A stretch of DNA of 64,000 nt. Origin: Litorivivens lipolytica (GTDB lineage Bacteria > Pseudomonadota > Gammaproteobacteria > Pseudomonadales > Spongiibacteraceae). The stretch spans positions 310,001-374,000 of the forward strand of contig NZ_JACHWY010000003.1 in the NCBI RefSeq assembly GCF_014191715.1, given 5' to 3'. Position 1 is the first letter of the stretch, and each line of letters opens with the position of its first letter. Shown piece after piece: positions 1-64,000 of the stretch. The notes under the pieces were generated by a model that saw only the letters and a program-made list of their open reading frames with translations, made no database searches and was not told the origin of the DNA. Both the position numbers and the translations under genes were made by a program.

Positions 1-400
1 TGCCGCCAATAAAGCCCGCGGTCAGAATACCCACCCAGACGCCTTCCTCGGCCCCCAGGTTTACCAGCGGCAGTGCAATCAGGGCGCCAATAACCGTCGC
101 CAGCGCCGCCCCCAAAAAGGCGATAATGACGCGTCCGGATTCGCGCCAGATACGACGCAGGTCCGCCTGAAACAGCAGCATCGGCAGCGACAACGGCACA
201 AAGTCCTGCACCACAATGCCGTAGACCGTCGCCGCTCTCGGCAGTATATCCAGCGCACTCAACAGCGCCGGAAACAGAATAATAAAGAGCACACCAAACT
301 GGCCGATGCGCGGCCGGTTTTCCATCGCCATGCCCAGCGCAACAATCACAAGCACAAGGGCGAGAACAGCCATGGAATCGGTGGGAGCGAGCAGCGTCAT
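1..400 (-). CDS. DUF819 family membrane protein (5' part; gene runs off the window)
   Basis: The first 133 codons are present and the 3' part lies left of base 1. The ATG at 400 is preceded by a fair ribosome site (AGGTAG, about 7 bases upstream). The translation is strongly hydrophobic: an N-terminal membrane segment, the short basic loop ENRPRIGQ, further membrane segments, then PLSLPMLLFQADLRRIW. That last stretch is the hallmark of the DUF819 (YjcL-like) family of polytopic inner-membrane proteins. Substrate and function of the family are unknown to me; a transporter role is a guess. It is divergent from selO, sharing a 140-base promoter region. Confidence 0.75.
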   Translation of the reverse strand, partial: MTLLAPTDSMAVLALVLVIVALGMAMENRPRIGQFGVLFIILFPALLSALDILPRAATVYGIVVQDFVPLSLPMLLFQADLRRIWRESGRVIIAFLGAALATVIGALIALPLVNLGAEEGVWVGILTAGFIGG

Positions 401-498
401 GGAACTACCTGTTGTTATTGTTTAAAGAGGTTTTAGACAAAACCGTCATTGCGCGCCCATTCTGCGCAAGGCACGCGCCCTTCGCAAGTAAGGGCCCT

Positions 499-526
499 GA
501 AATGGTAAAGTGATGCCTTCCATTTC
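499..526. promoter_or_regulatory. Inverted repeat upstream of selO
   Basis: GAAATGG (499-505) and CCATTTC (520-526) form a perfect 7-base inverted repeat with a 14-base spacer, ending 14 bases before the selO start. It could be an operator or a leader hairpin. No regulator can be assigned, and a chance repeat of this size is possible. Confidence 0.3.
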
Positions 527-540
527 CCGCATGAATTTCT

Positions 541-2007
541 ATGTCAAAAGCGCCCGCATTTCAGAACTTATACACCACCCTCCCTGACCATTTCTTTCAC
601 CGTCAGGGAGCCGACACCGTTCCCGCGCCGGAGCTGATCGCGGTGAACGACGAGCTTGCAAAGTTTCTGGAGATAGACGCGGAATGGCTGCGCTCCGCCG
701 CCGGTCTCGACATGCTCAGCGGCAAGGCCTTCCCGGATTCCGCAGACCCCATCGCGACCGTCTACGCCGGCTTTCAATTCGGCAACTGGAACCCCCAGCT
801 CGGCGACGGTCGCGCCCTGCTGATCGGCGAAGTGATTGCGCAAAACCAGCAGCGTTACGATGTGCAGCTGAAAGGTTCCGGTCGCACGCCCTATTCTCGC
901 GGCGGCGATGGCAAATCACCGCTCGGGCCGGTGTTGCGTGAATATCTGCTCAGCGAAGCTATGCACACCCTCGGCGTGCCCACCACCCGCGCACTGGCCG
1001 CTGTCACTACCGGCGAAGAAGTGTATCGGGATTCTGCCTTGCCCGGCGCCATCCTCACCCGCGTGGCCAGCAGTCATATTCGCGTCGGCACCGTACAGTT
1101 TTTTGCCTCGCGCAAAGATACCGACGGACTGCGCGCCCTGTGCGATCACGTCATCGAGCGCCACTACCCCGACTGCCGCGAATCTGACAACCCTACTCAG
1201 GCGCTGCTACGCAATATCATTGAGCGGCAGGCGAAACTGATCGCCAAGTGGCAGGGGCTCGGCTTTATTCACGGCGTCATGAACACCGACAATATGCTGC
1301 TCTGCGGTGAAACCGTCGACTACGGCCCCTGCGCCTTTATGGAAGCGTTTGATCCAGCCACCGTATTCAGCTCGATCGATCACGGCGGCCGCTATGCTTA
1401 TGGCAACCAGCCACACATAGGCCACTGGAATCTGGCGGGGCTGGCTCAGGCGCTATTACCGTTGCTGCACGACGATGAAGACGAGGCAGTGAAAATTGCG
1501 CAGGCCGAAATCAATAGCTACCCCGACCTGCATGTAGCGGCCTACCAACATGTACTCACCCGCAAATTGGGGCTCAGTGACTACCGCGACGAAGACGATG
1601 CGCTGGTGACTGACTTACTGGAATTATTGAAAACCGAACGCGCTGATTTCACACTCGCCTTTCGCCGGTTGTACGAACGCGCCGCCGGCACAAGCAGCGT
1701 AAAAACCCTCTGGGACTTCAGCCCCGCCTTTGATAGCTGGCTGGCGCGCTGGCAAACACGCTTTGCTGACAGCACACAGCCAGAAAGCGAGCGCATCGAA
1801 ACCATGCGCACCAGCAACCCCCTGTTTATTCCCCGCAACCACCGGGTAGAAGAGGCCATTCAGGCGGGCAACCAAGGCGACTTCTCTGTTTTTCACACAT
1901 TGCGGGAGGTGCTGCGCGAGCCCTTCACCGACAACCCGGATAATCTGGACTACGCGCGCCCGGCAGCGCCACAGGAAGTGGTAAAGCAAACTTTCTGTGG
2001 TACTTAA
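541..2007 (+). CDS. selO: Protein adenylyltransferase SelO (YdiU/UPF0061)
   Basis: SelO is a pseudokinase-fold enzyme that transfers AMP from ATP to Ser/Thr/Tyr of target proteins and is linked to redox stress. At 488 residues it is full length. Visible family signatures are FQFGNWNPQLGDGRA near residue 78, the KGSGRTPYSRGGDGKSPLGP block, HGVMNTDNM at 244-252 (D250 at the catalytic-base position) and DYGPCAFMEAFDP (D260 at the metal-binding position). The protein ends in CGT: the cysteine third from the end matches the C-terminal Cys/Sec position of the family. It stands alone between a divergent DUF819 gene and a convergent MATE gene. The ATG start is supported by the family N-terminus; no strong ribosome site is seen. 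Confidence 0.93.
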   Translation: MSKAPAFQNLYTTLPDHFFHRQGADTVPAPELIAVNDELAKFLEIDAEWLRSAAGLDMLSGKAFPDSADPIATVYAGFQFGNWNPQLGDGRALLIGEVIAQNQQRYDVQLKGSGRTPYSRGGDGKSPLGPVLREYLLSEAMHTLGVPTTRALAAVTTGEEVYRDSALPGAILTRVASSHIRVGTVQFFASRKDTDGLRALCDHVIERHYPDCRESDNPTQALLRNIIERQAKLIAKWQGLGFIHGVMNTDNMLLCGETVDYGPCAFMEAFDPATVFSSIDHGGRYAYGNQPHIGHWNLAGLAQALLPLLHDDEDEAVKIAQAEINSYPDLHVAAYQHVLTRKLGLSDYRDEDDALVTDLLELLKTERADFTLAFRRLYERAAGTSSVKTLWDFSPAFDSWLARWQTRFADSTQPESERIETMRTSNPLFIPRNHRVEEAIQAGNQGDFSVFHTLREVLREPFTDNPDNLDYARPAAPQEVVKQTFCGT

Positions 2008-2025
2008 GCCTTACCCTCCAGTCCG

Positions 2026-3375
2026 TCATTGCGACAAGGGCTGCCGCATACGCCAAATCAGCCGAACACCCAATAGTATGGCCGCACCACTGAGTCCGGC
2101 CACCAAACCAATCCAGAAACCACTCGGCCCCATCGCTGGCACCAGAATGTCAGTAAGTCCCAGCACATAACCCAGCGGCAATCCGATACCCCAATAGGAC
2201 AGCAGGGTCAGCACCATCGGCCAGGCGGTATCTTCAAAACCTCGCAGGCAACCGCTGGCCCAGACCTGTATCGCATCCGACACTTGATACAGCGCAGCAA
2301 ATATCAGCAGGTGGGCTGCCAGCGCATGTACCGCGTGGTTGTCCGTGTAAATAAGCGGAATATGATGCCGCGCCAGCAACAGTAATACCGACGCCAGCAA
2401 ACCAATTGCAATGCTGACCTGCATCGAGGTTTTCACCGCCGCACGTAGCGCGTCGCGATCTTCCCGCCCGCGCGCTCTTCCGACTCTCACAGTTGTCGCT
2501 AGCGCAAAGCTCAATGGCACCATAAAAATCAGCGCCGTAAAATTCAATGCGATCTGATGACCGGCTACCGTCTCCGCGCCCAGACGACTAATCAGCAGGG
2601 CAATGACCGAGAAAATACTGACCTCGAAAAAAATCGACAGCCCCACCGGCAAACCCAAGCGCAACATGTAAAACAGAGTGCTCCACTCTAGGTGCCGCTC
2701 ACGCAGACTCAATCGCGCCTGCTGGTAGACCCGGTTCACGGCGATATAGCCTGCCATCAGGAGCGCCATCAGCCACAACACCAGCGATGTCGCCCAGCCG
2801 CAACCGACACCGCCCAGCTCGGGAAAACCGAACTTGCCGTAGATCAGAACGTAATTGCAGGGAATGTTAACCAGCAGACCGATCACACTGATCCACAACA
2901 CCGGCCGGCTATGCGACATGGCCTCGGTATAACTGCGCAACGCCAGCCACAGGGCCGCTCCGGGCATACCCCAGCTCAGGGCCTTGAGGTAATCATCCAC
3001 CAACGGTCGAATAGCCGCATCGACATCCATGATGTTGAGCACCGGGCCCATGCTGCGCAGCACCAAAAAGCCCAGCGCCCCCAGCCCCAGCGACAGCCAC
3101 AAGGCCTGCTGGGCCAGCGGATTAATGCGCTCGTGGCGCTCACCGCCCAGATGCCGCGACAGGATCGGCGTCACGCTCATCAGCACACCGGTCATAAATA
3201 AGTACAGGGGCACCCAAACGCTGGCGCCCACCGCCACCGCCGCCAGATCGTTGGCGCTGACCCGCCCCGCCATAACCGTGTCGACAAAGCCATTGGCCGT
3301 CTGCGCCAGCTGGCCACCGAGAATCGGCACGGCAAGAGCAAGCAGGGCGTTAAGTTCTCGGCGCGAGACAGTCAT
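2026..3375 (-). CDS. MATE family multidrug efflux transporter (NorM-like)
   Basis: An inner-membrane cation-coupled drug exporter of the MATE family. The 449 residues and roughly twelve hydrophobic segments match the usual length and topology. The N-terminal half carries LAVPILGGQLAQTANGF and VDTVMAGRVS, typical of the NorM/MdtK first-helix region, and the C-terminal half carries GCLRGFEDTAWPM, matching the family's second repeat. Substrates cannot be told from sequence. The gene converges on selO with only 18 bases between them, and its stop codon falls inside a CCGTCATTGCGA half-repeat (2023-2034). The ribosome site before the ATG at 3375 is weak. Confidence 0.9.
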   Translation of the reverse strand: MTVSRRELNALLALAVPILGGQLAQTANGFVDTVMAGRVSANDLAAVAVGASVWVPLYLFMTGVLMSVTPILSRHLGGERHERINPLAQQALWLSLGLGALGFLVLRSMGPVLNIMDVDAAIRPLVDDYLKALSWGMPGAALWLALRSYTEAMSHSRPVLWISVIGLLVNIPCNYVLIYGKFGFPELGGVGCGWATSLVLWLMALLMAGYIAVNRVYQQARLSLRERHLEWSTLFYMLRLGLPVGLSIFFEVSIFSVIALLISRLGAETVAGHQIALNFTALIFMVPLSFALATTVRVGRARGREDRDALRAAVKTSMQVSIAIGLLASVLLLLARHHIPLIYTDNHAVHALAAHLLIFAALYQVSDAIQVWASGCLRGFEDTAWPMVLTLLSYWGIGLPLGYVLGLTDILVPAMGPSGFWIGLVAGLSGAAILLGVRLIWRMRQPLSQ

Positions 3376-3545
3376 AAGGCAGGATTTGGCTTAAAAGCCC
3401 GGGATGATACCGGGGCCAATCCACAGAGGCCAGCACCGCTGCTGGCGCGAGGCTTTGCAGAAATACCGAAGCAGTTTTGCAAAAATCATGACTTCTTTCC
3501 GGGGCTCAGACGTGGAGAATTGCAAGGCAACAGAGGAGGCATTCC

Positions 3546-4394
3546 ATGGCCACACGACAACTGCAAGCGATCTACCCCAGCCGGCCCAGCCGCGATGGGG
3601 ACGGTGTTCGCATTCAGCGGGTCGCACCACCCGGTCAATTCGGCATCCTCGATCCGTTTCTGATGCTCGACGAAATTGCCAGCGACGATGCCAGCGATTA
3701 CATCGGCGGCTTCCCCGAGCACCCGCATCGCGGCTTTGAAACCGTCACACTGATGCTGGAAGGCCGCATGCGCCATCGCGACCACCTCGGCAATGAAGGG
3801 GTGATCGAAGCCGGCGGGGTGCAATGGATGAGTGCCGCGCGCGGTATTTTGCATTCCGAGATGCCGGAACAAAGCGAAGGCCGGCTGCATGGCTTTCAAT
3901 TGTGGCTCAACTTGCCCGCGCGCAACAAAATGGACGATCCGCAGTACCGGGAATATCAGGCACACGACATTCCGAACTGGCAACCGGAACCCGGCGTCAA
4001 TGGGCGCGTCATTGCCGGCGCAGTCAAGGGCGTTCAGGGACCGGTGCAGGGCGTCGCCACCCACCCCCTGGCCATCGACCTGCACATTAGCGGAACAGTA
4101 CAGGCCCGCATTCCGGTCAGCGCCAGCGCTACGGTTCTGGTCTATGTGTACGAAGGTGGTGTATCACTACCCGCCGCAGGGGGCGAGCGTGTTGTCGAAC
4201 GCGGTGAGCTGGCCCGACTGCAAGGCGGCGACGAGATTGTGCTGAAAGGAGGTGGCGAAAAGAGCCGCGCACTGGTGCTGGCCGCCGAGCCGCTGGGCGA
4301 ACCCATCGCCCACTACGGACCGTTTGTGATGAATACCGCCGAAGAAATCGAACAGGCGATTCAGGACTACCGCAGCGGCGCGCTGACCGCCTGA
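3546..4394 (+). CDS. Pirin family protein (bicupin)
   Basis: Pirins are double-cupin, usually iron-binding proteins; some have quercetin 2,3-dioxygenase activity and others act as redox regulators. The 282 residues fit the family. The N-terminal cupin contains FPEHPHRGFETVT (two metal-ligand histidines) and SAARGILHSEMPE (third histidine and the glutamate), so the metal site looks intact. The start is well supported by AGAGGAGG six bases before the ATG. The 3' end overlaps the convergent deacetylase-like gene by 28 bases. The physiological substrate cannot be inferred. Confidence 0.9.
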   Translation: MATRQLQAIYPSRPSRDGDGVRIQRVAPPGQFGILDPFLMLDEIASDDASDYIGGFPEHPHRGFETVTLMLEGRMRHRDHLGNEGVIEAGGVQWMSAARGILHSEMPEQSEGRLHGFQLWLNLPARNKMDDPQYREYQAHDIPNWQPEPGVNGRVIAGAVKGVQGPVQGVATHPLAIDLHISGTVQARIPVSASATVLVYVYEGGVSLPAAGGERVVERGELARLQGGDEIVLKGGGEKSRALVLAAEPLGEPIAHYGPFVMNTAEEIEQAIQDYRSGALTA

Positions 4395-5311
4395 GTCTGA
4401 TCGCCTGTTAACCGCGGACACACTCCGGCCGCGTAAAACAACTGGCTGTGTACTTCTACCAGCGCCTCAATGTCGCGCTGGTAACCACCACCAATCACCG
4501 CCGATACCGGCAAGCCAGCCGCTTCGCAGCGCGCAAATACCAAGCGATCGCGCTCATACACACCCTGTGTACTGATCTCAAAATGCCCGAGATCATCGTT
4601 CACATGAACATCGGCGCCAGCGTCGTAAATCACCGCCTCCGGCCTGAATTCGGTCAGCGCCTGCTCCAGCGTTGCTTCGACAGCAGCAAGGTAGTCGTCA
4701 TCCGTCGTGCCTTTCGGCAGAGCCACATCAATATCCGACTGTTTTTTGCGAAAGGGAAAATTCTTTTCCCCGTGCAGCGACACGGTGAAAATATCCTCGC
4801 GCGCCTGCGCCAGGCTGGCAGTGCCATCGCCCTGATGCACATCGCAATCAAAAATCAGTACACGCTTGATGCCGTAATGTTGAATCAGGTTGAGCGCAGA
4901 AAGATAGAGATCGTTGACGATGCAAAAGCCCGCACCGTAATCGTAAAAGGCGTGATGATAGCCACCGGTCAAATTAATTGCGCGGCCGCGCTCCAGTGAC
5001 AAAGCCCCCGCCAGAATGGTGCCACCCACCGCCGTGAAAGTTCGCTTCACCAACTGATCCGACCAGGGAAACCCGATGCGACGCATGGCCTGACGATCTA
5101 GCTCTCCCGCCACAAACTGCTGAATATAGCGCTCACTCAGTTCGTTACCAATCAACGCAGGTGCCACGGGCTTCGGCCGCATAAACTGTGAAGGCAAGGC
5201 ACCACCGGCCAGCAGCGCATCGCGCAGTGCACGGTATTTCTCAATGGGAAAGCGGTGCCGATCCGGCAGCTCCAGCTGGCTGTAGATCGGATCAAAAATA
5301 AGCGGGGTCAC
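4367..5311 (-). CDS. Histone deacetylase-like amidohydrolase (class II HDAC/AcuC/APAH family)
   Basis: A zinc-dependent deacetylase-fold enzyme of 314 residues; bacterial members remove acyl groups from acetylpolyamines, acetylated proteins or related amides. Visible motifs are GGYHHAFYDYGAGFCIVND (catalytic His pair and active-site loop), FDCDVHQGDGTA (zinc-binding Asp and His) and GGGYQRD near the C-terminus. The start is a GTG at 5311 four bases after the stop of the upstream gene, so translation is probably coupled. The lysine/ornithine decarboxylase nearby makes a polyamine substrate conceivable, but this is only context. Its end overlaps the pirin gene in antisense. Confidence 0.9.
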   Translation of the reverse strand: MTPLIFDPIYSQLELPDRHRFPIEKYRALRDALLAGGALPSQFMRPKPVAPALIGNELSERYIQQFVAGELDRQAMRRIGFPWSDQLVKRTFTAVGGTILAGALSLERGRAINLTGGYHHAFYDYGAGFCIVNDLYLSALNLIQHYGIKRVLIFDCDVHQGDGTASLAQAREDIFTVSLHGEKNFPFRKKQSDIDVALPKGTTDDDYLAAVEATLEQALTEFRPEAVIYDAGADVHVNDDLGHFEISTQGVYERDRLVFARCEAAGLPVSAVIGGGYQRDIEALVEVHSQLFYAAGVCPRLTGDQTQAVSAPLR

Positions 5312-5315
5312 AGGG

Positions 5316-6083
5316 TCAGCCGTATTTCTTCTCGTGCTTTTTCAAGGTTTTTTCTACGCGCCCCAATGCAGCACGGATCTGCCCGGCCATATCTCCTTCG
5401 CGCAGAATTGTCGCCGAATGGGCCGCGCACAAATTCTCTGCGTCGCCCCAGGCATAAGCCAACTGCTTTGCCCAATTTCTAAAATCAGAAACCGCCCCGG
5501 CACGCTTCTCAAGCGTCCGCGACAGGGTCGGGTGCAAACCCACCCTGGGCGCACGCAGCTTGCCAATCAAACCCGGCAGCGGCAGATACATCAGGGTGTC
5601 ATCTACATGAATGGTCTTTGATGCCTTGTGATAGGCCAGTACTGAAGAAAAGTGCAAGTTTTCATTGCTGGAAATAAAATCCACACCCGCAGGAATGGAA
5701 AATTCAAAATCCTCCGCATAAGCCGCCGCAAATTCCTCAGACTCCACCCGCACAGGCTGCCAAGGTAAATCGGGAAATTTCTCAACATGGCGACGGGTGC
5801 CGAACAGCTTCGCCTCAGGGTACATCGCATGAGCTGCTGACACATGCACCGTATGAAAGGGGTGTAGGTTGATAATGGCATCCAGCAGCGCGCCTTTCTC
5901 GGTGATCTCATCCACCGTGGCTTTAATGTCACCACTCAGGGTATAGGCATCCAGAAAGACAAAGCGGCCATTCTGCAAACGCACCAGTGACGTGTGCGTA
6001 CCGATATTCAAAACACCACCGATTTTGAAATCACCGCGGATGTTCCAGAAATCGTCAGACACCCTGATGATTTGTTCGGCCAT
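5316..6083 (-). CDS. Hypothetical protein with a metallo-beta-lactamase-like pattern
   Basis: A 255-residue protein starting MAEQIIRVSDDFWNIRGDF. The ATG at 6083 is chosen over a longer frame to 6158 because AGGTGA sits 8 bases before it and the extra N-terminal residues look non-coding. The pattern resembles the metallo-beta-lactamase fold: an N-terminal strand region, then TSLVRLQNGRFVFLDAYTL, then a histidine-rich segment HPFHTVHVSAAH where HxHxDH would normally lie, and HVDDTLMYLP in the place of the later metal ligand. The canonical HxHxDH is absent, so it may bind metal differently or be inactive. It probably forms a two-gene unit with the HDAC-like gene downstream (4-base gap). Confidence 0.6.
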   Translation of the reverse strand: MAEQIIRVSDDFWNIRGDFKIGGVLNIGTHTSLVRLQNGRFVFLDAYTLSGDIKATVDEITEKGALLDAIINLHPFHTVHVSAAHAMYPEAKLFGTRRHVEKFPDLPWQPVRVESEEFAAAYAEDFEFSIPAGVDFISSNENLHFSSVLAYHKASKTIHVDDTLMYLPLPGLIGKLRAPRVGLHPTLSRTLEKRAGAVSDFRNWAKQLAYAWGDAENLCAAHSATILREGDMAGQIRAALGRVEKTLKKHEKKYG

Positions 6084-6193
6084 TACGATTTCACCTATGC
6101 TCAAAGATTTTTTCAGTACGTGGCTGGCGCGATCCAGAAGATAGAACCCGAGAAACACGTCGAAGCGGGCACTTCCCGGGCTTGCACAAAGAT

Positions 6194-6208
6194 CATGCTT
6201 TCAGCATG
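6194..6208 (-). terminator. Short hairpin after mscS
   Basis: CATGCT and AGCATG form a perfect 6-base stem with a 3-base loop, 9 bases after the mscS stop codon, followed on the minus strand by only a short T-rich tract (ATCTTTG). A weak intrinsic terminator at best. Confidence 0.3.
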
Positions 6209-6216
6209 GTAAGCGA

Positions 6217-7026
6217 TTACTGCTGTATATGCACATCCACCTGCGGAAAGGGAATACCGATACCTTCCTGCGTAAAGGTTTTGTACACCCTCTCGTTCAT
6301 ATCAAAGAACACACCCCACAAGTCACCCGCATTCACCCACGCGCGCACGGCAAAATTCACCGAGCTGTCTGCTAACGCCGATACAGCAATAAACACTGCC
6401 GGATCTTTCAAGATACGCTCATCCTCTTCGCACAATTTCTGGATCACACTGCGAACTTTGTCGAGGTCTTCACCGTAGGCCACTCCGATGGTCCAGTCGA
6501 CTCTGCGCTTGGGCTCGGCGGAGAAGTTAGTCATCGAGGAGGTCGAGAGATCCCCATTGGGAATGATGATGGTTTTGTTGTCGGGGGTTTTCAGAATGGT
6601 ATTGAAAATCTGTATCTGGGACACGGTGCCGCTGTAACCCTGAGCGTCGATAAAATCACCGACCTTGAAGGGTTTGAACAGGAGAATGACAACACCGCCG
6701 GCAAAGTTTTGCAGAGTACCGGACAAGGCCATACCAACTGCCAAGCCGGCAGCACCGAGCACGGCGATAAAGGAGGTCATTTCGATGCCCAGCATGCCAA
6801 GCACGCTGATCACCAGCATGACCTTCAATAACGTGCGGATTATTCCGACCAGAAACGGACGAAGGGAGGCATCAATGCCACTCTTTTCCATTCCCGCCTG
6901 CACACCGCGTACGAGCAAGTTAATGACCCAGCCACCGATAACAAAGACGGCGATGGCAGCGACTAATTTAGGGCCGTAGGTCAGAACCAGTTCGACCCCC
7001 TGATTAACGACTTCTTCCGAGTTCAT
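6217..7026 (-). CDS. mscS: Small-conductance mechanosensitive channel MscS
   Basis: A homoheptameric inner-membrane channel that opens on membrane tension and protects against hypo-osmotic shock. The 269 residues match the short MscS form with three transmembrane segments. The pore-lining TM3 is visible as AVLGAAGLAVGMALSGTLQNFAGG, followed by the beta domain (FKPFKVGDFIDAQGYSGTV, IIPNGDLSTSSMTNFS). The start is set by an excellent ribosome site, GAAGGAGAG, 6 bases before the ATG. A 140-base upstream region separates it from the calcium exchanger gene, so it likely has its own promoter. Confidence 0.93.
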   Translation of the reverse strand: MNSEEVVNQGVELVLTYGPKLVAAIAVFVIGGWVINLLVRGVQAGMEKSGIDASLRPFLVGIIRTLLKVMLVISVLGMLGIEMTSFIAVLGAAGLAVGMALSGTLQNFAGGVVILLFKPFKVGDFIDAQGYSGTVSQIQIFNTILKTPDNKTIIIPNGDLSTSSMTNFSAEPKRRVDWTIGVAYGEDLDKVRSVIQKLCEEDERILKDPAVFIAVSALADSSVNFAVRAWVNAGDLWGVFFDMNERVYKTFTQEGIGIPFPQVDVHIQQ

Positions 7027-7166
7027 AGATAGCTCTCCTTCTTCAGAATATTTAGACGTTAAGCATAGATCCGCCGAAACTAGTTCGACGGGAGAATCCC
7101 CGAAAATGAGAAGAATAACCGGCCAACGTCACGATTTCATTTCACATAACGCCGCTATGCACCAAA

Positions 7167-8117
7167 CTATATAAAACTGAAACCCACATAGGCCGCATAG
7201 CCCAGCAACAGCAAGCCACCTTCCACCCGACTGAGCCGGCGCCCGGTATAGAGAAAAAGCAACAGGACCAGCGAGGTTCCAAGCATCACCCACTGATCAA
7301 ACTGCAGTATCCGCTCGTGAACCGGCAGCGGCTGGAGCAAAGCTGAAACACCGAGTATACCGAGGAGATTGAATATATTGCTGCCCAGTACATTGCCTAT
7401 CGCCACGTCTGCATGTCGGCGCAAAGCTGCGATGACTGAGATAGAAAATTCGGGTAGCGATGTACCCACCGCCACTATGGTCAAGCCAACAACAGCTTCC
7501 GACACGCCCATTGACTGGGCAATACCCACAGCCCCTTTCAACAACACCTGAGAGCCGGAAACCAATAAGACCAGACCCAGAAAAATGGCAGCCACAATCC
7601 AGAGCGTACTTTTTGGAAGAAGCGAGACTTCCTCGCCTTCTGCGATATGCAATTCCGCCGAGGGAGCCTCGCCGGAGCGCTCGGTCGAATAAGCCCAGAT
7701 AAAATAAGCCGCTAGCGCAAGAAGAAAAATCGCTGCATCAAACCGGACCAGGGCCTCACCGCCCACCAGCACTACAAACAGTATACTGGCCATAACCACG
7801 GTCACCGCATCGCGACGCAGTACCAGCGATTTGACCGCCAACGGTGAAATCAAGGCACAAACGCCGAGTATCAGCAGAACATTGCCGATATTACTACCCA
7901 CCACATTGCCCACTGCGATATCGGGCTGGGCACTGAGTGCGGCCTCAATAGACACCACCAGCTCCGGCGCCGAGGTGCCGCAACCTACAATAAGCAAACC
8001 ACTCAATAAGGGCGAAATACCGAGGCGATTAGCCGCCGCGAGCGAACCTCTGATAAGTGCTTCGCCACCGGCGGTCAGCAGCAAGACGCCTATCAGCAAG
8101 TAGAGCAAATCCAACAT
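7167..8117 (-). CDS. Calcium/sodium antiporter of the CaCA superfamily (YrbG-like)
   Basis: An inner-membrane cation exchanger. The 316 residues form about ten hydrophobic segments with the two family alpha repeats: GCGTSAPELVVSIEAAL with VGNVVGSNIGN in the first half, and AVGTSLPEFSISVIAAL with IGNVLGSNIFN in the second. The acidic ion-binding residues (E in SAPE and LPE) are present. The ATG at 8117 is preferred over the in-frame TTG at 8120 because TGATG joins it to the end of the upstream cupredoxin-like gene, indicating translational coupling. It is the last gene of a four-gene minus-strand set. Confidence 0.9.
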   Translation of the reverse strand: MLDLLYLLIGVLLLTAGGEALIRGSLAAANRLGISPLLSGLLIVGCGTSAPELVVSIEAALSAQPDIAVGNVVGSNIGNVLLILGVCALISPLAVKSLVLRRDAVTVVMASILFVVLVGGEALVRFDAAIFLLALAAYFIWAYSTERSGEAPSAELHIAEGEEVSLLPKSTLWIVAAIFLGLVLLVSGSQVLLKGAVGIAQSMGVSEAVVGLTIVAVGTSLPEFSISVIAALRRHADVAIGNVLGSNIFNLLGILGVSALLQPLPVHERILQFDQWVMLGTSLVLLLFLYTGRRLSRVEGGLLLLGYAAYVGFSFI

Positions 8118-8509
8118 CAATTTATCCTGTCGTGGCGAGGCCGCACTTCTAACGCAAATAATGTGGCGTGCGATTTGTGCAATTCCACCTCAAAGCGGCC
8201 ACTCTTGTCTGCAAGAAAGTGGATGTCTGCTGGCTCGCTCGGTTCCAGTTTTACCTTCAGATCGTAGCCGTGTAGATGGACCTCATCTTTCCCACTGGCG
8301 AGGAAGCGCAGCGTAATCGGCGTGCCCTGAGTCAGGGGCACGGTGGCTGGCCCGCCTACGAGGTGTCCTCCTTCAACTGTGAAAGCAAAGGTTTGAGCGG
8401 GCAGCGGGGCTGCCAGGGTATCCGGTTGCGGGGCGGGCCTCAAGGCAAAGAACAAGCCTGCCAGCAGCAGTGCACCTAACAGAAAAATGAAGCCCGTCCA
8501 TTTGTTCAC
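8117..8509 (-). CDS. Membrane-anchored cupredoxin-like protein
   Basis: A 130-residue protein with one N-terminal hydrophobic helix (residues about 5-23, signal anchor or signal peptide) and a beta-rich periplasmic domain resembling the C-terminus of cupredoxins: HLHGYDLKVKLEPSEPADI, HFLADKSGRFEVELH. The usual copper-ligand cysteine is missing, and the histidines that remain (HLH, HKSH) do not make a standard type-1 site. It may be a structural cupredoxin or bind copper differently. Start is GTG at 8509 after a strong GAGGAG site. It overlaps the antiporter gene by one base. Confidence 0.65.
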   Translation of the reverse strand: MNKWTGFIFLLGALLLAGLFFALRPAPQPDTLAAPLPAQTFAFTVEGGHLVGGPATVPLTQGTPITLRFLASGKDEVHLHGYDLKVKLEPSEPADIHFLADKSGRFEVELHKSHATLFALEVRPRHDRIN

Positions 8510-8536
8510 AGCAACTCCTCATTATTGTTGCAGTGG

Positions 8537-8782
8537 CTAGCTAACGGGGCGCTCCAACTCCTGCACCAGATAGCCAATTTCCTCAGTCTTTTCAGCGAAC
8601 AACGCATGGGCATCCATCAGACCGCGGTTATAAAAGTAAGGCCCCATCTCCTTGGCAATAAACTCCATCAGAAACTCCGCTTCAAAGGCGCCGATCTCCT
8701 GCCCTAACTCATCTTCAAAGTAGCGCTTGAGCTTGGCTACAATCCTGTCTGTCTCGTCCGGCGAGAACTTGATGTCTTCCAT
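8537..8782 (-). CDS. DUF2164 family protein
   Basis: A small acidic 81-residue protein matching DUF2164: RIVAKLKRYFEDELGQEIG, then AEFLMEFIAKEMGPYFYNRG. It is predicted mostly helical and cytoplasmic, with no signal peptide. The function of the family is unknown. It lies between the DUF202 and cupredoxin-like genes with gaps of 20 and 27 bases, probably in one operon. AGGGAT precedes the ATG. Confidence 0.85.
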   Translation of the reverse strand: MEDIKFSPDETDRIVAKLKRYFEDELGQEIGAFEAEFLMEFIAKEMGPYFYNRGLMDAHALFAEKTEEIGYLVQELERPVS

Positions 8783-8802
8783 TATCTATCCCTAAAGGTA
8801 AA

Positions 8803-9063
8803 TTAGCGGGTATCTGTACCTGCCTGCTGTTTCAATTTCTTGCTGACGGTGCGAAAACGGTAAATGCCAACCAGCAGCACGACCACCCCAAAAACGGCCA
8901 GCACCCACGCCAGCACAACGTAAGCCTCGACGCTCGCAAAGAACTGAAAAAGCACCGCCGCCCCGGCAATCAGCGACAGCGATGTACGCACATAGGCCAG
9001 AAAGGTTCTTTCGTTGGCCAGCTCGGTTCGCTCCATGGCGAGTTTATCTCGAAGCGTGTCCAT
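8803..9063 (-). CDS. DUF202 (YidH-like) small membrane protein
   Basis: An 86-residue protein with the DUF202 signature ERTELANERTFLAYVRTSLS followed by two hydrophobic helices and a basic C-terminal tail (RFRTVSKKLKQQ). Family members are two-to-three-helix inner-membrane proteins of unknown function. It is the first gene of the minus-strand set ending with the CaCA exchanger and is divergent from the decarboxylase gene across 218 bases that must carry both promoters. Confidence 0.88.
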   Translation of the reverse strand: MDTLRDKLAMERTELANERTFLAYVRTSLSLIAGAAVLFQFFASVEAYVVLAWVLAVFGVVVLLVGIYRFRTVSKKLKQQAGTDTR

Positions 9064-9281
9064 CTTGGCTGCCTGAAAAGTAGGGTTTCATGAGGGATTA
9101 AGCCACACAAGATGCGTAATGCAAGCCCGATATAAACTCGGGTTAATAACCCTGACAGCCGCAGCCTGCTTGCTTGACTTGATAGGGGGGAAAAGGACAC
9201 GATATACCGCCATGGGCTACCACGCCCGCCGTAACCTGAAGCCCTCCCTTGCAGCCCCACTTGATAAGATAAGGTTTACTT

Positions 9282-11522
9282 ATGCGCTTCCAGTTCCCCA
9301 TCATCATTATCGATGAAGATTTCCGGTCCGAGAACACCTCCGGCCTGGGCATCCGCTCACTGGTCAAGCCCATCGAGGATGAGGGCATGGAAGTGCTGGG
9401 CGTTACCAGCTACGGTGATCTGACGTCGTTTGTTCAACAGCAGGCCAGAGCCTCCTGTTTTATCCTCAGCATAGATGACGAAGAGTTCAGCGATGAGCAC
9501 GCCGACACCACCCTGCAGCAGTTGCGCGACTTTGTAGCGGAACTGCGTCATCGCAACCCCGATATTCCGATCTTCCTCTATGGTGAGACGCGAACCTCCC
9601 AGCATATCCCCAACGACATACTGCGCGAGCTGCACGGCTTCATTCATATGTTTGAGGATACGCCAGAGTTTATCGCGCGCTATGTGGTTCGCGAGGCGCG
9701 CGCCTATATGAACAATCTGGCGCCGCCGTTTTTTCGTGCGCTGGTTGATTACGCGGCAGATGGTTCCTATTCCTGGCATTGCCCCGGCCACTCCGGTGGT
9801 GTCGCCTTTCTGAAGAGCCCGGTTGGCCATATGTTCCACCAGTTCTTTGGTGAAAACATGCTGCGCGCCGATGTTTGTAATGCGGTAGACGAGCTGGGTC
9901 AGCTGCTGGATCACACCGGGCCAGTCGCCGCCAGCGAGCGCAATGCGGCGCGGATTTTTCATGCCGACCACCTATTCTTTGTCACCAACGGCACCTCAAC
10001 CTCCAACAAGATTGTCTGGAACTCGACAGTGGCCGCCGGCGACATTGTAGTGGTCGATCGCAACTGCCATAAGTCGATTCTGCACTCAATCATTATGACC
10101 GGCGCCATTCCGATCTTCCTGATGCCAACGCGCAATAACTTCGGCATTATCGGGCCTATCCCGAAAAGCGAATTCAACTGGGAAAACATTCAGAAGAAGA
10201 TCGCCAAAAACCCCTTTGTCACTGACAAGAATGCCAAGCCACGGGTACTGACCATTACCCAAAGCACCTATGACGGCGTGCTGTATAACGTCGAAGAAAT
10301 CAAAGAAGAGCTGGATGGCAAAATCGATACGCTGCACTTTGATGAGGCGTGGTTGCCGCATGCGGCCTTCCATGACTTCTACGGCGACTATCACGCCATC
10401 GGTGAAGACCGTAGACGCTGCGACGAGTCCATGGTCTTCGCCACTCAAAGTACGCACAAACTGCTCGCTGGCATTTCACAGGCCTCCCAAATCCTGGTGC
10501 AGGATTCCAGCAACCGTAAACTGGATAAAGACCTGTTTAACGAAGCGTATTTGATGCACACCTCAACCTCACCGCAGTACTCGATTATCGCATCCTGCGA
10601 TGTCGCGGCGGCGATGATGGAGCCGCCGGGCGGCACCGCTCTGGTCGAGGAATCCATTGCCGAGGCGATGGAATTCAGGCGCGCCATGCGCAAGGTCGAC
10701 GAGGAATGGGGAGCTGATTGGTGGTTTAAAGTGTGGGGGCCCGACTATCTAGCCGAAGAAGGCATGGGCCCGCAGGAAAACTGGACGCTAAAACCCAATG
10801 ATCGCTGGCACGGCTTCGGCAATCTGGCCGATGGATTCAATATGCTGGACCCGATCAAGGCGACCATCATCAACCCCGGCCTCGACGTGGATGGGGATTT
10901 CGCCGAACAAGGTATTCCCGCCGGCATACTCACCAAATACCTGAGCGAGCACGGCATCATTGTCGAGAAGTGTGGCCTGTATTCCTTCTTTATCATGTTT
11001 ACCATCGGCATCACCAAAGGCCGCTGGAACACACTGGTCACCGAACTGCAGCAGTTCAAGGATTGCTACGACCAGAACACCCGCCTGTGGCGCTGCATGC
11101 CGGAGTTTATTGCCAAGCATCCGCGCTACGAAGCCATGGGGCTACGCGATTTGTGCGATCAAATTCACGGCGTATATGCTCAGCATGATGTTGCTCGCCT
11201 AACCACAGAAATGTACCTCAGCGACCTGACCCCGGCCATGCGCCCCTCCGATGCCTGGGCGAAAATGGCTCACCGGGATATTGAGCGCGTGCCGATCGAC
11301 GAGCTTGAAGGCCGCATTACTGCCATGCTGGTTACACCCTACCCGCCCGGCATTCCGCTGCTTATTCCGGGCGAGCGCTTCAATAAAACCATCGTCGAAT
11401 ACCTGCGTTTTGCGCGAACCTTTAACGAGCAATTCCCGGGCTTTGAGACCGACATTCACGGCCTCGTAAAAGAATCGCGCGATGGCAAGGTGGAGTACTT
11501 TATCGACTGCGTACGGGACTGA
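9282..11522 (+). CDS. Orn/Lys/Arg decarboxylase, PLP-dependent (LdcA/AdiA type)
   Basis: Removes CO2 from a basic amino acid to make cadaverine, putrescine or agmatine. The 746 residues match the large fold-type-I biodegradative form: an N-terminal CheY-like wing domain (about 1-130, beginning FPIIIIDEDF), a PLP core with SWHCPGHSGG, DRNCHKSILHSIIMTGAIP, HFDEAWLPHAAF and the Schiff-base lysine K393 in STHKLLAG, and a C-terminal domain with PYPPGIPLLIPGERF. Overall resemblance is closest to the Pseudomonas lysine decarboxylase LdcA group, but substrate choice cannot be fixed from sequence. No antiporter gene is adjacent, unlike the acid-stress cadBA or adiAC systems, so a metabolic role is more likely. 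Confidence 0.92.
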   Translation: MRFQFPIIIIDEDFRSENTSGLGIRSLVKPIEDEGMEVLGVTSYGDLTSFVQQQARASCFILSIDDEEFSDEHADTTLQQLRDFVAELRHRNPDIPIFLYGETRTSQHIPNDILRELHGFIHMFEDTPEFIARYVVREARAYMNNLAPPFFRALVDYAADGSYSWHCPGHSGGVAFLKSPVGHMFHQFFGENMLRADVCNAVDELGQLLDHTGPVAASERNAARIFHADHLFFVTNGTSTSNKIVWNSTVAAGDIVVVDRNCHKSILHSIIMTGAIPIFLMPTRNNFGIIGPIPKSEFNWENIQKKIAKNPFVTDKNAKPRVLTITQSTYDGVLYNVEEIKEELDGKIDTLHFDEAWLPHAAFHDFYGDYHAIGEDRRRCDESMVFATQSTHKLLAGISQASQILVQDSSNRKLDKDLFNEAYLMHTSTSPQYSIIASCDVAAAMMEPPGGTALVEESIAEAMEFRRAMRKVDEEWGADWWFKVWGPDYLAEEGMGPQENWTLKPNDRWHGFGNLADGFNMLDPIKATIINPGLDVDGDFAEQGIPAGILTKYLSEHGIIVEKCGLYSFFIMFTIGITKGRWNTLVTELQQFKDCYDQNTRLWRCMPEFIAKHPRYEAMGLRDLCDQIHGVYAQHDVARLTTEMYLSDLTPAMRPSDAWAKMAHRDIERVPIDELEGRITAMLVTPYPPGIPLLIPGERFNKTIVEYLRFARTFNEQFPGFETDIHGLVKESRDGKVEYFIDCVRD

Positions 11523-11588
11523 CGTTTCAGGCTGGATTAGATCTCTCAATATCCGCAGGCCTTTGCTTGCGGGCATCGAGAGGAGACA

Positions 11589-11954
11589 TCACTCTTGATA
11601 AAGCCCCAACGCTTTCCGCTTTACCTTACTTAAGCCCATCGCAACGATACGGTGAGACTCATCGATATAGTATTTGAGCTCGTACTCAAGCTCGCTTGAC
11701 GTATCCGTCTGTTGAATCCACTTCATACCGCGTGACGCGAGATAAGGCGCCGGCTGAAACCCGCTACGATCTTTTAGCACTTCGTAGTTGTGCTCTGAAG
11801 CTTTGAAGGTGACTGCCAGCGAATCGCTCTTGCTCCAACCGCCAATCGCGAACACCTTTCCACCCACCTTCCACACATCCGCTCCCCCCCATTGAACGAC
11901 ATGAGTCGTCGACGATAGCGATGCACAGTAGCGATTAAACTCTTCGCGCGTCAT
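11589..11954 (-). CDS. MmcQ/YjbR family protein
   Basis: A 121-residue protein of the MmcQ/YjbR family (CyaY-like double-wing fold, sometimes called DNA-binding). Visible features are MTREEFNRYCASL, KVGGKVFAIGGW, LAVTFKASEHNYEVL and a typical C-terminal helical region with YYIDESHRIVAMGLSK. The biochemical function is not established. It is the last gene of the BLUF-DUF1304-DCC-YjbR minus-strand series (26 bases after the DCC gene). Confidence 0.85.
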   Translation of the reverse strand: MTREEFNRYCASLSSTTHVVQWGGADVWKVGGKVFAIGGWSKSDSLAVTFKASEHNYEVLKDRSGFQPAPYLASRGMKWIQQTDTSSELEYELKYYIDESHRIVAMGLSKVKRKALGLYQE

Positions 11955-11980
11955 AGTGGCAGATCCTTTATCGGCAATAC

Positions 11981-12388
11981 TCAGAATTTTGTATTGCCTT
12001 CAGCTTTTATGTTGTTGATTTTGGATTTACCTAAAGTCTTCAACAACAAGTTCCGAAAGAACCTGAGTACAGGATAGAGAAATGTGGATACGGCCTTGGA
12101 TTTAAACATCCAATAATTCAGGCGATTGAACGCACCTGACCGGCTACCCATTAAAGCCAAGGCGTGCAGAGCATCCGCGCCGTAGTAGAACTCTCCACCC
12201 ACCTTAAGCACCATGCCCTGATCAATATCCAGTCCTAGCGCAGTGATCTCTTCCGTGACACGACTACTTTCTCGGGCATTAATTAGTCGAAGAGAGCCCA
12301 TACTCTCACGGATATTCACAAGCTGGCAGTAAGCATGACAAACCGGGCACTCGCCGTCGTACACCAGGAGAATGTCTTCTCGATCCAT
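11981..12388 (-). CDS. DCC family thiol-disulfide oxidoreductase-like protein (DUF393)
   Basis: A 135-residue protein with the N-terminal LLVYDGECPVCHAYCQLV motif; the DGECPxC signature (DxxCxxC) defines the DCC family. These are thioredoxin-like small proteins of uncertain substrate. The cysteine pair is intact, so redox activity is plausible. It lies 3 bases downstream of the DUF1304 gene and is co-transcribed with a BLUF photoreceptor, which may put it under light control. Confidence 0.88.
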   Translation of the reverse strand: MDREDILLVYDGECPVCHAYCQLVNIRESMGSLRLINARESSRVTEEITALGLDIDQGMVLKVGGEFYYGADALHALALMGSRSGAFNRLNYWMFKSKAVSTFLYPVLRFFRNLLLKTLGKSKINNIKAEGNTKF

Positions 12389-12391
12389 TCC

Positions 12392-12775
12392 TTACTTCCC
12401 AGCACTGTCATTCGCCGTATTCCGATTACTTAGAAGTAGCAACACCAGTGCCAGAAGTGCGGGCAAGCCCTGAGTAAAAATAATGCTCGGCTTTGCCGTA
12501 AGCCCACCAAAAACGCCGGCCACCACAACGCAGCAAAGGAAGAAAACTTTGACATCAGTGCGAGACGCTATAAGCCCCCAGATCAAACCCGCCGCCAGAA
12601 ACCCGTTATAGAGCCCCTGATTCATCGCAAGCACCGCTGAGGCTTGAGCCACATCCGGCGTCATACCGAATACCTTATGCCCGACGGGGTGATCCCAGAA
12701 GAACATTTCCAGAACCAAGATAGCGATATGAAATATCGCAACAAGAAAAGTGATCAGATTTGCCAACAAACTCAT
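12392..12775 (-). CDS. DUF1304 integral membrane protein
   Basis: A 127-residue protein with four hydrophobic segments and the DUF1304 pattern: HIAILVLEMFFWDHPVG near the N-terminus, MNQGLYNGFLAAGL in the second helix region. The family is widespread and of unknown function. It sits 3 bases after the BLUF gene and 3 bases before the DCC gene, so the three are almost certainly one transcript. Confidence 0.88.
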   Translation of the reverse strand: MSLLANLITFLVAIFHIAILVLEMFFWDHPVGHKVFGMTPDVAQASAVLAMNQGLYNGFLAAGLIWGLIASRTDVKVFFLCCVVVAGVFGGLTAKPSIIFTQGLPALLALVLLLLSNRNTANDSAGK

Positions 12776-12778
12776 AAT

Positions 12779-13237
12779 TTACTCCCCAATAGCTGCACGC
12801 CACCGGCCTTCCTTGAAAGATTGCAGGAGTTTCTTTGCACGTCCGTCATCCAGCTCGGTGAAACACCTGCCAGACTGGAAGAAATCGTTCAGACCTTCGA
12901 TTTCAGAAAGCTGCTTGGTCGATACCGCAGCACGACCCATGCTCCAGTTCGCAAAACTCCTTGCCTCGATCGGTTCGAATATCAGTTTTATGAGTTTAGA
13001 ATGCCGCTTATCGGCGCTAATTTTTTCGTAAAGCGGCCCCACCACCTCGGGGCGGCCTTCAAGTATCTGGAAGAACGAACCTTTTTCATACAATAGCATG
13101 CCGGTAACGCCAAGCTCCTCATTGTTCCACCTGGCCACCGACAAAAGCTCATCCAATTCTTCCGGCGTAAACTCTTCTGTCGCAGCACTCGCGTATATGT
13201 AGTGAACCAGATCTCCTACGGATTCGTCAGATGTCAT
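12779..13237 (-). CDS. BLUF domain blue-light photoreceptor
   Basis: A 152-residue stand-alone BLUF (blue light using FAD) protein. The flavin-contact residues are visible: Tyr in VHYIYASAA at the first strand, Asn in ARWNNEELGVTGMLLY, Gln in GSFFQILEGR and Trp in FANWSMGRA. All core photocycle positions are therefore present. A short C-terminal tail of about 45 residues follows; no output enzyme domain is attached, so it must signal by protein contact. The ATG at 13237 with AGAGG five bases upstream is preferred over an in-frame GTG at 13243. It leads a four-gene operon (DUF1304, DCC, YjbR). Confidence 0.88.
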   Translation of the reverse strand: MTSDESVGDLVHYIYASAATEEFTPEELDELLSVARWNNEELGVTGMLLYEKGSFFQILEGRPEVVGPLYEKISADKRHSKLIKLIFEPIEARSFANWSMGRAAVSTKQLSEIEGLNDFFQSGRCFTELDDGRAKKLLQSFKEGRWRAAIGE

Positions 13238-13393
13238 AACCACCTCTATTTTTCCTCACAAAAGCCGCCAGCCCCGGCTGAACTGACCACAGAATCGCAC
13301 CCTGCATAATTTATTAAGCTGGGCACCCTGCTGATTTACATATCGCTAGCTTTTGCTATTTAACGCTTAGATCTTTCAGGCAATCAGCGCGGT

Positions 13394-14251
13394 TTACTGC
13401 AGAATAACCGTCTTATCCCCATTCAACACAATGCGTTCTTCGCAGTGCAATCTCACCGCATGTGAGAGTGCAGTGGCTTCTATGTCGTGTCCGAGGTGTA
13501 CCAGTTGTTCGATGGTAAAGGTGTGGTTAACCGGCTTCACTTCCTGAACAATGATCGGGCCTTCATCGAGATCGGCGGTGACGTAGTGGGCGGTCGCGCC
13601 AATCACTTTTACACCGCGACTGTGAGCCTGGTGGTAGGGTCTTGCCCCTTTGAAACTGGGCAGGAAAGAGTGATGAATATTAATGGCGCGGCCCTCGAGT
13701 TTACCGCATAGATCATCTGACAGAATTTGCATGTAGCGCGCCAGCACCAGCAGCTCGGCCTTTTCCTGTTCCATGAGGGCCAGGATTTGGGCTTCCTGTT
13801 GAGGTTTGGTTTCTGCAGTAATCGGCAAGTGATGAAAGGGAATGCCGTACCACTCAACCAAACCTCGGCAGTCTTCGTGGTTGGAGAATACACCCACAAT
13901 CTCGGCAGGCAGAGCGCCTGACCGCCATTTGGTGAGCAGTACATTCAGGCAGTGATCGTCTTTCGATACCGCCAGCAGTATGCGCGGCTTTTGCGCAATA
14001 GGGCGTAGGCGGTAGTCCATGTTCAGACGCTGGGCGAGAGTTTTCAGCTCCTCGACAAAATCCTGCATATCGCAACCGAGACTGCGATCGTCGAACACCA
14101 TTCGGGAGAAGAAGGCGTTGCTGTAGGGGTCAGAGTACTGTGCCACTTCGGTAATAAACGCGCCGCGCTGATACATCAGATTCGACACGCGCGCGAGTAT
14201 GCCGAGCTGGTCGGGGCATTTGAAGGTGAGTACGTAGGGTGTTTCTGCCAT
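13394..14251 (-). CDS. purU: Formyltetrahydrofolate deformylase PurU
   Basis: Hydrolyses 10-formyl-tetrahydrofolate to formate and tetrahydrofolate, balancing the one-carbon pool. The 285 residues contain an N-terminal ACT domain (TFKCPDQLGILARVSNLMY) that senses amino acids in the family and a C-terminal formyltransferase-fold domain with NIHHSFLPSFKGARPYHQA and ATAHYVTADLDEGPII, which hold the catalytic Asn, His and Asp. It lies 24 bases upstream of the shikimate-kinase-like gene in the same direction. Confidence 0.95.
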   Translation of the reverse strand: MAETPYVLTFKCPDQLGILARVSNLMYQRGAFITEVAQYSDPYSNAFFSRMVFDDRSLGCDMQDFVEELKTLAQRLNMDYRLRPIAQKPRILLAVSKDDHCLNVLLTKWRSGALPAEIVGVFSNHEDCRGLVEWYGIPFHHLPITAETKPQQEAQILALMEQEKAELLVLARYMQILSDDLCGKLEGRAINIHHSFLPSFKGARPYHQAHSRGVKVIGATAHYVTADLDEGPIIVQEVKPVNHTFTIEQLVHLGHDIEATALSHAVRLHCEERIVLNGDKTVILQ

Positions 14252-14275
14252 GTGCTATCCGTGTACTGCAGTGGT

Positions 14276-14788
14276 TTATACGTGCTTATTCAAACGATCA
14301 ATCATCAGGGCCAGAACGGCGTCCATCGCATGGTGGTCGGTGTCTATCCTGATCTCCGCGGCGCGCTCATACAGCGGCCAACGCTCGCGGTAGAGCGCTG
14401 AAAAATCCTGCCCAGGTTTTTGAACGATGCCACGACTCTCCATATTGTGAATGCGCTTGCTCAGAACGTCGAGGGGCACATCGATAAACACGATACGAGA
14501 GTGCAGCGCGAGGGCCTGCATGGCGGCTTCGGAATACACGGCGCTGCCGCCAGTGGCGATAACGCAGTTGTGGACAGAGAGATTACACAGCACATCCGCT
14601 TCTATAGCCTGAAAGGCCTCCAGCCCATGTTCCTGTTGGTAATCCTGCAAGGTGCGGCCCTCGCGCTGCTGGATCAGCACATCGGTATCGAGAAAGTCCT
14701 TGGCGAGCGCTTTGGCAAGCAGAATGCCGAGAGTGCTTTTACCCGCCCCCGGCATTCCAATCAGCGTGATATTGCTGCGCTCGCTCAT
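14276..14788 (-). CDS. Shikimate kinase-like P-loop kinase with altered substrate site
   Basis: A 170-residue P-loop kinase of the shikimate/gluconate kinase type. The ATP site is intact (GMPGAGKST, residues 11-19) and so are the DTD (34-36) and the late ERWPLYERA segment. Two positions that bind shikimate differ from true AroK/AroL. The Arg of the FR motif is Gln here (FQAIE, Q60), and the GGG loop reads GGS (80-82). It may be a paralogue acting on another hydroxylated substrate. It is not in the usual aroK-aroB context but between purU and an acyl-CoA ligase. Family assignment is firm; the reaction is not. Confidence 0.7.
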   Translation of the reverse strand: MSERSNITLIGMPGAGKSTLGILLAKALAKDFLDTDVLIQQREGRTLQDYQQEHGLEAFQAIEADVLCNLSVHNCVIATGGSAVYSEAAMQALALHSRIVFIDVPLDVLSKRIHNMESRGIVQKPGQDFSALYRERWPLYERAAEIRIDTDHHAMDAVLALMIDRLNKHV

Positions 14789-14818
14789 GACTTTCTGATA
14801 TAGCTCACTTGGTATTGC

Positions 14819-16438
14819 CTACTTGATATAGTGGTCTGCGTACTCTTCACGCAGCGGCACTTTCAGTAGCTTGCCAGTGGCTGTGTGGGGCAGCGAATCG
14901 CGGAACACCACATCGTCGGGCAACCAGAAGCTGGCAAGCTGCGGTTTGAGGTAGTCCAGCACCTCTTCTTTGGTGGCGCTGGCACCGTCTTTTAGTACGG
15001 CAAGTAGCAATGGCCGCTCCTGCCACTTCTCATGAGGAATGCCGATTACGCAGGCCTCGGCAATGGCCGGGTGACCCACGGCGACGTTTTCCAGATCGAT
15101 GGAGCTGATCCACTCACCGCCGGATTTGATCACGTCTTTGCTACGGTCCACGATCTGCATCATGTTGTCCGTGTCGATGGTGGCCACATCCCCGGTATCA
15201 AACCAGCCATCTTCAGTCGCGAGCTTGTCGCTCTTGTAGTAACTGTTTACGATCCACGGCCCGCGCACCATCAAGCGGCCGTAAGCCTTACCGTCGCGGG
15301 GCAGCTCTTTGCCCTCATCATCGATAATTTTCATTTCAACGCCGTAGACCGGCTTGCCCTGCTTCTGCTGTTTTTTGTAGCGCTCCTCTTTGGGCAGGCT
15401 CAGCAGCTTTTTGTTGGGTGCGTTGACGGTGCCGATGGGCGACATCTCCGTCATACCCCAGGCGTGCAGCAAGAAAGCATCGTGTTTTTCATCAAAGGCT
15501 TTGATCATGGAGAGCGGCGCAGCAGAGCCACCCACGATGACCCGCTCAACGCTGTCGAGCTTTTGGTTGATGCTGTCGAGGTGATTCAAGAGGCCGAGCC
15601 AAACAGTGGGCACCCCTGCCAGCAGGGTGGGTGATTCAGACTCGATCAGCTCCCACAAACTGGCGCCATCCATCGCCGCACCGGGGAATACCAGCTTGGC
15701 ACCGGTGATGGTTACCGCATAGGGCAGGCCCCAGGCGTTGACGTGGAACATGGGCACGACCGGCAGAATGACCGTGTCCGACTGAATATCCAGCACCTGT
15801 GCATGCAGGCTCGCCATGGCGTGCAGTACGGTTGAGCGGTGGGTGTACATCACACCCTTGGGGTTGCCGGTGGTGCCGGAGGTATAGCACAGCGAGCAGG
15901 GCGTGCTTTCATCAAACTGCGGCCATTCGAATTCTTCGCTGTGCGGCGCAATAAAATCTTCGTAGCAGATCAGGTTGTCGATCTTGCTGTCAGGCATGTG
16001 CTCCTTGTCGCTCATCACCACAATGGCCTGCAGGTGGGGCAGTTTGTCGATCAAGGGCTCAATGATGGGCAGGAGGTTGATGTCGATAAACAGCAGGCGG
16101 TCTTCCGCGTGGTTGAAGATGTATTCGAGCTGCTCAGGGAAGAGGCGCGGGTTAATGGTATGGCATACGCTACCGATGCCGGCTACGCCGTAATACACCT
16201 CGTAGTGACGCCAGGTATTCCAGGCCAGCGTGGCCACTCGGTCACCGGGTTTGATGCCCCAGTTGAGCAGGGCATTGGCGAGCTGGCGAGTGCGCTTGGC
16301 CGCCTCGCCCTGGGTAATTCTGTGAATACTGCCATCCTCAACCTTGCGGCTGACAATTTCAGCCTCCGGGTGGCTGACAACACCAAATTCCAGCAGACCT
16401 GAAATCAGCAGGGGGCTTTCCATCATGGGCGCAAGCAT
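14819..16438 (-). CDS. Fatty acid-CoA ligase (AMP-binding; AlkK-like medium/long chain)
   Basis: Activates a carboxylic acid to its CoA thioester via an acyl-adenylate. The 539 residues carry all core motifs: [18 protein letters not shown] (A3), [10 protein letters not shown] (A5), [11 protein letters not shown] (A7), [15 protein letters not shown] (A8) and a C-terminal lysine in [12 protein letters not shown] (A10). Overall similarity is to the AlkK/medium-chain group. The ATG at 16438 is chosen because AGGAG lies six bases before it; a longer frame to 16501 lacks this. It is divergent from the aminotransferase gene. Confidence 0.9.
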
Positions 16439-16584
16439 GAATGACTCCTTGTATTTCGCTGTTATTTTCCCCGAAACCGGGATTGCGTCGATGCCCTTCA
16501 AGGGCGTTCAGCCACTATAGCAGAACTGGACGATGCATCCCGCCTCGCGCAGAATGCTCACACACCCGTACGTATCAGAAGTTC

Positions 16585-17727
16585 ATGAAGATCAACAGCA
16601 AACTGCCTCACGTGGGCACCACCATCTTCTCTGTGATGTCTGCGCTGGCCAATGAAAATAAGGCCATTAACCTGTCGCAAGGCTTCCCGGATTTTGCGGC
16701 CAGCGAGTATCTGCTGGAGCGTTTGAATTACCACGCTACCGCTGGGCGCAACCAGTACGCCCCCATGAACGGGGTGCCCGAGCTGCGCGAGGCCATCGCC
16801 GATCTGATTGGCGACTGCTACGGCAGAAAGGTGGATGCCGAAACCGAAATCACCCTCGCCTCCGGTGCCACCGAAGCGCTGTTTGTTGCGGTTCAGGCGA
16901 TTATCCGCCCCGGCGATGACGTGATTCTGCTGGACCCGGCCTACGACAGCTATGAGCCCGCCATTACCCTCGCCGGAGGCAGCTGCACTCGCCTTTCATT
17001 AGTGCCGCCGCGCTACCAGCCCGACTGGCAGCAGATTGAAGACAGCATCAAACCCAATACCCGGCTGATTATGGTGAACAGCCCGCACAACCCCACCGCC
17101 ACGGCCTTTACCGACAGTGACTGGCGGGAACTGGAACGCATTGCCGACAAGCACAATTTGCTGGTGATCAGTGACGAGGTCTACGAGCACATTGTGTTTG
17201 AGCGCGAGCGCAACAGCGCCCACCGCTATCCGGGGCTGGCCGAGCGCACCTTTGTGGTGTCGTCCTTTGGCAAGACCTTTCATGTGACCGGCTGGAAGCT
17301 CGGCTATTGCGTGGCGCCACCCGCTTTGAGCGAAGAGTTCCGCAAGGTGCATCAGTTCGTAACCTTCACGAGCTTTACCCCCGCCCAGTATGCGGTAGCG
17401 GATATGCTGACGGAGAAGCGCGACGAAGTGCATGCCCTCGGTGCGTTCTATCAACGCAAACGCGATTGCTTTATCCACGCCATGCGCGGCTCACGCTTTG
17501 AATTGCTGCCCAGTGCCGGCACCTATTTTGTACTGGCCGACTACAGCGCACTGAGTGACTTGAACGATGTGGACTACTGCCACCAACTAACTCGCGAACA
17601 CGGCGTAGCCGCTATTCCCCTCTCGGTTTTTTACGAAACACCCCCGGAGAGTCGCATAGTGCGTTTCTGCTTTGCCAAGCGTGAACAAACCCTGATTGAT
17701 GCTGCCGCGAGATTGAAAACGCTATGA
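16585..17727 (+). CDS. Methionine/glutamine-type aminotransferase (YbdL-like)
   Basis: A PLP-dependent class-I aminotransferase of 380 residues. The start MKINSKLPHVGTTIF at 16585 matches YbdL; the long upstream frame extension looks non-coding. Visible motifs are NLSQGFPDF, NQYAPMNGVPELR, the PLP-contact NSPHNPTAT, SDEVYEHIVF and the Schiff-base lysine in SSFGKTFHVTGWKLGY. YbdL/KAT enzymes transaminate methionine, aromatic amino acids or glutamine with 2-oxo acids. The gene overlaps the next by 4 bases (ATGA); that gene encodes an omega-amidase-like enzyme that would remove alpha-ketoglutaramate, product of glutamine transamination. Confidence 0.88.
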   Translation: MKINSKLPHVGTTIFSVMSALANENKAINLSQGFPDFAASEYLLERLNYHATAGRNQYAPMNGVPELREAIADLIGDCYGRKVDAETEITLASGATEALFVAVQAIIRPGDDVILLDPAYDSYEPAITLAGGSCTRLSLVPPRYQPDWQQIEDSIKPNTRLIMVNSPHNPTATAFTDSDWRELERIADKHNLLVISDEVYEHIVFERERNSAHRYPGLAERTFVVSSFGKTFHVTGWKLGYCVAPPALSEEFRKVHQFVTFTSFTPAQYAVADMLTEKRDEVHALGAFYQRKRDCFIHAMRGSRFELLPSAGTYFVLADYSALSDLNDVDYCHQLTREHGVAAIPLSVFYETPPESRIVRFCFAKREQTLIDAAARLKTL

Positions 17728-18488
17728 AAGTCGCCGCTCTACAAACGGTTCTGTATTGGCAGGATGCCGAGAAAAATCGCGCTTATTTTAGCGAGCTGAT
17801 CGCCGACAATGCCGACGTCGATCTGATTGTGCTGCCGGAAATGTTTACCACCGGCTTTTCGATGCAGCCAGAGCTGATTGCTGAACCCGCCGATGGCCCA
17901 ACGCTGCCATGGTTGCAATCGCTAGCGGCGCAGCATGACTGCGCCATTACCGGCTCAGTGGCGGTAGCGGACAAGGGCCATTATGTAAACCGGATGTACT
18001 GGGTATCACCCGACGGACACTGCCACTACGACAAGCGCCATCTGTTTCGCATGGCGGGAGAACACGAACACTATCAGCCCGGCTCAGAAAGAAAAATTGT
18101 GGAATACAAAGGGCTGCGCTTTTGTTTACAGGTCTGCTACGACCTGCGCTTCCCGGTCTTTAGCCGCAATCGCAATGACTACGACGTATTGATCTACGTT
18201 GCTAACTGGCCGGAGCCGCGACGCCACGCCTGGTCATCGCTGTTAACCGCACGCGCCATAGAAAATCTGAGCTTCGTGATTGGCGTAAACCGGGTGGGCG
18301 AAGACGGCAACGGCATCCCCTACAGCGGCGATAGCGCGATTATCGACTTCAAGGGCCAACCGCTGGCAAGCAGTCGGCCGCATGAACCGGAGAGTTTAAG
18401 GGCTACGCTGGATAAAACAGAACTGATGGCTTTCAGGGAGAAATTTCCTGCGCATCTGGATGCGGATGATTTCAGCCTGAAGGGCTAA
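17724..18488 (+). CDS. Nitrilase-superfamily omega-amidase (YafV-like)
   Basis: A 254-residue carbon-nitrogen hydrolase. The catalytic triad is in place: Glu in VLPEMFTTGF, Lys in HYDKRHLFRMAGE and Cys in LQVCYDLRFP. The last two motifs are characteristic of the YafV/Nit2 omega-amidase branch, which hydrolyses alpha-ketoglutaramate to 2-oxoglutarate and ammonia. It is translationally coupled to the aminotransferase and ends 4 bases inside the convergent gtrA-like gene. No signal peptide; cytoplasmic. Confidence 0.88.
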   Translation: MKVAALQTVLYWQDAEKNRAYFSELIADNADVDLIVLPEMFTTGFSMQPELIAEPADGPTLPWLQSLAAQHDCAITGSVAVADKGHYVNRMYWVSPDGHCHYDKRHLFRMAGEHEHYQPGSERKIVEYKGLRFCLQVCYDLRFPVFSRNRNDYDVLIYVANWPEPRRHAWSSLLTARAIENLSFVIGVNRVGEDGNGIPYSGDSAIIDFKGQPLASSRPHEPESLRATLDKTELMAFREKFPAHLDADDFSLKG

Positions 18489-18883
18489 CGAAAACTCCAG
18501 TATTTGTGCCCCAGAAAGCTGGTAAATACCGGAACGATTACGCCCACGCCGTGGGCAATTTCCGGCACAAACTGCTCCACACCCCACAGCGGCAGACTTT
18601 TCACCAGCACCATGCTCACCGCCCAAGTCTGGGCTACCGCCGCAACGTTGACCACGGTAAACCGGAAAAAGGATTGGCCGGTCGATTGGGCGCTATCTTT
18701 GAATACAAAAATTTTGGCAAGGATAAAGGCCGTTACCATACCGGTGAGGTAGGCAAGAATTATCGCCGGCGAAAATGGCATGGCCAGACTGTAGAGCATC
18801 CGGCTGCCAAAGTTCACCAGCGCCGCCAAGCCGCCGGTCAGCAGGAAAATCGCAAACTGACGATCGCGAAAACTGGAAATCAC
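18485..18883 (-). CDS. GtrA family membrane protein
   Basis: A 132-residue protein with four transmembrane helices of the GtrA/DPMS3 family: FLLTGGLAALVNFGSRML in helix 1 and AYLTGMVTAFILAKIFVF in the middle. GtrA proteins help polyprenyl-phosphate sugars move across or be used at the membrane. It is the last gene of the seven-gene glycan operon and starts with GTG overlapping the stop of the FAD oxidoreductase (GTGA). This suits a system that makes a lipid-linked sugar on the inner face and uses it on the outer face. Confidence 0.88.
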   Translation of the reverse strand: MISSFRDRQFAIFLLTGGLAALVNFGSRMLYSLAMPFSPAIILAYLTGMVTAFILAKIFVFKDSAQSTGQSFFRFTVVNVAAVAQTWAVSMVLVKSLPLWGVEQFVPEIAHGVGVIVPVFTSFLGHKYWSFR

Positions 18884-20175
18884 CGGGTCGCCTGTCGGGC
18901 CATATCGCGGCCAAAATCAATGCTTTCTGAAATACCCCGGTCTTCCGGGTAGTAATAAGACGTATCGGCCGCCCACAAACCTTCAACCGGAAGATCGACT
19001 GGTGGCAGACGCTCCAGAAAGCCCGGCTCACAGATGGGCTGGGCATAGCGATAGCGGTGAACATGGAAGGAAAGAAAATCGCTGTCCTGCAGTTCCGGGT
19101 TGATGCGCTTGAAATAGCCCGTGATCTTGTCGATAAACACTTCATCGCTATCGGCATAGACCGGGTGCTCACCGGGCACATAGTAGGGCACGTAAACGAT
19201 GTGCTGACCTTCTCCCAGTGGCCGCAGGTTGGTGTACTCCACGACGCCCGGAATATCCATCTCGTCGTCATTCACGTTGAGCCAGAAGTGAGGCGTGAGT
19301 GCCTTGGCCAATTTCACCGTGATACAGACCACGGCGATGTTATTGACGCTGCGATAGCCGTTAACGATGTCGTCGGGCAAATCACGAAGCACCTTGGGCA
19401 AATACGGCAAAGGAATGGTGCTTATCACGGTATCGAAGGTTTCGAAGCCTTCACGAGTTTCTACGCCCTTGAGTACGCCGTCTTCAACCACCACTCGCTG
19501 TGCGGCGCAGTTCAATCGCAGCTCTGCGCCGTGCGCCTGCAGCTGTTCCTGCAATGCCAGCAGCAAGGTATCTGAACCGCCCTCAAGATAGCCAAGCTTT
19601 TCTTTCATCAAGTTGTAACGGCTCTGGCCAATGCGGCGCAATCGGCTCCAGATCCATGCCGCAGAAAGATTGTCGGCGTACTGATAAAACTTGTAATCAA
19701 ACAACTTCTGCCACAAGGCATTCCAGGCTTCCATTCCCACCCAGCGTTTTATCCACTGGCTAGCCTCCTGATTATCAAGAGGCTTCCAGTCGCGGCGCTT
19801 GGTGGCGAGGAACACATGCAAGCCATAACGGAACTTGGCCACAAAGCTCAAACCGCGAAAGGTCAACAGTGCAATCGGATTGCCCCACTTTTGCACGCGC
19901 CCCTGAAAATAGTAGGCCATGGTGGTAACAGACCACTTTAGCTTGTCAGATAGCCCGAGCTCTTCCAGCAATGTAAAAAAGCCATCATCTGAGGTGCAGT
20001 GAAAATGGTAGTAGCGCTCTATGGCCAGACCATCCAGATCAAAACTGGCGGCCATGCCTCCGACTCGATCACCGGCTTCAAAAATCACCGGCTCGTAGCC
20101 ATCCTGAACCAGTTGCCAGGCGGTGGCCAGCCCCATCGGACCAGCACCCAGAACGGCGATCTTGCGTTTACTCAT
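18880..20175 (-). CDS. FAD/NAD-dependent oxidoreductase (protoporphyrinogen oxidase/amine oxidase fold)
   Basis: A 431-residue flavoprotein. The N-terminal dinucleotide fold is clear (VLGAGPMGLATAWQLVQDGY, then FEAGDRVGGMAAS), and the C-terminal FAD contact ends with LWAADTSYYYPEDRGISESI. The overall form resembles the amine oxidase/UDP-galactopyranose mutase-related group. The substrate is not known. It belongs to the glycan operon with 2 bases to the gene upstream and a 4-base overlap downstream; an action on a sugar donor or on the polyprenyl carrier are both possible. Confidence 0.82.
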   Translation of the reverse strand: MSKRKIAVLGAGPMGLATAWQLVQDGYEPVIFEAGDRVGGMAASFDLDGLAIERYYHFHCTSDDGFFTLLEELGLSDKLKWSVTTMAYYFQGRVQKWGNPIALLTFRGLSFVAKFRYGLHVFLATKRRDWKPLDNQEASQWIKRWVGMEAWNALWQKLFDYKFYQYADNLSAAWIWSRLRRIGQSRYNLMKEKLGYLEGGSDTLLLALQEQLQAHGAELRLNCAAQRVVVEDGVLKGVETREGFETFDTVISTIPLPYLPKVLRDLPDDIVNGYRSVNNIAVVCITVKLAKALTPHFWLNVNDDEMDIPGVVEYTNLRPLGEGQHIVYVPYYVPGEHPVYADSDEVFIDKITGYFKRINPELQDSDFLSFHVHRYRYAQPICEPGFLERLPPVDLPVEGLWAADTSYYYPEDRGISESIDFGRDMARQATR

Positions 20176-20177
20176 AA

Positions 20178-21110
20178 CTAAAATTCCAGAACCACATCGC
20201 TGTACACGGGGTGAGTGAAAGTTTCGCGTACAGCGTCTTCAAAAGATGTTGCTTTTACATTGAAAATTCCCGGCCAATCGATGATCTCAAAAGACTCATC
20301 AATGACCAGCGCCCGCAATTGATGCACCGTGAAGGGCGGATTCTTGTCGAACAGTGCCCACACCCACAGCAGACTGAAAAACACACTGTAAGGTATTGGC
20401 AGGATCAGTGATTTGGCTTTGGTGATCGACTTGATGGTTTTGATCAGATCAATATAGTCGATATGCTCCAAACCACTGATGTCATACACACCGGCGATCT
20501 CCGGCTTTTCCAGACAACGCAGGATGATATTGCAGAAATCCCCAGCATACAGCGGCTGGCGTGGATAGCGACCGAGCCCCGGCACGGGAAAAACCGGCAC
20601 TTTCTGCATAAAGCGCGACAGCCAGCCCAGATGCTTGCGATCAAACCAGCCAAACATCAGCGTTGGGCGCAATACCACACAGTTAACGCCACTCTCCAAT
20701 ACACGCTGCTCCTGCAGGGTTTTACTGCGGGTGTAGAAATCGTCGGCCTGAGAATTCACCACCGACGAGCTGATGTGGACAAGATTTGGCACGTTGTAGC
20801 GCTTCATTGCATCCAGCACATGATCCGTCGCCGCGAGATTATTGCGCTCGAATTCTTCGTAGTAGATACCGCCGATCTGCGCCTGCAGCATGACCACCGC
20901 TGATGCATTGTCAAAGTGTCCCTGCCAGTCACCCGCTTTGGCCAAGTCGGCATACTCGGCAACCACACCGGGCTGCATATCTCGCAGTATGCTGAGGTTG
21001 GCTTTGTGTTTGTCGAGCACGACGAGCTCAAGATCATCGCGCTCGACCAAACGCGCCACCAGGTTCTGACCGACCAGACCTGCGCCCCCGGCGAGAATGA
21101 TTTTTTTCAT
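20178..21110 (-). CDS. NAD-dependent epimerase/dehydratase (extended SDR)
   Basis: A 310-residue extended short-chain dehydrogenase. It shows the N-terminal GGAGLVGQNLVARL nucleotide-binding loop, a catalytic Ser region (HISSSVVNS), and a YxxxK pair in FYTRSKTLQE. The C-terminal substrate domain (about 200-310) contains a hydrophobic stretch around PIPYSVFFSLLWVWALF that may touch the membrane. The likely role is oxidation or epimerisation of a nucleotide- or lipid-linked sugar in the same pathway. The start codon overlaps the stop of the GT-C-like gene (ATGA). Confidence 0.85.
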   Translation of the reverse strand: MKKIILAGGAGLVGQNLVARLVERDDLELVVLDKHKANLSILRDMQPGVVAEYADLAKAGDWQGHFDNASAVVMLQAQIGGIYYEEFERNNLAATDHVLDAMKRYNVPNLVHISSSVVNSQADDFYTRSKTLQEQRVLESGVNCVVLRPTLMFGWFDRKHLGWLSRFMQKVPVFPVPGLGRYPRQPLYAGDFCNIILRCLEKPEIAGVYDISGLEHIDYIDLIKTIKSITKAKSLILPIPYSVFFSLLWVWALFDKNPPFTVHQLRALVIDESFEIIDWPGIFNVKATSFEDAVRETFTHPVYSDVVLEF

Positions 21111-23125
21111 ATCGCGGGAGCCTCTTCAGCATGAACGTCATGAACCGCGGGATCGCTTTGTTCCGCCTTGGGCTCAATTATGCCCTCATCTGCACCTGCT
21201 TCTGGTGTAAGCACTTCTGCGGGGAATTGAAAACTCGACAGGGTCAGTTGGTAGTCGCTCTGCCACAACACCCCAGCACCGTATTGCGCTTCGATGGTTA
21301 TTTGAGCAACGCCGGTATCAGCCTCCCCCCGTTGCAACCAGTCAGCAAACTGCTCGCGATCCTCCAGAGTCGGCGAGAGCAAAAAGCCCGCCTTGGCAAT
21401 TTCCGGGACCAAACGATAAACCTCCTGCTCCCCGCTTGTCTGCATCACCGTCATCATCAACTCCGGAGGCTTTATAAACAGTGCCCACAAACGCCCGAGA
21501 AAGGTAGACTTAAGTTTAAACTCGGCCCACAGATTGCCTCTATTTTCCGGCAGTACGACTACTTTACCCAAACGCGCCTCGCTGCGTCGCAGGCGCTCGC
21601 GCGTCAGTTCTCGCTTTGTGTCACGGCGCTCGAGCTTCAAAAACTGATCAAGGCTTTCAGTGACTTTAAAATGCTGCACAAATACTGGCCAGCTCAGCGA
21701 TTCGTCCAAGCTGGGATAACGACCATCGATAGGCGCGACATCAAATAAAAGAGTATCCGGCGCCCGGCTGCTCCTCAGGTGATTCCGATTCAGCACCAAC
21801 AGCTCTTCGGTATAGACGGAATAGCTCTGCAGTATCGGTCGCCCAGACCAATTTAAATCAGCCGCTATGGCACAGGAAATGCGCCACGGGTAGATATCCA
21901 CTCGACCTTGCAGGTCAGAATCCAGACCACAGCCCTCTACAATCTTATCCAAAGCGGCGTGGTAATCCTGCCGCCACTGAGCATCCAGCTCATCGTAATC
22001 ACGTATAACTTTTGACGTCGATTTAAACGCGTCTTTCAAATGCTGATAAAAATCGTTGGTGGAGGTTTCGCGATGCTGACGATCTATCGACATCCATGCC
22101 AGCAAGGCCAGCACGATCAAGCCCGCACTAGCGCCTTCAACGCGAACGAAACGCATCGATAAGACAGCGATCAACAGACTCAGCGCGGCAATCAGCGCAT
22201 GGGAGTCATAACGAACAAAACCCGCCTTGAAGGCCAGAAACAGGAACATGCCGGCATTCAGTGCCAGAAACCAACAGGCACTAGCTGGAGTTTCTGAGCG
22301 GAACAAAAACTGCCAGCCCAATACAATGCAGGCGATTACATACAACAGCAGCGGTGCCTCGTTACCCGGGTCAGACATAGCCTGGGCGTAGCCTGAAATG
22401 ATGGGCGACATCGCGCTAAAATAGTTTGGCAGATCAGCCACAGAATGACCGGACAGCATCCAGCCCGTGATTAGGGCCAGCAACGGCACCACACTCAAGG
22501 TGATCAGGAAAAAGCGATTGCGATGCCAGGCACTGTACCCAAGGCATAACACCACGCTCCCTAGACAGCCCACCAGGAACGAGCCTTTAATTAAAGGCAA
22601 AAGTCCGAGCGGCAAGAGCATAAGCACGAAGGCAACTTTGTTCAGCCAGTTCAAGCTGATGTGCAGTTCTTCTCGCTCAGCTTCCAAGGCGCGATTCAGA
22701 AACAGCCCAAGCAGGTAGGGGTACATAAGGAAAACAGGGTCGCCCATATAGTTCAGGCCGATTGGCACGAGCGCCACCAGCAGAATCCAGTAATAGCGAA
22801 CACCCTGCTTCAGGTACGCCAGCAGGAGAAACAGCCCTAGGGCCAAAATACTGGCAGCGATCAGACTGAAGTGAAAGATCTCCGGCTGATAAGCCTTGGT
22901 ATAGACCCCGGCAAAGGGGCCAAAGGTGAAAATCAGCTCGCGCCCGATAACCAGATTATTGGCCAACGCATAGGCCATACCCATTATCCAGGCCGGGTCG
23001 ACATCATCAATTGGCATACTCGGCGCCGCTGGCAGATACATGGCCAGACAGGCAAGTGCCAGCAGTGACAGCAACAATGCCCAACCGAGGTAACGTACTG
23101 CTTGTATCAATGCGCTGGAGCCCAT
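21107..23125 (-). CDS. Large polytopic membrane protein, GT-C glycosyltransferase-like
   Basis: A 672-residue protein with one N-terminal helix, an extracytoplasmic acidic motif PIDDVDPAW (D40, D41, D43), the motif FTFGPFAGVY, then many more hydrophobic segments to about residue 340 and a soluble C-terminal half rich in charged residues. An acidic motif in the first outer loop plus 8-12 helices and a large C-terminal domain is the plan of GT-C transferases that use polyprenyl-phosphate sugars, such as arabinofuranosyltransferases. I do not recognise a named family. The start at 23125 is chosen because TGATG overlaps the stop of the upstream reductase gene; the frame extends further but without support. 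It is the best candidate for the transferase of the operon. Confidence 0.7.
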   Translation of the reverse strand: MGSSALIQAVRYLGWALLLSLLALACLAMYLPAAPSMPIDDVDPAWIMGMAYALANNLVIGRELIFTFGPFAGVYTKAYQPEIFHFSLIAASILALGLFLLLAYLKQGVRYYWILLVALVPIGLNYMGDPVFLMYPYLLGLFLNRALEAEREELHISLNWLNKVAFVLMLLPLGLLPLIKGSFLVGCLGSVVLCLGYSAWHRNRFFLITLSVVPLLALITGWMLSGHSVADLPNYFSAMSPIISGYAQAMSDPGNEAPLLLYVIACIVLGWQFLFRSETPASACWFLALNAGMFLFLAFKAGFVRYDSHALIAALSLLIAVLSMRFVRVEGASAGLIVLALLAWMSIDRQHRETSTNDFYQHLKDAFKSTSKVIRDYDELDAQWRQDYHAALDKIVEGCGLDSDLQGRVDIYPWRISCAIAADLNWSGRPILQSYSVYTEELLVLNRNHLRSSRAPDTLLFDVAPIDGRYPSLDESLSWPVFVQHFKVTESLDQFLKLERRDTKRELTRERLRRSEARLGKVVVLPENRGNLWAEFKLKSTFLGRLWALFIKPPELMMTVMQTSGEQEVYRLVPEIAKAGFLLSPTLEDREQFADWLQRGEADTGVAQITIEAQYGAGVLWQSDYQLTLSSFQFPAEVLTPEAGADEGIIEPKAEQSDPAVHDVHAEEAPAI

Positions 23126-23862
23126 CAGAAATTCAACCGCTTGAAAATAAAGCCCGGTAGCAATCGAATCACCAGCATGATCAGCGCCCAATAACCGGGG
23201 GCGTACACCACGTCACGACGTTTGGTAATGGCTTTCTCAATACTCTTGGCCACCTGATCAGCACTGCTCACCAAGGGCCCGGGAAGGTCCATACCCGCCG
23301 TCATCGGCGTGGCTACCATACCCGGCTTGATCAGCAGAACCTGAACACCCGACGGCATCAGCCGCGCGCGCAATCCACTGCAGTAAGCTTCGACGGCCGC
23401 TTTGCAACTGCCGTAGGCAAAGTTACTGGCACGACCACGATCGCCGGCGACCGAACCAATCACAGCCAGAACGCCACGACCGGACTTTTGCATGGCGTTG
23501 GCCAGCGTTTGGGTGCAGAGAATCACCGATTCAGTGTTCACCTGCATCGCCTCGCGCAGATAATCGATATCACTTTCGCAGCGGACCTGATCAGGCAAGC
23601 TGCCCTGAGCTACCAACGCCAGATCAAAACCCTTTAACTGATCTGCCGCCTGCGCTACAGCCTCTGCAAACGCAACGTGATCGGCCAGATCGATGCAAAC
23701 GCTACTGACATCGGCGCTGCTGCGAGCTTTAAAGTCTGCTTCAACGGCAGCCAGCTTTTCAGCGTTGCGCGCTAACAGAACCACATGGCTCGCGCGCTCG
23801 GCATAGCGATTCAATGTCGCTTGAGCAATCGCCGAGGTGGCGCCGCAAATCAGAATATTCAT
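23125..23862 (-). CDS. SDR oxidoreductase, DprE2-like (polyprenyl-phospho-2-ketopentose reductase)
   Basis: A 245-residue short-chain dehydrogenase. Beginning MNILICGATSAIAQATL, it has the GATSAIA loop of the DprE2 group, the Ser of VIGSVAGDRGR and the catalytic pair in FAYGSCKAAVEAY (Tyr, Lys). In mycobacteria DprE2 reduces the 2-keto intermediate made by DprE1, finishing the epimerisation of polyprenyl-phospho-ribose to arabinose. Here it lies directly after the DprE1-like gene with a 4-base overlap, the same pairing as in Mycobacterium. The C-terminus has a hydrophobic helix (YWALIMLVIRLLPGFIF), suggesting membrane attachment. Confidence 0.85.
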   Translation of the reverse strand: MNILICGATSAIAQATLNRYAERASHVVLLARNAEKLAAVEADFKARSSADVSSVCIDLADHVAFAEAVAQAADQLKGFDLALVAQGSLPDQVRCESDIDYLREAMQVNTESVILCTQTLANAMQKSGRGVLAVIGSVAGDRGRASNFAYGSCKAAVEAYCSGLRARLMPSGVQVLLIKPGMVATPMTAGMDLPGPLVSSADQVAKSIEKAITKRRDVVYAPGYWALIMLVIRLLPGFIFKRLNF

Positions 23863-25196
23863 GCGTTTTTCTCTATGTCTGTTTTTTCTGTAAGAGCCAC
23901 TCTGCGCCAGAAAGCCGAGAGCAGCTTAGGGTCACGCAGCGCCTCAAGATCTACCCATTGCGGATAAGCCTCTTGAAAATTATGCGCCTGCATATGGGAA
24001 TCTTTTGCCGGGTAGAGTCGTCCACCGGCTTCGGAAACCATCGCATCGAGACGCGCAAATAAACGATAGTTTTCCTGCTCCCGACGCGGAAAATCCAATG
24101 CCAGACTGGTGCCTTTCATAGGAAAAGACAGCAAACCCGGCGAGGCGATATCGCCACATTTTTTCAGCACGGAAAGAAAAGAGCCCAAACCGCTGTCGGC
24201 GATCGCTTTAAGGATGGCGGGAATAACATCGCGCTCTACGGCTTCCGGAATCACGCACTGATACTGTTGAAAACCGCGACGGCCATACAGTCTATTCCAG
24301 TGACGTATGCCATCCAACGGATAAAAGAACGGGGCAACAGCGACCATTGAATCCACTACGCGTTTTTGCTGCCGCTGAAAATAAAGCTCATTAAACAGTC
24401 GCAGCGTTAAACGATTAACAGGCGAAATTGGCGGCGTCAGCGGCATCACCAAACGCCCTTCACTGGGTGCGACGCACTCACCTTTTGCTGAGTGGTTCGC
24501 GGCAATAAAGTGACCGCGACCGAGAGCGGAACCGGTTGCAAGGCAGTCAACCCAAGCCACGCTGTAGTCAAAGTCTCTGTCGTGCTGTTCGGCCAGATCA
24601 AAAAACTCATCCACGTGGTCAAAGCGCGTGCTGCGCTGATCCATCATCGACGACGCCACCGGAATCAGTTGCAACTCGACGGTTACGATCAATCCCGTCA
24701 AACCCAAACCACCGACGGTGGCCGCAAACAGCCGCTCATTTTCCTGCGCTGTGCATCTCAACAATCCCCGATCGGAACGCAACAATTCAAGTGCACGCAC
24801 ATGCCGACCGAACGTGCCAGCAACATGATGGTTCTTGCCGTGAACATCATTGGCTACCGCACCACCAACAGAAACAAAGCGAGTGCCAGGCGTAACCGGC
24901 AGGAACCATCCGCGTGGCAAACACACCATTAATAGCTCGGACAGCGTCATTCCAGCTTCGACTACAATGCAGCCAGTACTCCAGTCTGCCTCGATAAAGC
25001 GCTTCAGGTTTTCGGTGGAAACCACAGTTCCTGCATCAGCCAGACAGCTATCGCCGTAACTGCGGCCCTGGCCGTAGGGCAGTGCGCCATTCGGTAACTG
25101 CTGAAAAACATCCCCCAGTTCATGACGCCAGCTGGGCGTTATCGCAGACTGGGCTGAAGCAGGGAAACCTCCCCAATTGCCGTAACGGTTCACCAC
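23859..25196 (-). CDS. FAD-linked oxidase, DprE1-like (polyprenyl-phospho-ribose 2-oxidase)
   Basis: About 445 residues of the VAO/PCMH FAD-binding type. The FAD loop is visible (GALPYGQGRSYGDSCLAD), then PGTRFVSVGGAVANDVHGKNHH, VGGLGLTGLIV, and near the end GGRLYPAKDSHM, which contains the conserved active-site lysine of DprE1 (YxAKDS). The cysteine that benzothiazinone drugs attack in mycobacterial DprE1 aligns with an alanine here (GTSLALDFP, about residue 366). The start is unsure: GTG 25196 overlapping the upstream TAG (TAGTG) is preferred over TTG 25202 and GTG 25193. Role: oxidation at C2 of lipid-linked ribose. Confidence 0.85.
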   Translation of the reverse strand: MVNRYGNWGGFPASAQSAITPSWRHELGDVFQQLPNGALPYGQGRSYGDSCLADAGTVVSTENLKRFIEADWSTGCIVVEAGMTLSELLMVCLPRGWFLPVTPGTRFVSVGGAVANDVHGKNHHVAGTFGRHVRALELLRSDRGLLRCTAQENERLFAATVGGLGLTGLIVTVELQLIPVASSMMDQRSTRFDHVDEFFDLAEQHDRDFDYSVAWVDCLATGSALGRGHFIAANHSAKGECVAPSEGRLVMPLTPPISPVNRLTLRLFNELYFQRQQKRVVDSMVAVAPFFYPLDGIRHWNRLYGRRGFQQYQCVIPEAVERDVIPAILKAIADSGLGSFLSVLKKCGDIASPGLLSFPMKGTSLALDFPRREQENYRLFARLDAMVSEAGGRLYPAKDSHMQAHNFQEAYPQWVDLEALRDPKLLSAFWRRVALTEKTDIEKNA

Positions 25197-26641
25197 TACC
25201 AAACCGCCCCCGTGGCCAGCCAGAAAACAACCGCAAAACAGAACCCTGAAATCAGGCTGACACGATCTGCTACTGCAAACAGTACCGGGTCTTCATGGAC
25301 CTCGCCTCGATGGGCGAGCATCCACATACGGCCTACCCAAAACAGTAAAATGGGGCAGGCCAGCCAGAGGATTTCGGGATGCCTATAGAGGGCGATGATA
25401 TGCTCACTGTGAATATAGAGAGCCAGAATCAGCACCGACAGATAGCCTGATGCTGCGCCAAGGGCCGCGATCATTTCCAGATCGCCGGGGTAATAGGCCC
25501 GTCCCGGTGATTTCTCAGTGCGCCCTGCTTCGCGGCTACTATGGAGCTCTGCGTAGCGTTTAATAAGTGCCAGACTCAGAAAAATAAACATCGAGAACGC
25601 GAGCAACCAGAAGGTCAGTTGCAGTGCGAAGAGAAAGGCACCGCAAATCACTCGCATCGTATACAAGCCAGCCAGCGTCAAAACATCAACCAGCAATTGC
25701 TGCTTCAGGTAAAAGGTATAAAGCAGCGACAGCAGAAAATAAACACCGAGACTGATGGCAAAGCCGATGGGTAACAAGGCGACTGCCGTACCGAAGCTAA
25801 GCAGTAAACACAGCGGCAATAGCAACAGCGCTCGGCCGATTCCAAGGTCTCCGGAAGCCAGCGGACGAAAGCGTTTGACCCGGTGCTGACGGTCATCAGC
25901 CAGATCCATTAGGTCATTGATCAAATACACGCTGGAAGAACAGAGCCCATACAACACAAACGCCAGCACGCCGCTCGCCAATAGCGCGGCATTGTCTGCC
26001 TGATGACTGGCGAGCAAAGGAACAAAAATCAAGAAGTTTTTGACCCACTGCTTGATGCGTAGCTGTCGCAGATAGATCCGTAGACTGACCGCTGTTTTGA
26101 GGCGCGTCTCCACTACCGCCTCGCCAGCCTGGATCTTACGCTTCAAGCCATCGGAGATGTTGCAGGTATAGGCCGTGGCGGCCGAGCGCCAGACCGCAAG
26201 ATCGTCGCTGCTATTGCCGATGTAGTCAAAACCCTGCTCGCCATAGCGCTCAACTAGCGTCGCTCGCTTGGTCTCCGACGAAAGATTGGCTTCGTCGCTG
26301 GCCAACACCTCGTCAAACAACCCCAAATGGTCAGCGATAGGCTGGGCCAGCATCTCCGTTGTTGCCGTCGCCAGGACTATCCGCCGCCCTTGAGCCTTTT
26401 CCTGCTTAAGAAATTCAAGGACCGTTTTGCAATACGGAAGGCTGGCCGCATCAATAGTCACCCGGGAAGCAATTTCCCTCTTGAGCCGAGCCTTGCCCGC
26501 CAGCAGCCAAAAAGGCAGCAGGAGACAGCTCCAGAATGACTGTTTAAGCAGGGCCAGAAAAGATTCCAGCAGCATGTCGGAGCGGAGCAGGGTGCCATCG
26601 AGATCGACCGCCAATACCCTGTCTTGTGAATGTTGCTGCAC
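25196..26641 (-). CDS. Fused HAD phosphatase - UbiA prenyltransferase (polyprenyl-phosphate phosphoribosyltransferase-like)
   Basis: A 481-residue fusion. Residues 1-200 are a HAD phosphatase: VDLDGTLL (D13, D15 nucleophile and acid/base), LATATTEM (motif II) and GNSSDDLAVW (motif IV). Residues 200-481 are a UbiA-type membrane prenyltransferase with the Mg-binding NDLMDLADDRQH (from residue 242) and about eight helices. Mycobacterial Rv3806c is a UbiA protein that joins phosphoribosyl pyrophosphate to decaprenyl phosphate; a separate phosphatase then removes the 5-phosphate. Here both steps appear in one chain. GTG start at 26641 with AGGGGAC upstream. First gene of the operon; about 200 bases upstream hold its promoter. 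Confidence 0.85.
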   Translation of the reverse strand: MQQHSQDRVLAVDLDGTLLRSDMLLESFLALLKQSFWSCLLLPFWLLAGKARLKREIASRVTIDAASLPYCKTVLEFLKQEKAQGRRIVLATATTEMLAQPIADHLGLFDEVLASDEANLSSETKRATLVERYGEQGFDYIGNSSDDLAVWRSAATAYTCNISDGLKRKIQAGEAVVETRLKTAVSLRIYLRQLRIKQWVKNFLIFVPLLASHQADNAALLASGVLAFVLYGLCSSSVYLINDLMDLADDRQHRVKRFRPLASGDLGIGRALLLLPLCLLLSFGTAVALLPIGFAISLGVYFLLSLLYTFYLKQQLLVDVLTLAGLYTMRVICGAFLFALQLTFWLLAFSMFIFLSLALIKRYAELHSSREAGRTEKSPGRAYYPGDLEMIAALGAASGYLSVLILALYIHSEHIIALYRHPEILWLACPILLFWVGRMWMLAHRGEVHEDPVLFAVADRVSLISGFCFAVVFWLATGAVW

Positions 26642-26845
26642 GAGTCCCCTGCCTTCCTGATCGAGTTGGATTTGTTATAGCGCTTCCCGGCGCCGAAACA
26701 CGCTGAAATTGAGTCAGAAAACACGGGGAAAGCGGCCACATTTTGCCATATCAGCCTTCGGATGAGTACTTCCCGAGGCGCAGGCGTGGCAGGAGGGCGA
26801 TAACAGGTGAATAGGGCCGGGGCTACCTCGCCCCTGAGGCCAAGC

Positions 26846-27619
26846 TTACAACGCCCCCAGCAAGTGCCCCCCATCGACCGGCAAGGCAACCCCCGTCATA
26901 AAGGAGCCAGCGTCGCTGGCTAAAAGCAGCAGCGGGCCGCTCAGCTCGTCGAGGTTACCCAATCGCTGGGGCGGGATTTTTTTGAGGTAGGCCTGCCCTT
27001 TTGCCGAATGGAAAAAGTCGCTGTTCATTTCGGTTTCGAAATAACCGGGGCACAGCGCATTGACACGAATATTCTTACGCCACAACTCTAGAGCCGTGTT
27101 CTTGGTAAGTTGCACCACCCCCGCTTTAGCGGTGGCGTAGAAGGTCTGATCAAGGCCGGGATGCAAACCCAGAATCGATGCGACGTTAACAATGCTCCCG
27201 CCCTGACCCACGGCGGACAGCCGCCGCGCGGCCTCCTGTGAAACCCGCCAAACCGCTTTCAGATTGGTATCCATGGTGAAATCCCAGCCATCTTCGTCAC
27301 CATCGAGAAAACGACTTGGCGCGGCCACACCGGCATTGTTCACCACAATCGACACAAGCCCGAAAGCCTTCTCCGCAGCATCGAAGGCAGAGGTAATGGA
27401 ATCCGCCGAGGTAACATCCATCGCCACCGCATGCGCAGCACCGCCGTCGACCTTAATAACGTCGACCAGAGCCTTCAGGCGTTCAACACGGCGCGCACCC
27501 ACCACCACTTTAGCGCCGGCCTGTGCCAGCACCCGCGCAAAATGCTCCCCCAAGCCACTCGAAGCCCCGGTTACCAGCGCAACCTTGCCACTCAAATCAA
27601 ATCGATTATCTGCCGACAC
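26846..27619 (-). CDS. SDR family oxidoreductase (hydroxyacyl-CoA dehydrogenase-like)
   Basis: A 257-residue classical short-chain dehydrogenase with every family motif: TGASSGLGEHFARVL, NNAG (VVNNAGVAAPSRF), catalytic Ser in NVASILGLHP and YATAK for the Tyr/Lys pair, ending in TGVALPVDGGHLLGAL. It starts with GTG at 27619 behind AAGGAT. It is the third gene after an acyl-CoA dehydrogenase and a phosphotransferase, which suggests it oxidises a 3- or 4-hydroxyacyl-CoA. The LvaD protein of the Pseudomonas levulinate pathway is an SDR in a comparable setting. Confidence 0.88.
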   Translation of the reverse strand: MSADNRFDLSGKVALVTGASSGLGEHFARVLAQAGAKVVVGARRVERLKALVDVIKVDGGAAHAVAMDVTSADSITSAFDAAEKAFGLVSIVVNNAGVAAPSRFLDGDEDGWDFTMDTNLKAVWRVSQEAARRLSAVGQGGSIVNVASILGLHPGLDQTFYATAKAGVVQLTKNTALELWRKNIRVNALCPGYFETEMNSDFFHSAKGQAYLKKIPPQRLGNLDELSGPLLLLASDAGSFMTGVALPVDGGHLLGAL

Positions 27620-27623
27620 TTGC

Positions 27624-28646
27624 TTATCCTTTCTCTATCGTTTGAAGGCCCAACTCCGCCAAAGGTCGGGCTAATGCGCCATAGGCTGTTGCCTTGTCGC
27701 TGGAGGCGTTGCCATCCAGCGCGCGTTTTTGAATACCTTGCAGGATCGCACTCAAGCGGAAGAATGCGAAGGCAATGTAAAAGGTCCAATGTGGAATCTC
27801 TGCGATACCCCGGCGCTCGCAGTAGCGCGCCACATAATCCGCCTCGCTTGGAATACCCAAGGCTTCACGATCCAGGCCACCGAGACCGGGAATGGCGGCA
27901 TCGGTAGGAATCCGCCACTGCATGCACTGATAGGCAAGATCCGCATAGGGGTGACCGAGGGTCGACAGTTCCCAATCCAATAAGGCAACTACGCGATTTT
28001 CACTGGGGTGGAACATCATATTGTCGAGCCGGAAGTCCCCGTGGTTGATGCACACCAGACCGTCGCCCTCCGGTCGGTTTTCCTCAAGCCACTGTATGAG
28101 CTTTTCCATCGCCGGAATTTTTTCGGTTTCGCTCGCGCGATACTGTTTGGTCCACCGGGAAATCTGGCGCTCAAAATAATTCCCGGGCTTGCCGTAGTCC
28201 GACAGCCCCACAGCATCGACGTCTACACTGTGCAGCGCTACCAACACTTGATTCATTGCATCATAAATTGCGCTGCGCTCGCTGTTGCTCTGCTCCGGCA
28301 GGGCCGCATTCCAGAAGATACGCCCTTCAACAAAATCCATCACATAGAACATGGAGCCGATAATGCTGTCATCCTCACACAACACGCGCATTTTCGGCAC
28401 AGGCACATCGGTAGCAGCCAATGCGCTCATCACTCGAAATTCCCGATCCACCGCGTGGGCAGATTTCAGCAGCTCGCCAGGCGGCTTGCGACGCAGCACA
28501 TAGCTACCGCTTTCTGCACTCAGCAAATAGGTTGGATTGGACTGACCGCCGGCAAACTTTTCGGCCGTCATCGGCCCCTTAAAACCATCGATATGCTCGG
28601 CGAGATACCCTTCCAGTTTCGATGTGTCGAGTTCAAATGCAGACAT
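27624..28646 (-). CDS. Phosphotransferase (APH fold; ACAD10/11 N-domain, LvaA-like)
   Basis: A 340-residue aminoglycoside-phosphotransferase-fold kinase. Visible motifs are KFAGGQSNPTYLL and YVLRRKPPG (ATP-binding lysine), the catalytic loop INHGDFRLDNMMF (HGDxxxxN) and the metal Asp in VVALLDWELSTLGHPYADLA. This is the branch fused to acyl-CoA dehydrogenase in eukaryotic ACAD10/11 and represented by LvaA in Pseudomonas putida, where 4-hydroxyacyl-CoA is phosphorylated at the 4-OH. The adjacent gene is an acyl-CoA dehydrogenase, the same partner. Antibiotic resistance is not implied. Confidence 0.88.
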   Translation of the reverse strand: MSAFELDTSKLEGYLAEHIDGFKGPMTAEKFAGGQSNPTYLLSAESGSYVLRRKPPGELLKSAHAVDREFRVMSALAATDVPVPKMRVLCEDDSIIGSMFYVMDFVEGRIFWNAALPEQSNSERSAIYDAMNQVLVALHSVDVDAVGLSDYGKPGNYFERQISRWTKQYRASETEKIPAMEKLIQWLEENRPEGDGLVCINHGDFRLDNMMFHPSENRVVALLDWELSTLGHPYADLAYQCMQWRIPTDAAIPGLGGLDREALGIPSEADYVARYCERRGIAEIPHWTFYIAFAFFRLSAILQGIQKRALDGNASSDKATAYGALARPLAELGLQTIEKG

Positions 28647-28654
28647 AACAGATC

Positions 28655-29890
28655 CTATGCACTGTAACGATCGATGATTTTTTTACCCAGCGCCATCTGG
28701 TGAACCTGATCCGGACCGTCGGCTTGCCGACACCAGCGCGCGTAGTTGAAGGCTTCGGCCATAAAGTAATCTTCGGTCAGACCACCTGCACCATGCAACT
28801 GCATGCAGCGATCGATCAAGTTCTGCACCAGTAACGGCACGGTGGTTTTGGTGGCGGCAATCATATCAATGGACGCCTGCACGCCCTCGCGATCAATCTT
28901 GTCACAGGTTTTCAGAACCAGCAGGCGAGCCATTTCCACCTCTGAAAAACTTTTGGAAATATCTTCGCGCACTGACTGATGCTTGCTCAGCGGGCGACCA
29001 AAGGTGGTGCGCGCAACTGCGCGTTTGCAGGCGAGCTCCAACGCACGCTGGGCGGCACCGATCAAACGCATACAGTGATGCATGCGACCGGGCCCGAGCC
29101 GACTCTGGGCAATTTCAAAACCACGGCCTTCGCCGAGCAGCACGTTTTCCACCGGCACCCGCACATTGTCAAATACGAGCTCGGCATGGCCAATCGGCGC
29201 ATCGTCATAACCCAATGTAGTCAGGGGGCGAATAATGCTGAGGCCTGCAGTGTCTTTCGGCACCAACACCTGAGTCTGCTGCTCATGGCGGTTCGGATTA
29301 TTTGGGTCAGTCTTGCCCATCACGATAAATATTTTGGTGCGCTCATACATCGCGCCGGTAATAAACCACTTGCGACCGTTCAATACCCATTCATCGCCTT
29401 CACGCTCAATGCGCAGCTCGATATTAGTGGCGTCGCTTGAGGCAACCTGCGGCTCGGTCATCGCGTAGGACGAGCGAATCTCACCATTAAGTAGAGGCGT
29501 CAGCCATTGTGCTTTCTGTGCTTCGGTGCCGAAGTTCATAAACACCTCCATATTGCCGGTGTCAGGCGCGTTGCAGTTGAACACCTCGGGGCTCCACTGC
29601 ACCCGCCCCATCACTTCAGCCAATGGCGCGTAGTCGGAAAAACTCAGGCCACCGTGATCGGCGTATTCACCGCAGTATTCAGCATGGGACGGGGGCACAA
29701 ACAGATTCCACAGGCCCGCAGCTTTAGCCTTCTCTTTCAGCTCGTCCATTAAGGGCACAGCCGCGAAACGGTTTTCAGACGCGTGCAGCTGGCGCGCGTA
29801 TTCCTGTTCGTTGGGATAGATGTGCTGGTCAAAAAAGCTCTGAAGGCGACCCAGCAGCTCTTGTGATTTTGGAGAGGGTAGAAAGTCCAT
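28655..29890 (-). CDS. Acyl-CoA dehydrogenase (ACAD10/11 C-domain, LvaC-like)
   Basis: A 411-residue FAD enzyme of the acyl-CoA dehydrogenase fold. Flavin and substrate regions are visible: SYAMTEPQVASSDATNI, NGRKWFITGA, GRMHHCMRLIGAAQRALEL, RTTFGRPLSKHQSVR and LHGAGGLTEDY. Together with the phosphotransferase 8 bases downstream it matches the ACAD10/11 or LvaA/LvaC pairing for catabolism of 4-hydroxyacyl-CoA. The general base cannot be fixed by eye. It is the first gene of the three-gene catabolic block and is separated from the histidine phosphatase gene by 137 bases that hold a repeat. Confidence 0.9.
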   Translation of the reverse strand: MDFLPSPKSQELLGRLQSFFDQHIYPNEQEYARQLHASENRFAAVPLMDELKEKAKAAGLWNLFVPPSHAEYCGEYADHGGLSFSDYAPLAEVMGRVQWSPEVFNCNAPDTGNMEVFMNFGTEAQKAQWLTPLLNGEIRSSYAMTEPQVASSDATNIELRIEREGDEWVLNGRKWFITGAMYERTKIFIVMGKTDPNNPNRHEQQTQVLVPKDTAGLSIIRPLTTLGYDDAPIGHAELVFDNVRVPVENVLLGEGRGFEIAQSRLGPGRMHHCMRLIGAAQRALELACKRAVARTTFGRPLSKHQSVREDISKSFSEVEMARLLVLKTCDKIDREGVQASIDMIAATKTTVPLLVQNLIDRCMQLHGAGGLTEDYFMAEAFNYARWCRQADGPDQVHQMALGKKIIDRYSA

Positions 29891-29922
29891 TACGTTAGTC
29901 CCGTTTAGTAAATTTCGGAGCG

Positions 29923-30011
29923 CCCATCATCGCGAGGCGCAAAGCGACGTGGCGATCTTTTCCAGATGGCAGAGGCATATCGAGATCGCTTCTCTACATT
30001 CGCGATGACGG
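29923..30011. repeat. CGTCAT(T/C)GCG-type inverted repeat element (copy 1)
   Basis: Left arm CCATCATCGCGAGG...GGCGATCT and right arm AGATCGCTT...TTCGCGATGACGG form an imperfect inverted repeat of about 89 bases between the acyl-CoA dehydrogenase and histidine phosphatase genes. The sequence type (CGTCATTGCGAG with GCGATCT) is a familiar dispersed palindrome of proteobacterial genomes. Copy 2 is at 56071-56154. Confidence 0.7.
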
Positions 30012-30027
30012 ATTCATCTGCCGCGCA

Positions 30028-30690
30028 TCAGGTATAAGTAATCAAGTGGCGATGCGGCGCCGGCTCAAGATGCGGCACCGCATTAAACATGTTCAGCCGC
30101 CAGTGCTCACGATTGCCGTAATAGCGCGTAATGCCGGTATTAATCGCTTGTAGATTGAGGTTCACCATCTGCTCTACGCCCAGCGACAAGACTTCCCGCA
30201 CGACAGCACTAATTGGCCCGCCGGAACTGACTACCAGCACACGACCGCGCAGCGCTGAAATCTCTTCCAAGGTCCCACGCACACGAGTCTCAAAACCGCC
30301 CCAGTTTTCATTTAAGTCGCTTAGCTCGTCCCGACTCCAGGCGAGAAGCGCTTCGCGCAAGCAGCCGTAAAAGGCTCGCGCGTCGCTTACCTCGACATCG
30401 CTGTTCAAATGCTGACTGCGATAGGCCGATACGAGCGCGTGGAAATCAAATTCATTAAGGCCCGGCAGCTCATTCGGCGCCGGCAGTTCGGGAAGTACCT
30501 GCTGTATTCCCGCCAGCGTCTCGCGATGGCGCCGCAAGGTGCCGGTAAACACCGCATCGAAAGCCGGCTCGGTGGCGGCAAAGTGCTCACCCAGAATCCG
30601 CGCCTGTTCCCAGCCCAGTTCGCTCAGCCGGTCATAGTTATCGGTGCCAAAGGACGCCTGACCGTGCCGCACCATCAAAATTTCAGCCAT
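30028..30690 (-). CDS. Histidine phosphatase superfamily protein
   Basis: A 220-residue phosphoglycerate-mutase-like phosphatase. The catalytic RHG is at the N-terminus (ILMVRHGQASFG), with the second Arg in FTGTLRRHRET, a Glu region in GLNEFDFHAL, and a late VVSSGGPISAVVREVL where the usual second histidine (SHG) is replaced by SGG. The missing second His may lower or change activity. The ATG at 30690 is chosen because the protein then begins MAEILMVRHG; a longer frame to 30723 lacks support. It lies upstream of the acyl-CoA dehydrogenase block and next to the divergent LysR gene. Confidence 0.85.
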   Translation of the reverse strand: MAEILMVRHGQASFGTDNYDRLSELGWEQARILGEHFAATEPAFDAVFTGTLRRHRETLAGIQQVLPELPAPNELPGLNEFDFHALVSAYRSQHLNSDVEVSDARAFYGCLREALLAWSRDELSDLNENWGGFETRVRGTLEEISALRGRVLVVSSGGPISAVVREVLSLGVEQMVNLNLQAINTGITRYYGNREHWRLNMFNAVPHLEPAPHRHLITYT

Positions 30691-30790
30691 GATTTGATCC
30701 CGCCTATTACTGACGAGACACACTACCGCTTTCCGAGCTATTATTTAAATTGATTATTTTTATTTATATTTATCACTATAGGTGATATCA
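30691..30790. promoter_or_regulatory. AT-rich divergent promoter region between histidine phosphatase and LysR genes
   Basis: About 100 bases between divergent starts, with a 45-base block (30739-30783) made almost only of A and T in an otherwise GC-rich window. Such a block is expected for overlapping promoters and a LysR operator. No exact -35/-10 pair or dyad could be fixed by eye. Confidence 0.5.
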
Positions 30791-31687
30791 GTGAATCTCT
30801 CCCGCATCGACCTCAATCTGTTTGTGGTATTCGAAACAGTATTTAGCCAACACAGCCTGACCCGCGCTGCCGAAGTGCTGCATGTCAGCCAACCGGCCGT
30901 GAGCAATTCCCTGTCTCGCCTGCGCAAGCTGTTTGATGACCCATTGTTTGTCCGCAGTCCGGGCGGCATGACACCGACACCCCGCGCCCAACAATTGATT
31001 TGCCCGGTGCGCGAAGCCCTCGGCCTGCTGGATAACTGCGTCAGCGACCGCCTGGCGTTCGACCCGAAAACCGCTCGCCAAACCTTTCGCATTCACGCCA
31101 CTGAGCATGCGGAAACCCACGTACTACCCAAGCTGGTAAAAAAACTGGGCGAACAGGCACCGGGTATCAGTCTGGAAATTGTGTTTCTGAATCGACGGGA
31201 TGCGCCACTGGCCATGGCGCGCGGGGAGCTGCATCTGGCGCTGGACGCACCGCTGCTTAGCCACCCTGAGCTGATTAGTCGCCCCCTGCTTAAAGACGAG
31301 TACGTGTGTATTTTCCGCAGCGGTCATCCGCTGGCGCGGCGCCGGTTAACCCTGAAACAGTATCTTGCGTCGGAACACGTACATGTTTCCAGTCGGGTTA
31401 AGGGAAGCGGTCACGTAGATCTGGCATTGCGCTCGGCGGGGGAACAGCGTCGCATTGCCCTGCGCTTGCAGCACTTTACGGCGCTGCCAGCGATTCTCGA
31501 ACAGTCAGACCTGCTGGCATCAATTCCCGCCGGGGCGACCAGAGGCTGGCCGTTTCCTGTGCGCAAGCTGCCGTTCGAAACACCTGAGTTGGCACTGCAG
31601 GTGTTCTGGCATCGAAGCGTGGATCACGACCCGGCCAATCGATGGTTGCGTGAAGCACTGCTGGATTTATCGATCATGCGCGGATAG
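30791..31687 (+). CDS. LysR family transcriptional regulator
   Basis: A 298-residue LysR-type regulator. The N-terminal helix-turn-helix is clear (LNLFVVFETVF, LTRAAEVLHVSQPAVSNSL, LRKLFDDPLFVRSPGGMTPT), followed by a type-2 periplasmic-binding-like effector domain. GTG at 30791 is preferred over GTG 30782 because AGGTGA lies 6 bases before it and the protein then starts MNLSRIDLNLF, as usual in the family. Divergent to the histidine phosphatase/acyl-CoA dehydrogenase genes, which it probably controls. Its last 64 bases overlap the convergent EAL gene. Confidence 0.88.
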   Translation: MNLSRIDLNLFVVFETVFSQHSLTRAAEVLHVSQPAVSNSLSRLRKLFDDPLFVRSPGGMTPTPRAQQLICPVREALGLLDNCVSDRLAFDPKTARQTFRIHATEHAETHVLPKLVKKLGEQAPGISLEIVFLNRRDAPLAMARGELHLALDAPLLSHPELISRPLLKDEYVCIFRSGHPLARRRLTLKQYLASEHVHVSSRVKGSGHVDLALRSAGEQRRIALRLQHFTALPAILEQSDLLASIPAGATRGWPFPVRKLPFETPELALQVFWHRSVDHDPANRWLREALLDLSIMRG

Positions 31688-34600
31688 TTGCGATTGTGCT
31701 GAATAACAAAATCGATAAATTCTTCGCGGCAAAGCGCCCGTGAATAGTAAAAGCCCTGCAGGTAATGGCAGCCCAGCTGCCGCAAGATCGAGAATTGCCC
31801 GGGCGTTTCCACACCTTCGGCGACAACCAGAATGCGCAGGCTGTGCGCCATGGAGATGATGGCCTGTACCAATGAGCGCGCATCGCCACTGTTCTCAATA
31901 TCGCGAATAAAGGATTTATCGATCTTGACCACATCGACCGGAAACTTCTGCAAGTAGCTCAAAGATGAGTAACCAGTACCAAAATCATCAATCGCAATTT
32001 TAATGCCCGCGCGGCGCAATTCTACGAGCTGATCAATAATTTCACTGCTGTCCTGCATTAGCAGGTTTTCGGTGATTTCTACGGTGATGTTGGGGAAAAT
32101 CGACTGGTCATGCAGGACGTCCAACACGGAATGCTGCGTGCGGGATTCATCGAGAAACTCGCGGGTCGACCGGTTGAACGCCAGGGCAATATCAGTCCCG
32201 GTTTCGGCATTGATGATCGCCATGTCTTCGCAAGACTGGCGCATAACAAACTCACCCAGCTCGACAATCATGCCGGTGTCTTCGGCTAGCGGAATAAATT
32301 CAGCCGGCGAAACATCACCCCAGCGCACCAGCGCCTCACATTTAACCACCTGACCGCTAGCTGCATCGATTATCGGCTGATAGAACACGGACAGCTCTTT
32401 CTCTTTCAGCGCCGCAGCCAACTTCACATGAAGGCCATGGCGCCGATCAACATCTTCCTGCATGGAGCTGGTGAAATAGCGCACGGTGTTTCGGCCCGCA
32501 GCCTTGGCGGCATACATCGCCTGATCCGCATGCCGGAGCAGCGTTTCAACATCTCGCCCGTCCTGAGGATAGAGGCTGACACCAATACTCGCCGAGGTGC
32601 AAACCTGATGATCTCCAATCGTAACCGGTTCCTTGGCCAAGGCAATCAGTTGTTCGGCGACGCGAGAGCAAGCGCGCGCGCTGGCAACGCCCGGCAGCAT
32701 CACCGTAAATTCATCACCTCCCAACCTGGCCACCATGTCCCGGCTGCGCAACAGATTATTAAAGCGCCGCCCCAAGGCCACCAACAACTCATCGCCAACA
32801 CCGTGCCCAAGCGAATCATTCACATCTTTGAAGTGATCCAGATCGATAAACAGAATGGCGACGTGCTGCTCTTCAATACGCGGCGTCGACAACACCGCAG
32901 CGAGCCGCTCAGAAAATTGTATCCGGTTCGGCAGCCCAGTCAGCGGATCGGTGGTTGCTTGACGGCGAATAGTTTCATCGGCTCGTCGTATGGCAGAGAT
33001 ATCTTGTACCACGCCATGCAGATAGATGACCCGCTCCTGCTCTTTTACGGGCTCAATGATATGGCGCAGCCAAACAGCATCCTCGCCTTCTTTTTCAACC
33101 ACAACTTCGAAAGTTTGAGACTTACCTTTGCTGACCGCCTCACGAATACGCTCTTTGATCAGATTCCGGTTGGTTTCGTCGTAAAAATCAAGCCAGCTTG
33201 TGGGTGACTGCCCCGCGGTGCGCGGCGGCATTCTGTGCAACGCAAATACTTCGTCAGCAACATGTTCGCAACCACTGCGAAGATCGAGCTGCCAACCACC
33301 GACGTCGGCAATCGTGCTGACTCTACGCAACATGCTTTCGTTGCGCTTGAGGTCACCACTCAGCCGAATGCGCGCGCCAAACTGGCGAAAGGCAATATGC
33401 ACCGCCAGACCCAAGACCAGCCCAATGGCGATCGCCGCCGGCCAGAACCAAACCATCCAGGCGGGCGCGCTCTGCCAACCACCTTTGGGAGTCGCAGCAA
33501 TATCCCATTCCACCACCCCAAGGGATACCCGCATACTGACCGGATCACGCTCAAACACGCCGATGTCACCATGGATTAATGGGTCACCTACCGCCCACGC
33601 CAATCGCGTATGGCGCATTGCCACATCCAAGCCCAGATTCGGCGCGTTAAGCCCGATATCATCCACCAGGCCATCAAAATCGACGGGGGCAGAAACAATA
33701 CCCCAGAAGATATCCTCACCAGCCTTATCCAGGAAGACGGGTGCCCGCCCGATAATGGCGCGCCCTCCCTGCACGAGTTCCAAGGGTCCGGCAACGACCA
33801 TGCGACGCAGGTCGCGGGCCAACTCAACCATGGGCATCTGTTCAGCGTTGGTGCGGTAGTCAAGACCAATCGCCTTGCGGTTCCCCGCCAGCGGATAAAC
33901 ATGGCGCACCACCAAGTCCGGCGCCGCCGCAATGTTGACCAACAGCGGGTCTTGATCAATCAGACCACTAACGAAGTCGGCATAGCGCTGTTGACTCAAG
34001 TCTGGTTCCGACGCGATCAGCCCCACCACGCCACGCAACAAGGCAAACTGACCATTGATCCGACCTTCCAGCTGCACCCGAATACTCGCCAGCTGGCTCA
34101 TCACATCGTGGCGCTGCTGTTCGTTAAATCGGCCTCTCTGCTGCGCTTCAATAATCAGCGCCAAACCCATCACAACCCCGAAGATCAGCAAGGGCATGCC
34201 AAAGACCGGGGAAAGACGGGCGACTAATAACAGAAGCAGCAAGCCAGCAGCACCTGCTGCCATCAGGTACCAAGGGCTAGACGATTGCTTTGGCTGTGCC
34301 TGAACATCAGCCTGATAATGGAACCCCGCATCGAGGGCTTCGGACTTTACCAGCCCGGCGCTACGGAGCATCCGATGCACACTTTCCCAGCGCGTGGGAT
34401 CATTAAAGCCCAAGGGTATATGGGGGTAATACAGCAGACTCGCCACATGCTTGGCGAAATAGCGGTTGTAGTCCTGCGCGGATTCGTAGTGGCTCACACT
34501 GCGGGGAATTTCCGAGATTCTTGTAGCCATCACTTCCGGATTTTTCATCGCGTAGTGCCAGCCCTGAATACTGGCCTCGACAAATTTACGCACCATCTCC

Positions 34601-35268
34601 GGCGAGCGTTTCATCACGCGTTCGTGCGTGTAGAGCGTATCCCCAAAAAAGGCCGGTTCTATATCTGAAATATTGAGGGTATGCACCTCAACGCCGGCCT
34701 CATTGGCTGCGAAATTGGCGGACAGACCATAGGTCAGGAGAACATCCGCCTTGCCTGACAGCAGGGTTTCAAGTTTCAAGGGTTCTGCAATGAGGATAGG
34801 TGCCGGTGCGCGGCTCACTCTCGACGCGATCAGCGACTGCAGTTCCTTGTTGATAAAATCATTGGGATTAACGGCGACGCGCAGACCAGAGATATCACGC
34901 AGAGATTGCAGCTTGCGATCACCGAGAGTGATCAGCGCGCCCGGACTGCGTTGAAACATGGGAGCCAACACCACCAGAGGATGCCCCTGGTCACGCCCCA
35001 GCAGAATATCGGAGCCGCCGATAGCAAAGTCAGCGCGCCCATCAATCAGCTCCTGTTGCACATTGCGAATCTTGCCGTTACCGTCGAATGCCGAGACAAT
35101 CTCCACATCCAAGCCGGCGTCCGCGTAGTAGCCCTGCCACTTAGCCGCGTAGTAGCCAGCGAACTGGAATTGATGCTCCCACTTCAACTGCAATACGACC
35201 CGTTCTCCGGCCAGACTGAGTGAGGCCAGAGCAAATAAGAAAAACGCTCTCGCGATGTGCAACAACAA
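31624..35268 (-). CDS. NMT1/THI5-like sensor with CHASE, PAS, GGDEF and EAL domains
   Basis: A 1214-residue multidomain c-di-GMP protein. Order: signal peptide (1-20); NMT1/THI5-type solute-binding domain (about 21-310, starting LQLKWEHQFQFAGYYAA, typical of thiamine-pyrimidine-precursor-binding proteins); two membrane segments near 333-375; a CHASE periplasmic domain (about 395-590); a membrane segment near 610; PAS (about 640-750); GGDEF with intact GGDEF at 850-854 and an I-site RSRD five residues before; EAL (EAL at 978-980) with ITEN, DDFGTGYSS, KIDKSF and EGVET all present. Both synthesis and breakdown domains look active. A fused periplasmic binding domain suggests direct sensing of a small molecule; no transporter genes are adjacent. 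The 3' end overlaps the lysR gene. Confidence 0.9.
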   Translation of the reverse strand: MLLHIARAFFLFALASLSLAGERVVLQLKWEHQFQFAGYYAAKWQGYYADAGLDVEIVSAFDGNGKIRNVQQELIDGRADFAIGGSDILLGRDQGHPLVVLAPMFQRSPGALITLGDRKLQSLRDISGLRVAVNPNDFINKELQSLIASRVSRAPAPILIAEPLKLETLLSGKADVLLTYGLSANFAANEAGVEVHTLNISDIEPAFFGDTLYTHERVMKRSPEMVRKFVEASIQGWHYAMKNPEVMATRISEIPRSVSHYESAQDYNRYFAKHVASLLYYPHIPLGFNDPTRWESVHRMLRSAGLVKSEALDAGFHYQADVQAQPKQSSSPWYLMAAGAAGLLLLLLVARLSPVFGMPLLIFGVVMGLALIIEAQQRGRFNEQQRHDVMSQLASIRVQLEGRINGQFALLRGVVGLIASEPDLSQQRYADFVSGLIDQDPLLVNIAAAPDLVVRHVYPLAGNRKAIGLDYRTNAEQMPMVELARDLRRMVVAGPLELVQGGRAIIGRAPVFLDKAGEDIFWGIVSAPVDFDGLVDDIGLNAPNLGLDVAMRHTRLAWAVGDPLIHGDIGVFERDPVSMRVSLGVVEWDIAATPKGGWQSAPAWMVWFWPAAIAIGLVLGLAVHIAFRQFGARIRLSGDLKRNESMLRRVSTIADVGGWQLDLRSGCEHVADEVFALHRMPPRTAGQSPTSWLDFYDETNRNLIKERIREAVSKGKSQTFEVVVEKEGEDAVWLRHIIEPVKEQERVIYLHGVVQDISAIRRADETIRRQATTDPLTGLPNRIQFSERLAAVLSTPRIEEQHVAILFIDLDHFKDVNDSLGHGVGDELLVALGRRFNNLLRSRDMVARLGGDEFTVMLPGVASARACSRVAEQLIALAKEPVTIGDHQVCTSASIGVSLYPQDGRDVETLLRHADQAMYAAKAAGRNTVRYFTSSMQEDVDRRHGLHVKLAAALKEKELSVFYQPIIDAASGQVVKCEALVRWGDVSPAEFIPLAEDTGMIVELGEFVMRQSCEDMAIINAETGTDIALAFNRSTREFLDESRTQHSVLDVLHDQSIFPNITVEITENLLMQDSSEIIDQLVELRRAGIKIAIDDFGTGYSSLSYLQKFPVDVVKIDKSFIRDIENSGDARSLVQAIISMAHSLRILVVAEGVETPGQFSILRQLGCHYLQGFYYSRALCREEFIDFVIQHNRNYPRMIDKSSSASRNHRLAGS

Positions 35269-35420
35269 TTTGTACTGCCTCGGACTATGTCACAGATATG
35301 CCATTCTACGGAGTGGCTATAAATTAGGCATCGCGACTTCTACCTACTCAACACCGGGCTTTATCAGCGGACGCTTTACAGGCACACTGCGCGCTGTTTG
35401 CTATAAGTTCCCCAATTATC

Positions 35421-37298
35421 ATGCCGTTACTGTCCGCCAAAGCCCTTGAATTCGCCATCGGCCAGCAAGTTCTGCTGGATAAAGCCGACCTCCAGCTCGA
35501 CCCGGGGGAGCGTGTTTGCCTGGTGGGCCGCAACGGCTCCGGCAAGTCCACACTGCTCTCAATCATTGCCGGCGAACTAACCCCGGATAGCGGCGAAATC
35601 CAGCTGGATCAAGGCGTTAAAGTCGCCAGCATGCCGCAGGCCCCCATTGAGGCCGCACCGGGCACAACCGTATTTCAGGCAGTTGCCGAAGGCCTGGACA
35701 GCGCCGGACAGCTACTGGCCCGCTACGAAGTGCTGGCCGCCGAGGGCAATCTTGACGAACTGGCCAAGGTGCAAGAGCAACTGGAGGCCGAAGGCGGCTG
35801 GGAATTCCACCAGCGGATCGAACAGACCCTGAGCCGCTTGAATCTGGATGGCCAGCAGACGCTGAGCGAGCTTTCCGGCGGCTGGCGCAGACGCGTCGCG
35901 CTGGCCCGGGCACTGGTTGCCCAGCCCGATATTCTGCTGCTGGACGAGCCCACCAACCACCTCGATATCGCCGCGATCGAATGGCTGGAGCAAGCGGTCC
36001 TCGGCTACGACGGCAGCGTACTCTTTATTACCCACGACCGGGCGTTGATCAACCGCCTAGCCACCCGCATTGTGCTGCTGGACCGGGGCAACCTGCGCAG
36101 CTACCCCGGCAACTTCGAAGAATACAGTCGTCGACTGGAAGAAGACCTGCGGATCGAGCAGGAACAAAACGCCCTGTTCGACAAACGCCTCGCCGAGGAA
36201 GAGCGCTGGATCCGCACCGGCATCAAGGCCCGGCGCACCCGCAACGAAGGCCGGGTAAGGGCCCTGAAACGACTGCGCGAGGAATATGCCCAGCGCCGCA
36301 ACCTGCAAGGCAATGCCCGCCTCAACATTGATCAGGGCGAGCGCAGCGGCAAGCTGGTTGCCGAACTCGAGAATGTCAGCCATGGCTACGGCGACAAATG
36401 CTTGATTGATCGCCTCGACCTGACCGTTAGCCGTGGTGACAAGCTGGCCCTGATTGGCCCCAACGGAGTTGGCAAAACCACCCTGCTGCGCTTGATCGTG
36501 GGCGAGTTGAGTCCGAATGAAGGCAGCGTCCGCCAGGGCAGCAAGCAGCAGATCGCCTATTTTGATCAAATGCGGTCCGTGCTCGATGACAACAAATCCG
36601 TGGTAGATGTGGTCGGTCAGGGCCGGGAAAGCCTGACTATCAACGGCAAACAAAAGCATATCATCAGCTATCTGGCAGACTTTCTCTTCACCGCCGAGCG
36701 GGCGCGCTCCCAGATACGGGTGCTGTCCGGTGGCGAGCGGGCGCGGGTTATTCTCGCCCTCCTCTTCAGCCAACCCGCCAACATTCTGATACTGGACGAA
36801 CCCACCAACGATCTGGATATGGAAACGCTGGAGCTGCTGGAAGAGTTGCTCACCGAATTTGACGGTACCGTGCTGCTGGTAAGCCACGACCGGGCTTTTG
36901 TGGATAATGTCGCCAGCGCCTGCCTGCTGTTTGAAGGCAATGGCCGGATAGATAACTTTGTCGGCGGTTACAGCGATATTCCCGCTCGCAAGTTAAAGGC
37001 CGCCTTTGCCACGGAACAGGAAAAACCCGCCGAACCCAAGCCCACGGCACCACCGCCGGCAGCCCCGAAGCCCGCGCAAAAGAAATTGAGCTATAAATTA
37101 CAGCGCGAGCTGGACGCCCTGCCGGACACCATTGCCGCACTGGAAGCGGAGATCGAAGCTCTCAGCGAGCGTAGCCAGCAGAGCGACTTTGCCGACCTGC
37201 CCCACGAGGAAATAACGGTACACTGGGAGTCGATTTCGGCCAAACAGACCGCGCTGGATGAGGCCATGGAGCGCTGGCTCGAGCTCTCAGAGATGTAA
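35421..37298 (+). CDS. uup: ABC-F family ATPase Uup
   Basis: A soluble ABC protein with two nucleotide-binding domains and no membrane part, 625 residues. Domain 1: GRNGSGKST (Walker A), LSGGWRRRVALARAL (signature), LLLDEPTNHLD (Walker B). Domain 2: GPNGVGKTT, LSGGERARVILA, LILDEPTNDLD. A proline/alanine-rich linker and a C-terminal coiled coil (LQRELDALPDTIAALEAEIE) are typical of Uup, which affects precise transposon excision and ribosome or DNA-junction function. The ribosome site is weak. It is divergent from the c-di-GMP gene across about 150 bases. Confidence 0.92.
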   Translation: MPLLSAKALEFAIGQQVLLDKADLQLDPGERVCLVGRNGSGKSTLLSIIAGELTPDSGEIQLDQGVKVASMPQAPIEAAPGTTVFQAVAEGLDSAGQLLARYEVLAAEGNLDELAKVQEQLEAEGGWEFHQRIEQTLSRLNLDGQQTLSELSGGWRRRVALARALVAQPDILLLDEPTNHLDIAAIEWLEQAVLGYDGSVLFITHDRALINRLATRIVLLDRGNLRSYPGNFEEYSRRLEEDLRIEQEQNALFDKRLAEEERWIRTGIKARRTRNEGRVRALKRLREEYAQRRNLQGNARLNIDQGERSGKLVAELENVSHGYGDKCLIDRLDLTVSRGDKLALIGPNGVGKTTLLRLIVGELSPNEGSVRQGSKQQIAYFDQMRSVLDDNKSVVDVVGQGRESLTINGKQKHIISYLADFLFTAERARSQIRVLSGGERARVILALLFSQPANILILDEPTNDLDMETLELLEELLTEFDGTVLLVSHDRAFVDNVASACLLFEGNGRIDNFVGGYSDIPARKLKAAFATEQEKPAEPKPTAPPPAAPKPAQKKLSYKLQRELDALPDTIAALEAEIEALSERSQQSDFADLPHEEITVHWESISAKQTALDEAMERWLELSEM

Positions 37299-37311
37299 GA
37301 CCATCGTGGGA

Positions 37312-37370
37312 AGTACGCATGGTATTGCCCGCCCCACACGCTAGTCTGGGAGGGCAATTGAGAGCGTACT
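37312..37370. repeat. Interrupted inverted repeat after uup
   Basis: AGTACGC-N5-ATTGCCC (37312-37330) is mirrored by GGGCAAT-N5-GCGTACT (37352-37370): two paired blocks of 7 bases with equal 5-base internal loops and a 21-base apex. It lies 13 bases after the uup stop and 3 bases before the next start codon. No T-run follows, so a processing or translation-control hairpin is as likely as a terminator. Confidence 0.55.
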
Positions 37371-37373
37371 GCC

Positions 37374-37715
37374 ATGAGCATCAAGATTTACCTGACAATT
37401 CAACGCAGGCGCGAAGCGCCGTGGGCCTCGCAACCCACCGGCAGAGAACCCACCCCCGAGGGTGAGTATCTCGTAAAGCTTCGTTCCGACACCCCTGAAA
37501 GTCGCCTGGCCAGCGCGGCCTATGACGCTGTACTGGTTTCTTACCCTCACGCCCAAGCCGAAGGCTACGACGTCAGCGTTGTCGACGAGAAAGGCCAGAT
37601 TGTGCTGGACACCGAACTGCCAGCCTACGGCGAAATGCGCGGCCACAGCTTGAGCGTTACCCGCCTTCCTGAAATAGAGCCCTTCAGAGCAGTCGCTAAC
37701 GGAGACTTCTACTAG
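37374..37715 (+). CDS. Hypothetical protein, 113 residues
   Basis: I do not recognise this protein. It begins MSIKIYLTIQRRREAPW and is acidic towards the end, with a likely beta-rich middle (EGYDVSVVDEKGQIVLDTELP). No signal peptide or membrane helix is visible. Residue composition is normal for a real protein, and it fills the space between uup and the convergent MAPEG gene, ending 4 bases inside the latter. The ATG at 37374 has only a distant GAGAG upstream and sits immediately after an inverted repeat. An opposing frame (37341-37898) looks like a shadow. Confidence 0.6.
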   Translation: MSIKIYLTIQRRREAPWASQPTGREPTPEGEYLVKLRSDTPESRLASAAYDAVLVSYPHAQAEGYDVSVVDEKGQIVLDTELPAYGEMRGHSLSVTRLPEIEPFRAVANGDFY

Positions 37716-38149
37716 AGCACCACCAGCGCTGCCTGAACGGCCATCCACAACAAGGCCAGGGTGCTGACCGCAAAGATCATCAGTCGCGGCATCACCTTGT
37801 TCACGGTCGCGTGAATCAGACTGTGAATAACACGCAAGCCGACGTAGGCCCAAGCCACCTGAACCATCAGCGTGCCTTCCGTACCGATAAAGGCCCACAC
37901 CATTGCCGTGGCGTAAAAGATGGTGGGGTGTTCCATCAGGTGATTGTAGTTATCCGCCTTCCACTGAATCTGCTTGGGCATCAAGCCGGCCAGTTCAGCG
38001 GTGCGCTCACCTTTTTGCGGATGCACGCGGTTCTTAATCAGATAGGGAATGCGCGTACCCGCCATCCAGGCCAGCATAAAACAGGTCCAGAGAACGAGGG
38101 CAATGACGGGGCCGAGAATCGGATCGAGGGCAGTATTGAAATCAGGCAT
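37712..38149 (-). CDS. MAPEG family membrane protein
   Basis: A 145-residue four-helix protein of the MAPEG (eicosanoid/glutathione membrane protein) family. Typical features are the first helix PVIALVLWTCFMLAWMAG, the conserved loop DNYNHLMEHPTIFYATA (Asn, His, Glu, Pro) and GLRVIHSLIHA. Bacterial members often have glutathione-transferase or peroxidase-like activity or none known. The ATG at 38149 is supported by GGAGAG; a longer frame to 38164 is not needed. Convergent with the small hypothetical gene. Confidence 0.88.
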   Translation of the reverse strand: MPDFNTALDPILGPVIALVLWTCFMLAWMAGTRIPYLIKNRVHPQKGERTAELAGLMPKQIQWKADNYNHLMEHPTIFYATAMVWAFIGTEGTLMVQVAWAYVGLRVIHSLIHATVNKVMPRLMIFAVSTLALLWMAVQAALVVL

Positions 38150-38230
38150 GAAAACTCTCCGCAAAGATTATTTTTGTTACGCAGGCGAGTGTAACCCAGC
38201 GCCGCGCGCAGCATAAGCGTGAGAGTGAAT

Positions 38231-38248
38231 GGCCCGCGAAAGCGGGCC
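38231..38248 (-). terminator. Hairpin after purA
   Basis: GGCCCGC and GCGGGCC form a perfect 7-base GC-rich stem with a 4-base loop, 11 bases after the purA stop. No U-run follows on the minus strand, so termination would be inefficient or Rho-assisted. Confidence 0.45.
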
Positions 38249-38258
38249 TATCGAACAA

Positions 38259-39581
<1,323 letters not shown>

Positions 39582-39584
39582 CTA

Positions 39585-40745
39585 TCAGCGCGACACGAGG
39601 TGCCAGTCGCCGTCTTTGAACACCAGCTCGCGATCGCAAGCCGATACCTGTGTGTCGCCCGGCAGGGCAAAAATTACCTGTTCGCCCGCAGCGCGCAGTG
39701 ACTGCACTTTCTGCCACAGGGCGGCATCCTTGCTGTTGGGCGCCAGAATAGCGGCACCTTCCTCGCAATCGGGCAGAAGTGCCAGCAGGGCTTTCAGGTC
39801 GATACTGAAACCCGTGGCCGGTCGGGCGCGGCCGAAAACCCGGCCGATATCGTCGTAGCGGCCACCCGAGGCCAGCGCCCGGTCGCAGTCGCTGGACAGG
39901 GCGGAAAATACGGCGCCGGTATGGTAGTGATATCCGCGCAGTTCCGCCAGATCAAAATACAGGGCCACACCGGGGAAGCGCTCGCGCACTTCACCGGCCA
40001 GCTGATCGAGGGCCTCAATAGCGGCAATGGCGCGAGGGTAGGCTTTCAGCAAGTCACGCCCACGGTCCAGCACATCGTCGTTGCCGTGCAGCTCGGCCAG
40101 ACCGGCCATCGCCTGTTTGATTTTGTCATCCAGTGGCAATTCCGCCAGCAGGCTGTCGAGTTCGGCGGCGGCTTTCCGTTGCAGAATCGAGAAATAGCGC
40201 TGTTCAGTGGCTTCATCCAATGCCGAAACTACGGATTCGTAGATACCCACATGACCGAGATCGAGGGTCAGGTTGCGGGCACCCGCCACCGTCAGGGTCT
40301 GCAGCATCAGGCTGATGATTTCGAGATCGCTATCGGTGCTGGAATCGCCGTAGAGTTCGGCACCCAGTTGAATCGGTGAGCGCGACGCCAGCGGCGCCTT
40401 GGGTCGGGTATGCAGCACACTGCCCGCATAACACAGCCGGGTCACACCGTCGCGCCCCAGACTGTGGGCATCGATGCGAGCGGCCTGAGGAGTGATATCG
40501 GCGCGCAGGCCCATCATGCGGCCGGTGAGCTGGTCGGTCACGCGAAAGGTGAGCAGATCGATGTCACTCCCGAGCCCTACCAGCAGGGACTCGGTGTATT
40601 CCATCAGCGGCGGAATCACCAGCTCGTAGCCCCAACTCTGATAAAGGTCGAGGAGCTCACGCCGCAGGTGCTCAACCTTGGCCGCATCCTTCGGCAGCAA
40701 TTCCTCTACCCCATCGGGCAGCAACCAGCGGTCGGCAATGGTCAT
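39585..40745 (-). CDS. hisZ: ATP phosphoribosyltransferase regulatory subunit HisZ
   Basis: A class-II aminoacyl-tRNA-synthetase-like protein (HisRS paralogue) that complexes with short-form HisG to start histidine biosynthesis. The 386 residues show LLPDGVEELLPKDA at the start, SWGYELVIPPLMEYTESLL (motif 1 region), TFRVTDQLTGRMMGLRADITPQAARI (motif 2) and the tail SGGRYDDIGRVFGRARPATGFS. The hisG partner is not in this window, so a short-form hisG should be elsewhere. AGGACG precedes the ATG; 34 bases separate it from purA. Confidence 0.95.
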   Translation of the reverse strand: MTIADRWLLPDGVEELLPKDAAKVEHLRRELLDLYQSWGYELVIPPLMEYTESLLVGLGSDIDLLTFRVTDQLTGRMMGLRADITPQAARIDAHSLGRDGVTRLCYAGSVLHTRPKAPLASRSPIQLGAELYGDSSTDSDLEIISLMLQTLTVAGARNLTLDLGHVGIYESVVSALDEATEQRYFSILQRKAAAELDSLLAELPLDDKIKQAMAGLAELHGNDDVLDRGRDLLKAYPRAIAAIEALDQLAGEVRERFPGVALYFDLAELRGYHYHTGAVFSALSSDCDRALASGGRYDDIGRVFGRARPATGFSIDLKALLALLPDCEEGAAILAPNSKDAALWQKVQSLRAAGEQVIFALPGDTQVSACDRELVFKDGDWHLVSR

Positions 40746-40752
40746 AATCGTC

Positions 40753-40938
40753 CTATCTTACCCAGTACAGCAGGGCCAGTCCGGAAAGCATACTGAGCAG
40801 CCCTATAATGCGAATCTGTCGGTCGTTGCTCTGTGCGACATTGAGGATAACTTCACGCCAGCGGCGGGGACTGATAAAGGGCATCAGACCTTCGATAACC
40901 ATCACCAGGCTGAGGGCGACTGCCAGCTCCTGCCACAT
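40753..40938 (-). CDS. DUF2065 (YjeT-like) small membrane protein
   Basis: A 61-residue protein with two hydrophobic helices: LAVALSLVMVIEGLMPFISP and GLLSMLSGLALLYWVR. This is the DUF2065 pattern, regularly found next to hflC and purA in Gammaproteobacteria. Function unknown. It starts downstream of the hflC terminator and runs 7 bases into the hisZ region, so it probably begins the DUF2065-hisZ-purA transcript. Confidence 0.9.
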   Translation of the reverse strand: MWQELAVALSLVMVIEGLMPFISPRRWREVILNVAQSNDRQIRIIGLLSMLSGLALLYWVR

Positions 40939-40984
40939 TGCTCGTTACCACTTACCCGTCTTGGCGCTCAAAACACGCACACAC

Positions 40985-41041
40985 AAAAAAACCGCGCAGT
41001 TCTTATCCGTTTAACCGTAAAACGGTAAGCACTGCCCGGTT
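40985..41041 (-). terminator. Intrinsic terminator after hflC
   Basis: Reading the minus strand: AACCG-g-GCAGT-gc-TTA, an inner hairpin built on CCGTTTTACGGTTAAACGG, then TAA-ga-ACTGC-g-CGGTT followed by TTTTTTT. The long stem and the U-run make a convincing Rho-independent terminator, about 30 bases after the hflC stop. It closes the miaA/hfq/hflX/hflK/hflC block. Confidence 0.85.
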
Positions 41042-41071
41042 GCGTTATTGTAACATGATCCGGCGCGGATG

Positions 41072-41953
41072 TTAGCGCCGACTAGCCTTGTCTTCCTTCA
41101 GGTACTGGAAGAACTCCCCTTCTGAGTCGACCACCAGAATGTCGTCCTTGCCCTTGAAGGAATCGCGGTAGGCCGCGAGGCTTCGCAGGAAATTGTAAAA
41201 CTCTGGGTCGCGGGTATAGGCCTGAGCGTAAATCTCGGCGGCCTTGGCGTCGCCGTCACCGCGAATGCGCTCGGCATCCCGGTAGGCATTTGCCTCAATG
41301 ACCGTGCGCTCGCGGTCAGCCGCGGCCTTGATAAATTCCGCCTGCTCTTTACCGGTTGAGCGATGCTCACGCGCCTCGCGCTGACGCTCGGAGCGCATCC
41401 GGTCGAACACGGACTCACTCACCTGCTGCGGCAGATCGATGCGCTTAACCCGGATATCGACGACTTCGATACCAAATTCAGTGGTCGCGATCTCGTTCAG
41501 CTTCTGGGTCAACTCCACCATCAACAGGTCGCGCTCGCCGGACACCACTTCATGCACGGTGCGGTTACCGAACTGGTTACGCAGGCCGTCGTTAATACGC
41601 TGCGCCAACAGACGGTGGGCGCGGGATTCATCCCCACCCTGCGTCGCAGTGTAGTACTTGAAGGTGTCGATAACGCGCCACTTGGCGTAGAAGTCCACAT
41701 CCAGCGGCTTTTTCTCCAGCGTCAGAAAACGCTCGGGAGAAGAATCCAGAGTCAGAATTCGGCCATCGAATTTGTGCAGCGAGTGCACAAAGGGAATTTT
41801 GAAATGCAGACCCTTGTCCAGATCAGGGTTGGCTACCTGACCAAACTTGAGCAGCACACCGCGCTCGGTTTCCTTGATCACAAACATCGTTTGTGCGCCC
41901 AGCATGATAGCGAGGCCGAGAATGATCAGAACGCCCATTCCACGGTTATTCAT
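41072..41953 (-). CDS. hflC: HflC, protease modulator (SPFH/band-7)
   Basis: A membrane-anchored SPFH protein forming a large complex with HflK around the FtsH protease and limiting its activity. The 293 residues begin with one N-terminal helix (GVLIILGLAIMLGAQTMFVI), then ETERGVLLKFGQV, IGVEVVDIRVKRIDLP-like segment (IEVVDIRVKRIDLP) and a charged coiled-coil region EREAREHRSTGKEQAEFIK. It is 2 bases after hflK, and GGGAGGG precedes the ATG. Followed by a strong terminator. Confidence 0.96.
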   Translation of the reverse strand: MNNRGMGVLIILGLAIMLGAQTMFVIKETERGVLLKFGQVANPDLDKGLHFKIPFVHSLHKFDGRILTLDSSPERFLTLEKKPLDVDFYAKWRVIDTFKYYTATQGGDESRAHRLLAQRINDGLRNQFGNRTVHEVVSGERDLLMVELTQKLNEIATTEFGIEVVDIRVKRIDLPQQVSESVFDRMRSERQREAREHRSTGKEQAEFIKAAADRERTVIEANAYRDAERIRGDGDAKAAEIYAQAYTRDPEFYNFLRSLAAYRDSFKGKDDILVVDSEGEFFQYLKEDKASRR

Positions 41954-41955
41954 GA

Positions 41956-43089
41956 TTAACGGCCCTCCCGACGGCGTGACTGGGTTTCGCGGCGCAACTG
42001 ATCCACCACACGGTTGGTCAGCTCCTCAATATCAATATCGTCGATGCTGCCATAGCTGCCGCCAGCGCCACCTTTAGCAATACGGTCCAGGGGCAAATAG
42101 AGCATATTGTTGCCGCCCTCGACATCCACCATCACCTTGGTGCTGTTACTGTAGACGTCCTGCATGGCATCAATATAGAGGCGGCGGCGAGTTACTTCCG
42201 GGGCCTTCTTGTACTCGGTCAGCAGCTTGGTAAAGCGAGCGGCTTCACCTTCGGCGCGAGCGACCACCTGATCCCGGTAGGCGTTGGCCTCTTCCAGCTG
42301 ACGCTGTGCCGCACCGCGCGCTTCCGGAATAATCGTATTGGCGTAGGCTTCGGCTTCGTTTTTCAAACGCACCTTGTCTTCCTTGGCCCTGGTTACATCG
42401 TTAAAGGCGTCCTGCACCTGCTCGGGTGCGCGGGATTCCTTGATGTTGACCTCCGACACCAGAATGCCCGTCTGGTAGGTATCCAGATAATTCTGCAGAC
42501 GCTGTTTGACATCCACGGCCATTTTTTCACGGCCCGCGGTAATGACATCATCCATCGACGAGCCGCCGACAACGTGGCGCAGAGCACTTTCCATCGCCTG
42601 CTCGAGGCTGTGCTCGGGGTTGCGCACTTTCAGCAGGAAGTGGACTGGATCAGACACGGTGTACTGCACCGACATGGGCACTTCAACAATGTTTTCGTCT
42701 TCGGTAAGCATGGAAGCGCGGTGTTCAGCCTGACGCACGGTGGTGACGTTAACCTTTTCCACGACATCGATCAGCGGCGGACTCCAATGCAGACCCGCAC
42801 CGTGGGTGGTGTTATAAACCCCCAGACGCAGAACCACTGCTTTTTCCTGCTCATCGACTTGGTAAAAGCCGAACACCGCCCAGATAAAGGCCGCGATGAC
42901 GAGAATGACACCCGCGGAGCCAAACCCAAAGCCTGAGGGCGAACCACCCTGACCACCGCTGTTGCCACCGAAAATTCCGCCGAGCTGCTCTTTGAACTTT
43001 TTCAGCGCTTCGTCGAGATCCGGTGGCCCCTGATTGTTGCCGCCACCCCACGGGTCGTTGTTATTGCCACCCGGTTCATTCCAGGCCAT
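41956..43089 (-). CDS. hflK: HflK, protease modulator (SPFH/band-7)
   Basis: Partner of HflC in the FtsH-HflKC complex. The 377 residues begin with the typical glycine/asparagine-rich cytoplasmic leader (MAWNEPGGNNNDPWGGG), one helix near 62-80 (ILVIAAFIWAVFGFYQV), then DEQEKAVVLRLG and the SPFH domain with LVSEVNIKESRAPEQVQDAF. The ribosome site TTTAGGAG is ideal. It lies 90 bases downstream of hflX. Confidence 0.96.
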   Translation of the reverse strand: MAWNEPGGNNNDPWGGGNNQGPPDLDEALKKFKEQLGGIFGGNSGGQGGSPSGFGFGSAGVILVIAAFIWAVFGFYQVDEQEKAVVLRLGVYNTTHGAGLHWSPPLIDVVEKVNVTTVRQAEHRASMLTEDENIVEVPMSVQYTVSDPVHFLLKVRNPEHSLEQAMESALRHVVGGSSMDDVITAGREKMAVDVKQRLQNYLDTYQTGILVSEVNIKESRAPEQVQDAFNDVTRAKEDKVRLKNEAEAYANTIIPEARGAAQRQLEEANAYRDQVVARAEGEAARFTKLLTEYKKAPEVTRRRLYIDAMQDVYSNSTKVMVDVEGGNNMLYLPLDRIAKGGAGGSYGSIDDIDIEELTNRVVDQLRRETQSRRREGR

Positions 43090-43179
43090 GCGATTCTCCT
43101 AAACCAACTAATATGTCGTCGCCAAAAGCGACTCGAAGTCTACCAAACTTTGGGCTGCGGTTAACCCGTGCCACACTCC

Positions 43180-44463
43180 TCAGTGGGCGCGCAGGTTTTC
43201 CAGCTTTTCGCCTTCCTGAGCCAGCAGCCGCATCAGATCCGCCTTCGGCATGCGGATATGCAAGGTGCAGCCCTGCTCGTTATATTCTTCCGTTTGCACG
43301 CCGCCGAGGGCGAACAGGCGCGAGCGCAGCCGGGATTTGTGTGGCGGCAGTACCACATCGGTATCCACCACATCACCGGCCAGCAGTTCGCTGAGAGCTT
43401 CCATCAACTCGTCCAGCCCTTTGCCACGACGGGCCGACAGCCAGACGCGCGTCGGACGACCATCGCCGTCACGCTCAATACGTGGCGCCTGACCGATCAG
43501 GTCAATCTTGTTATAAACCTCCAGCATCGGCAGCTCGCTGGCGCCGATTTCCGCCAACACTTCGTGCACTTGCCGAATATGATCCTGACGCTCTTCGTCG
43601 GCGCAGTCGATCACATGGACCAGCAGGTCCGAGCTCACCGCCTCTTCCAGTGTAGCGCGGAAGGACTCCACCAGCTTGTGGGGCAGATGGCGGATAAACC
43701 CCACAGTATCCGCCACCACCACCGGGCCCACATCGGCCACTTGCAGCCGGCGCAGGGTAGGGTCAAGGGTCGCGAACAGCTGATCAGCGGCGTAGACCTG
43801 TGATTCGGTCAGCGAGTTAAACAACGTGGATTTGCCGGCGTTGGTGTAGCCCACAAATGAGAGCGTCGGAATTTCGGCCCGTTTGCGGGCCCGCCGGGAT
43901 TGGTCGCGCTGCTTGCGCACCTTTTCCAGCCGCCCCTGAATACTCTTGATACGCGCGCGCAGCAGTCGGCGGTCACTTTCCAGCTGGGTTTCACCCGGAC
44001 CGCGCAGACCGATCCCCCCTTTTTGACGCTCAAGGTGGGTCCAGCCGCGGATCAGGCGGGTCGACATATGTTCCAGCTGGGCCAGTTCGACCTGCAACTT
44101 GCCTTCGTGGGTGCGGGCGCGCTGGGCAAAGATATCGAGGATCAGGCCGGTGCGATCAAGCACCCGACACTTGAGCTCCTTCTCGATATTGCGCTCCTGA
44201 CTGGGGCTGAGGGCGTGATTGAACAGCACCAACTCGGCTTCGTGCTCCACCACAATCTGCCGAATCTCTTCGAGCTTGCCGGAGCCGACAAAGGTCTTGG
44301 CGTGAGGCATGGGGCGCTGGCCGCGCACGAAATACACCGGCTCGCCTCCCGCGGAGGTGACCAGTTGCATGAATTCACCCGGATCTTCGCGCTCGGTCAC
44401 ACCGCTGAATTCGATGTGTACCAGCACGGCGCGCTCACCGGTATCGGGACGCTCAAACAGCAA
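43180..44463 (-). CDS. hflX: Ribosome-splitting GTPase HflX
   Basis: A translation-factor GTPase that splits stalled 70S ribosomes under stress. The 427 residues have the N-terminal HflX domain (LVEHEAELVLFNHALSPSQ-like, FNHALSPSQERNIEKEL), RTGLILDIFAQRARTHEGK, the G1 loop VGYTNAGKST, G3 DTVGFIRHLPH and G4 NKID. The first codon is TTG at 44463, unusual but backed by TAGGAG six bases upstream and by alignment of LFERPDTGERAVLVH with HflX N-termini. It follows hfq after 98 bases. Confidence 0.94.
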   Translation of the reverse strand: MLFERPDTGERAVLVHIEFSGVTEREDPGEFMQLVTSAGGEPVYFVRGQRPMPHAKTFVGSGKLEEIRQIVVEHEAELVLFNHALSPSQERNIEKELKCRVLDRTGLILDIFAQRARTHEGKLQVELAQLEHMSTRLIRGWTHLERQKGGIGLRGPGETQLESDRRLLRARIKSIQGRLEKVRKQRDQSRRARKRAEIPTLSFVGYTNAGKSTLFNSLTESQVYAADQLFATLDPTLRRLQVADVGPVVVADTVGFIRHLPHKLVESFRATLEEAVSSDLLVHVIDCADEERQDHIRQVHEVLAEIGASELPMLEVYNKIDLIGQAPRIERDGDGRPTRVWLSARRGKGLDELMEALSELLAGDVVDTDVVLPPHKSRLRSRLFALGGVQTEEYNEQGCTLHIRMPKADLMRLLAQEGEKLENLRAH

Positions 44464-44561
44464 GGGTGTCTCCTACGACGAAACCGCCAGATACCCACAG
44501 GCACCGGCGGCTGAAAGAGGAGTTCAGTTGTGTAAAGTCTGTACCGTTAAACGAGAGGAAC

Positions 44562-44807
44562 TCAGCTCTCATCGTCTTCCGGCGGATGCTGCATCGGCAG
44601 CCGGACGACCCGCGAGGGGACAACCGTGGAGATGGCGTGCTTGTATACCATCTGACTGACCGTGTTTTTCAGCAACACGACAAATTGGTCAAAGGACTCG
44701 ATTTGGCCCTGCAACTTGATCCCGTTTACCAAATAGATGGAAACAGGTACTCGTTCCTTACGCAGAATATTGAGGTAAGGGTCTTGTAAGCTATGCCCTT
44801 TTGACAT
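44562..44807 (-). CDS. hfq: RNA chaperone Hfq
   Basis: A hexameric Sm-like RNA chaperone for sRNA-mRNA pairing. The 81 residues are [19 protein letters not shown] (Sm1 start), [18 protein letters not shown] and the conserved [12 protein letters not shown] (Sm2) followed by a short tail. The tail is shorter than in E. coli, as in Pseudomonas. The ribosome site AAGGAGG is excellent. A 150-base gap to miaA gives room for hfq's own promoters. Confidence 0.97.
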
Positions 44808-44959
44808 GGTGTAGCCTCCTTAGGTGGCCAATGGCCAGAAAAAGCGACAGACGGCGACTTGCCCGAATGGAGACCGAGAAAAGCAGTTCTCAGGCGCCTA
44901 CGTCTTCCGCAAGCGGAATCAAATAAGACCCGGATACGGTTTTACTTGAAGTTTAAGCT

Positions 44960-45943
44960 CTAGTATAGCCCATCCACTGGGAAATCAACATCTGCCAGCA
45001 TTGCCAAAAATTCAGGTAGCACACTGTTTTCGGCATCTTTCCATAGAATCCAGTTTAACTCTGGCCACTTGCGCAGCCAGGTGAACTGACGCTTGGCCAG
45101 TTGCCGGGTGGCGGCCAGTGCGCGTTCGCGCATCTCGGTCTCGCTGACCTCACCTTCCAGATACTCCCAGACTTGTCGGTATCCGACCGCGCGAATGGCC
45201 GGAAGGTTCCTGTCGAGATCGCCGCGCTGATGCAACTTTTGCACTTCCTCGACAAAACCACCCGCAAACATCTGCGTCAGCCGCTGGTCTATACGCTGGT
45301 GCAGCGCCGCCCGATGTTCTGGCGCCACCGCCGCCTGAAAAATCCGGTAGGGCAGCTCCGCCTCACCCTGCTCCGCCCGCCACGCGCTGATGGGGCGGCC
45401 GGTGCCGCGCAGCACCTCCAGCGCCCTGCAAATGCGCTGGGAATGGTTGGGGTGAATCGTGGCTGCCGTTGCAGGATCGCCCTGCGCCAGCTCCATATGC
45501 AGGGCCGGCCAACCCGAGCGCTCCGCCTCGGCTTCGATGGCAGCGCGAATGCCCGAATCGATTTCCGGCAGCTCCACCAGCCCGTCGAGCAGAGCCTTGA
45601 AGTAGAGCATGGTGCCGCCGACCAGCAACGGGATCTTGCCGCTGGCGGTGATGTCGGCCATCGCCTCCAGGGCATCGCGACGAAAATCGGCGGCAGTATA
45701 GGGGTCAGCGGGGTCGCGAATATCTACCAGCCGGTGGGGGTAACGCGCCAGCTCGTCCGGGCTGGGCTTGGCGCTGCCGATATCCAGCCCCCGGTAGACC
45801 AGCGCCGAATCGACACTGATGATCTCGGCGTTGAGGTGATCACAGAGCTCAAAGGCCAGCCGGGTTTTGCCAGAGGCCGTGGGCCCCATCAGGAAAATCG
45901 CCGGCGGCAGCGAACCTCCCCTCAGTGAATCGTCACTGGCCAC
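44960..45943 (-). CDS. miaA: tRNA dimethylallyltransferase MiaA
   Basis: Adds dimethylallyl to A37 of tRNAs reading UNN codons. The 327 residues carry [15 protein letters not shown] (P-loop), [58 protein letters not shown] and [14 protein letters not shown]. The start is GTG at 45943, overlapping the 3' end of mutL by 11 bases; the N-terminus [11 protein letters not shown] aligns with known MiaA proteins. Confidence 0.96.
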
Positions 45944-47750
45944 GCAGGAACCATTTATCCAGCTCTGGAAGAGACACCTGCACCCAGGTCGGTCGACCGT
46001 GGTTGCACTGGCCGCTGCGCTCGGTTGCTTCCATATCCCTCAGGAGGGCGTTCATCTCGGGAAGGGTCAATTTGCGGTTGGCGCGCACGGAGCCATGGCA
46101 GGCCATGGTCGCCAGAATTTCATCGATATGCGCCAGCATCCGGTCCGAGCTGCCATATTCCATAAAGTCCGACAGCACATCGCGCACCAGCTGCTCGACG
46201 TCGCTGTTGGCGAGCAGCACCGGCAACTCCCTTACCACCAGAGCCTCTTCGCCGACGCGCTCCACCCGCATACCGAGCTGGGCAAACATGTCACTGGAAT
46301 TTTCCGCGCAGGCGGCTTCGCGCTCGCTCACCGCCAGCGTCATCGGCACAAGCAGGGGCTGACTGCGAATACTCTGACTGTCGCGGGCAGTCTTCATGCG
46401 CTCGTAGGTGATCCGCTCGTGGGCGGCGTGAATATCCACCATCACCAGACCGTGGGCGTTTTCCGCCAGAATATAAACGCCCTTTAGCTGGGCCAGCGCA
46501 TAGCCCAAGGGGGGAATCTCGGCGTCATTGTCATCCATAACGGGCCGAGGGGCGGCCGACGGGAAAGCCGGGGGCGTTGGCGCGCGGGATTGCAGCGCGG
46601 TATAGCCCTGTAACTGCTCGCGCACTTCCCCTTCGCTGATCTGGGGCTGAGACTGGCCCGAACGGAAACTGATCGGCGCCTGCTGCGGCGCGATCTCGGC
46701 GGGCTGTTGCTGCTGCTCAAGACGAGCGCTATTGACCTGATCGTCGGGCCGCACTTCCGCCAACAGGCGATGCAGACTGCGGAAAATAAAATCGTGCACG
46801 GTGCGCCCGTCACGGAAGCGCACCTCGTGCTTGGTCGGGTGGACATTCACATCCACAATCGACGGATCGAGCTCCAGATAGAGCACGAAGGCCGGGTGAC
46901 GACCGTGGAACAGCACATCCCGATAGGCTTGACGTATAGCGTGGGCGATCAGCTTGTCGCGGATCATCCGGCCATTGACAAAAAAGTGCTGCATGTCGGC
47001 CTGACTGCGGGAGAAGGTCGGCAAGGCGACCCAGCCCCAGAGCTTTAATCCGGCCGCTTCGGTTTCGATATGCAGGGCGTTTTCCAGAAAGGCCGGGCCG
47101 CACACGCGACTGAGGCGACGCTCCTGCTCCAGCTGGTTCGCCGCCGGCGGCAGGCTGTGCACCACCCGGTTGTTGTGACGGAGGTGAAAGGCCACATCGT
47201 AACGACTCAGTGCGAGACGCTTCACGACTTCTTCCAGATGACTGAATTCGGTTTTTTCCGTGCGCAGAAATTTACGGCGGGCGGGCGTGTTAAAGAACAG
47301 ATCGCGCATTTCCACGGTGGTGCCGCAGGGATGGGGCGCGGGCTTGACCGAAGCCTGCATGTCGCGACCTTCACAGCTGACCTGCCAGCCGCTATTGGAT
47401 TGATCCGTGGCCGAAGTGAGGGTCAGCCGGGCGACCGAACTGATACTGGCCAGTGCTTCACCGCGAAAACCGAGGCTGATGACCTTTTCCAGGTCTTCCA
47501 GCTCGCGGATTTTGCTGGTGGCATGTCTGCTCATGGCCAGCGGCAGATCATCCTTATCAATGCCACTGCCGTTGTCGCGGATGCGGATCAGCTTGACGCC
47601 GCCCGCCTCCACATCGAGATCGACCCGCGTGGCACCGGCGTCGAGGCTGTTTTCCAGCAGTTCCTTGACCACGGACGCGGGGCGTTCGACCACCTCCCCG
47701 GCGGCAATCTGGTTGGCGAGCCGGGGATTGAGCAATTGAATTCGAGACAT
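45933..47750 (-). CDS. mutL: DNA mismatch repair protein MutL
   Basis: A GHKL ATPase that links MutS to strand cleavage. The 605 residues show the ATPase motifs [41 protein letters not shown] and, in the C-terminal half, [12 protein letters not shown]. That last segment fits the DQHA(x)2E(x)4E endonuclease motif of MutL from bacteria without MutH, so this MutL is predicted to nick DNA itself. The start overlaps the amiB stop (TGATG). A proline/glutamine-rich linker (about 345-400) separates the domains. Confidence 0.96.
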
Positions 47751-49063
47751 CAGGACTCAGGAATAATCAATGTCTGACCCACCCGGATATCGGTGTGCGC
47801 CATTTTATTTTCACGTTGCAGTTGGGCCACCGACACATCAAAGCGGGCGGCGATTTCCGACAGTGTATCACCGCTGGCAATGGTGTACTGCCGCGGTTTG
47901 ACTTCACCGCGCTTTAGGGCGGCGAGATAGGTGTCTGGTGGCGGGCTGCGGCGGAAGTGACTGTCGATGCCACTGAAAATTGCCTGCGCCATCTTCTGTC
48001 GATACCAGGACGTGGCCAGCTTCTTGGCCTCACCTGGATTCGAGATAAAACCGGTCTCGACCAGAATCGACGGAATATCAGGGGATTTCAGCACCGCAAA
48101 CGCCGCCTGCTCCACCCGTTTACTGTGCAGTTTGGACATCTTGCCCATTTCACCCAGCACATTGCCGCCAACGCGCAGACTGGCATCCATACTCGCGGTC
48201 ATGGACAGATCAGTCAGCACACCGGCCAGAATATCGTCCTTGTCCGACAGACTGACACCGCCCACCAGATCCGAATCGTTTTCTCGCTGGGCGAGGAAGG
48301 CCGCCGAGGCACTGGTGGCGCCGCGCTGGGACAGGGCATATACCGAACTGCCCGATGCATTGGGCGTTTTAAAGGCGTCCGCGTGAATCGACACAAACAA
48401 ATCCGCCTGCATTTTGCGCGCAATATCCCGACGCTGACGCAAACCTACGTAATAGTCGCCGGTGCGCACCAGCTCGGCCTTGTAGCCTTTGGTATTGTTA
48501 AACAGCCGCTGCAGCTCTTTCGAAATTTCCAGCACCACCCGTTTTTCATAGAGGCGACCGGGGCCAATCGCACCCGGGTCTTCGCCGCCGTGACCCGCAT
48601 CAATGGCAATCACCACCGGGCGACGGCCGCTGGTGATATCCACCGCTTTTTTCACGGTGCGGGCAGAGCTTTCCTTGTCGTGAAAATCAATCACCAGGCG
48701 GTCGTGCAGATCGCCGCTCGCCGCCAGCATAAAGCTGCCAATTTTCACTTCCCGACTGAGATCAAACACCACCCGCAGATCCTTGCCGTTGCGCACGCCG
48801 TGGCGCATACGACTGATCGGGCTGTCATCAAATTTAAGATCATCGGGGATTTTGTTCAGGGAGGTGCGACTGATGTCGACTACTAGCCGCTCAGGATTAT
48901 TCAAAGGGAATACCTGATATTCAGCAGGACCACTGAGATCAAACACCACCCGGGTGTGATCCGGCGCCCGCCACAGGCGAACATCTTTCACGTCGGCGGC
49001 GAAACCCGCCGCGCTGAACAGCAGCGTTGCGATCAGAACCAGCAGGCCGTGCAATCTTCTCAT
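47750..49063 (-). CDS. amiB: N-acetylmuramoyl-L-alanine amidase AmiB-type (AMIN, Amidase_3, LysM)
   Basis: A periplasmic zinc amidase that splits septal peptidoglycan. The 437 residues comprise a signal peptide (about 1-22, [16 protein letters not shown]), an AMIN domain (about 25-130), an Amidase_3 domain (about 150-375) with [15 protein letters not shown], the Glu of [19 protein letters not shown] and LVETGFISN, and a C-terminal LysM domain ([19 protein letters not shown]). All zinc ligands and the catalytic Glu are present. It lies between tsaE and mutL, the standard order. Confidence 0.95.
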
Positions 49064-49070
49064 TATGGCT

Positions 49071-49526
49071 TCAGTCCGCCTGAACGCGTTTTATCATCTG
49101 CTCGCCGCGCGCCGTTGCCGACGTCAGTTGCAGGGAGCGGCCAGCGCCGCTGGTTTCAATCCTAACCCGGATATCCGGCACAGGCAAAACACCGACGCCG
49201 CGCTGGGGCCATTCGATCAAACAAATACTGTTGTCGGAAAAATAATCGCGTATGCCCATGTATTCCAATTCTTCGGGGTCGCCAAGTCGGTAGAGGTCGA
49301 AATGGTAGATCAGACCCCGCGCCAGCTCATAAGGTTCCACCAGCGTATAGGTCGGGCTTTTAACCGCACCTGAATGACCAAAGGCGCGCAAAAAACCGCG
49401 ACAGAAGGTGGTTTTACCCGCACCCAAATCGCCTTCCAGAAACCACACACTCCCGGGCGCGGCGATGGCGCCCAGCTTTTCACCGGCGGCGACTGTCGCC
49501 GCCTCCCCTTCCAGAAACTGCTTCAC
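49071..49526 (-). CDS. tsaE: tRNA threonylcarbamoyladenosine ATPase TsaE
   Basis: The ATPase that cycles the TsaB-TsaD complex making t6A37. The 151 residues show FLEGDLGAGKTTFCRGFL (P-loop), KSPTYTLVEPYE, YHFDLYRLGDPEELEYMG and ICLIEWPQRG. GTG at 49526 overlaps the stop of nnr (GTGA), and the stop lies 7 bases before amiB. Confidence 0.95.
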   Translation of the reverse strand: MKQFLEGEAATVAAGEKLGAIAAPGSVWFLEGDLGAGKTTFCRGFLRAFGHSGAVKSPTYTLVEPYELARGLIYHFDLYRLGDPEELEYMGIRDYFSDNSICLIEWPQRGVGVLPVPDIRVRIETSGAGRSLQLTSATARGEQMIKRVQAD

Positions 49527-51010
49527 CCGTTGAGTACGCCTCTTAACTGTTCAATCACATCACTGGCCAGCATGCCCCGCTCACCGCCGAGTGCCGCTGC
49601 AGCATCGGCGGCGACACCGTGGGCGCAGACGCCAAGGCGCAAACTGTCGCTGGCACACAAACCCTGCGCCAGCAGCGCGCCCAGCACACCGCTCAAAACA
49701 TCACCCATGCCGCCGCTGGCCATACCCGGGTTGCCATAGTGACTGACCGCCAGCCCCTGATCATCGGCAATCACAGTACCCGCGCCCTTCAGCAACACCG
49801 AAGCGCCCGTTATTTCTCTCAGTTTTGCTGCGGCGGCAAAACGGTCGCGATGGATATCCGCGGTCGTGCAATCCAACAGCCGCGCCGCTTCCCCCGGATG
49901 GGGCGTCATAATCGTTGCTGCTCTGCGCTGCAGCTCCGGCTTGGCACCCAGCAGATTCAAGGCATCTGCATCCAGCACCACCGGCAAATCACTTTTCAGA
50001 ACTTCACTAAGCAGGGCTCTTCCCCAACGCTGCTGACCGAGACCGGGGCCAATGACCACCACCGAAGCCTTTGCCAGCAAAGACGCAAGCGCCGACACCG
50101 ATTCAACACCATGCCCCATGACTTCCGGTCGGCTGGCCAGCAAACCCGGCAGGTGAGCACTGCGGGTCGCACAACTGACCAATCCGGCACCACTTCGCGC
50201 GGCGGCACTGGCGGCCAGCACAATCGCGCCCGCCATGCCTTCATCACCGCCCACCACCAGCACATGCCCGCAATGGCCTTTGTGGGCAGTGCGAGCGCGG
50301 GCGGGCAAAACCTCGTGCTGACACTCTAGCAACAGCCGTTTCACGGATGGCGGATCGCTCATTGCCGCATCGGGCGCTTCAAGATCGCTGAAATACAGAT
50401 GACCAACACATTCAGCGGCATCGGCGGTAAACAAACCCTGCTTTAAACCAATAAAGCTCACCGTCACGCTGGCGCGCACGGCTGCGCCCAATATCCGACC
50501 GCTATCGGAACAGAGCCCGGACGGCACATCCACCGCCAACACCGGCAGGCCGCTGGCATTGATTGCGTTAATCGCCTCGGCAAAGGCTGGCCGCACATCG
50601 CCCTTTAGGCCGGTGCCCAGTAGGCCATCTACGATTACGCCAGCGTCCGGCAGCTCGCCACGCCAGGGTTTTGCCACAACACCTGCCGCCTCGGCGCGCT
50701 CGCGGGCCGTAAGCGCATCACCCGCACTCGGCGCATCGCCCACCTGCCACAGTCTTACCGTATAACCGCGCTCAACAGCGAGCGCCGCCATCAGGTAGGC
50801 ATCGCCGGCGTTATTACCCTTGCCGCAAAAGACCTGCAGCGCATCGCAATCCGGCCACTGGGTTTCAAAGGTGGAAAACAGCGCCCGACTCGCCTTCAAC
50901 ATCAGCTGAATACCCGGGACGCCGAAATCATTGATAATCCGGGCGTCGAGGGCACGCACCTGTGCGGCGGTGTAGAGTTCTAGCGGCAAATTATCTGTGC
51001 AACGCAGCAT
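49523..51010 (-). CDS. nnr: Bifunctional NAD(P)H-hydrate epimerase/dehydratase Nnr
   Basis: Repairs hydrated NADH/NADPH. The N-terminal YjeF_N domain (1 to about 210) is the epimerase, with QVFCGKGNNAGDAYLMA and VDGLLGTGLKG. The C-terminal ADP-dependent dehydratase domain (about 225-495) has AHKGHCGHVLVVGGDEGMAGA, VLDADALNLLG, MTPHPGEAARLL and the NPGMASGGMGDVLSGVLGA signature. The ATG at 51010 is used; the frame continues to a TTG at 51016. It diverges from queG with about 65 bases between starts. Confidence 0.95.
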   Translation of the reverse strand: MLRCTDNLPLELYTAAQVRALDARIINDFGVPGIQLMLKASRALFSTFETQWPDCDALQVFCGKGNNAGDAYLMAALAVERGYTVRLWQVGDAPSAGDALTARERAEAAGVVAKPWRGELPDAGVIVDGLLGTGLKGDVRPAFAEAINAINASGLPVLAVDVPSGLCSDSGRILGAAVRASVTVSFIGLKQGLFTADAAECVGHLYFSDLEAPDAAMSDPPSVKRLLLECQHEVLPARARTAHKGHCGHVLVVGGDEGMAGAIVLAASAAARSGAGLVSCATRSAHLPGLLASRPEVMGHGVESVSALASLLAKASVVVIGPGLGQQRWGRALLSEVLKSDLPVVLDADALNLLGAKPELQRRAATIMTPHPGEAARLLDCTTADIHRDRFAAAAKLREITGASVLLKGAGTVIADDQGLAVSHYGNPGMASGGMGDVLSGVLGALLAQGLCASDSLRLGVCAHGVAADAAAALGGERGMLASDVIEQLRGVLNG

Positions 51011-51075
51011 GCGCAAACCCGATCTGGCAGAATAGCGCCTATCTTAACGCAAGCGCCATTTGTGCCACGAGCCCC

Positions 51076-52161
51076 ATGCCAAGGATTCCACAGACCGATC
51101 TGAGTCACCTGGCCAGCGAAATCAAACGCTGGGGCGCGGAGCTGGGCTTTCAGCAAGTAGGCATTACCGACGCCGATATTCACAGCCACGCGGAAAAATT
51201 AAAAGCGTGGCTGGCCAAGGGCTTTCACGGCGATATGGCCTATATGCGCGAACGCGAGGGCCTGCGTGAAAACCCCTCAGAACTGGTGCCCGAAACTGCG
51301 CGTGTGATCAGCTTTCGGATGGATTACTTTCCCGATGAGGCCGATACCGCCGAGCGTTTGAAGCAACCGGAACAAGCTTATGTGTCGCGCTATGCCCTCG
51401 GCCGGGACTACCACAAACTGATTCGCAAGCGGCTTTCAACGATTGCCGAGCGTTTGCGCGAGGCAGGTGGCGAACACTGCCGCGCCTTTGTCGACAGCGC
51501 GCCAGTCTTGGAGCGCGGCTTCGCTGAAAAAGCCGGTCTCGGCTGGATCGGCAAGAACTCTATGGTAATCAACCCGAAGGCCGGCTCCTGGTTTTTTCTC
51601 GGCGAGATTTACACCGACCTGCCCTTGCCGATTGATCCACCGCAGGAAGCCTTTCACTGCGGTTCCTGCACCGCCTGCCTAGATGACTGCCCTACCGACG
51701 CCATCGTCGCGCCCTTTCAGGTAGATGCACGGCGCTGCATTTCCTATCTCACCATTGAACTGCACGGCGCGATTCCGGAAGACCTTCGGCCCTTGATGGG
51801 CAATCGGATTTTTGGCTGCGATGACTGTCAGCTGGTGTGCCCGTGGAATAAATTTTCGGAGGCAACACCAGAAGTCGATTTTTCGCCGCGCCACCAATTG
51901 GATCAAACCGATTTGCTGACTCTGTTTGCGTGGACAGAAAAGGATTTTGATCTCAAGACCCAAGGCTCGCCAATCAGACGCATCGGCTACGCGCGCTGGT
52001 TGCGCAATATTGCGGTGGCGCTGGGCAATGCTCCACACAACCGCGATATTATTTTAGCGTTAGAAGAAAAGCAGGGAACGGCGGGTGAGCTGGTAGACGA
52101 GCATATTCAGTGGGCGCTGAATCAGCAGCGCGCCCGGGCCTCAGCGAGCCCGGTGTCGTAG
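51076..52161 (+). CDS. queG: Epoxyqueuosine reductase QueG
   Basis: A cobalamin- and [4Fe-4S]-dependent enzyme making queuosine from epoxyqueuosine on tRNA. The 361 residues begin LSHLASEIKRWGAELGFQQVGI; they show FVDSAPVLERGFAEKAGLGW, two ferredoxin clusters (CGSCTACLDDCPTDAI and CDDCQLVCPWNKF) and a C-terminal HEAT-like part. The ATG at 51076 is chosen by alignment with QueG; the frame to 50962 overlaps nnr and looks non-coding. Its last 21 bases overlap the convergent PepSY gene. Confidence 0.95.
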   Translation: MPRIPQTDLSHLASEIKRWGAELGFQQVGITDADIHSHAEKLKAWLAKGFHGDMAYMREREGLRENPSELVPETARVISFRMDYFPDEADTAERLKQPEQAYVSRYALGRDYHKLIRKRLSTIAERLREAGGEHCRAFVDSAPVLERGFAEKAGLGWIGKNSMVINPKAGSWFFLGEIYTDLPLPIDPPQEAFHCGSCTACLDDCPTDAIVAPFQVDARRCISYLTIELHGAIPEDLRPLMGNRIFGCDDCQLVCPWNKFSEATPEVDFSPRHQLDQTDLLTLFAWTEKDFDLKTQGSPIRRIGYARWLRNIAVALGNAPHNRDIILALEEKQGTAGELVDEHIQWALNQQRARASASPVS

Positions 52162-53574
52162 CAGCATCATAAAACCGAGCACGGTCATACCGATGCTGAT
52201 GAGCAGCGTAACCACGATCAAGGCATCGCGCCCCTGACGCCCGGTTAATCCGGTCAGAAAATTCCACTTGTGCAGCAAGGCAAAAGACAGTCGCTCGATC
52301 CGGTCAATACGTCGGCTTTGATCGACCAGCACACCGCTCGCTGGATCGACAAACAGTTCTGTTGCCTCGTCGTCATTCAACGTCACTTGCCAGACTGGCA
52401 GTCGCTTATTGCGAAAATCGTAGCTGGGGCCAAAACGATAAACCGGAGTCACCGAATCAATCTCCGCACCGGGCTTAAACTGATTCGCGAGCCAGCGAGC
52501 ATAGGTGGCGTCATCTAACTCAATCGCTTCACCCTGTGCATCCAGATACTGGGAGCCACCCGATTGCGCCCGGCCGGCAAAACGCGCTTCGCGATCAACG
52601 GCTTCTGCCTGTGCCGGCAATTCCACGCGATACCGCCAACCGGATTCGGTGGGCACAAGCGCAATTGCCGTTACCGGTTTACCGATTGCGCTGGCAGTAT
52701 TCTGAATTCCCGCATCACCCTGAAAAACCATAGGCTGACCAAGACTCAGACCCGATTCCGGTTCGACATATTCTGATTGAATCAGATGATAAAAACCGCT
52801 CAGACTCCAAGCCAACAAAGGCAACCAGATACCGTAACCCAGCAGGCGGTGCCAGCGCCGCTTGCCGTCAGGAACTTTTCGCGAGGGCAACAGCAATACC
52901 AGCCCCAGTCCGGCACCGGCCAACAAAAACAGATTGACCATAAACAGGGCAATCAGCAGCACGCGGCCAGCGCCAAAAGCGTCCAGCCAGGCCCAGGTAT
53001 GCAGCTGCACAAATACCGATTGCATCGCCGCTTTCGTGCGATTGTTCAGCGAGGCTAGCGCCGGGGTTTCAGTATGTATAAAGGCCGTAAGTTGATCGTC
53101 GCCGGCAAAGGTCACCCGATAAACGGGCAGCAGGCGATTTACCGAGGGGTATTCGCTATTAAATTCGGTTTGAAACTGAATATCCGCAATGTCACCTTGA
53201 TCGCGACCGGTGTAGTACGCCGCCAACCATCGCGCCTGCCGTTCATCCTGACCGGCCAGTTCTGAACCAGAGTCCAGTGCAAAATAACGACGCGGCTTGT
53301 CTTCACTCTCGGCAACCTGCAACATGGCGCCATTGGCCGACGGCACAACTTTAACTACTCGCGCCTCTGCAAAGACGTTTGACGCAACAATCTCTGCAAC
53401 CTGCCGCAGCGCATTGTCAGGCACGGTCGCCGACGGCGGAAACATCTTCGCGCCCTGAGGACCAAACCAGGCCATCAGCGGATGCAGCACGCCGGAAACC
53501 GCCCAACACAGAATCGCAATACCTCCGATCCACGCCAACCGGCGGTGCCACTGCATAAAAGTTTTCGTGGTCAT
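52141..53574 (-). CDS. PepSY-associated transmembrane protein
   Basis: A 477-residue inner-membrane protein with a PepSY-TM arrangement: an N-terminal helix (QWHRRLAWIGGIAILCWAVSGVLHP), a periplasmic PepSY domain, a central helix pair near 200-270 (LLIALFMVNLFLLAGAGLGLVLLL; RRWHRLLGYGIWLPLLAWSLSGFYHL), a second PepSY segment, and a final helix (ALIVVTLLISIGMTVLGFMMLL). Such proteins often accompany siderophore receptors and are thought to reduce or move iron. It follows the TonB receptor by 25 bases in the same direction. Confidence 0.85.
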   Translation of the reverse strand: MTTKTFMQWHRRLAWIGGIAILCWAVSGVLHPLMAWFGPQGAKMFPPSATVPDNALRQVAEIVASNVFAEARVVKVVPSANGAMLQVAESEDKPRRYFALDSGSELAGQDERQARWLAAYYTGRDQGDIADIQFQTEFNSEYPSVNRLLPVYRVTFAGDDQLTAFIHTETPALASLNNRTKAAMQSVFVQLHTWAWLDAFGAGRVLLIALFMVNLFLLAGAGLGLVLLLPSRKVPDGKRRWHRLLGYGIWLPLLAWSLSGFYHLIQSEYVEPESGLSLGQPMVFQGDAGIQNTASAIGKPVTAIALVPTESGWRYRVELPAQAEAVDREARFAGRAQSGGSQYLDAQGEAIELDDATYARWLANQFKPGAEIDSVTPVYRFGPSYDFRNKRLPVWQVTLNDDEATELFVDPASGVLVDQSRRIDRIERLSFALLHKWNFLTGLTGRQGRDALIVVTLLISIGMTVLGFMMLLRHRAR

Positions 53575-53599
53575 ACGATCAACACTCCGCCATCAGGCA

Positions 53600-55726
53600 T
53601 CAATAACTCAGGCTGATACCGGCGAAAAATGCGCGGCCCTGACCGGGGGTATAGATGTTGGAATTCTCCTGAGACTGATCTGCCACGGTGGTGATATTGG
53701 CAATGTAATGCTCGTCTTCCAGATTCTCTGCTGACGCAAACAGCGAAATGGATTCGGATACTTGCCAACCCAGATTCAGACCCAGCAGGGTGTATCCCGG
53801 TGTACGCTCGGTGTTGGCAAAATCCACGTAGGGGCCGCTTGGCACCCGGCGCACACTCACACCCGCATACCAGCGCGCATGACTCAGACGCAGCTCGGAC
53901 ACGTAGAGCACATCCGGCACACCGGCCAGTTTGTTGTGACTGTAAGTATCGTCATCATCAAAATAGAAATCGTTAACCGTCAGCGCATTGCGCCAGGTCA
54001 GGGCCAGCCCCTGACGCTCCAACGCATCACGTGCGATGGCCACGTCCCAACCGGCTTCAAGCCCTTGGTGAATTGTGTCTTCCGCGTTATCGGTAAAGGA
54101 CACAAAACCTCGCGCACCGGGTGCGCCAAAATCCAGCATTTCGTTATTGAGCCAGCTGCGATAAATCGCCACATCCCAGGACAGAGGACCGCGCTGGCCG
54201 CGCGTGCCGACTTCCAGTGTCCACGCACGCTGAGCGCTAAGTTCGGTAAAGGGCAGAGCACCACCGGAGGTTAGATCCGTCATCGAGGGCGGCTCAAAGC
54301 CACGACTGGCATTGACAAAAACCTGAACGTCATCCGCCGCATCCCAGAGCAAGCCCAAACGCGGATTGAACTGTCTGTGATCCACCTCACCGGCCGTTGC
54401 ATTCAGAACCGCGTCGTTATCGCGAGTGGAACGCAGATATTGCAGTGCAGCAACAACCGACAGATCATCGCGCACTCTCAGGTCGGCCTGACTGTATACC
54501 ACCGTGTTGCGGGATTCCTGATCCTGACGGGTACGCAGCGCACCCTCACGACCGCTATTGTTCTCGAAGGTTTTAGCGTCGTTATCGCCTCGGTTGTGGC
54601 GCGCGCCAACGACCCAATCCAGCGGCAGATTCGCCAACTGTGAAGTACCGGACAATTCGGAAAATACGCCCCACTCGGTTTCTTCGTGGTCAATAATGCC
54701 CGCAAAGCGGGTGATGGCGTGATCCAGTCCGCGATAGCTGTACCAGGCGCCCGCATCCAATTGGACATTTTCAAAACGGTAGACCGTGCGATTGGCAAAG
54801 CGCACCACTTCAAGATTGCGATCCCAGTCATCGGCCACAGGGCCGGGATCGAGCACCGTGACCGGACCACCGGGAAAGAAGGGGCCAATAATGACGGGCG
54901 AGGCGGTGGCTTCGCGGTCTTCCAGCGCGGTTTCCCGCGACAGGCTGCCCGCCAACTCAAAGGTGTCACGCAGGGCGGTGAAGTAAAAACGGCTTTCCAG
55001 CGCATCGCTCAGTTGCACGCCAATATTGCCGAACAGGTATTCGCTGTCGACCTCGCTGTGCTCGCGATAACCATCGCTGTTCAGGCGGGTCACGGTCAGG
55101 TAGCCGTCTACCTGTTCACCGGCGGCGGCCAAACTCAGGTTGCTGCGGCGGGTATCGTCACTGCCGGCTTCAACGCGCAGGCTGGCACCGGGTTCAACCG
55201 TGCGACCGGTGGCAGTGACGATATTGACTGCGCCACCCAATGAGGCAGCCCCATAACGGAGGCCATTGGCACCTTTGTAGACTTCCAGATAGTGAACAGA
55301 CAAGGGGTCCATTTCTTGAAACTCGGTAGAGCCACTGGCGCGAGTGATGGGCACACCATCGCGCAGGACGGTCAGACCACGGCGCTCGTAACTGGAGTTC
55401 AGACCGGAACCGCGCAAAGAGATGCGGTTTTCGCGCTGCGCAGAAGTGTCAGCAAAAATACCGGGGGTGAAGACGAGGGTGTCGCCCAGGCTTTGGGCAA
55501 AGTCATCCAGAAAATCGCTGGATTCCACAAAGCCGATACCACCGGGGATGCGCTCCAGTTCGGCGCGGGCTTCCTGCAGGCTGGGGGCGGTGCGACTACC
55601 ACTGCCCGCTACACCTGAGACTACGACTTCTTCGATAGCGTTGGTTCGCTGCCCCAGACCTTGTGCCACGGATATTTGTGAGGCGGCGAGAACTGCCAAA
55701 CCGAAGATGCTTTTTCTAAGGACCAT
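53600..55726 (-). CDS. TonB-dependent outer membrane receptor
   Basis: A 708-residue outer-membrane gated channel. Signal peptide 1 to about 21 (IFGLAVLAASQISVAQ), a TonB-box-like IEEVVVSG, a plug domain with NRISLRGSGLNSSYERRGL, VLRDGVPITRASGST and EVYKGANGLRYGAASLGGAV, then a beta barrel ending in an aromatic residue (FFAGISLSY). The PepSY gene downstream points to a ferric-siderophore or other metal-chelate substrate; no Fur box is evident upstream. The ATG at 55726 is preferred over 55732 because AGGA then lies six bases before it. Confidence 0.92.
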   Translation of the reverse strand: MVLRKSIFGLAVLAASQISVAQGLGQRTNAIEEVVVSGVAGSGSRTAPSLQEARAELERIPGGIGFVESSDFLDDFAQSLGDTLVFTPGIFADTSAQRENRISLRGSGLNSSYERRGLTVLRDGVPITRASGSTEFQEMDPLSVHYLEVYKGANGLRYGAASLGGAVNIVTATGRTVEPGASLRVEAGSDDTRRSNLSLAAAGEQVDGYLTVTRLNSDGYREHSEVDSEYLFGNIGVQLSDALESRFYFTALRDTFELAGSLSRETALEDREATASPVIIGPFFPGGPVTVLDPGPVADDWDRNLEVVRFANRTVYRFENVQLDAGAWYSYRGLDHAITRFAGIIDHEETEWGVFSELSGTSQLANLPLDWVVGARHNRGDNDAKTFENNSGREGALRTRQDQESRNTVVYSQADLRVRDDLSVVAALQYLRSTRDNDAVLNATAGEVDHRQFNPRLGLLWDAADDVQVFVNASRGFEPPSMTDLTSGGALPFTELSAQRAWTLEVGTRGQRGPLSWDVAIYRSWLNNEMLDFGAPGARGFVSFTDNAEDTIHQGLEAGWDVAIARDALERQGLALTWRNALTVNDFYFDDDDTYSHNKLAGVPDVLYVSELRLSHARWYAGVSVRRVPSGPYVDFANTERTPGYTLLGLNLGWQVSESISLFASAENLEDEHYIANITTVADQSQENSNIYTPGQGRAFFAGISLSY

Positions 55727-55882
55727 TGCCATTCCTGCATTGCCGGAACGTAAGGCCCGGACTCATACCATGATGGCGGTGCATCTTACGGATTTTCTTG
55801 CCTTGGAAAATGCGGCATAGCGTCGCAGGCTGGGCTTGCCGGGCATGGGTTCTGGATAGGGAGGGTTCGGAGTGTCGGCCCC

Positions 55883-56053
55883 GGTCCGGCGACTGGTGAC
55901 TCTACCCAGACCGCCCGCAAGCCTTCCCAAAACCGCCTTGTCGCTGCGGAACTCGCGCTGCGCGCTCAGACAGTCCTCGCGAAACACAAGACGGTTTTGG
56001 GAAGGCTTAAACGCGGCCTGACTGGTCTGGGCAGAGCCCCCAGCCACCGGACC
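55883..56053. repeat. Hairpin element E1 with conserved core (minus orientation)
   Basis: A 171-base imperfect palindrome. Outer arms GGTCCGG, CTGG, CTCT and CCCAGACC (55883-55912) pair with 56024-56053 across small symmetric mismatches. Inner arms 55919-55941 and 55986-56008 match at 22 of 23 bases (AAGCCTTCCCAAAACCG...). The apex holds a core, read on the minus strand, of CGAGGACTGTCTGAGCGC, a short spacer, and GCGAGTTCCGCAGCG. The same core occurs in element E2 with different arms. No coding frame is credible here. Confidence 0.8.
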
Positions 56054-56070
56054 TACTCTTCTGCCAATAC

Positions 56071-56154
56071 CCGTCATTGCGAACAGAGTGAAGCAATCTC
56101 CCGAATCCCGCGCCATTAATAGAAAGATTGCTTCGCTATGCTCGCAATGACGGG
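56071..56154. repeat. CGTCATTGCG-type inverted repeat element (copy 2)
   Basis: CCGTCATTGCGA...GCAATCT (56071-56099) and AGATTGCTTCG...TCGCAATGACGG (56124-56153) form an 84-base imperfect inverted repeat lying exactly between elements E1 and E2. Same type as copy 1 at 29923-30011. Confidence 0.8.
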
Positions 56155-56179
56155 AGGGATACATACCTCCGTAAGAGGG

Positions 56180-56355
56180 CGGGAGGGGGAGGACCTTTCG
56201 AATCAGTCAGGGCATGTTTCGGCCAGCTGAAAAGGCCAGAGCCAAAAATTTACCGACAAAAGAGACGAGGACTGTCTGAGCGCTTTTCAGCGAGTTCCGC
56301 AGCGCTGGTCTTTTCAGCTGGCCGATGCCCGATTCGAAAGGTTCTACCCCTCCCG
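56180..56355. repeat. Hairpin element E2 with conserved core (plus orientation)
   Basis: A 176-base imperfect palindrome: CGGGAGGGG, ACCTTTCGAATC, GGGCAT and CGGCCAGCTGAAAAGGCC (56180-56237) pair with 56307-56355. Its apex carries CGAGGACTGTCTGAGCGC (56266-56283) and GCGAGTTCCGCAGCG (56290-56304), identical to those of E1 in the opposite orientation. The arms of E1 and E2 are unrelated, yet each is self-complementary. Confidence 0.8.
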
Positions 56356-56382
56356 ACCGAGCTAGTGGCACCCAACCAAACA

Positions 56383-56928
56383 TCAATCCAAGCGAATAAA
56401 ATGCTCACGATAATGCCGCAACTCATTAATAGAATCGCGAATATCATCCAGCGCCAAATGAGAGCCGTCTTTTTTCACCCCTTCAAGCACTTCAGGCCGC
56501 CAGCGACGGGCCAGCTCTTTCACGGTGGAGACATCCAGATTGCGGTAGTGAAAATAGGCTTCCAGACGCGGCATCTCGCGGGCCATAAAGCGGCGATCCT
56601 GACAGATGCTATTGCCGCACATGGGCGAGGCACCCTCGGGCACGTAGTTTTTCAGAAAGGAAATCGTCATTTCTTCGGCGTCGCGCAGGCTGTACTGACT
56701 GTTGCGCACTCGCTCGGTGAGGCCGGACTTGCCGTGCTGGCGGGTATTCCACTCATCCATGCCATCGAGCACCGAGTCGGGCTGATGAATGGCGACAACC
56801 GGACCTTCGGCGAGGGTATTGAGCTCGGCGTCGGTAACAATGGTCGCAATCTCGATAATGTGGTCATTGATCGTATCGAGCCCGGTCATTTCCAGATCGA
56901 TCCAGATTAGGTTGTCTTCGTTTGCCAT
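56383..56928 (-). CDS. orn: Oligoribonuclease Orn
   Basis: A DEDDh 3'-5' exoribonuclease that degrades dinucleotides, including pGpG from c-di-GMP turnover. The 181 residues equal the E. coli length. Motifs are [12 protein letters not shown] (Asp, Glu), an Asp in [12 protein letters not shown] and the His/Asp of [10 protein letters not shown] with the nearby HLALDD. The ATG at 56928 (MANEDNL) with GGTGG upstream is preferred over a longer frame. Divergent from rsgA. Relevant to the c-di-GMP protein at 31624-35268. Confidence 0.96.
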
Positions 56929-57011
56929 AGTGCCACCATTGTTTTTCGTCAGGCTGGATTGTAGCAAAAGCCCTGCGCGATAATAACGCTAACTCCCAGT
57001 CCGGCGGACGC

Positions 57012-57995
57012 ATGGCAAAACGCAAAATCAATAAACAACAGCAGCGCAGAATTCAGGCTAAGCACCGCCAGCGCTCCCAGCGTGCCCGCGACGCGGACGT
57101 TATCGACAGCGATTCGCTTGGCCCGGAGCAAGTCGGCCAGGTTATTGAAAGCTTCGGCCGCCAGGTCAATGTGGAAAGCGAAGACGGCACCCTGACCCGC
57201 TGCCACCTGCGCGCCAACCTCGAAAACCCCGTCGCTGGAGACCGGGTGATCTGGCAAGCGGGTGATGAGGTAGGCGTGATTGTCGCCATCGAAGAGCGCC
57301 GCTCACTACTTAGTCGACCAGATTTTAACGGCCAGCCCAAATCCATTGCCGCCAATATTGATCAGATGCTGATTGTGGTGGCCGCCCAACCGCCAGCCTA
57401 CGCCAATCTGATTGACCGCTATCTGGTGGCCGCCGAAGCCCACGGTTTAAAGGCAGTTATCGTGCAGAACAAATCCGATATCCCACTCGATGAGGCCACC
57501 GAGGCGATGCTGAAAAACTATGACGCCACCGGTTATTCCCTGTTGCGGGCATCCAGCAAAAGCGGCGATGGCCTGGACGAACTCAAAGCAAGCCTGAGCG
57601 GCGCCATCAGTATTTTTGTGGGCCAATCCGGCGTGGGCAAATCCTCGCTGGTCAATGCGCTGCTGCCGGAAGCCAATACCGCGGTGGGTGAACTGTCGCA
57701 TGCCGCCGACAAGGGCCGGCACACCACTACCACCGCCCGCCTGTTTCACTTTCCGGACGGCGGCGATTTGATTGACTCGCCGGGGATTCGCGAATTCGGC
57801 GTGCAGAATCTGGATCGCGCAGCGGTCGAGCGCGGCTTTCGCGAATTTCAGCCCTATATTGATCAATGCCGTTTTCGCGACTGTCGCCATGAGAGCGAGC
57901 CCGACTGCGGCTTGCGCGCCGCTTATGAACGCGGCGAGATCAGCGAAACGCGGCTGCAGAGTTATCGGCAAATTATTGCCGAAATCGAAGGCTGA
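57012..57995 (+). CDS. rsgA: Ribosome small-subunit GTPase RsgA
   Basis: A circularly permuted GTPase that checks 30S maturation. The 327 residues have a basic N-terminus (KRKINKQQQRRIQ), an OB fold (about 40-105), the permuted G motifs VQNKSD (G4), FVGQSGVGKSSLVNALL (G1) and DSPGIREFG (G3), and a C-terminal zinc motif with Cys-rich CRFRDCRHESEPDCGL. Divergent to orn, the usual pair. Confidence 0.96.
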   Translation: MAKRKINKQQQRRIQAKHRQRSQRARDADVIDSDSLGPEQVGQVIESFGRQVNVESEDGTLTRCHLRANLENPVAGDRVIWQAGDEVGVIVAIEERRSLLSRPDFNGQPKSIAANIDQMLIVVAAQPPAYANLIDRYLVAAEAHGLKAVIVQNKSDIPLDEATEAMLKNYDATGYSLLRASSKSGDGLDELKASLSGAISIFVGQSGVGKSSLVNALLPEANTAVGELSHAADKGRHTTTTARLFHFPDGGDLIDSPGIREFGVQNLDRAAVERGFREFQPYIDQCRFRDCRHESEPDCGLRAAYERGEISETRLQSYRQIIAEIEG

Positions 57996-58065
57996 ACGGC
58001 GCGGGCTCTGCCTGACGCGGGCGGTCAACACAGGTAGAATGCGCCGTCTACACAGGAGGATTGTC

Positions 58066-58890
58066 ATGGCAGATCTGGAACTGCTGATTGAACCCGAACA
58101 GCTGGCGGAAGCGCTGGGCAGCGAAGAGCTGCTGATTATCGACACCTGCTCCGCCGACAATTACCGCACCCACCATATTCCCGGTGCGATCTACATTCCT
58201 CCGGCCGAGCTGCAGGCGGGCACAAAACCCGCCGTGGGCAAGATTCCCGAAAAGAAGCGACTCGATGCGCTATTCTCGGCGGCAGGCCTGAATGCCGACA
58301 AGCACGTGGTGGTTTACGACGATGAAGGCGGCGGCTGGGCCGGGCGCCTGATCTGGACGCTGGATGTCCTCGGCCACAGCAAGTACAGCTATCTAAACGG
58401 CGGCCTGCATGCCTGGCTCGCGGCTGGCTTGCCGGTTACCACGGAACTGCCCACCACCGTGCCCAGCAATTTCAGCGGTGAATGGCATGAAGACGTGATC
58501 GCCGAGGCAGTGGATGTGCTCGACGCAATCGACGATGAGGATCAGGCGATCTGGGATGCCCGTTCACCCGAGGAATACCGGGGCGAGAAAGTGGTGGCCC
58601 AGCGCGGCGGTCATATTCCGGGCGCCGTAAATATCGACTGGCTGGAGCTGATGGATCGCGAGCGCCAATTGCGACTGGTAGACCTTGAAGCCCTGCAGCA
58701 ACGCCTGAACGAGTTGGGACTGACCAAAGACAAGACCGTGATCACTCATTGCCAGACCCACCACCGGTCCGGGCTGAGTTATCTGGCGATGAAAATTCTG
58801 GGCTACGACAAGATCAAGGGCTATCACGGCTCCTGGTCGGAGTGGGGCAACCGCGAAGACACCCCGATCAACACGGGCAATAAGCCTTAA
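58066..58890 (+). CDS. Sulfurtransferase with tandem rhodanese domains
   Basis: A 274-residue two-domain rhodanese. The N-terminal domain is non-catalytic in form (HIPGAIYIPPAEL, VVVYDDEGGGWAGRL: Asp replaces the cysteine); the C-terminal domain has the active loop ITHCQTHHRSG. The CQTHHRS loop resembles mercaptopyruvate/thiosulfate sulfurtransferases of the SseA group. The start is firm: AGGAGGA lies six bases before the ATG, and the frame further upstream overlaps rsgA. It sits between rsgA and psd, as in Pseudomonas relatives. Confidence 0.92.
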   Translation: MADLELLIEPEQLAEALGSEELLIIDTCSADNYRTHHIPGAIYIPPAELQAGTKPAVGKIPEKKRLDALFSAAGLNADKHVVVYDDEGGGWAGRLIWTLDVLGHSKYSYLNGGLHAWLAAGLPVTTELPTTVPSNFSGEWHEDVIAEAVDVLDAIDDEDQAIWDARSPEEYRGEKVVAQRGGHIPGAVNIDWLELMDRERQLRLVDLEALQQRLNELGLTKDKTVITHCQTHHRSGLSYLAMKILGYDKIKGYHGSWSEWGNREDTPINTGNKP

Positions 58891-58954
58891 AGCTTCGCGC
58901 GCAATGACGTGAATACAAAGAGCACTCATACACTCAAATAAAAGGACGAAGGCA

Positions 58955-59803
58955 TTGAATACCCTGTTCATCATTGTGCAGTACCTGCTGCCCCAGCACC
59001 TGATTTCCCGGCTGGTCGGCCATCTGGCAGAGGCGCGCACTTTCTGGCTGAAAAACCTGCTGATCGAGCGCTTTATCAAGCACTACGGCGTCGACATGTC
59101 GGAAGCCGAAGAAGAAGATCCGCGGGTTTATCGCAACTTTAACGAGTTTTTTACCCGCGCCCTGAAAGCCGACGCCCGCAGCATCTGCAGCGGTGAAAAG
59201 GAAATTGCCTGCCCCGCCGACGGCGCTATCAGCCAGCTAGGCAAGATTGAAGAGGGCCGAATTTTTCAGGCCAAAGGTCACGACTATAGCCTGTACACCC
59301 TGCTCGGCGGCAACAACGAAGACGCCCTGCCTTTTAAAAACGGCCGCTTTGCTACCGTCTACCTGTCACCCAAGGATTACCATCGGGTACATATGCCAAT
59401 GGACGGCAAGCTGATTGCCAGCCACTACATTCCGGGGCAGCTGTTCTCGGTTAACCAGACTACTGCCGAAAACGTCGACAAGCTGTTTGCCCGCAATGAG
59501 CGTTTGGTGTGCCTTTTTGAAACCGCGGCCGGGCCGATGGCGGTGATTCTGGTAGGCGCCATGATCGTAGCCGGTATCGAAACCGTGTGGGCCGGTCAGG
59601 TAGCGCCGCCTCCAAAAACTGTGCAGACCCGTCGCTTTGACCAACAACAGACCATCGAACTGAAAAAAGGCGAGGAAATGGGCCGCTTTAAACTCGGTTC
59701 TACTGTGATCCTGCTGTTTGGTGACGAAGTGATGGAATGGCTGCCGGGCTTTGATGCGGGCACCCCAACCCGGATGGGCGAAGCACTGGCGACCCTGTCC
59801 TGA
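58955..59803 (+). CDS. psd: Phosphatidylserine decarboxylase Psd
   Basis: Makes phosphatidylethanolamine. The 282-residue proenzyme is cleaved at LGST ([13 protein letters not shown]) to form the pyruvoyl group. Other signatures are [33 protein letters not shown] and FSVNQTT. The start is a TTG at 58955 ([21 protein letters not shown] aligns with Psd N-termini), with AAGGACGAAGG upstream; no ATG would include this segment. Confidence 0.95.
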
Positions 59804-59813
59804 TTTTTTAAGC

Positions 59814-59838
59814 GCGCGGGTCTGATTCAGGCCCGCGC
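59814..59838. terminator. Hairpin between psd and epmA
   Basis: GCGCGGGTC and GGCCCGCGC form a 9-base stem (one G-U pair) with a 7-base loop between the convergent psd and epmA genes; the right arm enters the end of epmA. A T-run lies on the psd side (59804-59809) before the hairpin, so efficiency as an intrinsic terminator is uncertain. Confidence 0.5.
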
Positions 59839-60777
59839 TGTCGGAAAGGCCAAGACCTCCGCCAGATTCTCTGCCCCCAACTGCAACATCAGCAAGCGAT
59901 CAAAGCCCATCGCCACACCGGCACACGCGGGCAGACCGTGAGCCATCGCCGCTAGCAGCTTTTCATCCATTGGCGGGCACACCTGACCCCGCTCTTGGCG
60001 CAGTTTCAAATCCGATTCAAATCTGGACTTCAACTCACTGGCATCCAGCAATTCGTCGTAACCGTTGGCCAGCTCTATTCCCTCAACAAAAGCTTCAAAA
60101 CGCACGGCGACCTCTCGCCCCTGCGCATCGCGCCCGCGTTTTGCCAAGGCAGCCTGCGAGGGGGGAAAGTTGCAAACCAGACTGTACTCGCCGCGGCCGA
60201 GCTTCGGCTCGATATCGTGACTGAATAAGAGATTGATCGCCTCGTCCCGATCCAGTGAAGCTGCTGGAATCCCGTGGCGCTGTTCAGCAAGCGCCCCTAA
60301 TTCAGTCGCCTCCACGGCAAACAGATCAAGGGCGAACTCGCGCTCAAACAATGCCGCAAAGTCATAGCGCTGCACCGGGCGCTCACCCAGCACGGCACAC
60401 AGCAGCTCACCCACCTCCGCCATCAAATCATCCAGCGAAAAACCTGGGCGATACCATTCCAGCATGGAGAATTCCGGATTGTGACGCCGACCGCTTTCGC
60501 CTTGCCTGAAGGCTTTGCAGAGCTGATAAATCGGGCCACTGCCTGCCGCCAGCAGGCGCTTCATGGCGTATTCGGGAGAGGTTTGCAGATAACGCTCGGC
60601 GTGAGCGAGAGAGAAGGCTTCGATGGCCGGATCGGTGACCGGAGCTGAGGCCAGCAGCGGAGTCTCGACTTCGAGCACGCCCCGCTGCTTGAAAAATTCA
60701 CGCACCGTCGCGAGCAGCTCGGCGCGAGCCCGCAGCGCGGAGAGCGCTGCGGTGGGTTGCCAGTCAGACTGACTCAA
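59827..60777 (-). CDS. epmA: EF-P beta-lysine ligase EpmA
   Basis: A truncated class-II lysyl-tRNA-synthetase-like enzyme that attaches (R)-beta-lysine to Lys34 of EF-P. The 316 residues lack the anticodon-binding domain and contain [54 protein letters not shown] and the C-terminal [15 protein letters not shown]. It overlaps efp by 4 bases, with epmB divergent, so the whole modification set is together. Confidence 0.95.
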
Positions 60778-61343
60778 GATTTAACGCGGTTCTGGTACTC
60801 GCCGGTACGGGTATCCACGCGAACCACCTCGCCTTCGCTCAGGAACAGAGGTACTTTGACCACTGCGCCGGTGCTCAGCTTGGCGGGCTTGGTGCCGCCT
60901 TGGGCAGTATCGCCTTTCAGGCCGGGGTCGGTCTCAACAATTTCCAGCTCGACAAAGTTCGCCGGAGCCACCGCCAGCGGGGCGCCGTTGTAGAGCGTCA
61001 CGGTGGCCATGTCCTGCTCTTTCAGCCACTGGGCGGCATCGCCCACGGTAGCGGCGTCGGCCTGATGCTGGTCGAAGGTGTCCGGCTCCATGAAATGATA
61101 GAACTCACCGTCGTTGTAGAGGTATTCCATCTCGGTATCCATCACGTCGGCACCTTCCAGCGATTCGCCGGATTTAAAGGTGCGCTCCCAAACGCGACCG
61201 GTTTTCAGATTGCGCAACTTCACCCGGTTAAAGGCCTGGCCCTTACCCGGTTTGACAAATTCGTTGTCCAGAATGGAGCAGGGGTCGCCTTCCAACATGA
61301 CTTTCAGCCCGGAGCGGAATTCGTTGGTAGAATAGGTGGCCAT
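60774..61343 (-). CDS. efp: Translation elongation factor P
   Basis: Relieves ribosome stalling at polyproline. The 189 residues start [19 protein letters not shown]; the modified lysine is K34 in VKPGKGQAF. Three OB-like domains end in [12 protein letters not shown]. The ATG at 61343 with GAGGAAAG upstream is preferred over the longer frame to 61382, which would overlap epmB. Presence of epmA and epmB shows the beta-lysylation type of EF-P. Confidence 0.97.
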
Positions 61344-61381
61344 AACTTTCCTCAAAAACACGATACATTCGAAAGGCGCCA

Positions 61382-62458
61382 ATGATACCGCTTAGCCAGC
61401 CACAATGGCAGTTAAAGGAAGGGCTGTTAAAAGACCGGCCTACTGACAGCGCAGCGACTGACTCCTGGCAGCAACAGCTGGCCGGCGCCTGTCGCGAGGT
61501 GCCGGCCCTGCTGGCGGCGCTCGGGCTCGATCCGGCCGAGGCTCCCTACCCGCTGGAAGCGCGCTCGGCCTTTCCATTGCGCGTTCCCCAGGCCTTTATC
61601 GACCTGATGCAACCCGGCAACTGGTTTGACCCGCTATTACTGCAAGTTTTGCCGCTGGCGCGGGAGAGCGAGCAGGCCCCAGGTTTCAGCCAGGATCCGC
61701 TCAAGGAGCGCGATACCAACCCGGTGCCGGGCCTGATCCACAAATATCACGGCCGGGTGCTGCTGATTGCCAGCCCGGCCTGCGCCGTGCATTGCCGCTA
61801 CTGTTTTCGCCGCCACTTTCCCTACGAAGACAACACTCCCTCCCGGGCGGACTGGGATAAGGCGCTGGACTATATACGCCAACGGCCGGATATCACCGAA
61901 GTCATTCTCAGCGGCGGCGACCCGCTGGCACTCAACGACCGGCGACTGGCCGAGCTGGTGGGCGCCATCAACGCCATTGACCATGTCACCACGCTGCGCT
62001 TTCACACCCGGCTGCCGGTGGTGCTGCCCGACCGGATTTCGCCCGAACTATGCGACACCCTCCAAGCAATTGATAAGAAAGTAGTTTTTGTTATTCATTG
62101 CAATCACCCGGCAGAATTGGGAGAGGCGCTGGCGCGATCCCTTGGCAAATTGCGAGCGCTCGGTGTTACCCTGCTCAATCAAACGGTTTTGCTTAGCGGC
62201 GTCAATGACAACGCCGAGGCCCTGTCAGCGCTGAGTCGAGGGCTTTTTAATGTCGGCGTATTGCCCTACTATCTGCATCAGCTTGACCGAGTAGAGGGAG
62301 CTGCACACTTTGAGCTAACCGACGAGCAGGCACGTCAGCTGCACACCCGTTTGATGGAGCAGCTGCCCGGGTATTTGGTACCTAGACTGGTACGGGAAGA
62401 CCCCAATATTGTTTACAAGGCACCTCTTGTCCAGGCCACCCCCGCGGGAAGCCAGTGA
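61382..62458 (+). CDS. epmB: EF-P beta-lysylation protein EpmB (lysine 2,3-aminomutase-like)
   Basis: A radical-SAM enzyme converting L-alpha-lysine to (R)-beta-lysine for EpmA. The 358 residues show the CxxxCxxC cluster ([15 protein letters not shown]), [26 protein letters not shown] and [14 protein letters not shown]. It is divergent to efp across 38 bases. The family PLP lysine lies towards the C-terminus but is not marked by a sharp motif here. Confidence 0.94.
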
Positions 62459-62478
62459 GGAAACAGACCATTATTAGA

Positions 62479-62496
62479 CCCGAGAAGGCACTCGGG
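62479..62496. promoter_or_regulatory. Hairpin between epmB and the next gene
   Basis: CCCGAG and CTCGGG form a perfect 6-base stem with a 6-base loop, 13 bases before the ATG at 62509. No U-run. It lies in the leader, or inside the coding part if the alternative GTG start at 62455 is used. Confidence 0.3.
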
Positions 62497-62508
62497 CGGG
62501 ATATTGCC

Positions 62509-64000
62509 ATGAGCGCGGCAAACTACACGGAAATTCACATTCCTCTGCCCCGGCAGAGTCTGGAACGTCACAGCCTGTTCGACCTGCACCCGGATGCGGT
62601 CGCGGATTGGCTGCGCACGCTGCCGAGCGCCAATCTCGGCGAAACCACCCGCCAGCTTTATCTGGCATTGGTGGAATTGAACAAGGTCAAGTGCAGCCCC
62701 AAGGATCGCCTGCTGATTCTCGAGCAAATCCGCCATTTAGCCCATGTCGCCAATCGCGGGCTGGAAAAACACTTTCTAAACCAGCCGGTGATATTGCCGG
62801 AACGTTCACGTAAGGTCGCTCAACTGGCCGACACCCTGAACAAACAAATGGCCATTGGTTACAGCCTCTGCGCGAACCAGTTTCTGTCCATGCATCGCCT
62901 GCGCCGGCCAAAGGACCAGCTGGCCATGGCCTTCCACCGGGCCATCACCGAACACAGCCTGGTTCTGCTGAGAAATTTTCAGCTCTACCGCAATGAAGAG
63001 CCGGGCTTTTGGAAAACCATCCACGAGCTGTTCTATCAGGCGTTAAAGCATAAAATCTCGCGGGAAAAAGTCGACGACGAACTCTGGGGCAACGGCACAC
63101 TGGAGCAGTGTTACCTGCGCCCGATGCTGTTGTTTACCGCCCGCCCGCACCAGCTCAGACAAACCAGCCAGGCCGACGTATTCACCGCATTGAGCCAGTG
63201 GTCTCAGAACGCCAGGGTGCGCGGCGACCAGTTTGAGCAGTGCGTTTTCCTGTTCAAGCCCACCCGCGATGCGCCGCCGGTCTACCGCGAGCTGTGCGAG
63301 GACACCAGCGGCTGGCTGGGTATTGATGCCAAAGCCTTGTGCAAAGCACTGGAGCATCAACTGACAGCGGCCAACGAGCAGTCCAAGCCCGCCGCCGAAG
63401 AGCTGACCCCCACCCTGCTACAGCACCTGCACTCGGCCTGGAGCATGATGCAGGAGCGCAAGTCGGTGCGCGTCGATCGCAACGACGAGCTGCTGATTTC
63501 CCTTGGCTTGTTTTCAACGCACTTTTTCGCTTCCGGCGAGGAGCCCTTTAGCGAGTATATGCAGGAAGGCAGCAAAGCCTCGGAAATGGTGGTGGAAGAA
63601 GGCGACTTCCGACTGCGAAAACGCTTTGACCCGGACCGGGATGCGTGGGCCGAAGCCAATCAGCACGACGTGAACGACAAGGATCAAAAAGGCTATACGC
63701 CCCCGGCACTTTTGTCGAAAAGCATCGATTTCGAGCCTCGCAGCAAACAGGCGCCTACACCAAGCACTCGCAACTATCGCTACTATAAAGCCCGGATGGT
63801 CAATGCCAGCGAACGCGGCTACTGCATCAACTGGCCACCCGAGGAATCGGTAAAACTGCAGACCGGCGATGTGGTCGGCCTGCGCGAACGCAACGACCGC
63901 AATTGGGGCGTGGGCGTGATCCGCTGGGTTAAACAAATCAGCGCGACTGAACACCAACTGGGCCTGGAAGTCTTGGCCCGCGTGGCCGATACCTACAGCG
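62509..64000 (+). CDS. Hypothetical protein with PilZ-like C-terminal region (3' truncated by the window)
   Basis: An open frame of 497 codons without a stop before the window ends. I do not recognise the N-terminal 400 residues, which look helical and soluble (ADWLRTLPSANLGETTRQLY, LKHKISREKVDDELWG). The last part (KARMVNASERGYCINWPP, GDVVGLRERNDRNWGVGVIRW, HQLGLEVLARVAD) resembles the PilZ-type beta-barrel found at the end of similar long gammaproteobacterial proteins, but the RxxxR ligand motif is not obvious. The ATG at 62509 with GGGCGGG upstream is used; a GTG at 62455 overlapping the epmB stop is the alternative. Confidence 0.6.
   Translation, partial: MSAANYTEIHIPLPRQSLERHSLFDLHPDAVADWLRTLPSANLGETTRQLYLALVELNKVKCSPKDRLLILEQIRHLAHVANRGLEKHFLNQPVILPERSRKVAQLADTLNKQMAIGYSLCANQFLSMHRLRRPKDQLAMAFHRAITEHSLVLLRNFQLYRNEEPGFWKTIHELFYQALKHKISREKVDDELWGNGTLEQCYLRPMLLFTARPHQLRQTSQADVFTALSQWSQNARVRGDQFEQCVFLFKPTRDAPPVYRELCEDTSGWLGIDAKALCKALEHQLTAANEQSKPAAEELTPTLLQHLHSAWSMMQERKSVRVDRNDELLISLGLFSTHFFASGEEPFSEYMQEGSKASEMVVEEGDFRLRKRFDPDRDAWAEANQHDVNDKDQKGYTPPALLSKSIDFEPRSKQAPTPSTRNYRYYKARMVNASERGYCINWPPEESVKLQTGDVVGLRERNDRNWGVGVIRWVKQISATEHQLGLEVLARVADTYS

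Follow-up and report, generated by a model that had tools for sequence, protein, structure and literature searches.

In Kelly 2024 (PMC11127046) the general pathway of lipid-linked pentofuranose is already described, and the three-component pentofuranose systems of Citrobacter youngae O1/O2 presented there are the closest precedent for the locus considered here. According to that study, DprE1/E2 homologues are linked to glycans containing arabinofuranose (Araf), one added short-chain dehydrogenase/reductase (SDR) epimerase alters the pentofuranose in Citrobacter, and more elaborate systems of Xanthomonas and Bacillus with several candidate epimerases are mentioned without resolution. In another system the pilin glycan of Pseudomonas aeruginosa strain PA7 is reported as D-Araf (PMC12369383).

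The operon of Litorivivens lipolytica described below is a variant of this known pathway, with GtrA rather than a MATE flippase and with an unexplained pair of FAD and SDR enzymes. Its product is very probably an arabinose-like sugar, assembled on a membrane lipid and then transferred to an acceptor outside the inner membrane. The two additional redox enzymes suggest a final sugar other than plain arabinose. The new observation is that these two enzymes are apparent fixed companions of the arabinofuranose enzymes in a widespread gene set.

Organization of the operon

The window, that is, the whole stretch of DNA analysed, comprises 64,000 nucleotides of L. lipolytica (GCF_014191715.1, contig NZ_JACHWY010000003.1, positions 310,001-374,000). 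Its minus strand carries a seven-gene operon (g1 to g7), and all seven minus-strand open reading frames (ORFs) named in the preliminary description were found where it had placed them. Four-base overlaps join g2/g3, g4/g5, and g6/g7, and g5 and g6 are separated by 2 bases. The longest ORFs of g1/g2 and g3/g4 overlap by 7 and 67 bases, respectively, and alternative starts at GTG 25196 (TAGTG; g2) and ATG 23125 (TGATG; g4) bring both overlaps to 1 base, which reproduces the spacing of 1-4-base overlaps and a 2-base gap claimed earlier. The shorter start of g4 agrees with the predicted structure, in which pLDDT is below 50 at residues 1-9 and 12-24.

Between positions 18000 and 28700 there was no excess over shuffled sequence of either promoter-like sites (5 observed, 6.9 expected) or terminator-like sites (15 observed, 13.7 expected, sd 3.5), no tRNA was found in the window, and an Rfam search of the window gave no match. 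The grouping of the genes exceeds chance, since the same genes recur jointly in unrelated genomes and plasmids.

In a genome of the same genus (G002) the stretch 18482..27624, which also includes an SDR gene at 26846-27619, is missing from the matching site; a prepilin-like ORF within some 600 bases occupies its place. With regard to pilin as a possible acceptor, a scan with a motif characteristic of prepilins revealed no prepilin-like ORF in the window and one in a single locus (L104) of 96 cassette loci; five weak relatives of the G002 ORF are encoded in the L. lipolytica genome itself (best E 5.6e-7).

Core enzymes

The g1 product (25196..26641, minus strand; 481 aa) is a predicted fusion of an N-terminal HAD phosphatase with a UbiA-type polyprenyl-phosphate phosphoribosyltransferase. 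It passed the NCBIfam model NF006088 (622 bits, cut-off 351), matched the solved decaprenyl-phosphate phosphoribosyltransferase 8j8j with E 4.9e-27, and possesses the motifs DLDGT at 13, NDxxDxxxD at 242, and KRYxE at 361; against the NCBIfam decaprenyl-phosphate phosphoribosyltransferase equivalog it scored 149 bits, below the cut-off of 207. For the DprE1-like FAD oxidase g2 (23859..25202, minus strand; likely start GTG 25196) the top NCBIfam model is DprE1 (NF053785; 357 bits, below the cut-off of 500), the best solved relative is DprE1 (E 1e-65), and the FAD-site and AKDS motifs of DprE1 are retained. The DprE2-like SDR reductase g3 (23125..23862, minus strand), with YxxxK at residue 150, passed PRK07102 (287 bits, cut-off 267), has DprE2 as its second model (177 bits, below the cut-off of 250), and finds its top PDB match in the solved DprE2 21gq_C (E 3.5e-25).

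The preliminary identification of this trio is borne out, as the matches to Rv3806c-type, DprE1, and DprE2 proteins lie far above those to alditol oxidase or quinone prenyltransferases. Both profile and PDB scores disfavour g1 or g2 as a quinone prenyltransferase, heme O synthase, or alditol oxidase. Thus, as far as sequence can tell, the assignment of g1-g3 as polyprenyl-phosphate phosphoribosyltransferase/phosphatase, DprE1-like oxidase, and DprE2-like reductase holds, with activities presumed from relatives.

Candidate transferase and additional proteins

The g4 product (21107..23191, minus strand; likely start ATG 23125) is a candidate GT-C glycosyltransferase, carries a beta domain at its C-terminus, and has no Pfam, NCBIfam, or PDB sequence match. 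In a fold search (VIA) with its structure model (pLDDT 83.5), 17 of the 20 top rows were GT-C enzymes, at Z 6.2-8.1, which is weak for a helical protein, and Foldseek returned nothing at E 0.001 (best E 0.0057). The GT-C-like character proposed earlier for g4 agrees with its predicted fold at these modest Z values. The PA7 locus also encodes a membrane protein, of 559 aa, but when profiles of it and g4 were compared no relation was detectable (probability 1.6%).

The extended SDR g5 (20178..21110, minus strand) belongs to the Pfam Epimerase family, and its GxxGxxG, SSS, Y126, and K130 are invariant in 14/14 aligned sequences; the NAD-binding glycine motif and YxxxK, two of the traits looked for in a pentofuranose epimerase of the Citrobacter ORF13 type, are thus present. 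The FAD enzyme g6 (18880..20175, minus strand) passed PRK07233 (548 bits, cut-off 252). Its structure model (pLDDT 91.7) is closest to phytoene desaturase 5mog (Z 34.0, rmsd 3.2 over 422 residues), which is also the best solved relative by sequence (E 1.8e-11). This fold is common to phytoene desaturase, PPO, UDP-galactopyranose mutase, and amine oxidases; the mutase 4dsg (Z 30.2) ranks behind phytoene desaturase and PPO, and no mutase family occurs among the Pfam matches or the best 25 NCBIfam matches of g6. Among 50,697 phage records no g6 relative was found at 1e-20, which disfavours phage carriage. The g7 product (18485..18883, minus strand) is a GtrA-family membrane protein (PF04138, 63.4 bits, cut-off 26.1) and a candidate flippase component.

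Occurrence across genomes

Of 369 genomes of the class, 13 carry g5, and it is these 13 that also carry a close relative of g6. At least 507 loci encode a relative of g5, and the named loci are the best 80 of these, which lean to close relatives because they were chosen as the most similar. In this best 80 of at least 507, the 52 named loci that reach 20 kb or more, from Pseudomonas, Burkholderiales, methylotrophs, and others, contain g1-g2-g3-g5-g6 together without exception, and 51 of the 52 contain g7. The non-pathogenic Methylovulum miyakonense HT12 (locus L191) is one of the carriers. Seven of the eight plasmid records matching g6, rhizobial and Burkholderia plasmids being among the carriers, encode all six genes (g1-g2-g3-g5-g6-g7), and g2, g5, and g6 are still kept in G087 and G338, two genomes where the genes are dispersed, g1 and g3 lying outside that search. 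In most loci g5-g6-g7 form a contiguous block.

The converse fails: 41 of 47 other HAD-UbiA loci in the phylum sample are without g5/g6 nearby, and within one Pseudomonas genus the same is true of 10 out of 11 loci with DprE1, PA7 included. Several short contigs have g5 and g6 without g1-g3, e.g., L190 (11 kb, 42% g6), L163, L164 (g1 but no g2/g3), L230, and L231. Most g5/g6 contigs without g1-g3 end within a few kb, while L190 and L163 have several kb free of g1-g3 on at least one side.

From these data it looks as if the arabinofuranose pathway has a fixed extension in g5 and g6. Of the co-occurrence that the preliminary description proposed to check, the SDR and FAD enzyme proved constant in the loci of at least 20 kb, but the transferase did not: g4 sits in an exchangeable glycosyltransferase slot of the cassette, which is filled across loci by several unrelated families. 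No description of the g5-g6-g7 set with DprE1/E2 was found in a literature search outside which most subscription papers and supplements lay.

Proposed pathway and alternative explanations

In the proposed pathway g1 would form a lipid-linked donor derived from PRPP, g2 would oxidise C2, and g3 would reduce it with inversion to give polyprenyl-P-D-arabinofuranose. The FAD enzyme g6 and the SDR g5 may then form a second redox pair whose substrate is the lipid-linked sugar and which epimerises a different carbon or changes it by a similar redox step. The GtrA protein g7 would help the donor to cross the membrane, and g4 would pass the sugar to an envelope glycan or protein.

The locus PSPA7_6245-6251 of PA7 (P. 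paraeruginosa) encodes relatives of g1, g2, and g3 (30, 45, and 46% identity), of which the first lies on the strand opposite to the other two and aligns with the UbiA part alone, and no g5, g6, or g7 match was found there at 1e-4. Since its glycan is reported as D-Araf, Araf can be made with neither g5 nor g6, and the earlier claim of a plain Araf donor with two added enzymes finds no support in that form. The presence of g1-g3 alone at PA7 versus g1-g3 beside g5/g6 in all 52 loci of at least 20 kb (best 80 of at least 507) points to a further step. On balance we favour an operon that makes and uses a lipid-linked pentofuranose one step past arabinose, and g5/g6 probably rework the lipid-linked pentose further.

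A donor of plain polyprenyl-P-D-Araf, with g5/g6 as accessory proteins in, e.g., acceptor-glycan modification or a cofactor role, is rather unlikely. Every Araf enzyme is present, and the homologues of g1-g3 are enough at PA7 as far as reported; the strict coupling of g5/g6 to g1-g3 would then be hard to explain, and a role on the acceptor is less likely because the cassette transferases are of unrelated families. The prenyl lipid could be the target of g6, since phytoene desaturase acts on an isoprenoid chain, and g6 (and g5) would then modify the polyprenyl chain of the carrier like phytoene desaturase or hydroxysqualene dehydroxylase while the sugar remains Araf. Despite the best matches of g6 by sequence and fold and a sub-cut-off score with the HpnE model (66.5 bits), we regard such chain modification as unlikely, as loci with g1-g3 alone manage without g6 and the mutase and amine oxidases share its fold (Z 28-30), so that the substrate cannot be read from the fold.

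It is improbable that g5, g6, and g7 serve a separate second lipid-linked sugar that one and the same glycan pathway transfers along with Araf: the contiguous g5-g6-g7 block, which precedes g2-g3 in L106 and L107, would suit it, but the annotated plasmid loci have no constant second donor synthase (e.g., GtrB-like) beside g5-g7, and genes for an independent sugar would not be coupled so tightly to g1-g3. Scarcely credible is a core of alditol/lactone oxidase and quinone-type prenyltransferase with unrelated function; UbiA, FAD_binding_4, and adh_short are indeed broad families, but the phosphoribosyltransferase, DprE1, and DprE2 matches far exceed those to xylitol oxidase and 4-hydroxybenzoate octaprenyltransferase, and elsewhere the genome encodes two further members of the UbiA family, which score much higher with UbiA than g1 does.

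In its most specific and quite tentative form, the favoured further step would have g6/g5 as a second FAD-oxidase/SDR-reductase pair converting polyprenyl-P-D-Araf into a pentofuranose new to glycans, most simply D-lyxofuranose, with C2 inverted by g2/g3 and C3 by g6/g5, in a constant six-gene donor cassette serving many unrelated transferases across Proteobacteria. The O-polysaccharide of Coxiella contains a branched lyxofuranose derivative. It is not evident why g6 would be required in such a step, since a GalE-type SDR can epimerise alone. If the two enzymes do form a further furanose, the present picture of bacterial surfaces lacks a sugar; otherwise a different explanation is needed for how tightly they are coupled to the arabinose enzymes.

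Comparison with known systems

With the systems described in PMC11127046, which the preliminary description does not mention, the operon has in common a HAD-UbiA fusion predicted to act on PRPP, a lipid-linked pentofuranose that added redox enzymes are predicted to alter, a flippase candidate, and, in g4, a candidate GT-C transferase. The phosphoribosyltransferase with a HAD phosphoribose phosphatase domain described there is recognizable in g1 by its sequence, and the DprE1/E2 homologues of Araf systems in g2 and g3. Those systems differ in having a MATE flippase, which is absent among g1-g7, where GtrA (g7) is found instead, and in their redox enzymes, of which there are none (Citrobacter O1) or one SDR (O2) versus four here. 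Their GT-C enzymes are of family GT136; g4 has a GT-C-like predicted fold and no sequence family.

The mycobacterial DPA pathway (Rv3806c, Rv3807c, DprE1, and DprE2) has the same three core activities that are predicted for g1-g3, with Rv3807c replaced here by the fused HAD phosphatase domain; the scores given above for DprE1, DprE2, and the phosphoribosyltransferase miss its equivalog cut-offs, and g5 and g6 fit nowhere in this pathway as laid out in PMC11127046. Finally, the Gtr serotype-conversion modules (GtrA-GtrB-Gtr), as presented in that paper, likewise combine a constant donor/GtrA portion with an exchangeable transferase; they contain GtrB, whereas the operon is without it, and the prediction for its donor is that g1 forms it from PRPP and that redox enzymes then modify it.

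Conservation of the Gene Set

The seven minus-strand genes placed at 18485-26641 by the preliminary description were confirmed at these coordinates and are tightly packed; in transcription order they are g1 (HAD-UbiA), g2 (DprE1-like), g3 (DprE2-like), g4 (membrane protein), g5 (extended SDR), g6 (FAD enzyme), and g7 (GtrA). The G+C content of this stretch is 0.53–0.54 in most 2-kb bins, inside the window range of 0.50–0.61. The gtrA gene (18485-18883, minus strand) is convergent with a carbon-nitrogen hydrolase gene (17724-18488, plus strand), their ends overlapping by 4 bases, and elsewhere in the window (31624-35268, minus strand) a 1214-aa protein with NMT1/THI5-like, CHASE, GGDEF, and EAL domains is encoded.

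In one sample of the class g5 was found at E ≤ 1e-40 in 13 of 369 genomes and g6 at ≥45% identity in the identical 13 (Fisher p 3e-24, relatedness ignored), while three further genomes possess g6-like proteins at 26–31% without g5. Seven of the 12 genomes other than our own carry all six genes (g1–g3 and g5–g7) in one locus (L015, L100, L104–L107, and L109). L101 has g1–g3, g5, and g6 and lacks the g7 match alone, in L108 g1 is missing where the contig ends, the two halves of the set in G399 lie on separate contigs (L012, L102), and in G087 and G338, where the search covered g2, g5, and g6, g2 is present but distant from g5.

A scan of named genomes by g5 alignment gave at least 507 relatives, of which the best 80 were kept. 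Among these, g1, g2, g3, g5, and g6 are present in 52/52 loci of at least 20 kb and g7 in 51 (the exception being L185); all six genes occur in 15 of the 28 shorter loci, only g7 is missing in 1, and fewer genes are found in 12. The short loci L190 and L163 have several kb free of g1–g3 on at least one side, and the contig of L164 carries g1, g4, g5, and g6 with g2 and g3 absent from it. Two more genomes of the order with g6 (L230, L231) show g5-g6-g7 on contigs without g1–g3. A g6 match was present in eight plasmid records. Seven of them (from Rhizobium, Agrobacterium, Burkholderia stagnalis, and a Rhodobacteraceae strain) contain all six genes, and the eighth, from Embleya, has g6 alone (32%).

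Loci without g5 and g6

HAD-UbiA matches were obtained in 48/398 genomes of the phylum sample. The 47 neighbourhoods other than our own (up to 20 kb, bit-score thresholds, some ending early at contig ends as in L061, L063, and L064) contain g2 and g3 only in 26 cases, g2 only in 7, g2, g3, and g5–g7 in 6, none of these in 6, g3 in 1, and g7 in 1. One Pseudomonas genus gave 12 DprE1 matches across 11/25 genomes, and of 11 loci g5–g7 are present in one (L262) and absent from 10; in L263 and L264, both without g5–g7, g1–g3 are 45–56% identical to those of the window. The same 10 include the Pseudomonas aeruginosa PA7 locus, where relatives of g1, g2, and g3 are present and g5, g6, and g7 have no match at 1e-4. 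Since the PA7 pilin glycan is reported as alpha-1,5-linked D-arabinofuranose (Araf; PMC12369383), Araf formation there needs neither g5 nor g6. When the presence of g5/g6 was mapped as a label onto a tree of 66 g2 proteins, 6 changes were required versus a shuffled mean of 22.5. From these sequence comparisons the dependence of g5 and g6 on g1–g3 looks one-way.

Some loci differ in composition. L073, L075, L079, and L081 have HAD-UbiA and DprE1-like genes and no g3 match; a 335-aa SDR ORF comes next in L073 and L079 and g5 matches of 24–25% occur in L073, L075, and L081, which may reflect a different epimerase pairing. In L091 HAD-UbiA adjoins a GtrA protein with no g2, g3, g5, or g6 matches; here GtrA may act as the flippase of a ribofuranose system.

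Core Enzymes and the Proposed Role of g5 and g6

The g1 protein matches NF006088 (622 bits) and the solved decaprenyl-phosphate phosphoribosyltransferase 8j8j (E 4.9e-27), and its NDxxDxxxD, KRYxE, and HAD (DLDGT) motifs are all preserved; equivalent residues were probed by mutation in Citrobacter ORF15 (PMC11127046). The best solved relatives of g2 and g3 are DprE1 (E 1e-65) and DprE2 (E 3.5e-25), so that the three core proteins agree with the DprE1, DprE2, and Rv3806c types originally proposed; g2 and g3 score below the NCBIfam equivalog cut-offs and are therefore regarded as relatives of DprE1 and DprE2, not certified equivalogs. Residues 369–372 of g2 are LDFP, with TSLALDFP where DprE1 has WNICVDFP, which puts alanine in place of the cysteine targeted by covalent DprE1 inhibitors. 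In the six-gene cassettes of L104, L105, and L109 (positions ~6650, ~6560, and ~6650) g1 is a 288–293-aa UbiA protein without the HAD part, and the 5-phosphate would there be removed by some other phosphatase.

The g5 protein belongs to the SDRs of the Epimerase family; its catalytic residues are preserved in 14/14 sequences, and it has no close relative among solved structures. Because g5 and g6 accompany g1–g3 while Araf forms without them, their favoured role is to subject the lipid-linked sugar to a second redox step, parallel to DprE1/E2; C3 inversion following C2 inversion would yield lyxofuranose, a sugar that according to Kelly et al. (PMC11127046) occurs in no solved carbohydrate structure. 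The g6 model (pLDDT 91.7) has as fold neighbours phytoene desaturase (Z 34.0), PPO (32.3), UDP-galactopyranose mutase (30.2), and amine oxidases (≤29.6), and this phytoene-desaturase-like fold makes a reaction on the lipid chain instead of the sugar a possible alternative to the second sugar redox step.

The Putative Transferase Slot

No sequence family matched g4, which occupies the slot between g3 and g5. Its structure model, built from 15 sequences (pLDDT 83.5), gave nothing in Foldseek at E 0.001, the top matches being ArnT (0.0057) and AftA (0.016). GT-C transferases (ALG3, Pmt4, AftA, OST, PglB, AglB, DPY19, and ArnT) fill 17/20 top VIA rows at Z 6.2–8.1, values that in a mostly helical protein are only suggestive of a GT-C-like fold. 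The C-terminal residues 440–656 align to AlgX (Z 6.1).

The g3–g5 spacing in 73 named loci is 0.4–2.5 kb in 39, shorter in 27, and longer in 7. Large membrane proteins in the slot or on the flank fall into several sequence groups without links between them at 1e-6. One of these, a chained group, has 62 members, g4 among them; two have 10 members each, the first with a WAED-type start and the second located on the flank after g7; another has 5, and L128 and L188 hold singletons in their slots. Only 18 of these proteins match g4 directly at 1e-3. Judged by these groups, the transferase position in the cassette is exchangeable.

Origin and Comparison with Known Systems

At 1e-60 g6 was found in none of 20 other family genomes searched. 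In the same-genus genome G002 (70% complete), on which the site comparison rests as the G001 contig ends there, the neighbours of window 18482-27624 are ~600 bases apart, so that the operon was either gained in our genome or lost in G002; a 157-aa prepilin-like ORF lies between them (L225:9083-9556). Locus L060 of G533, a genome of the same order, has 200 consecutive bases identical to Pseudomonas sp. GM50 (L194), which assigns the window to the order that includes Pseudomonas.

The chemistry as far as Araf and extracytoplasmic pentofuranose addition is already known from PMC11127046, which also mentions Xanthomonas and Bacillus systems with multiple candidate epimerases and leaves them open; part of the present gene set may therefore already have been seen. 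New within the literature searched are the tight g5-g6 coupling with its apparent one-way dependence on g1–g3, and the GtrA partner together with the apparently exchangeable transferase slot, a cassette logic similar to that of the Gtr serotype modules.
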